64,000 nucleotides of DNA from Turritopsis dohrnii (lineage: Eukaryota; Cnidaria; Hydrozoa; Anthoathecata; Oceaniidae), in the NCBI GenBank assembly GCA_027922465.2, contig BQMF02000292.1, forward strand, positions 434,001-498,000. The letters run 5' to 3'. The notes beneath the pieces are model-generated. The model did no database searches. It was not told the origin of the DNA and saw only the letters and a list, made by a program, of their open reading frames with translations. Below are positions 1 through 64,000 of this stretch, piece by piece. Position 1 is the first letter of the stretch. The number at the start of each line of letters is the position of its first letter. The position numbers were made by a program, and so were the translations under genes.

Positions 1-191
1 ATGCACTAGTCACCATAGCCCACTGCCAGTCTACTTCTCCATCACTAGAAGTAAAATAGTCACGATATCTTTCACGTATGACTTTGGTTTCAAGTTAAGG
101 GCTTGAGCGGGCGCGTGTGTACATTGAAGCTGGAGGCGTGTCTCCAATTACGTCTTGGCCGTTCCTCTTCTCGTAAGTCCCTGATGGCAGT

Positions 192-3191
192 TCACTCCTT
201 GCGAAAAACGTTCTTCGACAATAGAGATGGTAGGTGGTCGCGGATCGGGTGTCCGAATAATAACATTGCTGGCGATAGGCCCGCATCTGGTGACGGTGTG
301 TTGCGGTGTAGTAATAGCGCCCGAGCGACAGCGTCTGTGTCGAGCGTACCGAGGGAGTCCGTGTTTTCCGTCAGTATGCGTTTCGCCGTCTTCACAGCCG
401 CTTCGGCCCTGCCATTGCTTTGCGGGAAGTGCGCAGACGACAGTCGCTGCCACACTCCCCAGTTGTACAGGAAAGTGGTGTAATCGCAAGAGTTAAACGG
501 GGGTCCGCCATCGCTTGCTAACTCCTCTGGTACCCCGTATGTGCAGAACCATCTGCGGAGGGTCGAGTTGAGGGCTGCCGCGGTTGTCTTACGCATAAGG
601 GCGATCTCCACCCATCCGGAATATCTGTCAGCGTAGATGAGGAAGTTGTTGCCCTCCTTATTGAAAAAGTCGGACACAGTGAATTGGAATGGTGTTGTTG
701 GTTGGGGGGTGTCATCCATTAATGGCTCCCTGGCATTCGATGGCGCGATGCGGTGACAGGTAATGCATTGTGACCTCTTTAGGCGGATGGCAGCATCCAT
801 TGCGGGCCAGAAGAAACTATGACGTGCATGGTTTAGCATTCTGTTAACCCCTTGGTGACCAGTGTGGAGACCGTCTAATATTTCGGCCCGAAGTTGAGAT
901 GGTATCAACATGCGCTCGTCTCGGAATGGGACGCCCTGGATCTCGTAAAGTGCCTCTCGCATGGGCCAGAAGGGTCTGATGATGTCCGGTAAGTGCTCTT
1001 TGCGTGTGGGGAATCCATCGCGGATCGCGTTTACTAATGCGATACATTGTTCGTCGGTGGATGCCGCGCTTACTACTCTTTGCCAAGTTACCGATCGTAA
1101 TCCATCTTGTCGTGGTCCGGGGAATTTTGAATGAAGGACGTTGATCGTTGAGAGGTCTATGTCATCGTCTTCTCCAGGGGGTGGTTGTTCAGTGGGAAAA
1201 TCGGTACCAATGGTTTGTGGTCGACTGCAACCAGCAGGTCGTTGCATCCGAGGATAAACAGTCGGCAACTTTCCAGACTGTAAACCAGTGCGAGGGCCTC
1301 GCCTTCGATGGGTGCGTACCTCGACTCTGTGTCTCGTAGGAAACGCGATCCTGCCAGAACAAGTTTCCAGTGGTCTTTGCCACAATCCGGGTCATCTGAC
1401 TGAGCACATTTGCAGTATTTCTGTCACAAGATGTAGCCGATGCCAGTCTTGCTCCAATCCGTCGCTAAACATACCGGGCGGGATGGGTTGAATCGATGAA
1501 CGCCCTCTTTAACCATCTCGACAATTTTCTGTTTTGATACATGGAACAGCGAATCCAAGTGTGCGTCCCAAGAGATTTGCCTTTTTGAGCTCTGTAACAA
1601 GTCCCTGAATGGCGTCATGACTTCTGACTGCGAAAAAGCGTATGCCACCTGGTTAATAAGGCCGAACCATGATCTAACACCAGTTATGTCCTTTGGCGTG
1701 GAAAAGTTGGCGATGGCGGATATTAGGCGAGGAGTCGGGCAGAACCCTTCCTGAGTGATAGTGAAACCGGCAAATTCGCAGAGCTCTTGTGCGAATCGGA
1801 ATTTGACAGGGTTAAACACGATCCTATTGGAGGTACATAGGTCGATGTAGTTGAGGGTGTGCCAGAAGGCTTCTTCTATGCCCAAATCCCACAAGAGCGA
1901 ATCGTCAACTATCCTGGTTTTTCGTGGAAAATCCATAGTGATGTCATCAAAACGACGTGTATAGGCGTCACCGGACCCGTGGAAGCCCATGGGTGCCCTG
2001 TGGTATCTGTACCTTCCCCATTCTGTAATGAAGGTTGTCGGGTCTCGTGAATCCGTTGCCAATGGTAGACTGTGGTATCTGTTCCAAGCGTCCAACGAGG
2101 TCTTCACCGTTCCAGTGGGAATTTTTGGATACATGATGGAGTGGAGCTGCGGTATGGTGTGTTTCTCGGTGTGTGGCTTGATTGAGCTTTTGGAGATCCA
2201 CCGTCCGTCTCGGGGATCCGTCCTTTTTTGCTGTCACTACCATCCTGGAGCACCGTGTGGTTTGCATGCCTTGGGGCACTGGTTCGATGACGCCGAGATC
2301 CACGTCTTTATCGATACCTTTCTTAACCTCATCTTTCCAAAAAAAAGGTACTGGGATTGGGGTGTGAGTAGCCGTCGGCGTTGTACCCTCTTTAAGCACG
2401 ATCCGGAGTGGTTCTCCCGTCATTTGTTGGAGTGGTTGGTTTGTGCATGTATTAAACGTGCTAGGTGCGTAGTGATCTAGAATCCATTGTTGTAGCTTCT
2501 CACGGTTTGATTTGGTGGGTGCGAATGGTAATTTGGTGGGGCGGCCTGGAATACCAGTGCGCTTCAGACATCCACATGCAGCTTTCTCTCTAGTGGTGGT
2601 TTGTTCCATGACTGCGGCGGACTGACTGGGGGTGTGACTGTCTGGGAATTCCCGAGGTATGATCCTGAGATCCTTCAAAGCGCTCTCGGAGAGGTATAGT
2701 CCAGTTGCGTTTTTGGCAATATATAGAACTTGTTTGGTTTGTCTGCCGTTTACCTTCATCGACACCAGTAACGCACCCAAGACATCCAGCTGTGCATTGG
2801 TGACCCCTCGTATTATATGTCTTGTGTGAATTAGGGCGCTTCTTGGGATTCTTAGTATTTCCGGCCCCCCAGTGCACGTTTGTGCGCCCGTATCAGCATA
2901 GGCCGTAGTTGTTGCTGCTACTGATGTACGGATATGTCTTCCAAGCTTTTTATGGGCGTCCGGCATTATAGAGATGATAACACTGACCCGGGGTGGTTTG
3001 CTGGGAGGGACCTCTCGGAAACCATCTGTGCTCCACTCCATGTGACCGACTGATTCATCCGTCGAATGGCTTCCAAATATGGCAGATGTTTCATCGTCAT
3101 CCTGTGTTGTCAGCGACGTGTTTTTTTGAGGCACGGGTCGTGTTTGTTTTACGACAGACTGATTTAAAATGGCCCTTGATGCCACATCCAT
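192..3191 (-). pseudogene. Pol polyprotein (protease-RT-RNase H-integrase), frameshifted
   Basis: The protease is marked by YADTGAQTC near 2890. RT motifs are KDGSPRRTVDLQ followed, after a frameshift near 2130, by RAPMGFHGSGDAY and the catalytic VDDSLLWD near 1890. RNase H follows in the same frame beyond an in-frame TGA near 1430 (RYAPIEGEALAL, VDHKPL). A second frameshift near 1200 leads into integrase, with HTGHQG...CITC zinc-binding residues, then D (TVSDFF), D (ASDGGPPF) and E (NGRAEAAVK) of the catalytic triad. All enzymes are recognisable, so decay is recent, but a stop and two shifts disable it. Whether one shift is an assembly error cannot be told here. Confidence 0.87.
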
Positions 3192-4161
3192 GACATTTAG
3201 CGTTGCGGGCAGGACAATGACGGCAAATGAGCGGTTTCCCTTCTGGGTGGGAGGTCTTACCGCATCCCTGACATGGCTTTTCTCTTCCTCTAAATTGATT
3301 CTTCGTCTCGTACTTCTGTTGCTGGTATGTCGATTTAATTGGGGCGCTCATTGTCATGGTGTCACCAACGTCGAGGCTTGATGTTGACTGATCGGTCGTC
3401 CCGAGGCCACTTAAAAATTCAAACTGTTGCTGGAATGACTTATGCGCCCCCGCCAAGGAAAGTATTTTGCTTTGATGCTCCTTATTATATAGTCCTGTAA
3501 TCATTTGGGTGGATATCATGTCTTCCATACATGATTCGTGGGATAAGCATAGTTGGTTTGAGCATCGAATGGTGAAATCACACATGATTGCCTGAGCCCG
3601 TAACTTAGCAACAAATCGAGTGAGGGGCTCTCCCTCTGCTTGTTTGATCCTCTGGAAATTCTGACGGTGTACCTCCTTATGCAGCCCACGGACAGCGACT
3701 GATTTGATGTACTTCAATAATTCGGCTTCCGAGCAGTCCTTCAGTTTGTCGAGGCCGTATAAATCGAATAACAATTTCCCTATTTCTTGGGGACAGGTTA
3801 ATCGCAATTCGTTTCGGATGATGTTCTGGTTGGTGATGTGGGTCATGACTTTGTACCTCTCCCACTCGTCTAAGAACATGGCCCAGTCAGTTTCAGATGA
3901 TTCCGGTTGCACCTTTGGGCGATCTGGTCTCTTGGTGGATGGGTTCACATTAGCGATACCGGCACGACGTAATTGGATACTTTCCTTTTGAAGCTCGATC
4001 ATTTGTTCCATGAGTCTTTTCAATGATAGTGTATCTTCCGCTGACTGGTAACTTGTCGGGTCTTGGGTGTCGAGTGCGCTAGCTCCAACAATTATCTCGT
4101 GGCCATATTCGCATATCTCCTGACCCTCGAACGCCGGGTGCCCATCGCCGCACCTGTCCAT
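3097..4161 (-). CDS. Gag protein with zinc knuckles
   Basis: An open frame of 354 residues. The first ~90 residues hold a short helical stretch (LMEQMIELQKESIQL); the middle (about 90-260) resembles the retrotransposon Gag capsid/UBN2-type helical region with charged helices and a conserved-looking 'EPLTRFVAKLRAQA' segment. The C-terminus has Cys/His clusters (CQGCGK...CRHCPARNAKCHGCGIKGHFKSVC), the last being a CCHC knuckle for RNA packaging. It overlaps the start of pol by about 95 nt in another frame, as expected for gag-pol frameshift expression. This is the only intact frame in the element. In the cell it would form the cytoplasmic retrotransposon particle. Confidence 0.85.
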   Translation of the reverse strand: MDRCGDGHPAFEGQEICEYGHEIIVGASALDTQDPTSYQSAEDTLSLKRLMEQMIELQKESIQLRRAGIANVNPSTKRPDRPKVQPESSETDWAMFLDEWERYKVMTHITNQNIIRNELRLTCPQEIGKLLFDLYGLDKLKDCSEAELLKYIKSVAVRGLHKEVHRQNFQRIKQAEGEPLTRFVAKLRAQAIMCDFTIRCSNQLCLSHESCMEDMISTQMITGLYNKEHQSKILSLAGAHKSFQQQFEFLSGLGTTDQSTSSLDVGDTMTMSAPIKSTYQQQKYETKNQFRGREKPCQGCGKTSHPEGKPLICRHCPARNAKCHGCGIKGHFKSVCRKTNTTRASKKHVADNTG

Positions 4162-4564
4162 AGTGATTCCGAATGCGAACTATGTCGTAAGGCTTTGCGG
4201 ATCATGACGTGATATGACTGCAATATGGTGGATATGTAATAGTGTTGGATACTGACACGAAAAGAAACGTTTCTCCAAATTGTGTACTTACAGGTGTACG
4301 ATGATTATTGTTTGCTTACCCCGTCTAAGATATCCTACTCGCAGTGCCATGTGGAAGGGGAATAAGTATAATAAACGATAACGAATACCAAATATCTTCT
4401 AGATGAGTGGAGCCCTCGTATATACATCTGCATGCTGGGCCACTAAGTTATACAAGCAAAACTTACGGCACCGAGCCGTGATAAACAATAACAAGAGTTC
4501 TCTACATGGTATAAAACGAAAAAAAAAACAAACTGCATCTACTACGCCAACTGTTCTGAATCAA
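4162..4564. other. Region between gag and Helitron; no gene
   Basis: About 400 bases lie upstream of gag on its strand. This should be the leader and any 5' LTR remnant of the retrotransposon, but I found no repeat pair in the window to prove an LTR. No ORF of note. Confidence 0.5.
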
Positions 4565-6146
4565 TCTATATCCTAATACGCGCTGTGCATCCAGTTTTTA
4601 GTTTAGAGAGTGACTGTTTCGGGTCGTTTTTAACGGTCAAAATCTTCTTAATCGTGGTCATATAGCGGCAGTTAGACCGTGCATGACACATTCATGATTA
4701 GTATAAGCAGAAACCTTCACAGCGCATTTGCTCGTTCAAATGTTTTGATTGTTTGCAAGATCAAGAATCGATAGCATTGACGTTCGTTTGCCAGCAAGTT
4801 TTCTATTTTGAAAAAGAGATAACGAAACATACCAGAGTAAGAAATCTCAAGATAACGAAGTTAGTAACGAAAGTATTGCACGAAGATATATTAATGTTTT
4901 TAGGGTAAGTACGCTCTTGAACTTTTTTGTTTGTTTTGTTTTTTTATAATATAAATAAGGTTGCTGCACCATCACTTCTCCTTTAGGGAAGACCAATAAA
5001 AACAATGAAATTTGAAGAAATGAATTTTAAATCATGACATTCTGGGTTGGCGAAGAACAATATTCTATATTAATATCCAACCTTAGCTTCGTAAAAAGAA
5101 AATCACTCGAAGGTATTAATTTAAATAAATTTAAAAACACAGATATATTTTATAAAATCTAGCACGAAGCTTTTCGTAACTGAGTTACATTACAGAGTTT
5201 ATATTGTTAATTTGTTTTGGCACGTTTACGACTTACGGGTTTGGCTTTTCAAAATAGCAAAATAGCTTCTGTTTACCTTGGATCATGGGTTCCATGAACA
5301 GTTACAGCCATTTTAATCTTTCTGTTGTTTCATGTGCGCACAATTTATTTCTATATCGTATCGTGAAAGGATTTAATATGAGTATTTTTTATGTGTTTCA
5401 GATCTTCCGAGTAAAAAGATTTTTATGATGTGCAGTGTTGACAATGAACAGGTAAAATGCTTTATCTTGAATACCTACAGAGTTTTTAATTAAAAGGGTG
5501 AGGAGTTCCATATTGACGTTACATTTTTTAATCACGGGGAACCATTGCATTGCATCGAATTGAATCGTACAAAGCGCTTTTCGGAAGATATCTCGAGAAC
5601 TACATTTTGATGGTCCGCCCAACATTGGTGAACAGGGCTGTGATGTTTGATCCCAGACATCTCAGTAACGGTTACTGTATTTTTCAGATCAGTTGCATTT
5701 TCAGATCAGTTGGAATTTTTGTGGCCATTTTCTGAGACGTTATTATTTTAAAATCAAAACACGTAGAATATTTTACACCAGATGCAATTTATTTTAGAGA
5801 GTGCAAATAACAGATGCACAGCGCGTATTTTTTATTCTTCCGAGTAAAACGACTTTTTTTGTTCTGCGCTCCAGTGTTGATTGCAAACTTGGAAAAATGT
5901 TTTATCTAGGTTTTGTCTGTTTAAGTGGGTCTTCAAAATCAGGGGAACCATCGCATTGCCTCCTAAATTAGACTCGAAGTTATTTGTAAAACATCTCTAA
6001 GACCTCTAAGAAAATAACTGGTATTGTTATGGTCTGCGTTATGACTGCAACACTAATTCACTTTCTGTTTGTCATTTTGTAAATTAATTTTTGAGACATC
6101 ATTTTCAGAATTAAAATTCGTAAAAATTTTTTACACGGGTTACTAG
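4565..6146 (+). mobile_element. Non-autonomous Helitron, family A (copy 1)
   Basis: It begins with TC after an A (A|TCTATATCC at 4564/4565) and ends in CTAG before a T (6143-6147), preceded by a hairpin-like TAAAAATTTTTTA stretch: the Helitron rule of A|TC...CTRR|T. Subterminal DNA (GGTCAAAATCTTCTTAATCG, then GGTC...GACC) is shared with the autonomous element at 19291. It has no protein-coding capacity; the ORFs inside are short and not conserved. It is about 1.58 kb and clearly related along its length to 10814-12316. It is presumably mobilised in trans by a Rep-helicase like that at 20118. Confidence 0.9.
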
Positions 6147-6218
6147 TATAATTTTAATGCTTTTGCCCTATCAGTTTTCTATTCATTAAAGTGAGTTACT
6201 TAGACCTTTAAGTAAGCA

Positions 6219-7180
6219 CTAGCCGCCAAGGCGGCGGCGCTCGCCGCCCATGTTCAGCCTGCGTTGTATCACCACCTGCTCCAAATAATTGCTCTTAAAA
6301 CCAGCGATAAGACTTACTTTGCGGCTGTCTTTATCGCTTAATAAAGCTCGTTTGCACACGTGAAGAGAAATACGTTCCTGGTGTTTCAAATCTTGCACGT
6401 TCTTAACTCAGCCGTTCATTGTCGCGGTCGCATTTAAAATGTCAGTAGACTTTCTTGCTTTACACAATGCATTCCGAACGTGAACTTCACGTGGTTTTTA
6501 TTTACTATTTTAAATCAATCAAATATCAGTTTAACAATACACTCAAAACGCAGAGAGAAAAAACTTTTCAACTTATTATAAGCTTTTGTTTTACGCGCTC
6601 TAACATCGGTGCAGTCAGAAGTAGGTGAAAAAATGGTTTCTCTTCTTAAAAAGATCACACGGGAGGATAAAAAAATGCATGTGCTAAATGAATGAAGTGA
6701 ATAAAAAACGTTCGATCAGATTAAAATAGATTAAAAGAAATCGATTAAAAGAAATTAAGACAAAAGCAAAAAAAAGAAAATTTTGTTTCATGAATCTCTT
6801 TTTTTTACCTATCGGTTTTTAAACATTTTGATTGTTCGAAAAAAAGTTCACCCGTCTCAGACAGTCAGGAAAGCGTTAGGATACACTGGCAAACCGCACA
6901 TGCTGCTTTTTGTCCAAAATGTTTAATCAGTTAGTTTCTTAGTTGATGTATTGTTTTCAAAGCCAAGTCAACGTGGAATATAAAACTGACAATAATAATA
7001 AAAACAAAACGTTATTCCTATTAGTTCATCAGCCAAAAAAAAGTCACGTTCAATTGGGGTTGCAATGTATTTGCTTCAAACTCAGGCTGCACACAAAACT
7101 ACCATTTTGCGTGACTTACAAACAAACAAACAAACAAACAAACAAACAGACAGACAGAGAATCGGCTATTAATATATAGA
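6219..7180 (-). mobile_element. Non-autonomous Helitron, family B (tandem unit 1)
   Basis: Read on the minus strand it starts TCTATATATTAATAGCCGAT (ending at 7180) and finishes with the GC-rich hairpin CGCCGCC TTGGCGG CTAG followed by T (6218-6222 region). There is a CAAA/CAGA microsatellite near its 5' end. It is about 960 bp and non-coding; the short ORF at 6943-7179 only translates the repeat. It abuts a second copy at 7181 with no spacer, i.e. a head-to-tail dimer. Confidence 0.88.
7118..7158. repeat. CAAA/CAGA microsatellite
   Basis: About nine consecutive CAAA units pass into CAGA units. The matching site in the second Helitron copy (about 7984-8026) is shorter and interrupted. It sits just inside the Helitron 5' end and is part of the element. 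Confidence 0.9.
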
Positions 7181-8050
7181 CTAGCCGCCAAGGCGGCGTC
7201 GCTCGCCGCCCATGTCCACACCTGCTCTGTATCACTGTATCAATAAACGTCAAATTTCCTTAGAAACGGCTCTTACAACTTGTGTTCAACCAGAAGCAGA
7301 TTCGAAGTCACAACCTCTGGTAAAACTAATGTTTTATTTTATCAGTGTAACAATACACTCAAAACGTAGAGAGAGAAAACTTCAACTTTTTATTAGCTTT
7401 TGTTTTAAAAAAGTTATGCGCTCTAACATGGGTGCTATCAAACGTAAGGGGGAAATGGTTTCTCTTAAAAAGCTCACGCGGGAGGAGAGAAAAAAGGCAT
7501 GTGCTAAATGAATAAATAGAATAAAAAAACGTTCGATCAGAACGCTTAACAATTAAAAGAAGAAATTAATTTATTAAAAGAAAAGCAAAAAAAAAAAACA
7601 TTGTTTTTTATGATACTCTTTTTTTTCCTATCGGTTTTTAAACATTTTGATTGCTCAAAAAAAAAGTTCACCCGTCTCAGACAGTCAGGCAAGAGTTAGT
7701 GGCAAACCAAACTTGCTGCCACGTTCTGCCACTGCTGCTTTTTGTCAAAAATGTTTAATCAGTTAGTTTCTTTGTATTTAGTTGATGTACTGTTTTCAAA
7801 GCCAAGTCAACGTGGAATATAAAACTAACAATAATGATAAAAACAAAACGTTATTCCTATTAGTTCATCAGCCAAAAAAAGTCATGTTCGATTGGGGTTG
7901 CAATGTATTTGCTTCGAACTCACGTCGCACACAAACAAAGAAATAATTTCGCTCACAACTCAATCTACCATTTTGCGTGACTTACAAACAAACGAACAAA
8001 CAAACAAGCAAACAGACAGGCAGACGGAGAATCGGCTATTAATATATAGA
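7181..8050 (-). mobile_element. Non-autonomous Helitron, family B (tandem unit 2)
   Basis: This is closely similar to the adjoining unit: same CCGCCAAGGCGGCGTCGC end with CTAG at 7181-7184 and same TCTATATATTAATAGCCGAT start (minus strand) ending at 8050, followed by T. It is about 870 bp. The ORF at 7212-7511 lies within it but its frame is not kept open in the neighbouring copy, so I do not call it a gene. The perfect junction at 7180/7181 is the signature of tandem Helitron arrays. Confidence 0.88.
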
Positions 8051-8556
8051 TTAGGAAATTTCTATTTGACTTTCTTTACATAGACTCACTAAAATGAATA
8101 GAAAACTGATGAGGGTATTTTAGTTTAGATAAGTTAGTTTTAATTAGAATATAAAGTTATTTGTTCCAATTTCTTTTGCTTACCTCTTTCATCACAGTAT
8201 CCTAACATTCTAGCTTTCATACCGTCAATTTACTAACCTGAGCTTTGAGTTTAAGTATATTTCTCCCTCTATCAATTAGTATTGAATTAGTGTCGAACTG
8301 AAATTTTACAATTTTAAAAATATATTTTCAAAAGAATGCTCTCCTTGAAAGTGATTTTTTGACGATTTCAAAATGGAGTGCCATCTCATATGCATTTCTT
8401 CTTTCTTTTAAATGATAGGGCTTTTGTCATTGCTTGGTTTCGTCAGCTTTGTTTTTAATTAGTTTTTAAGGCTGCTTTTTAACATGATTATTTGTTCTCT
8501 GTTTGCAGTAGATGATTATAGGTGTAGACATTAAAAAGATATTCATCTGTTTACAG

Positions 8557-8708
8557 TTAGTTTAGATGTGAATGGAAACAATGGTGAGTCAGATTCAAAC
8601 CCATCATTCATGCTTTTTTTGTTTCTACTCACAACTTACTTTTTGGTTACATTTACAGATTGGCAGCAACGAATGATTGCAAACAACGCCTGTATCCATT
8701 GCTCATGA
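8557..8708 (+). pseudogene. Terminal two micro-exons of a captured gene (paralogue)
   Basis: A 27-nt exon (8557-8583, flanked by TTACAG and GTGAGT) and a last exon (8659-8708) ending in TGA. Joined in phase 1 they read LDVNGNN-DWQQRMIANNACIHCS. The same two exons, with the same splice sites, exon lengths, phase and stop position, occur at 27618-27644 and 27720-27769 at the end of the micro-exon gene in the autonomous Helitron. The surrounding 8116-8930 is also homologous to about 26966-27985. No upstream exons were found here, so this is a 3' remnant, probably of an older Helitron copy. The residue differences between the copies are nearly all replacements. Confidence 0.6.
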
Positions 8709-8980
8709 TATTTAGTGATTAATTCTATCAAACTTTTCTTCTATGTGAAGTTCGAAATGATATCGTTATCATTACCTCACCAACTTATTTTGCAGTTTGA
8801 TGATGTATGGAATGGCTGTTTAAATGTTGTAGAAAATGGTCAATGCCTAATCAAAATGTTATTTGATACACCTTTCTGATGAACTTACATAATTGTACTT
8901 TTGTATTACAATAAGTAATATATATAAGATGTATAAGATAATGCTCACATTGATTAAAATTTTACCTGAATTATTATCTA

Positions 8981-9185
8981 TCTATATATGAATAGCCAAC
9001 TCTCTGTTTGTTTGTTTATTCATGAACTCTTTGGGAAGTGACACAACATAAGCTGAACATGTTTTTGTTTTGCTTTTTATTTCAATATTGTTATTGCATG
9101 ATTAGGGTTTCCATATTACAATTGAAATATTATTATTTCAGACAATAGTAAAAAAAGCATATACCTTAGTGTACAAAATTTAGCA
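8981..9185 (+). mobile_element. Helitron 5' end fragment, family B-like
   Basis: A|TCTATATATGAATAGCCAAC starts at 8981, with CTCTCTGTTTGTTTG following, which resembles the family B start. From ~9075 the sequence (ATTTCAATATTGTTATTGCATGATTAGG) matches the body of the Helitron at 16844-19290 (near 18577 and 18724). I found no CTAG hairpin end downstream, so the element appears truncated on its 3' side. Confidence 0.6.
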
Positions 9186-9352
9186 GTGACTAAAATTTAG
9201 TACTCGCGAAAAATCTCATAAGATGAAAATCCCTAAATTTAAAACACGCTAAAAATTTCAAAAAAACTCCAAAATCGCTAAAATTTCAAAAATTAAAGAG
9301 AAAGGGTAATTTCATTGTGAAAATGTGATTTTTATTTTTATTTTAAAAAATC

Positions 9353-9881
9353 CTAGTCTATAACTATACAATCATCTTCAGCATCCTGATCCTCATCGGT
9401 GGTCTCTTTTCGAGGTTTCTCGGTGGTATTTTTGGCAAAAAATGTTCTGATATCTTGATGTTGAACACCATCGGTATTACTCTTTCTTATAGGAGCTTTT
9501 TTGGGTGGCGGAGGACGGGGCAATACAGGTGTAGGTACGGTGCCTGACCATAAATGATCCAATGATTTCTTCGTTTTTCGGTTCAGCGTAGCGCTCTCTT
9601 ACAAGCTTATCATATCGCTCTAGAAGCAAGTGATTTCTGGCAGAGTACCCGGGAAGCTTAACCACGACAATACAGGGGATTTCGAGTCTGCCTTGCACTA
9701 ATGGGGATCTGCGATAGTTCGTGGTTATTAACTGTGCGGTGATTTCTGTTCCACGGTCTAGCATAATCAAATGTGGAATGAAATGTGGAATTAAAGAATG
9801 CGAATCGTCCAGTATGGCTTGAAAATACGGAATTAATTGCAAAATCGAACAAATACATAAAAAAATTTGCAGATTAAACAC
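9353..9881 (-). pseudogene. Unknown minus-strand gene, frameshifted
   Basis: Two overlapping frames (9477-9881 and 9353-9562) look like one protein with a shift near 9540. The upstream part has a plausible folded sequence (TEITAQLITTNYRR...VVVKLPGYSARNHLLLERYDKL). The downstream part has a proline-rich stretch (PTPVLPRPPPPKK), then QHQDIRTFFAKN, which loosely resembles a PCNA-interacting peptide, and an acidic tail ending CIVID. The ~20 hydrophobic residues at the start of the upper frame are more likely intron or UTR than signal peptide. I do not recognise the family. Three TGAGTCA motifs lie 120-200 bp upstream of its 5' end. Confidence 0.45.
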
Positions 9882-9989
9882 ACTGAGAAATATAACTGAG
9901 TGAAATTAACGGCGGAAAGGCAGTAAATTCACAGTGCCCGTGGCGACAACCTTTTCGTAGTCATTGTTACGACCTTGCAGAGTCTTTTT

Positions 9990-10160
9990 GACTACCTTTC
10001 GTGAGTCATTATAATTCGGCAAGCCGTCGTCAAATAAAGACGTTTCCTGAGTCATACGAACTACCTTTAATGAGTCAAATAGACCTCGTTTGTAGATGAT
10101 GACCTAACATGGTACTTCAAATTGACTACCATAAGTGAGTTAAAATAGTGTGACTACCTT
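9990..10160. promoter_or_regulatory. Cluster of TGAGTCA motifs with ACTACCTTT repeats
   Basis: TGAGTCA occurs at 10002, 10048 and 10071, with a diverged TGAGTTA near 10136. ACTACC(T/A)TT-like words precede several of them, giving an iterated ACTACCTTTnnTGAGTCA pattern. TGAGTCA is the bZIP AP-1/TRE consensus. The cluster lies upstream of the minus-strand gene ending at 9881. A regulatory role is inference; it could also be a degenerate tandem repeat. Confidence 0.4.
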
Positions 10161-10813
10161 TGTTACGATGCCTGTTACGATCAGTTTTATCAAAGTAACG
10201 GTGGCAAAAATAGGAGAATACCATTTCGATGTTTTTTCTGAAAAATTCTTCAAAAGAAAGTTAAATGTACAATCTATATATGAAAATCTTTGCTGTTGTT
10301 GTTGTTGTTGATGTTGTTGTATTTGTTGTTGCTTTTAAATAAGTTAATAAATATTTTTGAGTCTTTTTATATTTTATAAATAAAAAATTAAATATTTCAG
10401 AGTCTTTCTTTACAATGTTTTTTAAACGAAAAAATAAACAAAAAACCAAAAATTAAAAAGATTTTACTGAACCAAGTTAAAATCTACCTTATCTGTGTAA
10501 AGTGCTTAGATACGCAAAAATTCTCCCAAAACACAGATTTGTTAGTTGAAGAACAAAAGTATGAGGGTATTTCCATTTCTTCTCTAGAATAGTGATGCAA
10601 CAGCAGTTTTCTTGCTATACTTGACAACGCAGGAACAGGCATAATATCCGCACATGAAAAAAATATTATGACAAATGAATATGAATATTATAAAAATTTC
10701 GAATCATTCAATAGCCAGGCTATTTGTCCCTGGTACAAATAATTTGATAATTAACTTCAGCACTTTCGAGTTCGGCACAAAATTGTCTTTTAATTTCAGC
10801 ACATGTTTTTACA
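10161..10813. other. AT-rich spacer with TTG microsatellite
   Basis: Contains a TTG/TTGTTG run at about 10291-10334 and otherwise AT-rich sequence. I see no gene or element end, although TCTATATATGAAAATC at ~10273 faintly resembles a Helitron start. Confidence 0.5.
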
Positions 10814-12316
10814 TCTATATTCTTATACGCGCTCTGCATCCAGTTTTTAGTTTAGAGAGTGAATGTTTCGGGTTGTTTTTCACGGTCAAAATCTTCTTAA
10901 TCATGGTCATATAGCGGCAGTTAGACCGCGCAAGACACATTCACGATTAGTATAAGCGGAAACCCTCACAGCGCATTTGATCGTTCAAATGTTTTGATTG
11001 TTTGCAGGATCAAGAATTGATAGTGTACGTTCCTTTGACAGCAAGTTTTTGTTTGCTATTTTGAAAAGGAGGTAATGAAACATACGAGAGTAAGAAATCT
11101 CAAGACAACAAAGTTAGTAACGAAAGTATTGCACGAAGATTTATTAATATTTTTAGGGTAAGTACGCTCTCTTGAACTTTTTTTTCCTTATTATTATATA
11201 AATAGGGTTTCTACATCATTACTTCTCCTTTAGGGAAGACCAATAATAACAATGAAATTTGAAGAAATGAATTTTAAATGATGACGTTCTGGATTAGTGA
11301 AGAACAATATCCTATATTGATATCCAACCTTAGCTTCGTAAAAAGAAAATCACTCGAAGGTATTAATTCGTTTTGACACGTTTACGACTTTCGGGTTTGG
11401 CTTTTCAAAATAGCAAAATAGCTTCTGTTTACCTTGGATTTTGGGTTCCATGAACAGTTAAAGCCATTTCAATCTTTCTGTTGTTTTCATGTGCGCACAA
11501 TTTATTTCTAGATCGTATCATGAAAGGATTTAATATGAGTATTTTTTATGTGTTTCAGATCTTCAAGTAAAAAGATTTTTATGATGTTCAGTGTTGATAA
11601 TGAACAGATAAAATGCTTTATCTGGAATACCTACAGAGTTTTTAATTAAAAGGGTGAGGAGTTTTTTCCACATTGACGATACATTTTTTAATCACGGGGA
11701 ACCATTGCATTGCATCGAATTGATACAAAGCGCTTTTCGGAAGATATCTCAAGAACTACATTTTGATGGTCCACCCAACATCGGTGAACAGGGCTGTGAT
11801 GTTTGATCCCAGACATCTCCGTAACGGTTACTGCATTTTTCTGATCAGTTGGATTTTCAGATCAGTTGGATTTTTTGTGGCCATTTTCTGAGACGTTATT
11901 ATTTTAAAATTAAAACACGTAGAGTATTTTACGCAAGATGCAATTTATTTTAGAGAGTGCAAATAACGGATGCACAGCGCGTATTTTTTATTCGTCCGAG
12001 TAAAACGATTTTTTTTGTTCTGTGCTTCAGTGTTGATTGCAAACTTGGAAAAATGTTTTATCTAGGTTTTGTCTATTTAAGTGGGTCTTTAAAATCAGGG
12101 GAACCATCGCACTGCCTCCTAAATTAGACTCGAAGTTATTTGTAAAACATCTGTAAAAGCTCTAAGAAAATAACTGGTATTTTTATGGTCCGCGTTATGA
12201 CTGCAACACTAATTCCTTTTCTGTTTGTCATTTTGTAAATTAACTTTTCGACACCATTTTTGAGACGTCATTTTCAAGAATTAAAATTCGTTAAAATTTT
12301 TTACACCAGTCACTAG
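10814..12316 (+). mobile_element. Non-autonomous Helitron, family A (copy 2)
   Basis: Starts A|TCTATATTCTTATACGCG at 10814 and ends in CTAG at 12313-12316 followed by T. It aligns from end to end with copy 1 (4565-6146), for example the shared GATCCCAGACATCTC and GCACAGCGCGTATTTTTTAT blocks, with small indels. It is non-coding. Twice within the element (about 11690 and 12097) there is a related 'GGGGAACCAT(T/C)GCA(T/C)TGC' module that also occurs in copy 1 and in the element at 28743, suggesting a conserved non-protein function or a common ancestor. Confidence 0.9.
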
Positions 12317-13630
12317 TGAAGGTATAAAATGACACCAAACTTTCGTGTACGCGAGGTTGAAAATGTAGTGCAACGCAAATGCCACTTCGATCGCTAAGAC
12401 CAAACTATCAGTTGAATATGTTCATTTTGGTCGATGGTAACTTTGAAACTATCACATGACAAAGCGTCCGTGATTTCCGAGATTTCTTCAGATGTTTGGC
12501 AGGCGATTTGCACTGAATTCTCCTCTCCGAAACATCGAAAAAGCTTCTTGCTTTCTTCTGGCAGGAGAAAAGGAAACACCAACAGTGCAATCGGACACTT
12601 ATCTAAATTAATAACAAACATAATATAGATAATATAGACAATATAAAAACAGCAAAATTTACATTCCCCTTGCTGTATTGAAAAACCCTACTGTAATTCC
12701 CGCCCACAAAGGCAATACAGAGTTCAAGCATTCAAAACCAGTTGACGTTGCTGTTTCAATAAAATTTTTATTCTGCTGTTTTTGAGGTGGGTTCAGCTCA
12801 GTTATTGGAACTGCAAAAATTGCTGGAACAACGTGTCAATTTCCAAATCTGTTACCCTCTTGAACTCCTCAATAAACTACAACATAATATAAATAAAAAT
12901 AATGTTAACTTTTGTGTAAGAGTTATATACAATGGTAGTTTGTTTTCTGAAACCCGTTCTAGTTAACATTTGACTCAAGAAATTAAATCAGAAGGAAAAT
13001 TCTGAATACTGGTCCTCAGATTTAGCTTTATCATAAGAATGGTAAACATACTGATGAATTGATGTAATATGCCGGATTAGTTAAAATATTAAGGCAAACC
13101 CTGCAAACCTTGTCACATCAAGCAAAACAATCACCTGCAATGGCTTCTTTAGAATTGGGAATTTGTCAAATACATCAGCAACACTTGCCATGCCTATCGC
13201 GCGCGACAGCGGAAAAAGATACTTTTTTAAAAACATACTATCTTTTTATAAAACGTGCTATCTTTTGCGCGAAAGCGGAAAAAAATACTATCTTTTTTAA
13301 AAACGGGCTTTGTTTTCTTAAAACGTTCCATCTTTTTAAAAACGAGCTCACTTTTTTAAAGACGAGCTTTCTTTTAAAAACGAGCTTTCTTTTAAAAACG
13401 ACCTTTCTTTTTTAAAAAAAACGGGCTTTCCTAACTTGTTTTAAAATGGGTTATCTTTCAAGTAACTCGTCTTTTTCTCTGTAGATTTTTAAAAATTTAC
13501 TATTGCTCTAGGGGAGGAGAGAAGAAAGCTTTTACGTATTCTGTGAAGGGACTGAGTACTAAATTTACGTATGTCTTGATTACTAGTAAATTACTATTAA
13601 ATTTGAAAAGCACGAGGTCGTATTTCTATA
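12317..13630. other. Spacer before HECT-like gene; no convincing gene
   Basis: Overlapping short ORFs on both strands at 12394-12628 are mutually exclusive and none has a recognisable domain. A simple-sequence block lies at 13211-13432. The stretch just upstream of 13631 could be the promoter of the HECT-like gene, but no clear TATA or initiator element stands out. Confidence 0.5.
13211..13432. repeat. Degenerate minisatellite, ~18-24 bp unit
   Basis: Units of the type 'CTTTCTTTTAAAAACGAG' recur with variation about ten times (for example ACGAGCTTTCTTTTAAAA twice in a row near 13363-13396). They yield a spurious open frame of F/L/K residues at 13110-13415, which I reject as a gene. Confidence 0.8.
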
Positions 13631-15800
13631 ATGGCTTCCGAAGAACAGAAGAAATTAGTTGTGAATACACTCACTACATTGGTTAATAATGTATTTGGTA
13701 ATGTAAATAACGAGGATACTAATGCGAAGGAAAAAGAAGTAAAAGAAGAACTTCACTCTCTTTTTCCGAGTATAAACAGTCGAAGTAAGTAATGTTGTTT
13801 CTTTGTTGTTTCATTTTTGAGGGAAAGCAGACATTTTCAAGTTCAGATCAAGTTCAGATCAAGATCAAGCTGAGTTCAAGGTCAGACATGTTCATGTTCA
13901 GATCATGTTCAAGCATTAATAAAGTCCTTTCTCCACAAAAAAACTAAAATTGTATATATATATAGTTCTGTCCCTGACTTCCTTAGCTAAATTAAAAGTA
14001 ATAAATAAAAAATGTCAATGGTCGTTGCGATATGTAAAGAATAATAATGCTGTGGTGGGTTGACTTGATGATAATTTGTTTTTTTAGGGCAAAATCCAGG
14101 GGTAAGTTCTACTTCTACAAAGGTAAGGAGTCAGGAGTTTTCGACGTACTTCTTCTAAGAGACGACCAGTCACCACAAGTAAACCTCCACGGGGAGCAGA
14201 AACAATAAAGGATATTTTTCTCATTCCAAGTCCGCACATTGAGAGAGTTCCAAGAAGGAATGACCGTAAACAATACTACACTAACAACATCTGCAGTCAG
14301 GTTAGTTGACTAGTGATATTAGTAAACGTTTTTTTGGGATCGGAAATTCTTGTTTGTATGAAATAGTGTGGTATTTATCACTTCTTATGATGCTGTATTT
14401 AAACAGATATGTTTAAATAAACATCCCAATTTTACTACAAGGGATACTTTCTTAATAGTACTTCTGTCATTCTTACTTGAAGTTCCTTTCAAACATTTTT
14501 AGACTTAAAGATGAAATGAGTGCCGGTGATATCAAAGCTGAAATAATTGAAAGGTTTTCAGGCTATGAAAATTTAGAATTTGAGTTTTTGTCGACAGTGG
14601 AAGACCATTTAGTTGTACCCAAAGTGCTTGTTTGGGATTTTCAAACTGTAAAACATATCTGCAAGAATGGTCCTTTGTGTATACAAAGCTTAAAGAATCT
14701 TGGAATTGGGTGCATTAATAAAACACTCAAATTACAATTCTTTTCGACAATAACATCATCATCAGAGTCCGATTTAGAGGAAGCTTTTCCAGCAAAAGTG
14801 GAAATAAAAAAACCAATAGTAACTGAAAAGAAAACCAGCTGTCCATTAATTATTAATTGTCCAATTTGCTATAAGGATTTTCCTGATACTCAAATTGAAG
14901 AGCATGCGGCAAATTGTGTTGAAACATCTGATCATAGATCTTCCATCTTGGACTATGAAAAAGCCTTGGTTCACTGGTACTAATTCTCTACATGTAACAT
15001 TCCTGGGGGAGTCTGGTGTAGATGAAGGTGGTCTTTCCAGAGAATTTTTTTCAGGTAACATAATACTAATTGCATGCAATATGTCACATTTTGCTGTGAC
15101 AATTTTTGAAATTTATGACTTTTTTTAGTTGCTTTGGATCAAATGAAGCAGTCCTTGTTTTGTAATGGCGTACCAGTGAGGAATACCATGTTGCTGACAA
15201 ATAATTCGTTCTTTTCTGCTGGACTTTTGATGGCTTTGTCTATCCTTCACTGTGGGAAGAACCCGAACATATTGAGTGAATGGTGCTACCAGTATATGAC
15301 GGAGTGGGATATCACCACAAACATTATTTTGCCAGATACATTCAGAAAGAGAAGTGATATAGCCAAGGTAACATGACTGAGACTGATAGAACCATCTCTT
15401 GGTTGATTTATATATTTTCCATTCCAAATATTTTTTGTATTTAGCTGGTTGATTCCAAAACTGTTGAGGAGTTCAGATCAAATTTACAAACTGATGAAGC
15501 TGGCTTGCTGTTAACTAAAATTGGATTTAGAGGTCTAGTGTCAAAAGTAGAGCTCGCTGAACGAAATGATATTTTAAAGTAAGATTTTAAAACTATTTCA
15601 TTTCTATAATGTAAGAGTTTCGTTCTATAAAGCTTCAGTGTGATAATTTAAAAAAAAAGAAAATTGTGACAATTTATTATGTCATTACAATAATAATATT
15701 GCTTTTTAGCGCTGTATTCTTTAAAGAAGAAATTGAGCCATGAATTGCTCCTTTACAGCAACTGATGGAAGGATTAAATGTGAAAAGCTTAATGATGTTA
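13631..15800 (+). pseudogene. HECT-domain E3-ligase-like gene (G2E3-like), spliced, broken
   Basis: Exon 1 (13631-13794) begins MASEEQKKLVVN and ends at GTAAGT. An S/R/K-rich part follows at about 14150-14300 (RRTSSKRRPVTTSKPP, then IPSPHIERVPRR). Exon 14503-15054 carries a C2HC finger (CPICYKDFPDTQIEEHAANC, UBZ-like) and the start of the HECT-like domain (VTFLGESGVDEGGLSREFF). Further exons are 15129-15367 (LFCNGVPVRN, NNSFFSAGLLMALSI) and 15445-15578, then 15710 on. This matches the invertebrate G2/M-phase-specific E3 ligase-like family, which attaches ubiquitin. A frameshift near 14985 and an in-frame TGA near 15740 break it, before the catalytic Cys region, so it is probably non-functional unless these are assembly errors. 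Confidence 0.72.
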
Positions 15801-15930
15801 TGATGTTATGCTTAATGATGGCATTTCTAAAGTTGGTAGTGATGTATATACACCAACAAAGGGTTAAAAAATAAATATTATTGTCACGATATAATAAATA
15901 AACATTATTTTATTTTTATACGAAATCAAA

Positions 15931-16014
15931 ATGCCGGTATATGGATACGGAAGACTGGGTGGTGGTCGTCGCAAGCGTCGACACAGACGACGCGATAGAA
16001 GAGGACGATCCTGA
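15931..16014 (+). CDS. Tiny Arg-rich core-like peptide
   Basis: A 27-residue frame, MPVYGYGRLGGG followed by an almost uninterrupted run of Arg/Lys. The RLGG-G segment fits the adenain cleavage pattern (L/M/I-x-G-G or x-G). Such peptides in adenovirus-like particles bind and condense the packaged DNA. It lies 42 bp upstream of the protease start. It is too short for a homology call on its own; the assignment rests on composition, the GG site and the neighbour. Confidence 0.5.
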   Translation: MPVYGYGRLGGGRRKRRHRRRDRRGRS

Positions 16015-16056
16015 ATAAAACGAAATGATAGTATGGATAATTTGACATTATAAGAA

Positions 16057-16840
16057 ATGGCAAATAATAGTGGTGATGAAAATGACGACGGTGCAGGTAT
16101 TTTAGAACAAGACATATACAAATTTATTAAACAACATGGCGGGAAATACATGAAATTTAATTTTATTGGTAATTTAGCAATAGAAGACTGGAAACATCGG
16201 TGCCATTTGCTATTGTAAATACAGATCGACGAGATCAGCCGGGTACACATTGGTTTTCTTTATGTAAATGCGATGACGGATTATTTATGTTTGATTCTTT
16301 TGGTCTGTTTGGCTTTAGGAATTTCATAGAGACAAACGATTGTGAGAAAATACATTCTTATTTTAAAAATTTACCACCGCACGATAAACAAAGTAGTTTT
16401 AAAATATGGAACGATTCTGAAATTTCTCTTTCGAAACTAACATTTAATGTTGGAGAATGGAAGAAAAAAATCGTAATAATAATAAATACGACAAAACTTT
16501 ATCGCCGATGGCTAATAATTTCATGAAATTATTGTTTGCTTTTTCTAAATTGTGTGACAAAAGGAATTGTGAAGTTGTAGTGTGGATTGTTAACAATTGC
16601 ATACAAAATATACGGAGTTCATATTGTGGAATTTTCCAGTTAATGACATATTATGAAATTTTGAATCCATTAAAATCGGTTGAATACAGTGAACAATCTA
16701 CATTTACATCGCAGAATATGAAAGCTGTTTTACGCATGTTATTTAAATCTGGTAGTAAAAGTGCGTTATTAGAAAACGATTCTAAATGTCAATTATTTGT
16801 AGACGATTTTAATATATCGGGAAATTTTAAAATTGTATAA
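16057..16840 (+). pseudogene. Adenain-like cysteine protease (PRO), frameshifted
   Basis: Three successive frames carry one protein. The N-terminal frame (16057-~16197) has an acidic start and DIYKFIKQHGG. The second (from ~16200) has FAIVNTD and GTHWFSL, with the catalytic His at 16248-16250, then LFMFDSFGLFGF. The third (~16457-16840) has NCIQN, giving the oxyanion Gln, and SSYCGIF, with the catalytic Cys at 16625-16627. This His-Gln-Cys order and spacing is that of adenain, the maturation protease of adenoviruses, Polintons and adintoviruses. The two frame changes (near 16198 and 16455) disable it or reflect sequence errors. The stop lies 3 nt before the Helitron insertion point. Confidence 0.75.
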
Positions 16841-16843
16841 ATA

Positions 16844-19290
16844 TCTTATTATAATAATCCGCGCTGTGTGTCACACTTTTATTTTAGAGAGTGATATATT
16901 TAGTTTTATTTTACGGTCAAAACCTTCTTATTTTTTCCCTTTTCGTCGTAAAACCACGCCAAAGCGAGAGTGATTTTTTTGATTTTTCGCGATTAGTATA
17001 TGCTCCTCCGTTTTGTTATTTTTGGCTTGCGCGGTGGAAATCAGCCGAAAAACGTCTTTGGAGGAGTGCGAGCAATGCAATGTTAATCGTTCGAAATTTG
17101 TCAACGATCATTTCGTGAGCAAGAAACTTCGCGAAGAAGACGTGTTTCTTTTTGTATACGAATATTTTGATTTAAATTTGATTGTTTTAGGCAGCAAATC
17201 GACGAAAGAACTGATGAAGAAACACAGGTTTGTATGCACGAAGGTATTGTTATTATTATAAAACGTTTTATTATCGTTTGTTTACAATGAAAAATCATGT
17301 TTAGATATACAGAAGAAGTGCAGTGAAGTTTTTAAAAATTAGCTGCAGAAAGATCGAACGAACAAAAGGTATTATTATAAAACTTTAATACAGAAGAAGT
17401 GCAAGAAGAAGTGCAAGTTTTTAAAAATTGGCTGTGCAGAACGATAAGACTTTTATTGTTTAATAATTTAGATTAATAAAAGAACAGGTTTTTAAATGTT
17501 TGTTTACGTTTTAGTTATCAAATATCGCTATACAGAAGAAAGTGCAGTGGAGAAATGCAGTTTCATGTTTATTTACACAGTAAGGGATGGTTTTAATTTA
17601 GTTTTGAAAGATTAATTGATTTAGCTTTGAGTGGATGTCTCAGTTATTCTGTCGTTTAGAATGTGTATATGCTGCTGGATGAAAAGGAAGCCGAGAGAAA
17701 TTTGTTTTGGTAACGCGCGCTATTATTACATTAAAAATGGTCCTACAGCTATGAATGTTTTTATTTCTCATGACGCTGTGGAAGTGGGGAATGTGTTATG
17801 CTGTCTGATTGTTTCTATTGTATCTAATTTATATCGATGCTTGATGCTTTTGTCTGCCTGCCAAAAAGTACAAAATCTACTGGAAAATACAGAAAGTTTA
17901 GCAGTTTTTCCAAACGAAGAGAGCAGTTTTATGTATTTCACTTAAAAAAAAATGGTAGCGAAAGTGTTTTATAAATACCTATGTATGTTTGTGCTGGAAA
18001 GTAAATAAAGTATTAGTAATTTGTTTATAGGTATGAATATAGAAGTAAAGAGTTTAGAAGTGTTTGAAAATGTCTACAGAAGATGATCAATGCTGTTTAG
18101 TTTACTAACATGTGAATTGGCAGTGAAAGGTATCCCATTTTGTTTAAAGTTCAGCTAAAGTTAAAATAGTATAAATCTATTTAGTTATAACACAGTTGGT
18201 ATGCTGGATAAATAAGAATAAAGGGTTGTTTAACTGTTGTGAATTAGCCAGAGGAGATTTTAACTCAGATTAAAAATGTGGTTGTTTTCAATTTTTTATA
18301 AACTCTTTAGATATATAAATTCTGTCATCACGTTTGTGTTTTTGATTATTATTCATAAGGTAGATGTGAATGGATTATGTATTTAAGAAGTTCATTAGTT
18401 ATTACTGTGCAATGAAATGTTTATGCATTATTTTGTGTTATGGTAATCGTTTACGTACCTGGGTATATATATAAGTTTGGCATTATGATTTTATTTGTGA
18501 GTTTTTATCTTCTGGGTAAATTTTTGTTTTAAGGATAAATGCGTAGTTGAATTTCACTTTTTGTTGTTGTTGTTTATTTCAATATTCTTATAGCATGATT
18601 AGGTTTTCGGTATTACAGTATTACAATTACTATTACGGTGTTTTGTTGTTTTGAGTTATTGTTTTTAGGATAAATGCGTAGTTGAATTGCATTTTTTTTT
18701 TTGTTGTTGTTGTTGTTGTTTATTTCAATATTCTTATAGCATGATTAGGTTTTCGGTATTACAATTCAAGTATTAATTTTTTAGGTAATAATAAAAAAGA
18801 AGCATAAAGAAATGAAACTCATGGTTTTAATCATGACGTTGATGGTTTTGGGAAGAACAGACTATATATCGTTTCAAAAATTCATTAATGGTTGCTGTAT
18901 AATGTAACTTCCGCACGAAAGAAACACAGTTGGAAGGTATCAATTTGTTTTCAATTCACATTTTGTAATGTTATTCAATGTTTGGTTTCGTATGTCTGGG
19001 TAAACAGTTCTGTGTTATATATTGCCATTTTTTTACATTAAAGTTACTTCTCTTCTGCGTATAAATATATTATTCTGAGCCATGTTGCTATTTGTTTCTG
19101 TTTTTAATCTTCTGAATGTAATAACAAATTAATGCCTGAAAAGAAACTTTTATATACACGAGTTAAATTCTGTGACACAACGCATACTGAACATGGGTGG
19201 CGAGTGACGCGTATGTACCACAGGAATGGCAGATTTGACCTAATGTTTTCAAAGTTAAGTTCGGTAAAAAGTTTTTACCCGGGATACTAG
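16844..19290 (+). mobile_element. Non-autonomous Helitron with chimeric 3' end
   Basis: Starts A|TCTTATTATAATAATCCGCG at 16844 and ends with the GGTAAAAAGTTTTTACC hairpin then CTAG at 19287-19290. The stretch at ~17950-19220 is homologous, in inverse orientation, to 51260-52360, where the same body ends in the family B GCCGCC hairpin instead. Here only the first part of that terminus (GAACATGGGTGGCGAGTGACGC, ~19190) remains, followed by a family A end. No convincing protein: the 104-residue ORF at 17631-17945 has no recognisable domain. Internal AGAAGAAGTGCA repeats lie at ~17310-17550. Confidence 0.85.
18531..18775 (+). repeat. Direct tandem duplication (~130 bp x 2) in Helitron
   Basis: 'AGGATAAATGCGTAGTTGAA' followed by a TTG run and 'CATGATTAGGTTTTCGGTAT' occurs at about 18533 and again at about 18668. 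The TTG tract differs in length between copies. A related single copy lies near 9080. Confidence 0.8.
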
Positions 19291-20117
19291 TCTACTTATA
19301 CTAATCCGCAATCATGCATACCACTTTTAATTTAGAGAGTGTTTTGTTTTTGTTTTTTTAATGGTCAAAATCTTCTTAATCGTGGTCATATAGCGGCAGT
19401 TCGACCAGTGAAGAAACCCTCAAAATGCCTATTTTTCATCATTTGTTTTGACACGTGATCGCAATTTCGCCGTTTTTATTGGTTGCTGAAATCGGAAAAA
19501 CTATAGCGACGACCTTCGTTGAAAAAGTAAACAAATTAAGTATTTTATTCATTGCGGTTACGCTCCAGAAAGAAAATACAATAAAATATAGACAATCGCA
19601 ATTGTCTATGGTATCCAGTTATCAATATAGTTGTCAATCAAGTTTATCAGTGAGTTTATCAAGTTTACCAGTTTATCGAAAGCGAAAGCGAGGTAATAAT
19701 AATGTCCTTATTACTTTTAAAGATGGCAAACTCCACGAAGGTTTTTCCAACCCAACCGTAAAGACTACCTACCTGCCTACCTACCTATCTAAGAATTTTT
19801 ATATCTGCATTTATTCAGGTTCATTTGTTCCTTGCTGCGTAGTAAAGAGAGAGCAGAACGTAGAAAGACAGAGTAGAAAGAAAGGTTTGTCACTGAAAAC
19901 TTAGATATTAGTATACATATCTGTTACGTGTTACACGTCAATTTTTTCGCTTTCTCCTAGGTTCTTTAGCTATCTGTTTGGTGTTATTTCTCCTCCAGTG
20001 TCTGTTATTTTGTAGGAAGAAAGGTTTGTTTTCGCTTCCACCAGGTTGTTCTGTGCATTTTTCACTGGGGTGGCTATTATATATTTCTTTTTTTTGTGCT
20101 GTTAGTGTTTCTGTGTT

Positions 20118-23100
20118 GTGATGTTTAATATAAGAGGCACTAATATTATTCCTGGCTTCCAAGCAATTTTTAGGAATGGTCAGTTTGTTTTGCAGCCACC
20201 TGATCAGCAGCAAATTCGCTCTGTTATTCAGCGTAGGCATGCAAATGAGGATGTAGCTGAAGCAAGGCGCCAACAGCTTCAGGCAAATAACATCCATCCA
20301 TTATCTGAAAATGAGAGACTTAGAATCAATAATGCTCAAAGGCGTGTTGAATACCGTCAAGATGAAGAGCCAGTTGAAGGATTAGTCAGGCGAAATGAGA
20401 ATGCACAACATATGAGGGCTAGGCGGGCTGTTCGACGAAATGCAAATCGTGCTGCTCGACAAGACCAAATGCCTGAGCTACATTACCTTGGTGCCATGGA
20501 CAAGGTCTGTCAGTTTTGTGGTGCTAAGATGTTTGGTGACGAGACCAATTTTAAGTGCTGTCACAATGGTAAAGTTCATTTAGATGGCATTTATTATCCT
20601 AATGATCTTAAAGAACTTTTAGTAGGTGATTCTAATCAAGCAAAGAACTTTCAAGAAAACATTCGAAAGTTCAATAGTTCGGTTGCTTTTGCTTCGATGG
20701 GTGCGAAATTGACTGTACCGCCAGGTCGTGGTCCGCCAGTTTTTCGTATTAATGGCCAGGTATGTCATCGAACAGGTAATTTACACCCACCACCGGGTAT
20801 TCCTCCATCCTTTGGTCAATTATATATCTATGATGGTATGGATGCATTCAATGAGAGAATGGCAAGACCAGAAAATCAAGGTTGTTCTCCCGAAGTCATG
20901 CAAACTTTGCAAGACATCATTTTAAGGGAGAGTCCATATGCAGCTGCTTACAAACACATGGGTGAGGTAGAAGCGGAGGAATTTCAACTTGCAAATGAAC
21001 AAAATCGTCGCCCATCTGAGGTAAATGGAAAATATGATGAAAATTAATAATTAAAAATCTTTGAAGTGATATTTACAGATCTTTGCTATTGTTTTCCAGG
21101 TCAGAATGCATTTGAGAAGTGGTGGTGACCGGCGTCGATACAATCTACCTCACCATGATGAAGTAGCTGCTGTTTTTGTTGGTGAAGATGGTGCACCACC
21201 ATTGGCTCGAGACATCGTTGTTTACCCTCGAGATAGACCATTGCAGGATTTGCCTGTGCATTCGCCTAATCTCGATCCGATGGTGTATCCTGTATTTTTT
21301 CCAAGAGGAGAGTTGGGTTGGAGTTCCGACATCCCTCATGTAGCAGAATATGCAGCAGGCCAGCAACGTCGTACAACTATGCTGCAATATTATACTTATA
21401 GGTTTGCATTGAGAGATGCTTTTAGCCCCATATTAAAAGGTAAAAGATTACTTCAACAATATGCTGTAGATTGTTACTGCAAAGTTGAATCTGACCGTCT
21501 TAATTATATTCGTCAAAACCAGCGCAATTTCTGTGTTGAGCAATATCAAGGGCTCATTGATTATCTTGAGAATGTTGCAGAAAACCGTGGCCTTCATGCA
21601 GGCAGACCGGTGATTCTTCCGTCTTCTTTTCAGGGTGGTCCTAGGGCCATGCAACAGAATTATCAAGATGCTATGGCTATGGTTACTAAAATGGGCAAGC
21701 CAGATCTGTTTTGCACATTTACGTGCAATCCCAAATGGAGGGAGATCACGGAAAACTTAGATAATGAGCCTGCACATTATCGTCCGGACTTGATTACACG
21801 TGTTTTCAATTTGAAATTAAAAGCTCTTTTGGAGGATATAAGTAAAAATGGAGTTTTGGGAAAAGCCATTTCTCATTTGTATGTTATTGAATTTCAGAAA
21901 CGTTCTTTACCTCATGCTCATATTCTTATCCATTTAGCACAAGAGGACAAACTGCGTAATGCTGACGACATTGACAGCTTAATCTCTGCTGAAATACCAG
22001 ATCCTGAACAGGAACCAGAACTTCATAATATCATCAAGTCATGTATGATTCATGGTCCCTGTGGGAATGCTAACCCTAATGCAGTTTGTATGGGAGATGA
22101 TGGCAACTGCACCAAGGATTTTCCAAAGCGATTTTGTGAAACGACCCAAATGAACGCAAATGGGTATCCACTCTATCGCAGACGTAACAATGGCCGTACT
22201 GTGAGGGTAAGAAATGTGGACTTAGATAATCAATGGGTAGTTCCATACTGTCCGTGGTTGTCCAAGAAGTATAATGCTCACATAAATTTGGAAGCATGTA
22301 CCACGATCAGGAGCGTGAAATATCTCTTTAAATATGTTTACAAGGGACATCATCGTGCTAATGTGGAGATTAATGAACGTTTGGAACATGAAGAAATAAA
22401 AACATTTCTGGATGCTCGATATGTCAGTGCACCTGAAGCTTTATGGAGAATATTTGAGTTCTCTATGCATGAAAAATCGCATACTATTAAGCGATTAGCT
22501 GTTCATTTACCTGATCGCCATCAAGTTTATTTTAGACCTGGTGAAGAGGAGGCAGCTGCTGAAGGGGCATTAAAGGATAGTCACTTGACAGCATGGTTTA
22601 ATCTGAACGTAGATGATCCTGATGCACTGCGGTATCTTTACTCAGATATTCCGTATCATTATGTTTTTCATGATAAGGAGAAAAAACGGAAAAAACGAAA
22701 AAAGACATTAAAACCAATAGTTGCTCGGTTATACAATGCTCGACCGTCAGAAGGAGAACGTTTTTTTCTACGAGTTTTGTTGTTGCATGTTGCAGGTGCT
22801 ACGTCTTTCAATGGAGTTGTTTACGACACATTCCGAGAAGCATGTATTGCCAGACGTCTTCTGCAAGATGATGCAGAATGGCACAATACATTGGAAGAGG
22901 CTTCAACGTTTCAAATGCCCCAACAGCTTAGACAACTGTTTGTTACTATTTTGACTCACTGTGAGCCCTCTAATCCTTTTGAATTGTGGAATACATTCAA
23001 GGGGAATCTGTGTGAAGACTACCTTCGAACATTGGCTGTTGCTCAAGCTGAGCAAAGGGTTTTGGGTTATATTGATAATGTCCTGAGACAATTTGGTATG

Positions 23101-24603
23101 ACCTTAACACAGTTTAATCTTCCTGAATTGGTTCAACAGGTTGCTCAGGAAGAAAATGATGTGAATATTTACATTGACAGGGCGGACCAGGTAAGGCCTC
23201 TGCTTAACGAACAGCAGTTAGTTGTGGCAGATGCGATTTTGTCTGCAGTTTCAAATGTGCGTGATGGTTTAGCACAAGTTGAAACATTGTTTTATCTAGA
23301 TGGACCAGCTGGCACAGGTAAGACTTTTACATACAATTATGTTATTGCAGCATGTAGAGCCAGAGGTTGGAAAGTTGCTACAGCTGCATATACAGGTATT
23401 GCAGCCACCTTACTGTCTGGTGGTAGTACATTGCATTCATTATTTCGTTTGCCTGTTCCTGTTTTAGAAAATAGCGTATGTAATATAACACCAGCATCAA
23501 AACATGCGGAATACCTTCGAAGTGTCGACCTGTTTCTGATCGATGAAGCAACTATGGTTTCTACGCACATTTTCCATGCTGTGGACAGATTACTCAAGGA
23601 TATTTGTGGCAGTGATGCACTTTTTGGTGGCAAGGTTCTTTTATGGGGTGGAGATTTTCGTCAGTGTTTGCCGGTTGTGAAAAAGGGAAAGCCAACCGAT
23701 GTTATTGAAGTTTGCTTGACCAGTTCTGTGTTATGGGCATCACTGTCGAAATACTCTCTCACTGAAAATATGAGAGCCAGACCAGAAGAGCAAGAATTCT
23801 GTACTTGGCTGTTACAACTTGGTAACGGTGAACTTCTAACCAAACAAAACGAACCTGCTAAAGGTTCCATCGAAATTCCTGATTGTTGTGTTGTTCCTAA
23901 AGATACTTCGATTATATCTGTTATGTACGATGGACTGGAGCCTCACGAATATGCTACCACAGCCATTCTGACACCGACAAATGAGCAATCGTTGATCATT
24001 AATAATGAGGTGTTGGACAGACTGCCTGGAGATGCAGTTTGTTATTACAGTGCTGATGAAGTGGCGTGTGACGATGAAGAGGAGCAGCAAAACTATCCGG
24101 TTGATTTTCTGAATAGTATTACACCATCCGGTATGCCTCCACATTGTTTGAAACTTAAAGTTGGGGCTATTATTATGCTTTTGAGGAATCTGAACATCAG
24201 GAAGGGTCTTTGTAATGGCACCCGCTTGATTGTTCGTGAATTGTCGCATAACTTTATTAAGGCTGAAGTTTTGACAGGGTCAGCAGTAGGGGAAATGATT
24301 TTTATACCTAGAGTACAATTGTCACCGTCCGACACAGGTTTGCCTTTTGTATTGAAGCGCAGACAACTTCCTATTCGGCTGGCGTACTCTTTTACTATTA
24401 ACAAAAGTCAAGGTCAAACATTTGAAAAAATTGGTTTGTTTTTGCAGAGACCGTGTTTTTCACATGGACAGTTGTATGTTGCCTGTTCAAGGGCAAAAGC
24501 ATTTGGTAATGTTAAAATCAAAGTTGCCAGTACGGGTAAGCAAGGTTATATTAATGGAAAGATGTATACTCAAAATGTTGTCTTTCCACAGGTGTTGCTG
24601 TGA
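20118..24603 (+). CDS. Helitron Rep-helicase (RepHel), one intron
   Basis: Two exons, 20118-21020 and 21100-24603, joined in phase 0 across a 79-nt GT..AG intron, give about 1468 residues, the usual animal Helitron length. The N-terminal part has a Cys-rich finger (VCQFCGAKMF...KCCHNGKV, ~131-155) and the YIYDGMDAFNERM segment. The Rep domain has FCTFTCNPKW (~505), the HUH motif LPHAHILIHL (His ~573/575) and the two-tyrosine YLFKYVYKG (~709-715). The SF1 helicase has Walker A GPAGTGKT (~1036-1043), LIDEAT (~1114), TENMRARP and INKSQGQTFEKIG near the end. All catalytic residues are present with no stops, so the protein should nick, unwind and transfer one DNA strand in the nucleus. The ATG at 20118 is the first in frame; 20121 is the next. 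Confidence 0.94.
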
Positions 24604-24649
24604 ATGTTGTGATTGTTGTGGCCTATTCGGTTATATAACAAAATAGCAT

Positions 24650-24930
24650 AAATACCTACAGTAGAGGCTACAGTTGATGTTTTTGTGGCTTCTTCTGTAC
24701 GTCAGCCACTGTTTGATGTTGTGGCTTATTATAAGTATAGTTTAAATACCTACAGAAGTTGCTGCTGTTGATAGTTGTTGTGGCTTCTTCTGTACGTCAG
24801 CCACTGTTTGATGTTGTGGCTTATTATAAGTTTAGTTTAAATACCTACAGAGTGGCTGCTGTTGATAGTTGTTGTGGCTTTTTCTGTATGTCAGCCACTG
24901 TTTGATGTTGTGGCTTATTATAAGTGTATC
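24650..24930 (+). repeat. Tandem array, 93-96 bp unit x 3
   Basis: Units begin AAATACCTACAG at 24650, 24743 and 24839, each containing GTTGTGGCTTATTATAAG and the inverted pair GTGGCT...AGCCAC. A partial unit precedes the first, just after the Rep-helicase stop codon. This could act as the transcript 3' region of the Rep-helicase gene. Confidence 0.88.
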
Positions 24931-25070
24931 GTAAACATTTGGTGTGGCCACTGTTGAAATTGTTGTTGTTTGGCAACTTTGTACCTAAATGAACAGTCTG
25001 TATGTTTTGTTGTTTTTTTAGGTGGAGTACAAGTCCCATTGACTTACGTTCTCGCCGTGTACTCCGTTAC

Positions 25071-25110
25071 CATGAATTGTTCCTGAAGCAAGCTTTGTGA
25101 ACAATTCATG
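25071..25110. repeat. 12-bp perfect inverted repeat
   Basis: CATGAATTGTTC (25071-25082) and GAACAATTCATG (25099-25110) with a 16-nt loop, preceded by a polypyrimidine-AG acceptor-like site at 25020. It lies ~90 bp upstream of the start codon of the micro-exon gene, so it may be in its 5' leader. Confidence 0.7.
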
Positions 25111-25196
25111 AACCAAAAGTCAGGGCATGCTCCATATTATCTTTCCATGATTGTAACTTTTGTTTTTTCTTCATTTAGTGATATAAAATAATTACC

Positions 25197-26663
25197 ATGG
25201 CTGGGGTTGATCCAATGGATTTGTCCCGGGGTAAAATATTAACTTTTTTGAAACTTTCTATTATTGGATTTCAAATACTTAAAGCAAATTGATTTCATTG
25301 TAGATTCAGAAGAAACATTATTAGGAGGAGGTAAACTTTTGCTTTTTTCTGTAGCACATTCATTTTATCAACGAGTTATTCTCTTTTTTATACTGTTTTG
25401 TCTATTTTATATGTTGTCATTGATACAGATAGCACAGAAGAAGTTGAAAAAAGTAAGAATTTTTATTGGAGTTACTTTGGAATTTCAATTTTCCGTTGAT
25501 GTTTTTTTTAATCCAGTTTTTGTCATCTCCTCATTCAGTTGTTTTGATTTTAGAGTTTGATGTATAATAGCTATGTTTTAAACCTTTTTATTTAGATGAT
25601 GCTTTGCCGACAGCTGATGGTAACAGTTGATATGTACTAATGTTTCATTGTTAATGTCACATGTTTAACCTTCACTATTACCTGATTGCATTTCATTTAG
25701 CTGCAACAATATCAGCAACAGATACCAAAAGTAAGCAACATTTTTGTTATGCAGATACTATTGCAATGCCTATTTTTTATTGTTTTAACTTATAACATTT
25801 TCCTTTCCTTTGTCAGATTCTGTAAAATACTACGTTTCAAACCTTTTTATTTAGATAATCCTTTGCCAACAGCGGATTGTAAGAGTTGATACATATTAAT
25901 GTTTCATGGTTAATGTCACATGTTTAACCTTCCCAATTATCTTATTGCATTTCATTTAGCTGCAACAACATTGGCGACGGCTACCAAAAGTAAGCAACGT
26001 TTTTGTTATGCAAATCCATGTTTTTCTTTTTTAGTTTTATTGTATTTCCTTATAACATTTTCCTTTCCTTTGTCAGATTTTGTATCAAACACTGGTGGTG
26101 AAAGTGGTAAGGATTTCAACTGGAATTCCTTTCAGTCTGTTTTATAATGCAGTATTGTATTCTGGGACATCAAATTGCTTCATATCAAATTGCTTGATAT
26201 CAAATTGCTTGAGTTTCGCTGTATGAAGATTTAAGATATTTAGTATAGCTGCAACTTCTTCAACTTCAACATTATCAGTACAAAATGTTTTAACTTTCAC
26301 AATCAATTTTCATTTAGCTGCATCATCATCAGCATCTGCAGCCGCAAAGAATGGTAATATATCTTACAATTACAAGGTTAACATAATATAGGTCAAAAAA
26401 TGATTGTGTCTCATAATTAAATTTTGTTTCTTTAGATGGTGCCTTGGCTGCTACAAAGGAATGTAAGTTTCTATCAGTATGAATTTTATCAATTTGAATA
26501 TCAACCTTTTGCTTCTTTACTAATAGAAGTTATTTCAACAATATATTGTAGATTCGTACCAAGACTTCATAAGATACCGGCGGAATCATCCCGGCCCCCG
26601 GTCTCAGGCGGCATTCCGGGTATGGCGGAGACTTGGGGGTCGGGACCATCCCGATTTTAGATG

Positions 26664-26694
<31 letters not shown>

Positions 26695-27769
26695 GATGCA
26701 GCAAGTCCTCCAGCAACCACCAGTGTCTGGCAATGTAGTGCCTGAAAACAGGCGCTACACTATATATAATAATTTTGCCCCATCAGTTTTCAATTCATTT
26801 AAGTGAATACACAGTTCTTTGTGTTAATCATTTGGTTGAGCCTTAGGTGAATGAATATCTGACCCACATTTTCATAAGGGCACCTGTAAATTTAACCTTG
26901 AATGCCTAAGGTCTTCATGACAACATAAATAGACTCATTTTAAATGAATTGAAAACTGATGGTGGTATGAAACTACCATACATTGAGATAAGTTCTTCTG
27001 AAAAGTTTCTTTGTTTTTCAATAACAATCCGTTTTTCAATAAGCAATAGCACTATGACACAAGCAATTGTATGGTAGTTTCGTAATGTTTGTTATCTTAG
27101 TTAGTTTGTTTTATTAGAAGAAAGTTATTTGCTCCAATAACCTTTGCCTACCTCTTTCATCACAATACTCTGACATTCTAGCTTTCACACTGTCAATTTA
27201 CTAACCTAAGATTTGTGTTTAGTTATGTCTGTCACTCTATCAATTAGTGTTGCATTAGTGTCGAACAGAAATTTTAAAATTTTAAAAATATTCTTTCCCA
27301 GTCAGCACATTTATTAAAAAATATCTGCGAAGGAGTGCATTTCTAAAGAAATCTACACGTTTTCACTGAGGATGCTCTCCATCACAGTGATTCTTTGATG
27401 ATTTTGCACACTGGGTTACAGATCTGATTAATTGAGTGTCATCTCATATGTATTTCTTCTTTCTTTTAAATGGTGTGGCATTTGTCATCGTAAATAAAGA
27501 TTAACAGCTTAGTTTCCAATCAGTTTATAAGGCTGCCTTAACATGATTATTTGTTCTCTGCATGCAGTAGATGATTATAGGTTTAGACACATTATAATAA
27601 GATTCAGATGTTTACAGTTAGTTTAGATGTGAAGGGAAACAATGGTGAGTCAAATTCAAACCCATCATTCAAGCTAATTTTGTTGCTACTCACAACTTAT
27701 TTTTTGATTACATTTACAGATTGGCAGCAACGAATTATTGCAGACAACGTCCGTAATCATTGCTCATGA
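25197..27769 (+). CDS. Captured micro-exon gene in the Helitron
   Basis: A start codon in good context (TACCATGG) opens a 34-nt exon (MAGVDPMDLSR). Further exons with GT..AG borders are 25304-25330, 25429-25452, 25596-25619, 25701-25730, 25855-25878, 25960-25989, 26077-26106, 26318-26353 and 26436-26462. The last two are 27618-27644 and 27720-27769 (stop). Every internal exon is 24, 27, 30 or 36 nt and phase 1-1, so any can be skipped in frame. Joined, they give a short acidic Asp/Glu/Ser/Thr/Ala-rich peptide (DSEETLLGG, DSTEEVEK, AATISATDTK, ALAATKE) ending in DWQQRIIADNVRNHCS. I do not recognise a family. Exons between 26552 and 27617 are uncertain, because a retroposed insertion and a MITE lie there. 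Intron retention shows capture at DNA level. Confidence 0.6.
25581..26090 (+). repeat. Tandem duplication of a three-exon block
   Basis: Unit 1 (~25581-25839) and unit 2 (~25840-26090) share AACCTTTTTATTTAG, the 24-nt exon, TGTTTAACCTTC, the 30-nt CTGCAACAA... exon and TTTTCCTTTCCTTTGTCAG. In unit 1 the third exon is lost (ATTCT then GTAAAATAC), while unit 2 keeps it (26077-26106). The micro-exon gene therefore has grown by tandem exon duplication. Confidence 0.8.
26569..26688 (+). mobile_element. Short GC-rich poly(A)-tailed insertion
   Basis: About 90 bp of very GC-rich DNA (CATCCCGGCCCCCGGTCTCA onward) is followed by an uninterrupted A run of about 29 nt, in the middle of AT-rich intronic DNA. 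This is the look of a SINE or severely 5'-truncated retroposed copy. I found no clear target-site duplication. It sits inside or next to an exon of the micro-exon gene (26552 on) and may have destroyed it. Confidence 0.6.
26778..26965. mobile_element. MITE, sister of the split copy at 6166-8115
   Basis: Inverted ends CCCCATCAGTTTTCAATTCA and TGAATTGAAAACTGATGGTGG, 188 bp, non-coding, inserted in the 3' half of the Helitron. The flanking DNA on the right (to ~27985) is homologous to that flanking the other copy (8116-8930). Confidence 0.75.
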
Positions 27770-28742
27770 TATTTATTTCATCAAACAGTTTGTCTATGCG
27801 AAGTTCGAAATAATATCGTTATCGTTACCTCACCAACTTAGTTTACAGTTCGATGATGTATGAAATGGCTGTTTAAATGTCGTAGAAAATGGTTAATGCT
27901 TAATCAAAACGTTATTTAATACACCTTTCTGATGAACATATTTTATTTTACTTTTGTATTGCAATAAGTAATAATTTATAAAATATATGCCTTTGCTGAC
28001 TACAACAGACATGCATTCTTTATTAGCACCTGTAAAAACCTTTTACACTGGATGCAGGTCTTTTTGAACAGGGTTTTTGAAAAAGTTTTGGTGGGATGTG
28101 TGATACTAAGATATTATTTATGTTATCTTATGGTTATTAAATCTGAATTATTCATGGGAATTTCTGTTGCTGTTCTACGAAACCTGAATCTTTTGTATTA
28201 TTGTACCACTCATTTTACCTCAGACATTGCCAGAACCTTATTTTCATGGACTTTTAATATATTCTTTTAGGTTAATATTATAATAAGATGGTTGCAGTGG
28301 AATGTCATGGTTTAAATCATGATGTTGGTTTTGTTGGTGAAGATCATTATATTCATTGAAAGAATTTGTTATTCTGATATTGCATTAGTGGAAAGAATCA
28401 TCACTGGAAGGTATCAATTTCTTCATCATTGTAGTTTTGTATATTTAAGAATAAGGTGTAGTTATAAAAAGCTAATTTGTATACCTAAGTATAAAGTTAT
28501 TATGTTGATGTTTGGTTCTTTCCAGAAAACATTCTTATTATACTACTTTTACTTTGCTACTTTTACTTTTCGTGAACTGGACGCATGCTGAACATGGGTG
28601 GCGAGCGACGCCGCCTGGGCATATTTTCTGTTTCCAATTCAGTGATTTAATTTTTCGTCACGCGGTTCGCACACAGGAACGCAGGATTTGACACATCCAT
28701 TTCGAAGTTAAACTCCGTAAAAAATTTTACCCGGGATACTAG

Positions 28743-29306
28743 TCTTATTATACTAATTCGCGTTGTGCATCCCACTTTTATTTTAGAGAGTGATATATTT
28801 GTTAAATTTTTACGGTCATCGTCCTCTTATGTGCGCGTAAAACCACGTAGAGGCGAGAGACACTTTTTTCACGATCATTCCAAAAGCACGTGGCATCATT
28901 TGACGTCAGTTTTTTATGATCACGGGGAATCATTGCATTGCAGCCCCAATCGAACGCGACGTTTTTGGAGAAATATCTCGAGAACCAATAGGGATAACTG
29001 ACGTTTTTTGGGGTCGGCGATACGGGTGATGGGGTGGCGCATCATTTGGGCCTAAATTTTATTTGGTACTGCGGATATGACGTCATCGAAATCTTTGATC
29101 AGCGATATCTCTCTAACGGTTGGTCGTAGCGAAACGATCCCATACATTTTTTTGATCAGTTTTTCGAGCTCTACAACATGGGTACACTTTTGAGTTGCAA
29201 TTCTGTGATTTATTTTTTCGTCACGGGGTACGTACACGGGAATGATGGATTTGACCTAATGTTTTCGAAGTTAAGTTCGGTAAAAAGTTTTTACCCGGGA
29301 TACTAG
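28743..29306 (+). mobile_element. Small non-autonomous Helitron, family A
   Basis: TCTTATTATACTAATTCGCG begins directly after the CTAG of the autonomous element; it ends in the GGTAAAAAGTTTTTACC hairpin and CTAG at 29303-29306, followed by T. It is 564 bp and non-coding, although short ORFs exist. It contains the CACGGGGAATCATTGCATTGCA module seen in the 1.5-kb family A elements and shares its ends with 38980-39551. Confidence 0.9.
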
Positions 29307-29383
29307 TTTATACTTATAAAAGAATAAATTTCACAAAATTGTAATTATTTTTCTTATTATTGTGAAAGAATAAACAAGTAAAG

Positions 29384-30166
29384 ATGAATTGTTCTAATAT
29401 TTGCAAGCATATTAAAACATTATATCTGGACGAAATTTATGAAAATGAAAATAAAGGTGACAAAATAATTAGAATGTATTGTTACAATATGGGAGATAAT
29501 TACAAGATAAAGAAAACAAAGAATGTGACAGTGGCAAAAATAAGTATTAATAAATATCTTGTCGCATGTTATAAGTGTTTATATTTTGCTATAAACAGTT
29601 ATAAATTCGAGAAATGTTATGAAAAGTATCATGATACAGAGGTAAATATATGTATATGTTGTAAGCGCAGCATGTTCAGTGATTATAGTAGAGCAACGTA
29701 TTCAGCATATCATTTCGATATATGTGATCGTTACGAGGAACCATATAAATTAACATGTTTAACGGCAGATAACCGAGTAAGAATATGCGAAACGTGTATT
29801 TACGAAAGTTTAATTAACAAACAAGCAAATACATCGTACGACAAAGTTCTATTGAGACAATTACACGAAACATGTTCTAAAGCGACAAACAGATTGTATT
29901 GTATTTGTGGTCAACATTTGGGTAGTGCTCAACCAACTTTAATTCAATTTATTTCTCATCACAGTCTACTTGAATTATGTAAAAAAATATATCTATGTGG
30001 TGATCTATGGAAATACTTAGCAGCAAGTTATAATATTAACAAACAAGCTATTAAATGTATTAATAAGTCGGAAAAAGGTGTTAAAAAAGTTATTGAAATG
30101 TTTAATATTATAAAAACAACACAGTTTTTACGAACCAGCTATTATAAAAACAGCTGCTGCTGCTAG
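29384..30166 (+). CDS. Cys-rich protein of the virus-like element
   Basis: 260 residues starting MNCSNICKHIK, with a TATA-like TATAAAAG about 70 bp upstream. Cysteines are paired through the protein (CYKC, CICCKRS, CETC, CICGQH), suggesting two or three zinc-binding modules between residues ~60 and 185, then a helical Lys-rich tail ending in Cys-Cys-Cys. The frame is fully open with strongly AT-biased codons. I do not recognise the family. Its position as first gene after the Helitron insertion and before the other small genes suggests a viral nucleic-acid-binding or regulatory protein; that is inference. Confidence 0.6.
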   Translation: MNCSNICKHIKTLYLDEIYENENKGDKIIRMYCYNMGDNYKIKKTKNVTVAKISINKYLVACYKCLYFAINSYKFEKCYEKYHDTEVNICICCKRSMFSDYSRATYSAYHFDICDRYEEPYKLTCLTADNRVRICETCIYESLINKQANTSYDKVLLRQLHETCSKATNRLYCICGQHLGSAQPTLIQFISHHSLLELCKKIYLCGDLWKYLAASYNINKQAIKCINKSEKGVKKVIEMFNIIKTTQFLRTSYYKNSCCC

Positions 30167-30196
30167 TGTTGTAAAAGATTAACATTTTTTATTACA

Positions 30197-30439
30197 ATGG
30201 CAGAAAAACAACAAGCACAACAAAATAATAAGATTGAAGAAGCGATTAATTTTCGTAAAAAAGTACAAGAAAACAGAAAACAAAAAAGATTTACATTATC
30301 TTATTTCATAAATTCTGACGGTTACAACAAATGTTCTGCCTGTGGACAACTTATGCACGCAATTATTCAACTTACAATCTATATATCGCACATCGTGGGA
30401 TCTGTACAAAGTGTAATTTTACATTGAATAGATACAACA
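30197..30439 (+). pseudogene. Small zinc-ribbon-like protein, probably frameshifted
   Basis: The open frame starts MAEKQQAQQNNKIEEAINF, a helical basic segment, then has CSACGQ near residue 47. A second CxxC (GICTKC, at about 30389-30406) lies in another frame, so a one-base shift between ~30340 and 30385 probably separates the two halves of a zinc ribbon. Only 30 bp separate it from the upstream gene. Function unknown; nucleic-acid binding is likely from the ribbon. Confidence 0.45.
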
Positions 30440-30452
30440 TACAAGTTCAAAT

Positions 30453-30926
30453 ATGATTAAATTAACTATACATCGAAAAGACGGTGAATTATTATTTTAC
30501 GATGAAATAGCAGAACGATTTTTACAAGATTACGAAATTATAATTACAAGTTGCCAAAACAATGATTGTGAAACATGTAAAGAAGACAACGAAAGAATTA
30601 AAAAAGAACAAGAAAAAGAAGAAGAAAGTGAAAGTGAGCAAGAGGACAATGGAATGTTAGAAGAAGAACAAGATCGATACGACGACGAAAGATGGTATAC
30701 AGACAGAGACGATTATTTACGGTGTGGACAATGCAACGAAAAGATATGCAATAACGAGTACAATATCTGTACAGAATGTTTTTGTGGTCGATGTAAAGAA
30801 TTCTTAACTGACGTGGACACAATCGGTTATGATTTACGTAAGAAATGTTTGTACGAAACATGCCCATTAACTGTAAACATTTCAAAAACGGAAGACGATT
30901 GTATATGTTATAAACATAAAATATAA
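30453..30926 (+). CDS. Acidic, Cys-rich small protein
   Basis: 157 residues: a folded N-terminus (IKLTIHRKDGELLFYDEIAE), a first CxxC pair (CQNNDCETC), a Glu/Gln-rich linker (~50-75), then a Cys-rich module (CGQCNEKICNNEYNICTECFCGRC) compatible with a RING-like or double zinc site, and a C-terminal CICYKHK. Open throughout. It could be a regulatory or ubiquitin-related viral factor, but the RING spacing is not clean enough to say so. It is packed 4 bp before the next small gene. Confidence 0.55.
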   Translation: MIKLTIHRKDGELLFYDEIAERFLQDYEIIITSCQNNDCETCKEDNERIKKEQEKEEESESEQEDNGMLEEEQDRYDDERWYTDRDDYLRCGQCNEKICNNEYNICTECFCGRCKEFLTDVDTIGYDLRKKCLYETCPLTVNISKTEDDCICYKHKI

Positions 30927-30929
30927 TAG

Positions 30930-31004
30930 ATGAACTGTCAAGAAATATTTATTGCTGTATTTTTAATTGTTTGGTGTGTCATTTTATTTGCTATATGGTT
31001 ATAA
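30930..31004 (+). CDS. 24-residue single-helix membrane peptide
   Basis: Starts MNCQEIF and is followed by ~17 uninterrupted hydrophobic residues (IAVFLIVWCVILFAIWL) to the stop: one transmembrane segment with almost nothing else. Many small DNA viruses encode such peptides, so it is kept despite its length because it lies in the spacing expected between packed genes. Confidence is moderate because a chance frame of this size is possible. Confidence 0.4.
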   Translation: MNCQEIFIAVFLIVWCVILFAIWL

Positions 31005-31058
31005 AAAAAACGACGTCATTTACACGAAACAAGACGATAAACGAGCTGTTAAGAAATA

Positions 31059-31211
31059 ATGCGCGGTGGTTTTATAAAAGCACAACGTGCACGTCGTCGT
31101 GCACGTCGTCAAGCACGTCAAAATCGACGATGAAAACAAAAAAAAGGTGGGTTTCTTGGTGCATTAGTTGGACTGGCATTACCAGTAGTGTCGTATTTAT
31201 TAAATAAATGA
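31059..31211 (+). pseudogene. pX/mu-like basic core peptide with premature stop
   Basis: The first part (24 codons) opens with MRGGF, an adenain-type site, then is almost all Arg/Ala/Gln. After a TGA at 31131-31133 the same frame continues with a Lys-rich link, GGF, and a hydrophobic segment (LGALVGLALPVVSYLL) to a second TGA at 31209-31211. A basic DNA-binding half followed by GG and a hydrophobic tail is the architecture of the adenovirus X (mu precursor) protein. The internal stop breaks this copy. The frame before the stop could alone be translated as a peptide. Confidence 0.55.
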
Positions 31212-31243
31212 AAATAAAAAAAAATTAATCATTTGTAAACGAA

Positions 31244-31390
31244 ATGAAGAAAAGAAAACATCGTGGTGGTTTTTTTGATTGGAAGCCATGGTATTTACAA
31301 AAAGGTCGTGGTACTTATCGTAAACATTATCGTCGTTATCAACATCATAAGACGACGACAAAAAGGCGGCTGGATGTCAGCAAAAACTAA
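31244..31390 (+). CDS. Basic aromatic core-like peptide
   Basis: 48 residues: MKKRKHRGGFFDW, aromatic residues (WKPWYL), then a Lys/Arg/His/Tyr-rich tail (RKHYRRYQHHKTTTKRR). The HRGG-F junction again fits an adenain-type cleavage site, so the mature protein would start FFDW. It is 32 bp after the preceding frame and the last recognisable gene of the cluster. DNA condensation or capsid-core linkage is inferred from composition. Confidence 0.5.
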   Translation: MKKRKHRGGFFDWKPWYLQKGRGTYRKHYRRYQHHKTTTKRRLDVSKN

Positions 31391-32528
31391 TTTTTTTAAT
31401 TAAAATAAGAAATTTATTGCATCAAGACTTGATATTTTCAGAATTATTTAAAAGAGACAACACTAGATTTTAATTAACGCGCCGCTTGTAACCCGTTAGT
31501 AGCTAGTCGAAGTAAAGTCATTACTTCAAGCAACATGTTGTTTATTTATCAATTACTATTTTATTGCAACTACTATTTACTTTCTCATTAAATATTTATC
31601 ATTTACCAACTACTAACTAGTCACCGGATCTCTTTTAACATTTTTAACTAGGTACCAATCTCTTTTAACAACTTGATAACTAGTTACCAATCTCTTTTCA
31701 CTCGGGTCCATTGTTACAAAAAAATTTGGAATTTCTTATGTAAACAGCGGCACCCTTTCATCTTTCGATTACAAAAGAACGAAGTTATAAAGAAGTATTA
31801 GGAATGCCACCCCCCCTACCGCATATCATCACATGATATGGCAATTAATCTTGGTATGATGAAATTGGAGTTTGAGTTTGAAAAGACATACACATAGTAG
31901 TAGTGTAACTTCATAATATTGTGTAATTTACATTGACCAAGATGAATTATCTCAGAATAATTTTTAGGATGTAAATATCGTGTTTGTTTACATTTCCATA
32001 ATGAATTGAATTAGTTCATAGAATGTGACTTTCATGTTTCGTTTAGAAATAGTATAGAATTAACATAGATTAGAATGACCAATCAGGAAAATTTTATATA
32101 AAAGCAATATAATTTTTCATGTGATAACAAAACTTTATTACTGTATGTAAAATACTTTTTGATTTCTTCAAAGTTACCAAAAGAAGTCTTGTGAATGTAT
32201 TCGGAATGCAGAGTGAAAAACAATTGAAGAGAGGAGAAGAACAGTAAGAAGAAAGAGGTGGAGGAGAAGAAGAAAGAGAAAGAAGAGGAACGATGATTGG
32301 AAAGACAGGCAAGAAGGAAAGGGTGTACGTCACATACAGTAAGAAAACAGGCATATGACAAATCAACATGTGTCAGTGCAATTTTTTCCACTTGTGCAGA
32401 TGCTGGTTCGACCTATGTCCCCACATCAGGGTGGACGAGGTAGAAAGGTTTTTTATCAAAATTAATGTAATTTTCATATCAATTTTTTTTAATGTTATAT
32501 TGTTCCAAATATATTGTTGTTATCATCT
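31391..32528. other. Spacer; purine-rich tract; no gene
   Basis: AT-rich DNA with a strongly purine-biased stretch at ~32210-32300 (GAAGAAGAAAGAGAAAGAAG and similar). The minus-strand ORFs at 32083-32391 only translate that tract. 'TTACCAATCTCTTTTAACA'-type words recur at ~31620-31700. Confidence 0.5.
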
Positions 32529-32960
32529 TGATATCCCTACAGTTCACCTAAATAGGAAATACAATATAAAATAGACTTTTACAGGGTAATTTAACTGACT
32601 AGCCCTTTTTTGAACCGAATTGGATCAATTTACTCCAATTGCAAGTGCATTTATTGTGAAAATCAAAACAAATTTATGCCATTAACATATAGATATCCCT
32701 ACAACAGCCTACTTAACTAAAAAAACAACAGAAAATATACTTTTACAGGATAACCTACTTGATTAACCCTTTTTCAGGCCAAATTGGACCAACTTACCCG
32801 AATTTGAATTCAATGAATTACTAGGATATAGAATGAATGGTTCTCCTTAGCATCTAGGTATCATTTACTATTAAGCTAATTCAAAAAACGTCACAAAAAT
32901 AGACTTTCACAGGGTAACGTACCTAATCGACCCTTTTTCGGACCAAAAATCCCCAAAAAT
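32529..32960 (+). repeat. Diverged direct repeat, ~165 bp x 3
   Basis: The sequence 'ATATCCCTACA... AGACTTTTACAGGGTAA... CCCTTTTTnGnnCCnAATTGGA' occurs at about 32529, 32693 and (most diverged) 32868. The pairs are clear by eye but only ~65-75% alike. Not coding. Confidence 0.65.
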
Positions 32961-33362
32961 AGGACATAAGCCCGAAAATGATATCAAGATTTAATTAAAA
33001 TGTCATAGGGCAATGAAATTTTTCATCACACCTACAAAACCGTTACTAATTTACACTTTTCAGTGTTGAAATCTGTTGATTTCTTTTTTGAGAGGGGCAA
33101 ATTTCCCAAAATCCCCTAATTTTCTGACCCTAATCTTATAGAAATTTTTGCAATTTTTTTTTTATTTATAAGAAAAATTAATCACCTATCAAAAGCTTTT
33201 TACAGAACTTAAATACCTTTCTGCTAACTTGAGATATTTAAAAAAAGGTAAGGCAAGGTGAAAAATCTCAAATTTCCCGATTGCATTTCCGTGGTTGGTA
33301 GATTCATTTTTGCCTGTCTATTTCCAAGGTGGACAAAGGACAAAAATGTTTGTACTCTTTGA

Positions 33363-33730
33363 TTAAATCTTTTCAAGAGTTGAATCTAAATGTAGCTCTT
33401 TTAACTTGGAATGTTCTTCCACGAGTCCCTTTAAATAGTTGTCTAAAATCAACTCCTTCCTTAAATTTGAAGGAACAGGTGTTAACGTTAAAATATTTTG
33501 ATATCTCTTTTGGTAGAGGTTATTGGTTATGGTGGGAAGAAATCTTCTCTTATTCTCCAGAGGACCAGAGAACATGGCATCATCATTGTCAACATCTGAT
33601 GTGTTACCGATAAGGTAGTTTGTTGACATATCTGTTTCGGGAGCAACAAATCTTTTCTTTTTTGTTCCCGGGCTGGTTCACAAACAAATCCCAGAGTTTG
33701 TTCTTCCTCCTCAGCTTGTTGATTCAAGTT
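33363..33730 (-). pseudogene. Unknown coding-like fragment
   Basis: Overlapping minus-strand frames read NQQAEEEEQTLGFVCEPAR and, after a shift near 33560, NNLYQKRYQNILTLTPVPSN...DNYLKGLVEEHSKL. Composition looks protein-like and helical. A retrotransposon gag/nucleoprotein remnant is possible, but I cannot name it. Confidence 0.3.
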
Positions 33731-34739
33731 TGTTTTAAAAGAAATTTATCTCTCTATTAAACTTAACTATGCATGTAAAAACAAACATAAACATAAAAAA
33801 AAATTTTTCTACGTACATGTAATTATTCAGACGTGATCATGGAGTGCGGTTAAGCCTCCGAAAGCTTGCTTTAAAAATTAAAAAAAACTGGTTTAGTCGA
33901 AGGAAGCGTTGTTTTCTTTTCCTGTACAATGTAAATAAGTATTTATTTATACCTAGATGTAATTAAATTTATTACTTACCAAAATTACCTATTGCATGAA
34001 GATCAAACGGCAAGATAAGAATGCTTTTAGATGATTGTGATGTACAAAGCTTTTTTAGAGCTTTTACGAAAGAGCATTCACCATATGGCCAAATTGAATA
34101 GCTTCCAGCCAACAGTGTCCATTCCAGAAGGTCCTGAACCACCTATTGTTCTCACATTTTTCAATTTATTTATTCATTTTTTTTTTTTTGTGACATACAA
34201 TGCAATATTTCACTTTCAGTTTCAGTAAGCAACTATAATCAGATACATATACAATAGTAATACAACTGACATATAAAATCATAATATTTTCATTTTCCTA
34301 TTTATTTCTCCATCATCGACTTTTCTGCGATAATTTTCAAGTCAGTATCGGATAAGAATCTATCACTTGAAGCCTTTTTCCTAATACAAATGAGCAGTAA
34401 TCTTAGCAGATTATAACAGATTTTTGTTCTTAAGAAACTTTTGGTGACACTTGACTGTTCCCTTTTTTTTCTGCGAGTCTACTATAATAGAATGGCTGAC
34501 ATTCCCTTGACATATCTCCAAAGCATCTGAATATCACTGTGTTAATGATCCTTGATCGACGTGATTTATTCGATTCACAAGGGTTAACTTTCTGTTGATA
34601 TGTTCAACTAATTTATCGTATAAATCATTTTGATTTATAACTTTCCATTTTTATAACCATTAATTTTGTTACCAAACTTAACTGGAAGCGAAAACAGGAG
34701 ACGTTCTATATTGCTACATTCATAGCTGCGTAGAAGACT

Positions 34740-34905
34740 TTTAATGAATTGATGGCTCTTTTATTTGGGACAGTGTGCAGTTGTTCAGTTCCAGTCCCGG
34801 TTGTGTGATTTAATTTTTGGTCACTTGGTTTGCACATGGGAAAGGCAAATTTGACACATTCTTTTGGAAGTTAATCTCAGTAAAAAGTTTTACCCGGGTT
34901 ACTAG
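34740..34905 (+). mobile_element. Helitron 3' terminus, family A
   Basis: GTGATTTAATTTTTGGTCAC..., then GTAAAAAGTTTTACCCGGGT and CTAG at 34902-34905 followed by T. This matches the 3' ends at 28742 and 29306. No convincing 5' start upstream, so the element is truncated; the rest of 33741-35106 holds no gene I can support. Confidence 0.7.
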
Positions 34906-35106
34906 TACATTTATATTCATCCAATAATTGCACCAAGGTGTCTGTTTCTTTCTTTTGTTATTTTTACTCCTGTTCCTTGAAACACTTTACTCGCTTCCTC
35001 GTAATGCAGTTCCTTAACAATCAACTTGGTTTTGGGAGATATTAGGTATTAGGATTAGCTAATATTAGGGCCATGTAGCGTCATGATCGCAAGCCTGCAA
35101 GTTTCG

Positions 35107-35879
35107 TTATCCCTGTTCAGTCATCCGCATATCCAATTTTTTTGAATCATCATTTTTCATGTCTCTCGGTATAAGTAAGGGCAAAATGACAGTAGCATGC
35201 ATTCCAATTGCTACAGAATCCCCTTGGGTTGTGCCTTCAGTCTCTTTGCCACCTGCTATTAACAAGGGGATCAACTTGTTGTTGCAGTTGTAAACATACA
35301 TTGAAAATTCTGGACATAAGATATCGATGTTATGAAGTCTCGTTGCTCTATTAATCCAGTTGAAATCATTGGATGCATCTACTGCTGAACGTACAGCTAT
35401 CTCGCATGCTGAGTTTTATCCAGAACAAAGTTGAAGGATGCCATTCTTAAAACAGGACATTACAGCCTTACCAATTATGCGTCTCAAAACCTCCTTGATT
35501 CCTATCAGTCTAAGGCCAGGGTCTTTGTTCAATGGAATTAAATCACAGGACATTGGTGCTTCAAGCTCTCTGGATGTTTAATGCTCTCTGTAGTTAGAGC
35601 TTTTGCCAGTTGAGATATCTCTTTCCAAAGGTCTGAACTACTGGTTGCTCTATAAAGTGTTGAGAATAATGCTCTATGACAGTCATCAGCGTCCAACCCT
35701 TTTAATTCACGACGGCACGCGGCAAATGCCGACGTAATTGCCGTCGTAATTTGAGAAAAGAGCATTTCACGTCGGCAAAAAAATGCCGTCGCTAGAATTT
35801 TGGTATTTTCGGAATAACCCGTTAAAAAAATAAAACAAAGGAAAAAACATGTTCTCTTTTCCTTTACGAACTTGTTCAT
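35107..35879 (-). pseudogene. Reverse-transcriptase remnant
   Basis: On the minus strand: SDLWKEISQLAKALTTESIK, then PLNKDPGLRLIGIKEVLRRI (RT motif 2), after a break DASNDFNWINR (motif A with the catalytic Asp), and EGTTQGDSVA (motif B-like). The FADD-type motif C lies beyond the fragment or is lost. The N-terminal frame, 35538-35879, is out of frame with what follows. Of non-LTR type or a related RT; the clade is not determined. Overlaps an inverted repeat at 35710-35791. Confidence 0.65.
35710..35791. repeat. GC-rich inverted repeat
   Basis: CGACGGCA...AATGCCGACGT and ACGTCGGCA...ATGCCGTCG face each other over ~82 bp, standing out from the AT-rich surroundings. Possibly a MITE core or fold-back insertion inside the RT remnant. 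Confidence 0.55.
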
Positions 35880-36028
35880 TCATTTTTTTCTTTCAGTATT
35901 CGTTTTTTTTCTTTCATCACGTTCATTCATTTCTTCATTCATTTAAATTGCTTCAGTATAAAAAGAAAGAATTTTAATTCCCACCAGGCCTCAGCTTTTT
36001 TGTTTGCTGAGTTTGAGCGTGCCTTTCG

Positions 36029-36821
36029 TTGTTTGCTACAGTTGTAAAAAAAGACATAAACATGGTTAATTTGTCAATAGCAAAAAGTTGGAATTTTAAG
36101 GAATTTAAGTATTTTTGTGATAATCCAGAAGATCTTTCAAAAGTTACAAAAATAAAATGTTTGCTGTGCAGCGAATTTTATGGCGAAAATCCAAAAGAGT
36201 TAAACAAGTTACAGGGTCAAGTGAAAATCCAAGTCAAAAAATGGATCGATGGAAGTTCCACAGTGAAAAAGAATAATGCGAGCGATCATTTGAAATCCAA
36301 TACTCATAACAAAGCTGTACAACGACTTAAAGAAAAACAGACTCCTACCACAGGCCAACAGATCGCGCAATCTTCCAGCATGCAAAAACTTCGAGCATGC
36401 AAGAGATTTATCGAAATCACAGAAATCGCAGTTGGTGAAAAAATTCCAGTTAGCACATTATTTGATTGTTAACAATAAATCTTTTAACTTTTATAAAGAT
36501 TTGGTACATTTCCAGAAAGACATTTATAACGTAGACGTCAGAACCGGCTATCTTCATAATTTATCTGCGAAAGAAATGGTATTGTACTTATCAAAATCTA
36601 TCGTCGAAGAAAATATAACAGCTCCTTTAAGTGGTGGAGAAAGGCTTTATTTTAGTGTGCTGTTTGATGGCTCATCCAATGCAAAAACTATGGATGAAAA
36701 AGAAGTTTACGTCATTAAAACATGTGAGAACGGTAAGCCTCGCTATGATGTTTTATCGCTTGAGCACTACTACTACTACTGTGTCAATAGTGTTGGTTCA
36801 TCAATAAACCTTCTGCCGTAA
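36029..36821 (+). pseudogene. hAT-like transposase / ZNF862-like N-terminus, broken
   Basis: Frame 1 (36029-36472): WNFKEFKYF, CLLCSEFYGENPKEL, then NASDHLKSNTHNKAV, a BED-like C2H2 zinc finger (CxxC...HxxxxxH). After a one-base shift near 36450, frame 2 continues LAHYLIVNNKSFNFYKDLV, TGYLHNLSAKEMVLYLSKSI and YFSVLFDGSSNAKTMDEKEVYV, which carries the first catalytic Asp of the hAT RNase H fold. The rest of the catalytic domain is absent: sequence after ~36780 changes character. Either a decayed hAT element or a domesticated-type gene fragment. Confidence 0.65.
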
Positions 36822-37660
36822 CAGAAGGCTCAGGGTGTGGCCTCGACAAAGCACACCAGACACATTTGCTGGGAAACCCTCCATGCGCGACATGGCACAA
36901 CAAATGTCCTGATATTTTACAGCTGCTGATGGAACAGCCTCTCTTAAGCGCTACCAAAAAAGTTTGGGTTCCTAACTATCAGCCGGCCTCAGACCACCAA
37001 GAGATGACTTACCAGAGTTTCGACACAACAGCGACAGTTCACAAGCAGGCAAAGAGCACATACAACAACTAGACAAACAGAAAAAGGTGAAAGAAACCAG
37101 CGTTCAGTGTCCTAGCTTAGAAACAAGGTAAACTTGAGTTTACCTCTAACTAAGCCACTGACAAAGATGGAGTTCGAGGCTGGCCAGTAGGAAGATCCTT
37201 CTACTCCATAAAGATTTACAGTTTTCTCAGGGTGTTAATCAGAGTTTTCCTTCTCCTAGATGGACTGCCTTCACCACGGCTTAATGGAGCCCCATCTACC
37301 CCATATCAGAGGAACTTGTTAAAGCATCAAATTCACTGGGGATAAGGCTAGAACAGTGATGAAAGTGAATCCAGGATTCACAAATATCATAGAAAATTAA
37401 TCTACTACATGTGTCATCATCAACTGACTTTGAGCAAACAGTACAACAATGATGATGTTGCACATAGAAACTTTATCTGAGGAGGGGAGCAAGATCACAA
37501 AGAGAGAAGAAAAAAAAAGTAAAAGAAATTAAGCTTAGAGAAGATAAAAAAAGAAAAAGAAATATATAAATACAAAATCACAAAGAATTACCACACGTTC
37601 ACGCTTTCGAACGACCAGGCTATCCCAGCAACAATTCTACCATTATGTTTGGCGCGGAAA
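36822..37660 (+). other. Unclassified repeat-like sequence, moderately GC-rich
   Basis: A more GC-balanced block than its surroundings with no long ORF. A stretch around 37155-37340 (GATGGAGTTCGAGGCTGGCC on) has the look of a transposon leader or LINE 5' UTR, but no diagnostic motif supports a class. Confidence 0.35.
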
Positions 37661-37672
37661 GAAAATAACTAA

Positions 37673-38103
37673 AGCTCGGTTCCCATTAGAATCGAAAATG
37701 TTGAGCAACAGTCGTACAACAGTAGCACAGCACTTACGATATTAATGGAAACAAATGTCGTGCAACAGAGCGATTGTTGTACAACAAAAGACATGTTGCA
37801 CAACACATGTTGTAGAGATAGAAATTTTTCTATCTCTGCAACAGTCGGCGATAGTTGTACGACATTATTGAAGTAAAAGTTCAATGGAAACACAGCAGAG
37901 AGCAGTTGCTCAACAGCGCACGATTTTGCTGTTCTGTAAAGTACATAATCTTATACGTTTTTTGAATGAATGGAGAATTTATCGTAATTTAACATAAGAT
38001 TTAATGGAAACATGTGATTGCACAACAACAGTTGTACAATTGTAGTACAACACTTGTTGTACGAATGTTGCTCAACATTTTAAATCTTAATGGGAACCGA
38101 GCT
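37673..38103. mobile_element. MITE with TAA target duplication (Harbinger-type)
   Basis: Inverted ends AGCTCGGTTCCCATTA... and ...TAATGGGAACCGAGCT, with subterminal ATGTTGAGCAAC / GTTGCTCAACAT also inverted. TAA flanks both sides (37670-37672 and 38104-38106). It is 431 bp and full of short GTTGTACAAC-like words. A TWA duplication of 3 bp is the PIF/Harbinger signature; a transposase of that superfamily lies at 49192. Confidence 0.85.
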
Positions 38104-38157
38104 TAAGACTTTGAACAGGTAGGGGTTTCCAAGGCAAGCGAATGTAATCAGAATAAA

Positions 38158-38770
38158 CTAGCGCTCAAAGTCAAATTCAGGGAATAAACTAAAGAGTTGC
38201 GACTCATTGAGAATTTTTTTTGATTTTTCATGTCCTTTTATGTCAAATTTAATAATTATCGATTCATTTTGATACTTCATTGATTTGATGATCTTAGCAT
38301 TACGAAGCTTTTGACACTGCCAAGAAAGTTTTCTGAAATACAGGTTCAAGTTTTCATTGACATACAGTTCAGTTTCATCAGGAAATCCAAGGGAGGTGAT
38401 ATCGATATCATTGAGGCTTTTTTGGCGCGTAGAGCGGTTTCACAATTTTTTCTGTTGACAAATTTCATTATAACCTTTTTGTTTCCATTAGGATTTTTTT
38501 CGGGGTTGGAAGACGGTGACAGGCCTCTATGTCCTTTTCTCAATTTTTATGTTCATTTTATCAAAGATCTATATGACAATACCTTCAAGATCTCCATCCT
38601 CAACGTCATTAGGTACACCACTTATCTCAACATTGTTTCTCCTTCCATACTGGTTCGTACAGTTTGTTTCTTGTTCCATAATTCTTACCTTTTCCTCAAG
38701 ACAATGTATGCGTGCTTGTAGATCTTTGTTCAAGTTTACAAGGTTTTCAATGATTTGCTTGTTCATCATG
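38158..38770 (-). pseudogene. LINE ORF1 remnant
   Basis: Minus strand: a coiled coil (LNKDLQARIHCLEEKVRIME) running into NQYGRRNNVEISGVPNDV, the start of an RRM-like region, then after stops the C-terminal part (LGFPDETELYVNENLNLYFRKLSWQCQKLRNAKI). This is the common L1/Tx1-style ORF1 of invertebrates, which binds the element RNA. Several stops and shifts between ~38350 and 38570 show decay. No adjoining ORF2. Confidence 0.65.
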
Positions 38771-38979
38771 TTGATATCTTTAGATAGCTCAACTTTATTT
38801 TTTTTCTAGTTTATTTTCCATTACTATGAAGTTATTCGTCATAAAATCCATTAACTTTTGACAAGTAAGTTTACCTTAAATAATTGATTCAGCCATGTTG
38901 ACTTATTGTTGCTAGGAAGGCGGTTTTTTTCTAGAACACGTCCGTATGCATTGATGACTTGACGCGGAATAGATTAAGA

Positions 38980-39551
38980 CTAGTATCCCGGGTAAAAACT
39001 TTTTACCGAACTTAACTAAAAGAAATACGTAAAATCAGCACGACTTTCTTCCACTCGTTCTTCGTTTGGTTTTCATCTGAAAAAACCTATATATAAAAAA
39101 AACAAACATCTATTCAAAAACTCACTTACGCATGTGTGCTACCTGCTAACTAATCACGTGCTGCTGCCTGTTCTTTTATTAATCTAAAATACAATAAAGT
39201 AAAAGTCTAACAATGAACAGTTTCATAATAACAATACCTCCGTATGTATACAAACCTGTATTTCTTCGTGAAAACAACTGCGATAATGAAAATCAGTTAT
39301 TAACAAACTTATTTTTTGGAAATCGGCAACCAATCAAATTGGCAAAAAAATAATTTCTTGCGTTTTGATTGGTTTAAAAATTTAGACGTCACACTTAGAT
39401 TACGTAACATTAAAAATAGTGTCTGTCACCTCTACGTGGCTTTACGACGAAAAGGGAAAAAATAAGAAGGATTTGACCGTGAAAAAAAAAGTAAATATAT
39501 CACTCTCTAAAATAAAAGTGGGATGCACAATCGCGGATTATTATAATAAGA
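38980..39551 (-). mobile_element. Small non-autonomous Helitron, family A, reverse
   Basis: On the plus strand A|CTAGTATCCCGGGTAAAAAC (38979/38980) to ...TTATTATAATAAGA|T (39551). Read in reverse this is TCTTATTATAATAATCCGCG...CTAG, with the same termini as 16844 and 28743. It is 572 bp and non-coding. Confidence 0.88.
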
Positions 39552-39718
39552 TTAAGACTGGTCTTTTGGGATTGAGGGCTTTTTGATCTCCAAAGTTGTA
39601 TGTTTGACTTTTCTTTTAATTATCTGATTGAAAAATGTTTTTAGAAGTCTTCCTTATATTCACTTTTTATAGTTTTTATTTTTTTCTCATCGTTTTAATT
39701 TATTGGGATTGTATTGTA

Positions 39719-40412
39719 GGTGGAAAGTGCTAATCCCAATTTGGGTGAGGAAGAAGAGCAGGAAGATTCTTTATCACAAGAGTCACTGAGAGAAGCTGGC
39801 TTAATGCATTTTACCAGGCAGTCCCAAAGACCTGTTCGATATCGACATTCAATAGGTTCCCCAAGTCTTTCCAAGTTGTGCCTGATAAATGGAATGTAAC
39901 ATCTGCTTGCGATGATATTAAGGACACTGCTCCTGATGTAGTTGACTATTTCGGTGATGATGAAGTAAATAGATTTATGGAGAGCAATCAGAACAATTCT
40001 TTTGTACCACTTCAAATACCTTCACAAGGTGATGTGAATCTAAAAAGTTTTATTAAAGAAGCAGACAAGCGTTTTCATGAAAAAAGGTATCGAATGCAGA
40101 TGATGTAGATATTGTAAAACACATAATTGTCCAACGTAGCCCGGAAGGCTTTTGACCTGTTCTTTTCAGGCAACACTTTAATGTTGCAACCCACGACATA
40201 ACAGTTAGATTTGCTGATGAGCCAGGGGCTGACCTTGGAGGCCCTATGAGAGAGTTTCTGACTTAAACAATGATGCAATTTCCTGTGATACCTGGGATCA
40301 TCTTAGACAGAGAAGATAATATTTTCTTTAAAATGTTACCAGAAAGTATTAGTAAAAATCATTATTTTATGTTGGGACAATTGGTAGGTGCATCAATCCT
40401 TTATGTCAAGTA
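39719..40412 (+). pseudogene. Second G2E3-like HECT remnant
   Basis: After an intron acceptor (TTGTAG at ~39718) come an acidic linker (GEEEEQEDSLSQESLREAG) and, further on, DVDIVKHIIVQRS and the HECT-like VRFADEPGADLGGPMREFL, then MLPESISKNHYFMLGQLVGAS. The frame is broken by several stops (for example just after REFLT). The family matches the gene at 13631-15800, but the preserved piece is the N-lobe start only. Probably an unprocessed pseudogene. Confidence 0.6.
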
Positions 40413-40932
40413 ATTCATTTGCAAAAAGCTTTTTGTGTCAAGTACTTATCTTCGATTTGAAGGTTTTCAATTTCCAACGATAAAGTCCCAGTTAATATTT
40501 TTTCTTATCATTTTGTTAAAATTTGTTTTTTTTTTATTACAGACGCTTTTATTTAAGAAGACACGACTTACGTAATATGGCTGCCCGTTTATACTAAGGC
40601 ATTTAATTTTCGCCAGGATTGAGAATCTCTGCAATAAAATAGGGAAAAGTTAGGAAATGGTAATCCAAACACTAAAACTTTATTTATGCTGGTTGGTCTG
40701 CCGAATTACATTCCCGCAGAAATTAATTTTCCATTGCATCACAATTTAACTGAGATTTTATAACTCAACCAACTTCACCGAATTAATGATTCTTTTTTTG
40801 GCATGCACTGGTTGTTCTGTTAAATAAACTACAGTATTGTTACACATAAAAGGTGGCCAGAAAAAAGTGACACTTTTTAAGCTCATTCCTAAATGAGGTT
40901 GAACATTTCCGTTACAGTAAGTTGTGTCTTCC

Positions 40933-41820
40933 TCAGACTGCAAAGCCATCATTGCTCAGGAAACCTTTCAACTGAACGTAGAGGTCTAAGCCACCTCCTG
41001 CATCTTTAGGTGTTGTGACATGGTACATGTGTATATAACAGATAAGCAAATCATGCATGTCCTTGTTATGGTAAACCGGGTGATGGTTTATGCCTAACAC
41101 ATGCAGAGCCACTTGAATATCTGAATTGTCAACTACTTTTCCTTGGTTAGTATAGCCAATGGTCGAGGGTAAATGAAAAAGAAGATCAGGTTTACCACCT
41201 GCAGCACTAGCAGACTGTCGGACATTTCGAGAATTCCATGTTCTGACAAAATCATTTAACTCAGCTTGAATAATGGGTAAATATACGAACAATAAACACT
41301 CTTGATGGGTTTCCAATTCAGGGCGAAATAAATGCCTTTGTACCATGTCAGAGAAGAAGTTGATCCACCAGTTGGTTCTAAATTGTTTTATGCAAGACCA
41401 ATACGCTTCAATTCTTTGGTTTCTTGTGGATTGTGCGTAAATATAGCTGTTCTTGTTATTTGTGAAGAAAACCTGATAATCTTTGCAGTACATATTTTCC
41501 CTCCCTTTGTCCATCCGCAACATAGTGGGTACTGTTCAATGCCGCTTCACACACAAAATATAATTGACTATGATTAGTGGGTCGTTGTTGGAAAAAGCGA
41601 CTGTTAGCCACATAATCTTCCGGCTAAAACCATCCATGCAACCATGAATGCAGAAACCCCATTTTTTGAGTTTGTCGTTGCCATCTATGTGGTATATTTG
41701 AGCAGGACCATCTGAAGAGTAAACCCGCCAGTTTATAACACGTGATCGTCGCAAAGACGCTCCCAAAGGATCAACATCTTTCAAAGCCTGTCTCACGTCT
41801 TCCTTAGAAACATTTATACC
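40933..41820 (-). pseudogene. Integrase-core (DDE) transposase-like protein, broken
   Basis: Minus strand, two frames: RSRVINWRVYSSDGPAQIYHIDGNDKLKKWGFCIHGCMDGFSR (first catalytic Asp in HIDG and DGFSR) then, after a shift near 41530, MDKGRENMYCKDYQ (second Asp), RNQRIEAYWSCIKQ (Glu) and a C-terminal domain to GFLSNDGFAV. This is the retroviral-integrase-fold family found as single genes in cnidarian and other invertebrate genomes. Upstream (to ~42000) more coding-like sequence (KRILKEEGLNRKRNVSNHVL) exists but is interrupted by stops. Confidence 0.7.
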
Positions 41821-42929
41821 ATATTTTTAAACATTCTGTCATCTGGCGATATCCTACCAAGGATAAGGACGTTGATAGCTCGTTTTCAATGGCACTACTC
41901 AGCACATGATTACTCACATTTCTTTTCCTGTTCAGTCCTTCTTCCTTCAAAATTCTTTTTAATTTTGAGCTATTGACAAAATAGTCATGGTGGCAACATA
42001 AAATGTTCCTGATTTCCTTATACTTTAGCTTTGGTCATACCAAATGATAATGAATTATCCTTGATCTAAGACTCAGCTGTGTTGTCTTTGGCAGGAAAAC
42101 ATCCGACATAATCAATGCCACTTGTGATAATCCTAGGAATTCCTGTAAACCAGAGTATTTGTTTTGAAATTTGAAACTGGCGGCCACGAGTGAGTAATTG
42201 AGAAAACAAACTTCAGGACCAGATCTAAAATATTTTGCAGGCCAGCTGCTAAACATCAGCAGCTAATGGCGACTTTAACTGCCGGCTGCCAGTTTTGGAA
42301 TGACTTTCAGCGACAGCTATTAAAACTTGTAACAAATGAACCAAATCAGCCACGGTACCAGTGCCTAAACCAAATCTTGACACATTATCTGTTTTACAAC
42401 CAGTACTGCCTTCAGAAATTGTATCAGCATGTCTGGTTTTTGCTTCCAATAGTTTCTTCTATACTTAGAAGTCTATGATAACCACTCAAAATCAATAAAC
42501 CTAAGGTGCATTTCACTTTACCTGACAGTGACAGGGTAAAATCGGTGTTACCATGTGTCTATGCATAGCTTTCAGTTTTTTTCTTATTCTCTCAACGTTA
42601 TTTCCAAATAAGACTTTTCATAGTGTAAAAACAGCCACTTGGTTGATCTTTGTTTCTGTAACTTTTCATATCTATCACAATAAATAGTGTTTGATGAAAA
42701 ATCCTAAGTCCCAAAAGTAGTTAGATAGTTGAGTGTGGTTTGTCAACTCTTCAAGGGTGAGGGTGTATTTGTGTGAACTCCATTTTTTCTTAAAGGTGTT
42801 ACTGGTATGTCCGATGTCAAATTTGCCAGGTCATAAGCTGTGGATTTGATATGACATTGATTGAAGACAATTGCCTTTCAGTTGAGAATTGTAAGTAGAT
42901 ACTTCTTCATTTTCCATCTAATCATCGTT

Positions 42930-43076
42930 AACATATTCAATCAATCAATCAATCAATTCAGTTTATTTGCCATATAGAATACCATATAATTACAGAGTAC
43001 ATTGAGTTAAGATTACAACATAATAGGTTAGGAGACTACCCCATATAGCGAACTATTCGAGGGAGGTAGCCACTTA
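42930..43076 (-). mobile_element. LINE 3' tail (CR1/L2-style)
   Basis: On the minus strand: ...TATATGGCAAATAAACTGAA followed by a TTGA/TGAT tetranucleotide tail. Short repeated tails after an AATAAA-like sequence are characteristic of CR1/L2-group LINEs. Only the last ~145 bp remain. Confidence 0.5.
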
Positions 43077-44104
43077 AGAGCCAATTTCTGTAAGAGTGGG
43101 GCAGGTGCTGATAGTAAAAAAATTTTTTTCTTTCATTTTGGGATATGTTGTACAAAACCATGTGAGAGGAAAAAATCCAAAATTTGAATGCTCAAAAATC
43201 CATAATAGCCGAGTTACGCCCATCTGAAGAATTTTGAAAATTAGTAACCGGACCAAAATTGGCCTCTGTTGCAATTTTGCTGGCTTATATCTGAATGCGC
43301 CCTTAAAGTCACACAACTTTCTTTTCAGATTCTGTTAATATGGCCTGAAGGCTATTGAAATTGATCAAAAAATTTGTGTGACCATAATGGCGGCACAAGC
43401 TACGGTCCCCCAAAATCACAACAAAATGAACGCAACACAAACTTTGAACAACTTTGAAGCCTGGTATCTACAGGAAAAATGGTTTGTATTACTAAAAACT
43501 ATGCAAAATGCAAACTACTATGTTACTACTATTGAAAAAACTTTATTTGGTAAAAAAAAATTAGTAGCCTGGGTACTATGGTGATTTTCGTAGCAGTAAG
43601 AAGCAAAAAAAGGCGAAAGTGGTGATTGTTTGCCTCGCTTTCCCGCATTGCGCCCTTAGTTGCATGTGAAAACCTTTTTTGTTTCTGATACTAAACTAAT
43701 TGAACTATCAGTAACAAAAGAAAAAGTCATGTGACCTCCTATAGATTTTTCAAAAATTAGCTCAGAAGTTTGAAAAAAAGTCATACGAAATCCTAAGACT
43801 TTCAACTACTGAGATAGACTTGCGCTCTTATAAGTTGTATTACTAACAAATGGTTGAGGAAATTTGGTCAGGTATTTCTTTGTATTAAGCTTATTTGACA
43901 GTTATTGTTATTGAAAATTAAGGATTTCTTCATAAATGCTGATTTAGAGGTCTTTCATATCTTAAAATATTAACAAAATTGTATCTGACATGATCTATCT
44001 AGGTATATACATCATCAAGTGAAATGTTGTAAAAGTAATAAAGTAATAACAAGCAAGGAAGTTGAAATAATAAACTTCCAGTGATAAGTTATAAACAAAT
44101 GAAG
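43077..44104. other. No gene seen
   Basis: AT-rich, with short non-conserved ORFs on both strands (43074-43316 and 43378-43584) that show no recognisable motif. Confidence 0.5.
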
Positions 44105-44308
44105 TTAGCTGTGTTTCAGCTTGTCAATATCGCATTGATGAAGGCCAAAGGCCCTGCTATTAACTGGAGCTGGTGGTGTAACTGAACAGATAACGTCTTC
44201 CATAGCAAACCAGCTAATGTCATCTTTATCCGGCCAGATGAATCGATTTTCCTCACTTCCAATCCTCTTCATACACTTTACTTCAACTTCATCATCTTCC
44301 ATTTTCAA
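44105..44308 (-). pseudogene. C-terminal fragment of an unknown mobile-element-linked protein
   Basis: 67 residues: VEVKCMKRIGSEENRFIWPDKDDISWFAMEDVICSV... ending NSRAFGLHQCDIDKLKHS. The aromatic-rich 'fxWPxxdDxsW' and closing 'R.fgL...D..k' pattern recurs in proteins scattered through invertebrate genomes, but I cannot give a family name. It overlaps an opposite-strand frame at 44217-44549. Confidence 0.3.
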
Positions 44309-44887
44309 CGATTCAATGCGTCCAACTTTTCCGGCGCCCCAATTCGATCAATATCACCCTGGCAAACGAGGACGAACGTTTAAAGTTCACGAGATCCGGC
44401 TTACAACTCAAGGGCAAGACGATTTTTTTGTACGAAAGCCTGATATCACGCCAACCGTACATGTGAGCCTCACTGGAGTGCCACATGAAGTTACCAATAG
44501 ACTCGTAAAACAACACATACCGTATCACTCTTGCGAATGCTGCTCATGACGCCTTGGTATCCATGTCCCAGGAGATAGCAGCATCCCCACCAGTGGTTCC
44601 ACCACCAGTACCTGACAGACGTCTAAATGATAACCAATTACTAAATCGCTTACGTGATATACTGGAACATCTCTTCATTCACGAAGACCCATTCATAAAG
44701 CTGATGCCGGATCCAGCAAAGTTTCCCTTCTGGTTTATCGCAATTTGCACTCCACCCCAAGAGTTGTGACAGCGCAAATTGGAACGTTAACAGAAGATTA
44801 TCTTTCGAACCTTCGAATCGAAAAAAGACCAATATCTGAAATCCGTATCGAGCTAAAGAAAATGCAAAGTGAATACTTCCAGGAGTA
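44300..44887 (+). pseudogene. Candidate LINE ORF1, frameshifted
   Basis: Three frames together look like one protein: RPTFPAPQFDQYHPGKRGR...HVSLTGVPHEVTNRLVKQH, then a proline-rich segment (PPVVPPPVPDRRLNDNQLLN), then TAQIGTLTEDYLSNLRIEKR...KKMQSEYFQE to a stop at ~44887. It ends ~50 bp before ORF2 of the LINE, the position of ORF1. No zinc knuckle or RRM is visible, so its role as ORF1 is inferred from position. Confidence 0.4.
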
Positions 44888-44937
44888 AGAACTGCATTTT
44901 TCTTTTGTCTTTTTTACATTTATATATATTCAAAATG

Positions 44938-47845
44938 ATTTCGTTTTGTACTTTAAATATTAACGGCATGGGGGACTGTCAGAAAAGATTGAGTATTTTT
45001 CTCTGGTTCAGCTCCTCCCCATATGATGTACTCCTACTTCAGGAGACTCACTCAACAATGTCTACCTCGGCGACCTGGGAGAAGGCATGGGAGCCCTTTG
45101 GCTCGTCTGTTTGGTGCTCCGCTAACTCCCGGGAAGCAGGGGTGGCTATACTGGCGAAAACCGGAATCACGCTGGGACCTGTTCTCACCGCTGATCAATC
45201 GGGCGCGCTGTTGGCTGTTCTGTCTCTACCGATTCGCACACCTTCTTTTGTGTCTCTCTCTACGCTCCAAATCGCCCTCATGCTAGGGCACCCTTCTTTA
45301 AACTCTTGCTGTCTGATCTCCCTCCTGATGTACCGTTGATCATGGGTGGTAATTTCAATATGGTATTGGACTCTACACTTGATCGCTCTGGTGGTACACC
45401 CTCACCAACCCACTTGGCAGGTTCTTTAGAACTGGGGAATGCTATCAAGGAAAATCGACTCTTTGACCCCTGGCGACACCTAAATCCTATTGACTTGGGT
45501 GCCACTTGGCACAGCCCTCAGGGGGGTATCCACTCCCGTCTAGATCGATTTTACATCTCCTCTGACCTAAAGCCCTTACTCCAACACGTCCACATTATCC
45601 CTACCACTCACAGTGACCATATTGTGGAAGTACGACTGTCATCAGTCACTACCTCATCCAAGGGACCTGGGGTTTGGAAACTTAACACCTCTTCCTTAAA
45701 AGACCCCACCCTGCAACATAAAATTTCCGTCTTCTGGAAGTACTGGTCCCAGCGCAATGTCGACTTCTCATCTCCCTTACAATGGTGGGAAAATGGGAAG
45801 GCTGAAATCAAATCAATTTTGATGCAGCACTGTAGCAATGTGTGCAAGAGAAAAATTGCAAGGATCAGATCACTTCTGGACCAAGCTCTGAATGCCAATG
45901 TTGACCTCGCCCTGAATGCTGAGATTTCTGCCCTCAAATCAGATCTCTCATCAGGCACAATTGTAAGGTCTCACATCCAAGCCATAGAGGATGGCGAAAT
46001 CCCCACAAGACGTCTTGTCGCTGGGGAAGCCTCCTCACAGGCAAAAAAGACTATCTACAAATTAGAAAAGGGGGCCACTACCATAACTGATCCGGATGAA
46101 ATCCTGGACTGCATAAAAGATTTTTATTATGAATTATTTGCAAATGAACCCACTGATCCTCTCACACAAGCAGAGATCCTAAACCTCATTCCAAATATGT
46201 TGAAATCCACAGACACAGCTCCTTGGTGGTCAAAATTCACCTCCAAGGAATTACACGACACGCTTTTACTTATTGAAAAAAATAAGGCTCCAGGCCCGGA
46301 TGGATTACCAGCAGAACTTTACATTCAATTCAGGTCAATCCTAGGTCAAGACCTGGTAGATGTACTAAACCATTCAATGATGACCCAACACCAATTGTCC
46401 CCCTCATTCGGAATGGCGAACATTTCCCTTTTACCGAAAAAAGGGGACCTTGAACTCCTTAAAAATTGGAGACCTATTTCTTTGTTGAATTGTGACTATA
46501 AGTTAGCAACGAAAGCCCTTGCCTCCCGCCTACGCACGACACTGCCTATTGTCATCAATCATCACCAAACGTGTACGGTCCCGGGAAGGGAAATATTTCA
46601 CAATATCTTTCACTTTCTCTTCCGGGACCTCATCACTTACACAAATCAAAAACAAGCCAAGGCTTTTCTCGTATCATTTGATTTTGAGAAAGCCTTTGAC
46701 CGTGTCGATAGGAACTTCCTTCTCTCTGTCCTTTCTCAACTGGGCTACCCTCCAGAGTTTATCTCCATTGTAGATACTCTTCTGAGGGACACCCACGCAC
46801 GAGTGACAAATAATGGATGGGTATCAGCTAGCTTTGTACAAGAGAAAGGTGTTCGCCAAGGCGACCCTCTCTCATTATTATTGTACATCATCTATGCTGA
46901 AGTCACCTCCATTCTTCTCGAACACTCATCTCTGAAAGGTGTTTTCCTTCCTGGGCTGAGATCTCACCTCCTCTATAGCCAGTATGTCGATGATACAACG
47001 GTGGTTATGACGGAGGAGCGTGAGATCCAGGAAGCACTGGAGCTCTTTGCAAAACTTGGCCGTGCATCTCAATCAAAGGTCAACATTGCAAAAACCAAAG
47101 CTTTGCCCCTTGGCTCTTTCAAGGCCCTCACAACAACAGACATCTCGTGGGTGCACAAAATAACTCTCCTTGGAGTTACATTCTCAAGAAATTTCGAACA
47201 CACCCTGCTCCTAAACTGGACTGATGTCATTGCAACCCTAAAGAAACGGTTATCGCTCCTCACCGGGCGGCACCTTTCTATCAGGGGAAAAGTACTACTA
47301 CTACTAATACCTTCCTGCTATCACGGATAATTTTTCTGTACACGGTCCTACCCCCTCCACCGTGGTTTAGAAATAAGTTATTTTCCATTGTGACCCCCTA
47401 CTTGTTTGGTATGTCTAGTCATCCCATTAACTTTCACTTCTATTCCGCATCAGTGGAGTATGGAGGTCTTGGGTTGCTTGATCCAGCCCTACACTCTCTA
47501 GCCCTCCGCACTAAGTACATCTCACAGGTTTTCACATCAGAGATACCTCACCCGTGGTTTAGCCTGGCTCGATATTTTCTGTCTTTCCACCTAGGACATC
47601 TGGTCCCTGCCTGGAAGTCCTCAATATCAAACTCACAGTCCCGATCGCTGAACCCTCCTACGGGATACTTCCACACACCAACCGAGGTCCGTAACCTTCT
47701 CTCTAGGAACCCGAAAAATCTATCAGCAAGAGGGATATATCCGGCCATAAAGGAAACCCCTCCCACCCCTAAGGGTGTGTTTGTGTGGCATGGCATTGTA
47801 TCCCATTCTAAGCCAAACATCTGGAAATCCTTGTTTAAGGGATGA
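44938..47845 (+). pseudogene. Tx1/L1-like LINE ORF2 (endonuclease-RT)
   Basis: The APE-type endonuclease begins in frame 44938-45339 (ISFCTLNINGMGD, VLLLQETHS) and continues, after a shift near 45300, in the long frame 45306-47330 (LIMGGNFNMVLD, HSRLDRFYI, THSDH). The RT follows: APGPDGLPAEL, NWRPISLLNCDYKL, VSFDFEKAFDRVDR (catalytic Asp), GVRQGDPLS and SQYVDDTTVV (catalytic DD). A second shift near 47320 leads to the C-terminal part (47390-47845; VEYGGLGLLDP). Domain set and motif style fit Tx1/L1. It needs only two frame corrections to be open, so it is young. No 3' UTR or poly(A) is evident, so the 3' end looks truncated. It would nick target DNA and prime cDNA synthesis there. Confidence 0.85.
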
Positions 47846-48064
47846 AAGAAAGTAAGTATATGACTTATCTACTCCGTGTTTTTACAATTTATGTGTTGAT
47901 TTATCTATAGAGTGAATATAATTGTTTTTAAAACATAGTTTGTTTGATTTTTTGTATAATAAACCACAATGGTGTTGTAGAAAAATGTAAACAAACTTGT
48001 GGAAATAGCTCTAGCGCTGGCTGCCATTCAGCTTTATAGTTAGATTATTGTCTGTTATTGACTA

Positions 48065-48739
48065 TTGATATCCAATTTTTTTATACGTAGATCTCCAATG
48101 ACTTGGTCTCTTCCACACAATGAAATGCTTTGTAGAGAAATATTGACATATGAGCCCTACAACCACAAAAGTGAAACTTTACAAAGAGGAGAGTCTTGGA
48201 AATTAATTGCTGAAGCTTTGAACTCATTAGATCATCCTAAATTCAGTGTGAGTCACCGATCTGTAAGAGAACGATATGCTGTTTTGGAAAAAAACTTCAA
48301 AAGAAAAAACAATGAAGAAAATGCATCTGGCATTGCACCAGAAGAACAGACTGACATGGGCAGGGCGCTAGAAGAAATTGTATTAAAATTTAAGGAGATT
48401 GAACTTCAGGAAAGTTGTAGCAACAAAGCTGAGATGGAACGTGAGACAGTCACTGACATGCGAAACACATGTATGGAGACATTTGCCGAAACAATAAAAC
48501 GAAAAGGTGACGAACCCTCATCTTCTAAAAAAAAGCGTAGATCATGTGATGACACATTGAGCTATCTAAGAGAAAAAATGGAAATTGATCGTCAACTCAA
48601 AGAAAAAGAACTAGAAATCAGTCATCAACGCGAACTTACAATGCAAAATTTATTGGCTCAACAACAACAAGAACAACACAATCAAATTCTTATGAATTTT
48701 CTTATGCAAAAAAGAGGTACGGGCAATGACAATTTATAG
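48065..48739 (+). CDS. Myb/trihelix-like accessory protein of PIF/Harbinger
   Basis: Likely translated from ATG 48098 (MTWSLPHNEMLCREIL), since a polypyrimidine-AG acceptor precedes it; the frame is open from 48065. Residues ~15-85 form a trihelix/Myb-SANT-like domain (RGESWKLIAEALNS, SHRSVRERYAVLEKNF), then an NEENASGI...E linker, a basic KKKRRSCDD patch (probable nuclear signal) and a C-terminal coiled coil (EKMEIDRQLKEKELEIS, Gln-rich). In PIF/Harbinger elements such a protein binds the transposon ends and helps bring the transposase to the nucleus. It faces the transposase at 49192-50400 convergently. Confidence 0.72.
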   Translation: MISNFFIRRSPMTWSLPHNEMLCREILTYEPYNHKSETLQRGESWKLIAEALNSLDHPKFSVSHRSVRERYAVLEKNFKRKNNEENASGIAPEEQTDMGRALEEIVLKFKEIELQESCSNKAEMERETVTDMRNTCMETFAETIKRKGDEPSSSKKKRRSCDDTLSYLREKMEIDRQLKEKELEISHQRELTMQNLLAQQQQEQHNQILMNFLMQKRGTGNDNL

Positions 48740-49191
48740 TTCCAGAACTGTTATATAATGACATGAATTTTAACTTTCACTGAAAAAATTCATACGAAAA
48801 TTGTTCTTTCTGTACTAAATTTCACAGAATAAGTTGTGAATATTACCTGCTATTAACCTATTGTTTGGTTCTGTTTGGGATACTTTTCATTCCTCTGTTA
48901 TTTAGATATACTTTCGTTATTTGAAGTAGGCTCTGGTAGCCTGTTCTTTTTGTTTCACAAATTTATCAATACCACGAAAAACAAAACGTCAAAAATAAGT
49001 AGATAATTTATTTTCTCTTATCTGTTGGCTTAAAGCAACTTAGTTTTTAAGGTGTTTATGCTATTTTCACTGTCAGATGTTATTATTTGTAGAAAAAAGA
49101 ACAACTTTGTATTATTTGAGAATATTTGTTCACACTTGTAAATAAACTACATAAGTTGTTACAATCAATGTCTATGCTATGTTAACAATGT

Positions 49192-50400
49192 CTATGTTTC
49201 AATATTTGGTGGCTCAAAGTCGAAATATTCACTAGTTTGATTTCCATACAGGCATGTTCTGCAATTTTGCAGGAATGCGCAAGCAAGACACATTTTGCCA
49301 GTAGCACTCAAACCAACCTTCAAGTTTTTTTTGAAATCCATGAACTTGAAATAGTTTATTATCTCCTTGAAAACCCACTCAACAGAAATTCGAACTTGAC
49401 TCATACTTTTGTTAAATGCAACCTGATCTGCTGTTAGACCTGGCCTCCTAAATGGGGCTTGTAGCTGTGGTCTTAGAGGGTAGGCTGGATCTCCATATAT
49501 GCATAAGACTCTACCATTTGGTGCATGAGAGTGTACTTGTAGCTCATGCAAAAGCCCTGACTGAGCTAACATAGCTGAATCGTGCCGTTTTCCTTCTACA
49601 GGACCAAAAAGATTTGCAATGAGCCCATTCGGAACTACGACACTTTGAAATTTTATGGCATGGACCCGCTTGTGACCATTATACAAAATTCTTTGGTTTT
49701 GCTTAGGACGACAAACAGGTCCGACAGTGCCATCTACAAAGCCCCAACAAAAATCCAAGGCAGCACCTTTGTCATGAATAGCTTACACATAATTTTCCAA
49801 AGATGCTGGAGACATCCAGTCATGGTTGAAACCAGAAAATAGCCTGTTATAATTGTCGTGAATGTGATTTAGGATATTATAGGATATTATACTTAATTCA
49901 GAAACAAATCTGCCAAACATAAGAACCATGTCTCCATATCAGATTGGGTAAGCGAAGCGTTTGAGAAAAATACATAAGGCTTCGAGTCCGTCAACTTTAG
50001 TTCTGTTATAGCATATAACATCATCAGGAATACCAAACAGGTCCTTTAGATCATAAACATTATTTTTCTTAAATCGAAAGCTAGCATTGCATTCACTTTC
50101 ATCGAGACGATCGAGATCAAAGCCGTCATATTTCCAGTAAGGAAAGTCGGGATTTTTAGAATTGTTAACATCATATAGGAGGAGAAATTCTTCATCGTTC
50201 AGAAAATTATCATGGTGAGCTATTAAAAGAGCCTCTCGAATTTCTCTGAAACCAGGCATGTTGTGCGTACTCGCACAGAAGCTGATACCATATTTGTTTA
50301 TGTTTTTTCGTGCTTTATTAATCTGTCGTTGCTTAATAAACATAACGAAGGCGGCGGCGAAGAATGACGGTATGCCTCGAATACCGTACCGGAACTCCAC
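49192..50400 (-). pseudogene. PIF/Harbinger DDE transposase, interrupted
   Basis: The N-terminal half (49939-50400) has a helical region ending ECNASFRFKKNNVYDLKDLF and DGLEALCIFLKRFAYP, the usual Harbinger pre-catalytic domain. The catalytic half (49192-49758) has DFCWGFVDGTVGPVCRP (first Asp), FGPVEGKRHDSAML (second Asp region), YGDPAYPLRPQL and EWVFKEIINYFKF (Glu). The stretch between (49759-49938) keeps readable homologous words but has stops and a short tandem GATATTATAG duplication, so either an intron or decay. It pairs with the Myb-like gene 450 bp away. No TIRs proved. Confidence 0.8.
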
Positions 50401-51259
50401 CGCCGTCGTTGCTTAAGGTCCCTATTGCAGGTTGATGACGTTTTGTTCGACTTCCCATTTGGGTAAGTCTCTTTTCTCTTTGCATGATTAAGCGCAACGG
50501 CGCACTTTTCGCAGAGTTTTAAAACCAGTTGGGAAACCAACCCCTTTTGACTACCACGTTTTTAAGTGGAACAATACAATCAAACAGGTTGGATCCCACA
50601 ACCCATTCTAGAATATTTTATTTTTAAAATTTTATATATATATATATATACATACTTGACTCATTGTACAAATCATTTTCTGAGCTCAGATTTTATGAGT
50701 AATGCAAACCATGTACAGTCGATCAACCGAATTAAAAAATAATAAAAAAAAAGTATCTTCCATTAGGCAGGCAGAAATCAACGAAACGTTTTCTGCCCTT
50801 CAAAGAAGACTTGAAAATTGAGTACGAACTGCTTGTGGTATGTCAAAGAAACGACGACGCTGTAATCGTGCAAAGAAGAACGCAGAACAACTCGTGTCCG
50901 ACGAAGGACGACCGCCGAATGCTGAACGACTTTTCTTGTTTGAATGGTTGCAATGCGAGGTGGTTTTCCCAACCAATAATTGATGCAGTAAAAGGTATGA
51001 GCTTTTTATCACGGAATATTAATAAAAAAGAATCTTTAACGTATTATATCTTCTTCTTCCGACTATCAGTACTTCTGTTTAAAAATGTTTACGTCAGCAG
51101 TTGAGTTGGCTTGCATAACTTTTTCAAAAATATGAAAATTCGCAATGATTATGAATATGCCATTTATTGAAAAAAGTACATACTATAGATTACGCGGTTA
51201 GTACATACACATATAGTAGTATTGATTGTAAATGTTGCAAAATCGTGAATATATTGTAA
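50401..51259. other. Spacer with TA microsatellite
   Basis: A TA run lies at ~50630-50650. Overlapping ORFs on both strands at 50778-51104 read the same DNA and show no domain. The GC-rich flank at 50340-50420 may be near the right end of the Harbinger element. Confidence 0.45.
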
Positions 51260-52360
51260 CTAGCCGCCCAGGCGGCGTCGCTCGCCACTCATGTTCAGTA
51301 TGCGTTGTGTCGCAGAATTTAATTTGAGTAAAAGTTTCTTTTCAGGCATTAATTTTTTAATTCATTTCTTACATTCAGAAGATTTAAAACAGAAACAAAT
51401 AGCAACATGGCTCAGATAATATATTTATACGCAGAAGAGAAGTAACTTTAATGTAAAAAAAATGGCAATATATAACACAGAACTGTTTACGCAGACATAC
51501 AAAACCAAACATTACAACATGTTAATTCAAAACAAATTGATACTTTTTCTTTTGTTCCAAAGTTACTACTGGACTGCAACCATTAATGAATTTTTGAAAT
51601 GATAGTCTGTTCTTCCCAAAACCATCAACATCATGATAAAAACCATGAGTTTCGTTTCTTTAACGGTTTACGTGCTTTTTTATTATTAATCTTACCTAAA
51701 AAATATTTCAATTGTATAAAAATGCAGGAAAAGATAATCATGCTATGGTTGAAATAAAAAACAAAACAAAAAACAAAAAGTAAATTCATGTACGCATTTA
51801 TCCTAAAAATTAGTAATTAAAAACACAAATTCAATGATAGAATTTGTAAAGGTTTTTGATTTGATAGTCTATAAAATCAACCAATACTATAAGTTATTGC
51901 AGGTTCAACACTCAACACTGGAGCTAAACTAAATAAAGACTTTTAACGTGGGATACACAACCAAACATCAAAAAAATAAAAATAATAGAAACAATGAAAT
52001 GCCCTACCAAAGCCATAATTTAATACCGAAAAGATAAAAAGTAACAAATAAAAACATAATGCCAAACTTATATACCCAGGCATAGTACGTAAACGATTAC
52101 CATAACACAAAATAATGCATAATCATGACAAAATATAAGAATCCATCCAGCAATGCAATGCTTCTTAGTAGCACAGTCATATCACATTGTATATATATAC
52201 AGCAATAATTAATGAATTTCTGAAATAAATTATCCATTCTTCTCTTAACTGACCCTCACAACATCATAATTTAACCATGTGCTTCATTTCTTTAATGGTT
52301 TATATACACTTTTTCTTTTCTGACCTAAAAGAAAAAGATTTCAGTGAAGAACAGCGTGGA
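51260..52360 (-). mobile_element. Helitron with family B 3' end, truncated
   Basis: Plus strand A|CTAGCCGCCCAGGCGGCGTC at 51260; reversed, the end is GACGCCGCCTGGGCGG-CTAG-T, a complete hairpin terminus. The body matches 17950-19220 in inverse orientation over >1 kb (for example CATACTGAACATG, GCGTATAAATATATTATTCTGA, TACCTGGGTATATATA-type blocks). The 5' end is missing. It is the key comparison for 3'-terminus exchange. Confidence 0.8.
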
Positions 52361-52464
52361 TTGCCACACTACTGCAACAACCATATTGAAGCAAACAAAA
52401 GCAAAAGACATAAATGACAGACAGGCAGAGAGACAAAGCACCATACATCGTCAATAAAATAGCA

Positions 52465-52562
52465 CCGTACAGGGAATCTGCATCCGTCAGAAGGTGTTCC
52501 TCCATCATATGGTCAGTTGTACATTTATGATGGGATGGATGCATTCAATGAAAGAATGGCAA
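52465..52562 (+). pseudogene. Helitron Rep-helicase fragment
   Basis: Reads TGNLHP...GVPPSYGQLYIYDGMDAFNERMA, matching residues ~222-254 of the RepHel at 20118. It is cut off exactly where LINE sequence begins, leaving a chimeric open frame 52517-52831. Confidence 0.75.
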
Positions 52563-53620
52563 GTGCAAAGAAAATGAATATTGACTTGAAATGTTTAGTT
52601 AACTGGAACGACAATAAGATTTCACTAAATTCAAAAAAGTCTGAACTATTTTTATTTTCACCAACACATACACCACCTTTTTTTTATTTCAAGGTTAAAA
52701 TCAATGGTACTAGACTTTATCCTTGTGACTCTACAAAGTATCTTTGTGTGATTATTGACTCAAATTTAAACTGGGGTAATCACATAATCTTTGTTTGCAA
52801 AAAGCTAGTTAGAGCAAATGGTGCAGATTAAGCTGTGATATTTTGTGTCAAGAGATGTTCTTTTATCAATATATTATGCATTATTTCATTCTCATTTGTC
52901 TTACTCAGCCAATGCATGGGCTTTAAATCAAAATTCAACGAAACGCATTATGACTCTTCACAAAAAGTCTGTTAGAATTATGACATTTTCAGATTTTAAT
53001 GCTCATTCTGTTTCCCTATTTACTCAACTTTGAATTCTTTCTTTTCATGATTTTATCAAGTTTTGTAACATAGTCTTTATGTATAAGCTTCTGAACGGCA
53101 ATGTCCTTTCTCCGCTGTATCACACTTGTGATTTAGCCGATATTACTTGTGATTATTCTTGTCCTCGAAGAGCGAAATCTGGTATTTTGTGTCTCCCTAA
53201 AGTTTCCACCGTTAGATTTGGAGATTACTCTTTAACATACAAATCAGTGGCCTCTTGGAATCTTCTTCAGAACTTCATTGATGTTGATATGTCAACTTTA
53301 TCACTTAACAGGTTGAAAGACCTAGTCATTTTTTGTCTTCTAACGTTTATTTGGTACTAAAATTTTTTGTTGCATGTACAGTATTGATAGATGTTTTCTC
53401 ATATTTTTAAAATAAGTAAAAAAAAAATTAAAAAACTAGTTATTTTTAATGTTATTTTTATTTTAGTTTTGTAGCAATTTTTTTTATTTTTCATTTGTTT
53501 ACTTGTTTGTTAAATTTTGTAACATTTTGATGTAGTAGCCCTTCCTTCGATTAGATTAATTCTATTGAAGTGGTCTCCACTTATCTGTATTGAAATAAAT
53601 TGATACTAATAAATTTTTCT
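52563..53620 (+). pseudogene. 5'-truncated LINE, RT C-terminal part
   Basis: Downstream of the Helitron fragment, the RT thumb reads LVNWNDNKISLNSKKSELFLF and KINGTRLYPCDSTKYL...IDSNLNW (frame to 52831), then DVLLSIYYALFHSHLSYSANAWALNQNSTKRI and FMYKLLNGNVLSPL in other frames to 53360. A 3' UTR to ~53620 ends in AATAAATTGATACTAATAAAT. This is the Jockey/CR1/RTE-like RT end found in non-LTR elements; catalytic motifs are missing owing to 5' truncation. It has stops and shifts, so it is dead. Confidence 0.75.
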
Positions 53621-53829
53621 CACTAAAGGCAGACATTTTTAAATAATCAAGTGAACTGATCAAGTGAAGGAATGTGATCAAAGTAATGATATTAATATTC
53701 CATGTATCATATTCAAAGTATTTTGTTATTTTATGTTACATATACTTGGTTGGAAACTTCATTGATCGCTTTGAAGATCAGATTACATCCTACAGAAATA
53801 AACCAATCTGATAAAAAAGGAGGTCATCC

Positions 53830-54156
53830 TTGCTTAAGAATTTCACAGATTTAGAGCAAAGGTACAAAGAGAAGAAAAATTATGAGGAAAAGGCCAGTGG
53901 TATTAGTTGCAACTTTGAAGAATGGGAGTGTTTGATGGAGGACATTGCAGAAATGCAGAGAGATGGGTTGCAAATGCTAAATGGACCAAAGTCAAAGGTA
54001 GAAGAAGACAAAAGAAAAGGAGAGGAACAGCGGAAAAGATGTATGGAGAGAATGGGTGAGACAGGAAAAGAACGATACGAAGAGACCACGAAAAAGATGC
54101 ATGACACCATTCAATATTTAAGAGAAAAAAATGAACAGGAACTGGGCATTACATAA
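53830..54156 (+). pseudogene. Second Harbinger-type Myb-like accessory fragment
   Basis: LEQRYKEKKNYEEKASGISCNFEEWECLMEDIAEM parallels the 'RYAVLEKNFKRKNNEENASGI' linker of the protein at 48065. The C-terminus (KMHDTIQYLREKNEQE) parallels its 'CDDTLSYLREKMEID'. The N-terminal DNA-binding helices are missing. So at least two Harbinger lineages have left accessory genes here. Confidence 0.6.
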
Positions 54157-54360
54157 GGAACAACTGGTGTTGCAAAAGAAAGAGCTAGAATTGAAAGAAA
54201 AATAACAAGATAATTTCAAGTTGTTTATGCAAGAGCAAATGAAAAGGATGGGTGACTTGCAACTTTTTATCAATAATAGATTATAATGTATTTGTATATT
54301 ATCAAAAAATTAAAAATGTATTCTCTGCAAAGAAGGCGAGAAAGATATATCATCATTTAC

Positions 54361-54705
54361 ACCTGGATCATCCTTGAAAATTTAGTACCAAATGTTGGAG
54401 ACATTACTAGCTATCGCAATCCCAGACAAGGAAGGAATATCCCTATGGTACAAAGGGGACCTTGGCAAAAACTTGTGTACTGGAGTTTCATAATGCAGGG
54501 ACCACGGCTATTTAATGCATTACCCAGCTATCTGAGGAGCCTCAGTGGATGTACTAAAGACAAATTCAAACATGAACTGGATAAATATCTCTTTGGAATT
54601 CCCGATGAGCCATTGATGCCTGGTTATACTGCAATGAGACGATCCGAGTCAAACAGCATCATCAATATGAAAACCTACATTGGTCCTCTCAGGATGGATG
54701 TGTAA
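54361..54705 (+). pseudogene. LINE RT C-terminal remnant
   Basis: TWIILENLVPNVGDITSYRNPRQGR...GPRLFNALPSYLRSL...KHELDKYLFGIPDEPLMPGY: this is the tail region following the RT in several invertebrate non-LTR elements, which I recognise as a pattern but cannot assign to a clade. The preceding ~50 residues of the frame are probably unrelated. Confidence 0.6.
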
Positions 54706-55548
54706 CTACCATACAAAACCTGTAACAAGGTAAGGTATGTTTAAATATATAATTATTTATTTTCCACGGTTCTCAGAAAAAAGAATTGTAAATATAAATA
54801 GAATTTTGTAAATAATGAATTGAGAATAGAATCCATTTTAATTGCCATTATAATGTTTCTTGAAGTTTTGTGGCTATAAAAATAGCTGTTTTGACAATTT
54901 TCAGTCAGATACTCTTCCAACGAGGGTGGTTGGCATCCAAATTTTGAGGTTGTGTTTGACCCATGTAAACATATTTTCATATTGCTGAGAAGTGATGAAA
55001 CAAAATATTACTTAGCTACTGCACTCAATATGATTTTAATTTAGAACATCTCAACCAGTTCTGATCTAAGGACATTGATAAATGAACAAAATGGTCATAT
55101 ATATAGTCAATCATATGGTTATAGATGATACACAATTGAGCTACATGTCGACCAAATCGTGGGATTAAATCTGAGTATCTGCATGGAAACGCCAGACGTT
55201 GTAACAGCAAACACAGGCCTTCCAATTAAGATGTGAATGAAAATGTTTTTGAAACAATGCCAGCAATAAGCAAATTTAAGCTGTGTGTTCACGAAAAACG
55301 TTTAACTTTTATGTTATTAAATATCAATATTTAGGCCGTTCCTGGTGACTAGGTTGTGTCGTGATTTATGTTATATGTAATTTGTTGTTTTTTGTGATTG
55401 GTAAGGGAATTATTACCGTAATTATTCCTTTATTTATGTGTCTATATATATTATAGTTGTCATGGTAACGCCATGATGTGTATGTAATTTGTATAGAATT
55501 AGGCATATAATAGTGAACTTTTGTGCTGTAAATTTTCATACGTTGATA
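54706..55548. other. No gene seen
   Basis: AT-rich. Around 55268-55330 a stretch (AAGCTGTGTGTTC...AAAACGTTTAACTTTTATG) is an inverse copy of the interior of the MITE at 60205-60727, so a relic of that family is present. Confidence 0.5.
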
Positions 55549-55959
55549 TTAGGGAACTTACGAAAGTACGACGGCAACGTGGACGACGACGTACAAGATA
55601 CTCATCTTCAATGAATCATAAAAAAGCAGAAACTATACACTTGGGTTAAGAAGTTTATTTATAATGCCTTTGAAGTTTGTTTTTTGAACTTTGAGAGACA
55701 GAATCATGAAGGAACCAAGGAAAATTTATCGGAAGTACTGCTATTCTCACGTCTTCGTTTTACGACTTCAAAATATTACTTTTCACGTTGTGTGTAGAAC
55801 GTGCAAATCTAATAATGATATTAGTAAAATTAAAAATATATCCCAATAGTATAATGTGAAATGACTTCCATTCTAAAGCAAATCTATAGAGTAAAGTGAA
55901 TCTTTTGTATGCCTCACGTAGTCGTCCACGTTGCCGTCGTAGTTTCGTAAGTTCCCTAA
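55549..55959. mobile_element. MITE with ~40 bp inverted ends
   Basis: The left end TTAGGGAACTTACGAAA then ACGACGGCAACGTGGACGAC and the right end GTCGTCCACGTTGCCGTCGT then TTTCGTAAGTTCCCTAA are near-perfect inverted repeats. 411 bp. Target duplication is ambiguous (TTA on one side, TAA on the other may be part of the end). The GC-rich ends stand out from the AT-rich core. Confidence 0.85.
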
Positions 55960-55989
55960 TGTCCACTGAGGTTGGACGAAATATCCGTA

Positions 55990-56700
55990 AATATAATATG
56001 TCCTTTCAACTTCTCATTCATTCTTGTCGAAATTCTAATAAATGAAGTAAAAACCTTTGGTTGTATTTGGGACACCCGATTACGGGTGTACAAAGAGGCT
56101 AACAATCAGGTTGAAGCATGGAAGTTGAGTGTGAAAAAATTAGGGAAAGAAGGTAAGTAACGATTAGTTTTTAATATATATTTTCTGATTCTATATCATA
56201 TATATCATATTGATATATAACAGATTGTACAAAAACATTGTATAGAAGAGCACTGTGTAGTTAGATTTATTTCTTTTAATTAATTTGTTGACTTTTTGTA
56301 AAGGAAGTTTTGAAAAAAGATGGAAGGGCATGAGAAAAAACATGACCAGATGCTTAAAAAAGTTGATCAAGTAAACAAGTCAGGATCAAAGTAGTAGTGG
56401 ATCAAAAACGCCTAAATGTAAACATTTGGATTCTTTGCTGTTTTTAAAAGACATAGTTTCTAGTCGTGCAACTAGTTTGGATGAAGAAAGTGCCTCCTGT
56501 TCGTATGCAACAACTCATTAAAACTACAGTCTGCTGAACCAAAAGAAGAAGAAGAAGATGCTGGCTTATTATGTTGCAGGAGTTTAACACCACGTTTGAG
56601 AAAGATGGAGCCTAAAAAAACAAATGGCTAAGATTGAGATACAACAAATTTTGCTGAAATACCAATTTATAAAAAAAATTCTTAAAATTGGCAAGCATTC
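55990..56700 (+). pseudogene. MADF-domain gene remnant with intron
   Basis: Exon 1 ends at GTAAG (about 56154) after LINEVKTFGCIWDTRLRVYKEANNQVEAWKLSVKKLG, the first two helices of a MADF DNA-binding domain. An intron to ~56303 is followed by FEKRWKGMRKNMTRCLKKL, the third helix, then stops. Later pieces (SLLFLKDIVSSRATS, EIQQILLKYQF) resemble the tail of MADF/BESS-type accessory proteins. It is disabled by stops from ~56370. Such proteins accompany PIF/Harbinger elements or act as host transcription factors. Confidence 0.6.
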
Positions 56701-57231
56701 TAAATAAACTGTATTTTCAATCTTAGTTATTGGATTTCTGCGAAAGCAAGAAATACCTTAAAACCGGCTCTGTTCTTTTCCTTCTTCTTACTGTCCAAAC
56801 CTAGCGGTTTTTTGAAATCTCGTGCGAATGTTTACATGAAGCCAAAGTCACGCATTTCAGTCGAAGAAGAAACTCACAACAAGAACCAACCAAAAGGATC
56901 CCAAAGCAGCTTAGTCAGTATAATTAAAGAAGATGCACATTTCAAAAAACAGAAGATGAAGAATAAAATTTGTAGCAGTAATTTATTATTATCTTATATT
57001 ATATTATTATGATTCAATGGTGATTTTTCGTTTCGTTTTATAAACAGAATGAAAAGGGATGTTTTGTTTTTGTGACTAATGTCTGAGACTTTTTTTAAAA
57101 AAAGATCATTGTTTGTTTCAAATGTGGGCTGTAATGTTTTTTAAGCTCTGGATGCGTACAGCTCAGCTTAAGTTCCATCTCAGCTCCAAATGTCTGCCTA
57201 CTCAGCATCACTTTTTATATCTTTAGCTAAT

Positions 57232-57288
57232 GTTTCACTCTAGCTATATTTTAAGCTACATAAGCTTAAAATATAGCTAGAGTGAAAC
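57232..57288. repeat. Perfect 26-bp inverted repeat, 5-nt loop
   Basis: Left arm 57232-57257 (GTTTCACTCTAGCTATATTT...) and right arm 57263-57288 are perfectly complementary around ACATA. No gene or element end is adjacent. The rest of 56701-58537 shows no gene. Confidence 0.9.
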
Positions 57289-58080
57289 TTGTATAATGCT
57301 TTGAAGTGCAGTATTGTTTCTTGTCGGCGATCAGTAGTTTTTAGGTTATCAATGTCTCTAATTATGGACAGCCTTCCTAATTTTGATATATAATTCGAAA
57401 CACTTCACATCCTGTAAAAAAAAATTATTCAACTTTCAGTTGTGTTTTTCATGATCAAAATTTTTGTTTACTTTTATGTTTGCAATTAGTCCATTCGTAA
57501 TTTAGGAAGATTGATAGCAATCTTTAATGTTTGAAGTATGTATATGATATACTTACGTAATTACTTTGAATTCAGAAATGATCAATGTACACTTAACATT
57601 ATTCTGTATACTTTATTCCGAAATAAAGTAAGTATTTTTCATTCAGATGTAAATAAATATATGGTCTGGTGGTATATATAGTTTAAAGTTTTTGTAGTGT
57701 CAATTATGCTTTTATGAAGCTCTGAGGAGTACGTACACTTATATATAATAACTGTAGTGTGGTAATTCTTTTCTAACTAAAAAGTTGCAAATTAAGAAGT
57801 TTTGAGTCAAAGAGCTATGTGTTCGTATTAGGGAAAAATATTTCAATCTTTAAGCCTTTCTAGATACGAAAGATTTTTTTTGTTTCTTGTTTGGGTTGTA
57901 ATACTTTAACACCTTTTTCTCCTCAGCTCCAACATTAGGAAGTGGTTGTCTGCTCTGCACCACTTTTGCTTGATGATTTTCTAGCTAAGTTATACTGACA
58001 ATGCCCCTATTTACGAATGATCTTCCTAATCACAATTGTTAATGAACATTTACGTGCTGTGTGGACCCGTGTATGTAGTG

Positions 58081-58112
58081 TTAATGTCGTATTGTATTGT
58101 ATTGTATTGTTA
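58081..58112. repeat. TATTG microsatellite
   Basis: Five or so TATTG units in a row (GTATTGTATTGTATTG). No other feature around it. Confidence 0.8.
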
Positions 58113-58576
58113 GTCACAGTTGATATGTTTCTTTGCAGTTAAGGTGGTACACCAAAAACTAAAAAGGCCAAAATTCGCATATTTTTCAAAATTTCAAAAA
58201 GCTTATTTTTAAGTCATTTAAGGTATGTAGATTCCGAATTTAAATAAATATGTTACGATTTTTTAACGTATGATGCCTAAATTTACTATTTTTCATAGCT
58301 AAGTAAAGGATCTAACTTCCTAGCAATGGCCTTAGCAACCGTTTTTTCCTTATAACTCAAGATCTACATCATCTAAAGACTTCATTTTTTCTTCCCCTGC
58401 AAACGGTATGTTGGATCTATCTGCTTTTCGAAAAGTTAACTATTAGTCATTGCCTGAACCACCAAACTTCGTTGTGAAAGTAGAGCTCCAGAGGCAAGTC
58501 GTTTGAAAAGACCAATGAAGACTTGTAATTTAAAAACATGAATATTTTATGCAATTTTATAATGTATTTGATGAAA

Positions 58577-59620
58577 ATGGGATCTAGTGGTCGTTATAAA
58601 AGAACTAGATCAAAGAAGAGACGTTTTTATGGCAATACAGCTTCAAAAAGAGATAATTTACAGCAAGGAAATGAATTGTCTGGAAATGAGAAATTAGTGA
58701 ATGAAAATTTGACTACCGAAGTGCATAATGTTTCTGCATCTTCTTCAAAACTAGATACTAGTACCGTTGGTGCTTTAGAGAGTGAAATTGCTCCAGAATG
58801 TTATGTTATGTTCAACACAGACTCACTTATTGCTGTATTATTGATGATTGGGAGGTGTCCAAACTGTATAGATGCTATTGAGGTGCAGCATGCGTTATCT
58901 GAAAAAAGAGGGTTTGCACATTTTTTTAACATTTCCTGTACCAGCTGTAACTGGTCAATTAAACTTTGCTCCTCCAAAGAATTAAACATTCACAACCCTA
59001 ATGGTGGTAGAAAGTCCTATGAAGTAAATATGAGGACAATCATGGCATTTCGTGAAAATGGTTTAGGGCTCTCGGCAATAAAAACATTCTGTCAATTGAT
59101 GAACATGCCACCACCAATGAATCAGAATGCTTTCCATAACATGAACAGTATTTTACATGATGCATATGTTAGCACTTCAAGAGAATCTATGGAGAGAGCT
59201 GCAAATGAAATAAGAAAAGATCATTTGCAAGATAAGTTTGATGATTGCACTGTAGTTAATACCACTGTAAGTGGTGATGGTTCATGGCAAAAAAGAGGAT
59301 ATGCATCTCTCAATGGTGTGGTTACCCTTTTATCAAATGGTAAATGCATAGATGTTGAAGTTCTGAGTAAAAAGTGTAAATCTTGTGAGTTCTGGAATAG
59401 GAGAAAAGGTACTCCTGAATATGAAAAATGGACACTAGAACATGGCGCTGAGTGTAAAATTAACCATACTGGAAGTGCCGGTTTAAACGCTCTGTCAGGC
59501 TATATAATCTAAGATATACAACTTATATTGGTGATGGGGATGCTAAATCATTTTTGAATATGTGTAAGTCTGATCCTTACCCTGGCCATACAATTACAAA
59601 AGCTAAACAAAAGTAACGGT
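58577..59620 (+). pseudogene. Mutator-like transposase, truncated
   Basis: The best start is the ATG at 58577 (MGSSGRYKRTRSKKRRFYG). The N-terminus is basic; two Cys pairs follow (GRCPNC ~90, SCTSCNW ~120) as a zinc finger. The catalytic region begins TTVSGDGSWQKRGYASLNGV (first Asp) and continues KKCKSCEFWNRRK...EHGAECKINHTGSAG. A short deletion with frame change at ~59505 joins to LRYTTYIGDGDAKSF (second Asp), then a stop near 59610. This is the animal Mutator-like transposase family. The Glu-containing end is missing, so it is inactive. Confidence 0.75.
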
Positions 59621-59818
59621 AGAGCCAAAGCTGCTGTCAAAACCATCAAGCATATCCTTTTTTCTACATGGGATATATGAGTTTGAGAAAGCCTTTAAAC
59701 CGCTTGTCGAAAATCAGAAAATACATATTAAAGGTGAAAGAGCCGGTGCAATGAAAAGCTAGCAGATGATTCGATTTTGGGTTCTAGTATACGATAAGAT
59801 TACAACATTTTACAGAAA

Positions 59819-60941
59819 TCGAGGCACAACGAAGCAACCCTGTCACAAATCAACAGGGAGATAAACTTGCTCTATATGAACAGTTGATCAAGAGTCTGGA
59901 ATCCGAGATATCTTTTTTGAAACATCAATTGAACGAAAGAGAGGCACGCCATCAAGAGGAAGTTTTGTTTTTAAGAGAGCATATTAAAAATATTTTAACA
60001 TCGAAAATTGAAAAAACAGTTTCAACGACGGAATCAGCAGAGCATAAAGTTTCAAAATCCTTACAGGAGAAAAAAGTTAACATAGTGAACAATAAAAATG
60101 TTAACATTTCTGAAATGTGCCCTAAAGGGAAACTCCGAGAAATGTAACAAACACTTCTGGTATCGATAAAAAAGATAAAAGAATTGTAATTATAGGCGAT
60201 CCTACAGTGTGTTTCATTATGTTGGAAATGGAGATTTTAAAGCTGTATTTTTAAATGAATATACCAAATTTCAAAATAATTTTTACATCGATGGAAAGCC
60301 ATTTTCAAGTTCTTTTGGATAGTATGTTTTTTTGAAAAAATACGGAAAATGTCTTGGAAAAATGTAATTAAATTTTTAACAGATTAACAGGTAGTTTAAT
60401 TACATCGTGCTTATTGTTTCAAAGCACAGAATGCATTCAAATTTTTTATTAATTTTATGTTTGCGCTGAGACTCCCAAATTGATATTTTAAAACATAAAA
60501 GTTAAACGTTTTTTGGGAACACACAGCTTAAATTTGTATATTGTTTTCCAAATTGCTGTTATTGTTTCAAAAAATCTTTTCTTTTCATTCACATCTTATT
60601 TGACCATTAAAAATTTAATTACATTTTTACAAGACATTTTCCTTATTTTTGTAAAATCCACTTCTTCATTTTTCACTTCATTTTTACAGGTTTAACATTT
60701 CAATTTCCATCATTACGAAACACACTGTATGATAAAACACTTAAATGGATATGAGATGTCTAAATGGCTAGCATTTAGAAACAAAGTGCAGATGAAATCG
60801 TTCCCAGGATCCAAAGTCCGATGCATGAAGGATTACCTAAAACCAACCATACGTGAAAAGGTCGATCATATTATTCTTCACATTGGAACGAACAATCTGT
60901 CTAGTGACCGTGATGCGGCACTTATTGCTAAATCTATATAG
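59819..60941 (+). pseudogene. LINE ORF1 with esterase-like domain, split by a MITE
   Basis: Before the insertion: LALYEQLIKSLESEISFLKHQLNEREARHQEEVLF, a coiled coil, then KDKRIVIIGD, the start of an SGNH/GDSL-esterase-like fold. After it: MIKHLNGYEMSKWLAFRNKV and DHIILHIGTNNLSSDRDAAL (GTN block). Removing 60205-60729 restores the reading frame across the gap. There is an additional frame change near 60120-60150. This ORF1 type is common in CR1/L2-like LINEs. No ORF2 follows in the window. Confidence 0.7.
60205..60727. mobile_element. Mariner-like MITE with long TIRs and TA duplication
   Basis: Ends CAGTGTGTTTCATTATGTTG and CATCATTACGAAACACACTG, flanked by TA at 60203-60204 and 60728-60729. 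The arms stay complementary, with gaps, for ~170 bp (for example GGAAAATGTCTTG...AATGTAATTAAA against its inverse). TA target sites are typical of Tc1/mariner. Non-coding. Confidence 0.85.
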
Positions 60942-61440
60942 TAAAAGAGGCTAATAAATGCACAATATTGCACAAATCCAATTTTCCACGGCTCTTCGTT
61001 TAAGCAGATTGATGTAACGTCAAAGCTAGGCTGCAATATTTGAAAGTTTCAAAATTTCTTAGACCCTAAGCTACTGAGATTTGCCTATATTTTTGGTTTT
61101 TACTGCGCAGCTTTTAAAAGCGATTTTGCTCAAAAACTGCACACTTGCGTTTGAAAAATGCGCAGCGTATTTTACGTGCACAGTTTTTAAAATCAAATAA
61201 TCGCAAAAGATACGCAGCAACTCATAGAAAATGCGCAGTACTTACAGAGGTAATTTTAGCTCAATTCTTCGAAGTGTCAAGTTTTCAAGTAATATTTACC
61301 TTAATTTTTTCAGTTTTAATTTGTCCAATTAAGAAAAAAGGAGGCGAAAGAAAGAAAAAGACAATATTTCGGAACTTTATAATATTCTATATATATATAA
61401 TATATATCAAATATGATATTAAATATGATATTCCTCTATT
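60942..61440. other. No gene seen
   Basis: A short frame at 61145-61444 has no domain and ends in AT repeats near 61390-61430. Probably non-coding. Confidence 0.45.
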
Positions 61441-62226
61441 TTAAACATGTGTCTGGAAAAGTTCTTGTCTATCCATGGACTTAACACTTTCAAACTTTGC
61501 TAGCAACCTTGGATATGCACACAGCTCCCATTTTCTCCCCTTTATAGGTTTCAAAGAAAGAGGACCTGCAATAACATCGGCAATGGGATACTCGAAAAGG
61601 TCGCAATTATGGTCAGCATACGATTCGAAAATATTGTCGGCTGTCCCGTGTTTTGGCTTCAGCTCTTCAATCAGAAAGGATTTCACTGGGCCATCCTCAT
61701 CCCAAAGAATTCTACTAATCACCTTTCCAACAAACAAATGTGGCTTCTCCTTCTCGTCGTAAAAAATCAAACCAAACCATTTTCCTTTTATATCACTCTC
61801 AGGTGTTGGTAACGAGGCGTATTTCCACAGGGCAACCAATTCCTCTTTCTCATCTTTATCTATGTCATCTAATTCCATGCCATCGTCAGAGGACTCACTT
61901 CTTTCGTCATAGTTAATGGCTGGCTGTTCAATTTGATTTTCGATGTCTTCCTCCGCTTCCTGTTCTCGTTCATTCTCCTCTACCTGTTCTTGTTCATTCT
62001 CCTCTGGGTCTTCTTTTTCTGCTGCCTCCTGCTCGTTTACCATTTTTCTAAATTCAATTCCCCTCTTGGCGTTCGTCGTTTTCTTTTGTCTTGTGGTATT
62101 TTTCACCTTCAATTTTTTTGACTTTCCCTTCTCCTCCGCTTCTCTAATGGCTTCCTCGTACTTCTTATCTGTGATGACTTTCGCCGTTTTATCAATCTTT
62201 TTTCTAGTCAGGAAGCTGAGAGCCAA
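61441..62226 (-). CDS. Unknown protein: basic/acidic linker plus C-terminal globular domain
   Basis: 261 residues, open. The first ~75 are Lys-rich (TRKKIDKTAKVITDKKYEE...KKLKVKNTTRQKKT), then a long Glu/Gln-rich acidic run to ~130, then a globular region: WKYASLPTPESDIKGKWFGLIFYDEKEKPHLFVGKV and FLIEELKPKHGTADNIFES. The 'GKWFGLIF...GKV' pattern suggests a small beta-barrel binding module as in chromatin-associated or transposon-encoded proteins, but I cannot name the family. The upstream part (>62226) probably extends the gene, since the first Met lies close to the frame start. Confidence 0.5.
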   Translation of the reverse strand: MALSFLTRKKIDKTAKVITDKKYEEAIREAEEKGKSKKLKVKNTTRQKKTTNAKRGIEFRKMVNEQEAAEKEDPEENEQEQVEENEREQEAEEDIENQIEQPAINYDERSESSDDGMELDDIDKDEKEELVALWKYASLPTPESDIKGKWFGLIFYDEKEKPHLFVGKVISRILWDEDGPVKSFLIEELKPKHGTADNIFESYADHNCDLFEYPIADVIAGPLSLKPIKGRKWELCAYPRLLAKFESVKSMDRQELFQTHV

Positions 62227-62812
62227 AAATCAAAAAAAATTTGCCGGACAAATTGAAACTTTCAGAGTGTGTTCTCACACATAAGAAGGTGCAAAAAATG
62301 TTTGCTGGACATTCTGGATTTTCTTGTGGGTCTTTCACAGCAACAAAATGTGATTTGATGACGTCACAACAGTAAATTACTATTTAAATCTTTTTTGTTG
62401 TTGATCAGAACATAAAATTGTAAAAATTACTGAATAGTACTAACAAAAATACATCGAACAAGTATTTAGGTGTCATCATAATATTAACTGAATCGGGAAA
62501 TATTGAATATTCGTTGTTTATGACGTCATAGGCGTTATTTAAGTAAGTAGTTTGACTTTTTGCCAGTAAAAGCGAATAAATTTAATGTGGCAAATCCTCC
62601 GTGATGATTATCTTCATAACCATTTTCGTCGTCATCATTATCATCATCATCATTCTAACAATCTTTACAAACTGCACATGTCGGAGCACTTGATGCCATG
62701 ATAATAACGTAAACACCGGTTTGATTCGCATTTGGAGTTTTGACACATGCAATACATGAAATCGACATGGTCATCCGGCAAGGTTTTACACACAATCTAT
62801 TTGATATTTAGT
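62227..62812. other. No gene seen
   Basis: AT-rich with an ATC/TCATCA stretch at ~62625-62655. It may hold introns or the spacer between two minus-strand genes. Confidence 0.4.
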
Positions 62813-63690
62813 TCACCGTCGACCAGAGTCCACACATCCATTGGGATACTTAAGAAAACCCCTTTGGATGACTACTGTGGCATATGAAACTCGTTTTAGG
62901 TGGTACAGTAAAATATCTCTTGTCGGCGGTAATTGTTTCGGCTCATGAGACAAAAACTTCTTATAACGATTAGTATCAACATTGTCACAATTTTTGATAC
63001 CGTAAAGACGAGATACGAAGATTTCAAATATACGGAAAAGAGTTGCATCAAATTCCAATATATCCCCAAGTTTTACAAAAGCATTTTTGAAAGAGATGAT
63101 CCTTTCTTCTTTCTTATTCCATGGAAAGAGTTGTAATCATTTCCTGTAAAGCAATGGAGCACTGGCAATGTAGCAGAGACTTCAGCACCAAGTTGATTTC
63201 GTTTAAGTGAGGTATCCAAGATTCTTCGTTAGTCGCTGACACTAATTTCAGTAAGTACTCTACAATTCGATCAGCGTGGAGAGCAATTATCCGCATTGAC
63301 TATAATGCAAATTGAGCATACGCCAAGGTAGTTGCTGCAGTAGTTTGCATAAAGAAGAACCTTCGTATCAGCTTCTTCTTGTTCGTTTCGTAAAGCCTGT
63401 ACCTTTGATTTGTTGATAACACAATTTTCCATAGAAATTTTGAAAAAAATTCTGCCGGCACTCATATATAGCTTGACTCCATTATTAAAGTGGCCTTTGT
63501 GAGCGGAAAAATGGGAACAATCATGTAACCAAAAATCTACCAACTCTTTCTTGTTCCGATCCACTGACATGAACTTTGGCCATTGGTTGGGACATTTCTG
63601 TTCCGCACTCTTAATTTTGATGTGCAGCTGTCCTGATGACTTTTCCGTCGTTTTCGTTCATACGACTTGATTGTTTTTATGATTTTGTTC
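62813..63690 (-). pseudogene. Unknown 'EEADT'-motif protein, interrupted
   Basis: Minus strand: VHVSVDRNKKELVDFW-type start, then MENCVINKSKVQALRNEQEEADTKVLLYANYC...VCSICIIVNAD, then in another frame HADRIVEYLLKLV, and finally KNCDNVDTNRYKKFLSHEPKQLPPTRDILLYHLKRV. The QEEADTKxLLYA motif with a following hydrophobic strand and Asp is a widespread, uncharacterised family in invertebrate genomes, often multi-copy. Frame breaks near 63290 and 63110 indicate decay. It is on the same strand as, and upstream of, the gene at 61441; whether the two belong to one element is unknown. Confidence 0.45.
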
Positions 63691-64000
63691 AGTTCTCAAA
63701 TGGAATTCATCTGTTGCTAATAGGCATAGGCCTTAGCGTATTTATGTACAATCAAAATTAAAAAACAAAATAAGTGTTATATTAGTTCCAGACTCCTCAG
63801 CATGTAGATTCACAACGTGTAAATACTTTTGTTAGTTGAAAATATATATCGTTAAGACAGAAGGTCATAGTGTGGAAGTTCTTTAAAGGCCGACCTCCAC
63901 TTGTGCGTACGTACATACGAACGTCCGCTCGGCGCCGTGAGGCCAATTAATTTGAATCTCCAGTTAATAAAGAAACTCCAGGTTTTGAGCAACGTTTACA
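63691..64000. other. Right window edge; possible element end
   Basis: AT-rich up to ~63885, then an abrupt GC-rich stretch (GCCGACCTCCACTTGTGCGT and on) resembling a MITE terminal repeat that runs out of the window. No gene. Confidence 0.3.

Follow-up and report, generated by a model that had tools for sequence, protein, structure and literature searches.

Adintoviruses, a proposed family whose definition uses a Hexon recognisable by BLASTp to known adintoviruses, are presented in excerpts of PMC11071296 as animal-associated, integrated viruses with a B-family DNA polymerase (PolB), an rve integrase, an adenain protease and core proteins of the pX/VI type (Macc), and vertebrate Mavericks/Polintons are presented in excerpts of PMC8097293 as elements with PolB, integrase, ATPase, protease and capsid genes. 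The viral family described here is alike in both respects, its integrase, ATPase and capsid genes and the pX-like nature of its core peptides being putative. How adenoviruses are related to integrating viruses of the Polinton type is an open question, and this family combines PolB and an integrase-like gene with a protease of the adenovirus type and pX-like peptides.

The window, which is the whole stretch of 64,000 nucleotides of Turritopsis dohrnii DNA that was analysed, contains a gene cluster that a preliminary description had taken as virus-like. We favour, at a probability of about 0.9, the explanation that an endogenous DNA virus of the Polinton/Maverick-adintovirus type exists in multiple copies in this genome and that the cluster is one of them, dead, truncated at its 5' end and later split by three tandem Helitrons. 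There is a strong case that the element works like an integrating adenovirus-like virus, and it likely belongs to the Polinton/Maverick-adintovirus kind. The preliminary description was right about the kind of virus and missed the Helitrons, the frame breaks and the longer relatives.

The remnant and its interruption by Helitrons

DNA identity of 95–96% to three relatives elsewhere in the assembly (L032, L033 and L034) starts at 15812, within the last codons of a 527-aa gene, and homology to L032, the closest relative, extends to 31832, at a viral terminus, which moves the limits of the remnant from the 15860–31400 first proposed to about 15812–31831 (Table 1). The part before the Helitrons contains a 27-aa Arg-rich ORF and the protease in three pieces that are out of frame with one another; the part after them contains the Cys-rich ORFs, the membrane peptide and two basic peptides, followed by what is probably terminal-repeat sequence. 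What had been described as a compact cluster of tiny genes is instead roughly the last tenth of a virus estimated at about 31–33 kb, with several genes broken and Helitrons between its halves. The spacings of a few to tens of bases reported earlier hold within each half and fail across the 12,463 bases that the three Helitrons, arranged head to tail, occupy between the protease and the Cys-rich genes.

Table 1. Positions of viral, Helitron and other transposable-element features in the window
Feature	Position	Strand	Remarks
Whole viral remnant	15812..31831	+	Helitron-interrupted at 16844-29306; viral part about 3.56 kb
527-aa probable capsid gene, last codons	15812..15867	+	ends …NDGISKVGSDVYTPTKG, stop; L032 3139-4722 ends alike
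core1, Arg-rich, 27 aa	15931..16014	+	138-base gap vs L032 (75 aa there)
Protease, N-terminal piece	16057..16218	+	
Protease, piece with His and Asp	16173..16526	+	other frame; Peptidase_C5 match
Protease, piece with Gln-x6-Cys	16448..16840	+	third frame; motif unique in window
Helitron 1	16844..19290	+	TC start, hairpin, CTAG end
Helitron 2	19291..28742	+	TC start, hairpin, CTAG end; ORFs 20121-21047 and 21106-24603
Helitron 3	28743..29306	+	TC start, hairpin, CTAG end
cysA, Cys-rich, 260 aa	29384..30166	+	C-terminal part changed by ~95-base gap vs L032
cysB, zinc-ribbon-like piece	30197..30456	+	broken over two frames: 30197-30427, 30319-30456
cysC, Cys-rich, 157 aa	30453..30926	+	relatives 124-154 aa, open in 13/20 loci
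Membrane peptide, 24 aa	30930..31004	+	
core2, Arg-rich, 24 aa	31059..31133	+	stops in frame; related L032 ORF 8067-8189 is one ORF, 40 aa
core2 frame past the stop	31134..31211	+	GGF-hydrophobic tail
core3, basic, 48 aa	31244..31390	+	
Right terminal region	31444..31831	+	83-85% identical to L032 8283-8789; terminus resembles relatives' ...ATCATCATCA
Retroelement	about 195-4179		ORF reading
rve piece	40936-41535		
LINE	44857-47842		ORF reading
DDE_Tnp_4 transposase	49195-49782		
Mutator-like piece	58529-59509		

Between them the Helitrons carry the features of their class, a Rep/helicase ORF and TC and CTRR ends with a 3' hairpin. Helitron 2 has open ORFs of 308 aa and 1165 aa, the latter the Rep/helicase, with profile matches to Helitron_like_N (5.8e-57) and PIF1 (1.1e-52). 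Direct CTAG/TC junctions between neighbouring Helitrons have been described for bat and maize in the available excerpts of PMC4778049 and PMC2267711, and the window Helitrons share with those elements the 5'-TC, the 3' hairpin and CTAG, the A|T target and the CTAG/TC junctions, the sole unusual point against these excerpts being three in a row inside a virus. Capture of the viral genes by a Helitron, which then carried them as cargo, would agree with the position of the Helitrons between the two halves and with three other loci (L036, L037 and L042) in which the viral end adjoins Helitron sequence, in mirror-image arrangement to the window. However, none of the window's viral genes lies within the three Helitron termini, and at least eight other copies possess a sharp viral terminus with no Helitron sequence at the end. 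We give capture almost no weight, less than any other alternative considered here, and regard the Helitrons as later arrivals in viral DNA. The window as a whole is TE-rich, animal-type DNA.

Relative to L032, the window copy is without 138 bases in core1, about 50 bases in the 5' part of the protease gene and, close to where cysA ends, about 95 bases, and it is without everything 5' of the capsid gene end. Further breaks are a second frame change in the protease gene, the frame break in cysB, which is likewise two ORFs in L032, and a stop in core2. Since the His/Asp and Gln/Cys halves of the protease lie in different frames, this copy is dead, and the cluster is the decayed, 5'-truncated right end of an endogenous virus. 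If the frame breaks were assembly errors, the window copy would be intact; long-read assemblies make small indels, and three of the frame changes are of the same kind. This is nevertheless quite unlikely, as the window's Helitron coding sequence stays open over 4.4 kb, whereas several breaks occur in about 3 kb of viral sequence, suggesting that the decay is real, and the three losses relative to L032, together with the 5' absence, also speak against it.

Protease, core peptides and Cys-rich genes

The preliminary description had reported a His-Gln-Cys protease with adenain spacing. The motifs and their single strand stand, while the single ORF does not, the window protease consisting of three pieces in three frames. 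The two active-site blocks, G-x-H-W...F-D-S-F-G and Q-x6-C-G-x-F, occur once each in the 127,996 six-frame residues of the window, 356 bases apart on one strand, the Gln block reading Gln-x6-Cys-Gly-Ile-Phe. The His/Asp piece matches Peptidase_C5 at E=2e-4 in a scan of ten proteins together, with 21.5 bits against a curated cut-off of 21.3 (1.6e-4 for the trimmed piece). The Gln/Cys piece alone has no Pfam C5 match and is 66–92% identical to the one-ORF proteases of relatives. Four intact relatives have a protease encoded by a single ORF, with His, Asp, Gln and Cys invariant; Peptidase_C5 matches are observed at E values of 2.6e-5, 1.8e-4, 2.9e-6 and 0.07, the first three above the cut-off (24.4, 21.7 and 27.5 bits) and the last, from the most distant protease, below it (13.2 bits). 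A profile of these four proteases found three matches with E up to 10 among 177,635 PDB sequences, all of them adenovirus proteases aligned over both active-site blocks, at E=0.34–0.43, which is not significant alone.

Ulp/SENP proteases (Peptidase C48) were a rival reading. No C48 match was listed at E up to 10 for the window piece or the intact relatives, in a scan whose HMMER filters drop most weak matches, and this reading was rejected. By its residues and profile matches the protease is of the adenain type (Peptidase_C5), in keeping with the adenovirus/adintovirus/Polinton-like kind originally proposed. No relative was found with the His/Asp piece in IMG/VR or in phage records, or with the Gln/Cys piece in GTDB contigs, and the protease motif pattern retrieved 23 stretches from IMG/VR, none of which was adenain-like when the translations were read.

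The three tiny Arg-rich peptides with GG noted earlier are present, each containing GG, except that the first is a shortened gene, 138 bases shorter than in the closest relative, and the second ends at a stop absent from that relative. Ranked by Lys+Arg fraction among the 570 ATG ORFs of 18–80 aa in the window, they are 2nd, 3rd and 5th, and among the 14 ORFs listed they alone have at least eight Arg. A Lys+Arg fraction of at least 0.375 is reached by four window ORFs, peptides 1 and 2 included, compared with 0–2 in 30 Markov controls; peptide 3, at 0.35, falls below this threshold. core3 has no clear counterpart in L032. The intact core peptides of relatives are 40–94 aa long, with an Arg-rich part and, in many, a GGF-hydrophobic tail. 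When four of these core peptides were scanned against Pfam, Adeno_PX was the sole hit of two (E=0.22 and 0.10), another had two unrelated weak hits and the remaining one had none; these weak matches suggest that the core peptides may be pX-like.

Potential cleavage sites are mixed with respect to the adenovirus consensus as given in excerpts of PMC7998265. LGGG|R and MRGG|F in the window fit it, HRGGF and KKGGF do not fit its P4 rule, and QTGGF and QSGGF of the relatives, judged by eye, lie outside it. Since 14 of the 570 small ORFs bear such a motif, the sites on their own prove little. One core gene is placed differently in L032 and L041, and its dS between these loci is 0.23, against at least 1.4 or saturation in the genes around it; this low value amid diverged genes suggests that the gene has been exchanged between subfamilies. 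The 24-residue membrane peptide of the preliminary description was found, with full-length matches of 65–83% identity in some relatives.

The Cys-rich small proteins also held up: cysA (260 aa) and cysC (157 aa) exceed the longest ORF (153 aa) in 1000 second-order Markov sequences of 29307–31400. In relatives cysA is 298–343 aa long. The Cys-rich proteins made no convincing case as mutual paralogues: in five comparisons, between 15 and 208 of 500 shuffles reached the observed scores. An impression that the C-terminal part of cysA looks like a death domain was rejected, as neither the window protein nor four relatives had a Death match listed at E up to 10. Saposin-like PDB matches of cysA (E 0.05–0.07 with a profile, 0.23–0.36 with the window protein) were taken as chance matches of Cys spacing. 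The cysA structure model is poor (pLDDT 31.6), and the LxCxE motif is absent from cysA and cysC. No relative was found in IMG/VR with cysA or cysC or in GTDB contigs with cysA, and PHROG and NCBIfam scans gave chance-level matches only.

Copies elsewhere in the assembly and the upstream genes

Protease DNA is present at no fewer than 24 loci of the 436-Mb, 891-contig assembly, the window (C292:434001-498000) included, which rules out an isolated cluster without relatives. Identity to the other loci is 90–91% (three loci), 72–73% (thirteen), 69% (three) and 65–66% (three), with one further locus in two pieces (77 and 70%). Twenty of these 23 loci were read (L032–L051), those on C809, C392 and C34 being left out, and the gene order capsid, core, protease, cysA is repeated across them, with cysC next where found. 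The 527-aa gene is open (≥500 aa) in 14 of the 20, the protease (≥270 aa) in 12, cysA (≥290 aa, one fused) in 17, cysC (≥120 aa) in 13 and core1 (≥60 aa) in 19.

The dN/dS ratios, which cover the pairs with computable dS, are rough, many dS values being near saturation: 0.03–0.06 for the 527-aa gene (three of ten pairs tried), 0.10–0.12 for the protease (four pairs, while the closest one gave 0.27), and 0.06–0.23 for core1, with 0.94 and 1.55 in two very close pairs and one value of zero. Ratios of 0.17–0.40 for cysA and 0.32–0.49 for cysC indicate that the Cys-rich genes are real and encode more loosely constrained proteins. Low dN/dS and many open ORFs would also be expected if the animal had domesticated the viral protease and the Cys-rich genes for its own use. 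The copy in the window, however, is broken. In relatives the genes have been kept along with the terminal repeats, and near-identical copies occupy different sites, as would fit selection acting while the virus spread; domestication is very improbable, and an endogenous virus remains the preferred reading.

A sharp right terminus, ...ATCATCATCA, is observed in 11 of the 20 loci. DNA past it differs among loci, with the exceptions of L036 and L042, which have Helitron sequence in common, and of L043 and L050, which share a 67% inverted match. The first 512 bases of a left end located at C158:761630 match the inverted right end near C158:728436 (L036) at 84%, and several right ends give such a 0.5-kb inverted match to a left end. 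The inverted terminal repeats are about 0.5 kb long and end in (TGA)3/(TCA)3. The distance from this left end (L058) to the right end (L036) is ~33.2 kb, over a stretch that was partly read, and the left end is closer to L049 (100% over 185 bases). In the single pair of ends compared, the flanks showed no target-site duplication, their longest common word being four bases. Over 7.87 kb, L037 and L038 match at 99.5%, with different right flanks; two copies so alike at different sites indicate recent spread.

Upstream stretches were obtained from two copies, on C590 (L052, L054, L056 and L057) and C386 (L053 and L055). The C590 copy, which would span about 31.5 kb with its left terminus outside the fetched stretch, encodes a B-family polymerase (L054; DNA_pol_B_2, 5.9e-8, 32.5 bits against a cut-off of 25.8) and an ATPase-like ORF with Walker-like motifs and a P-loop by eye (Pox_A32, E=0.031, below cut-off), both on the protease strand. 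Neither was found in 7 kb upstream of the C386 copy (L055), and the pair was seen in one copy, C590. Both copies have an rve integrase-like ORF (1.9e-5 and 1.7e-5; 25 bits, below the Pfam cut-off of 32.6), followed by the 770-aa ORF of L032 or its split counterparts, and both encode a long protein, which is a single ORF of 1534 aa in L053 and lies in pieces in L052. The integrase and ATPase identities are suggested by these weak matches. Against PDB, the integrase ORF gave no integrase match and the ATPase ORF no packaging ATPase, its weak matches being ABC transporters; the polymerase piece had no match in PDB or IMG/VR. The very conserved 527-aa protein is probably the capsid protein. It matched nothing in Pfam, PHROG or PDB, its alignment found no relative in IMG/VR with two peptide patterns, and its structure model (pLDDT 34.1) is too poor to use. 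No penton was recognised in the sequences read.

Taken by themselves, the compact window genes, with no other viral gene recognised in the ORFs examined, could be read as a minimal, self-contained virus or satellite of ~3 kb with a protease, core peptides and Cys-rich genes, perhaps dependent on a helper. The window copy, however, starts inside the 3' end of the 527-aa gene, and the homology of its relatives extends far upstream through further genes, leaving that proposal very little credit beside the truncated copy of a larger virus. The search for other copies suggested in the preliminary description thus found the same genes elsewhere in the assembly, with PolB and the ATPase-like ORF upstream in one copy and the integrase-like ORF in two. 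Neither of the results that it named as adverse, a better Ulp/SENP match or small ORFs that are all unique, came up.

Proposed mode of action and comparison with known groups

In the mechanism that we propose, the integrase would insert linear DNA ended by inverted repeats, and PolB would copy the viral DNA by protein priming. The Arg-rich peptides would condense the DNA, and the ATPase would package it in a capsid consisting mainly of the 527-aa protein. During maturation the adenain-type protease would cut the Arg-rich peptides at xGG|F sites, and their GGF-hydrophobic tails may have the kind of membrane activity that has been proposed for proteins VI and X of adenovirus. A zinc-binding accessory or regulatory role is most likely for the Cys-rich proteins and is the weakest step of the explanation; as far as searches show, these genes under purifying selection are unstudied.

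We tentatively raise the possibility that the copies represent an undescribed, recently active lineage of adenovirus-like integrating viruses of about 31–33 kb, with every recognised gene on one strand, (TGA)3-ended inverted repeats, a C5 protease whose cleavage rule is shifted to xGG|F, several pX-like core genes swapped between subfamilies and a conserved Cys-rich accessory module that has no known relatives, and forming a Maverick-adenovirus link. Such a family was not named in the titles and abstract starts of the papers that searches of open-licence PMC text listed. Because the copies that are 99.5% alike show recent spread, particles and transcripts are realistic to seek in living animals.

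Adintoviruses as excerpted in PMC11071296 and the family described here both have small extra genes, some of the adintoviral ones with zinc fingers. They differ in that the 527-aa protein matched nothing searched, and in size, the Drosophila-associated adintoviruses in the available text of PMC8363768 being 13.3–14.6 kb, against about 31–33 kb estimated here. The OTU domain of adintovirus PolB and the chromodomain of the integrase had no match at E up to 1 in L056:2994-5000, L052:5639-6796 and L053:6753-7541, in a search that would miss distant versions.

Vertebrate Mavericks, according to excerpts of PMC8097293, likewise include many decayed and some intact copies with core genes under purifying selection, and in both groups the end motifs lie in inverted terminal repeats, (AGT)2//(ACT)2 in the Mavericks and (TGA)3//(TCA)3 here. 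In contrast, those Mavericks have two modules on opposite strands pointing to the centre and 6-bp target duplications, whereas here the recognised genes of two copies are on one strand and no duplication was seen at one pair of ends. Similarity to the adenovirus protease is confined to the active-site blocks. There the order His-Asp/Glu-Gln-Cys is the same, with Gln/Cys at 115/122 in adenovirus adenain as excerpted in PMC7998265 and PMC4246237 and Q-x6-C here, and adenovirus protein X, from the same excerpts, resembles the Arg-rich small core peptides with GG sites.

Core-peptide gene in two viral subfamilies

A core-peptide gene occupies a different location in each of the two viral subfamilies compared, and its divergence between them is far below that of the adjoining genes. 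Because a shifted position is combined with this much lower divergence, the sequences suggest that the gene was exchanged between the subfamilies.

Additional and neighbouring reading frames

In the subfamily whose protease DNA is 72–73% identical to that of the window, an extra 166-aa ORF is present between the protease gene and the Cys-rich gene cysA (loci L035–L043 and L049–L051). Its product has a hydrophobic N-terminus and several Cys; a Pfam scan gave no match, and the window holds no counterpart. Zinc-finger-like pairs are encoded by an ORF on the viral side of L057, a stretch upstream of the viral copy on contig C590. In the window itself, ORF pieces separated by introns adjoin the virus; by appearance they resemble a HECT-type ubiquitin ligase gene, and the three pieces scanned gave no Pfam match to HECT.

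Contig ends, viral ends and Helitrons

Several protease copies, on contigs C265, C581, C809, C148, C392, C34 and C593, lie within ~7 kb of a contig end, nearness being judged from the contig start for C809, C392 and C34; such placement would be expected if the assembly breaks at long near-identical repeats.

Coordinates of features in viral relatives and window
Feature	Locus	Position	Remark
Core-peptide gene	L032	7732-7962	
Core-peptide gene	L041	4141-4374	
166-aa ORF (example)	L041	5553-6053	
Zinc-finger-like ORF	L057	2504-2998	zf-BED 0.003, zf-C2H2 0.028, both under Pfam cut-offs
HECT-like ORF pieces	window	14516-15810	
Right viral end	L036	~8065	adjoins Helitron Rep/Hel
Right viral end	L037	7851	adjoins Helitron Rep/Hel
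Right viral end	L042	~7853	adjoins Helitron Rep/Hel
Left viral terminus	L058 (reverse complement)	1870 (C158:761630)	inverted repeat ~0.5 kb

The left flank of the C158 terminus is similar to the reversed Helitron 1 of the window. At L036, L037 and L042, the virus lies beside or within Helitrons, the reverse of the arrangement in the window.
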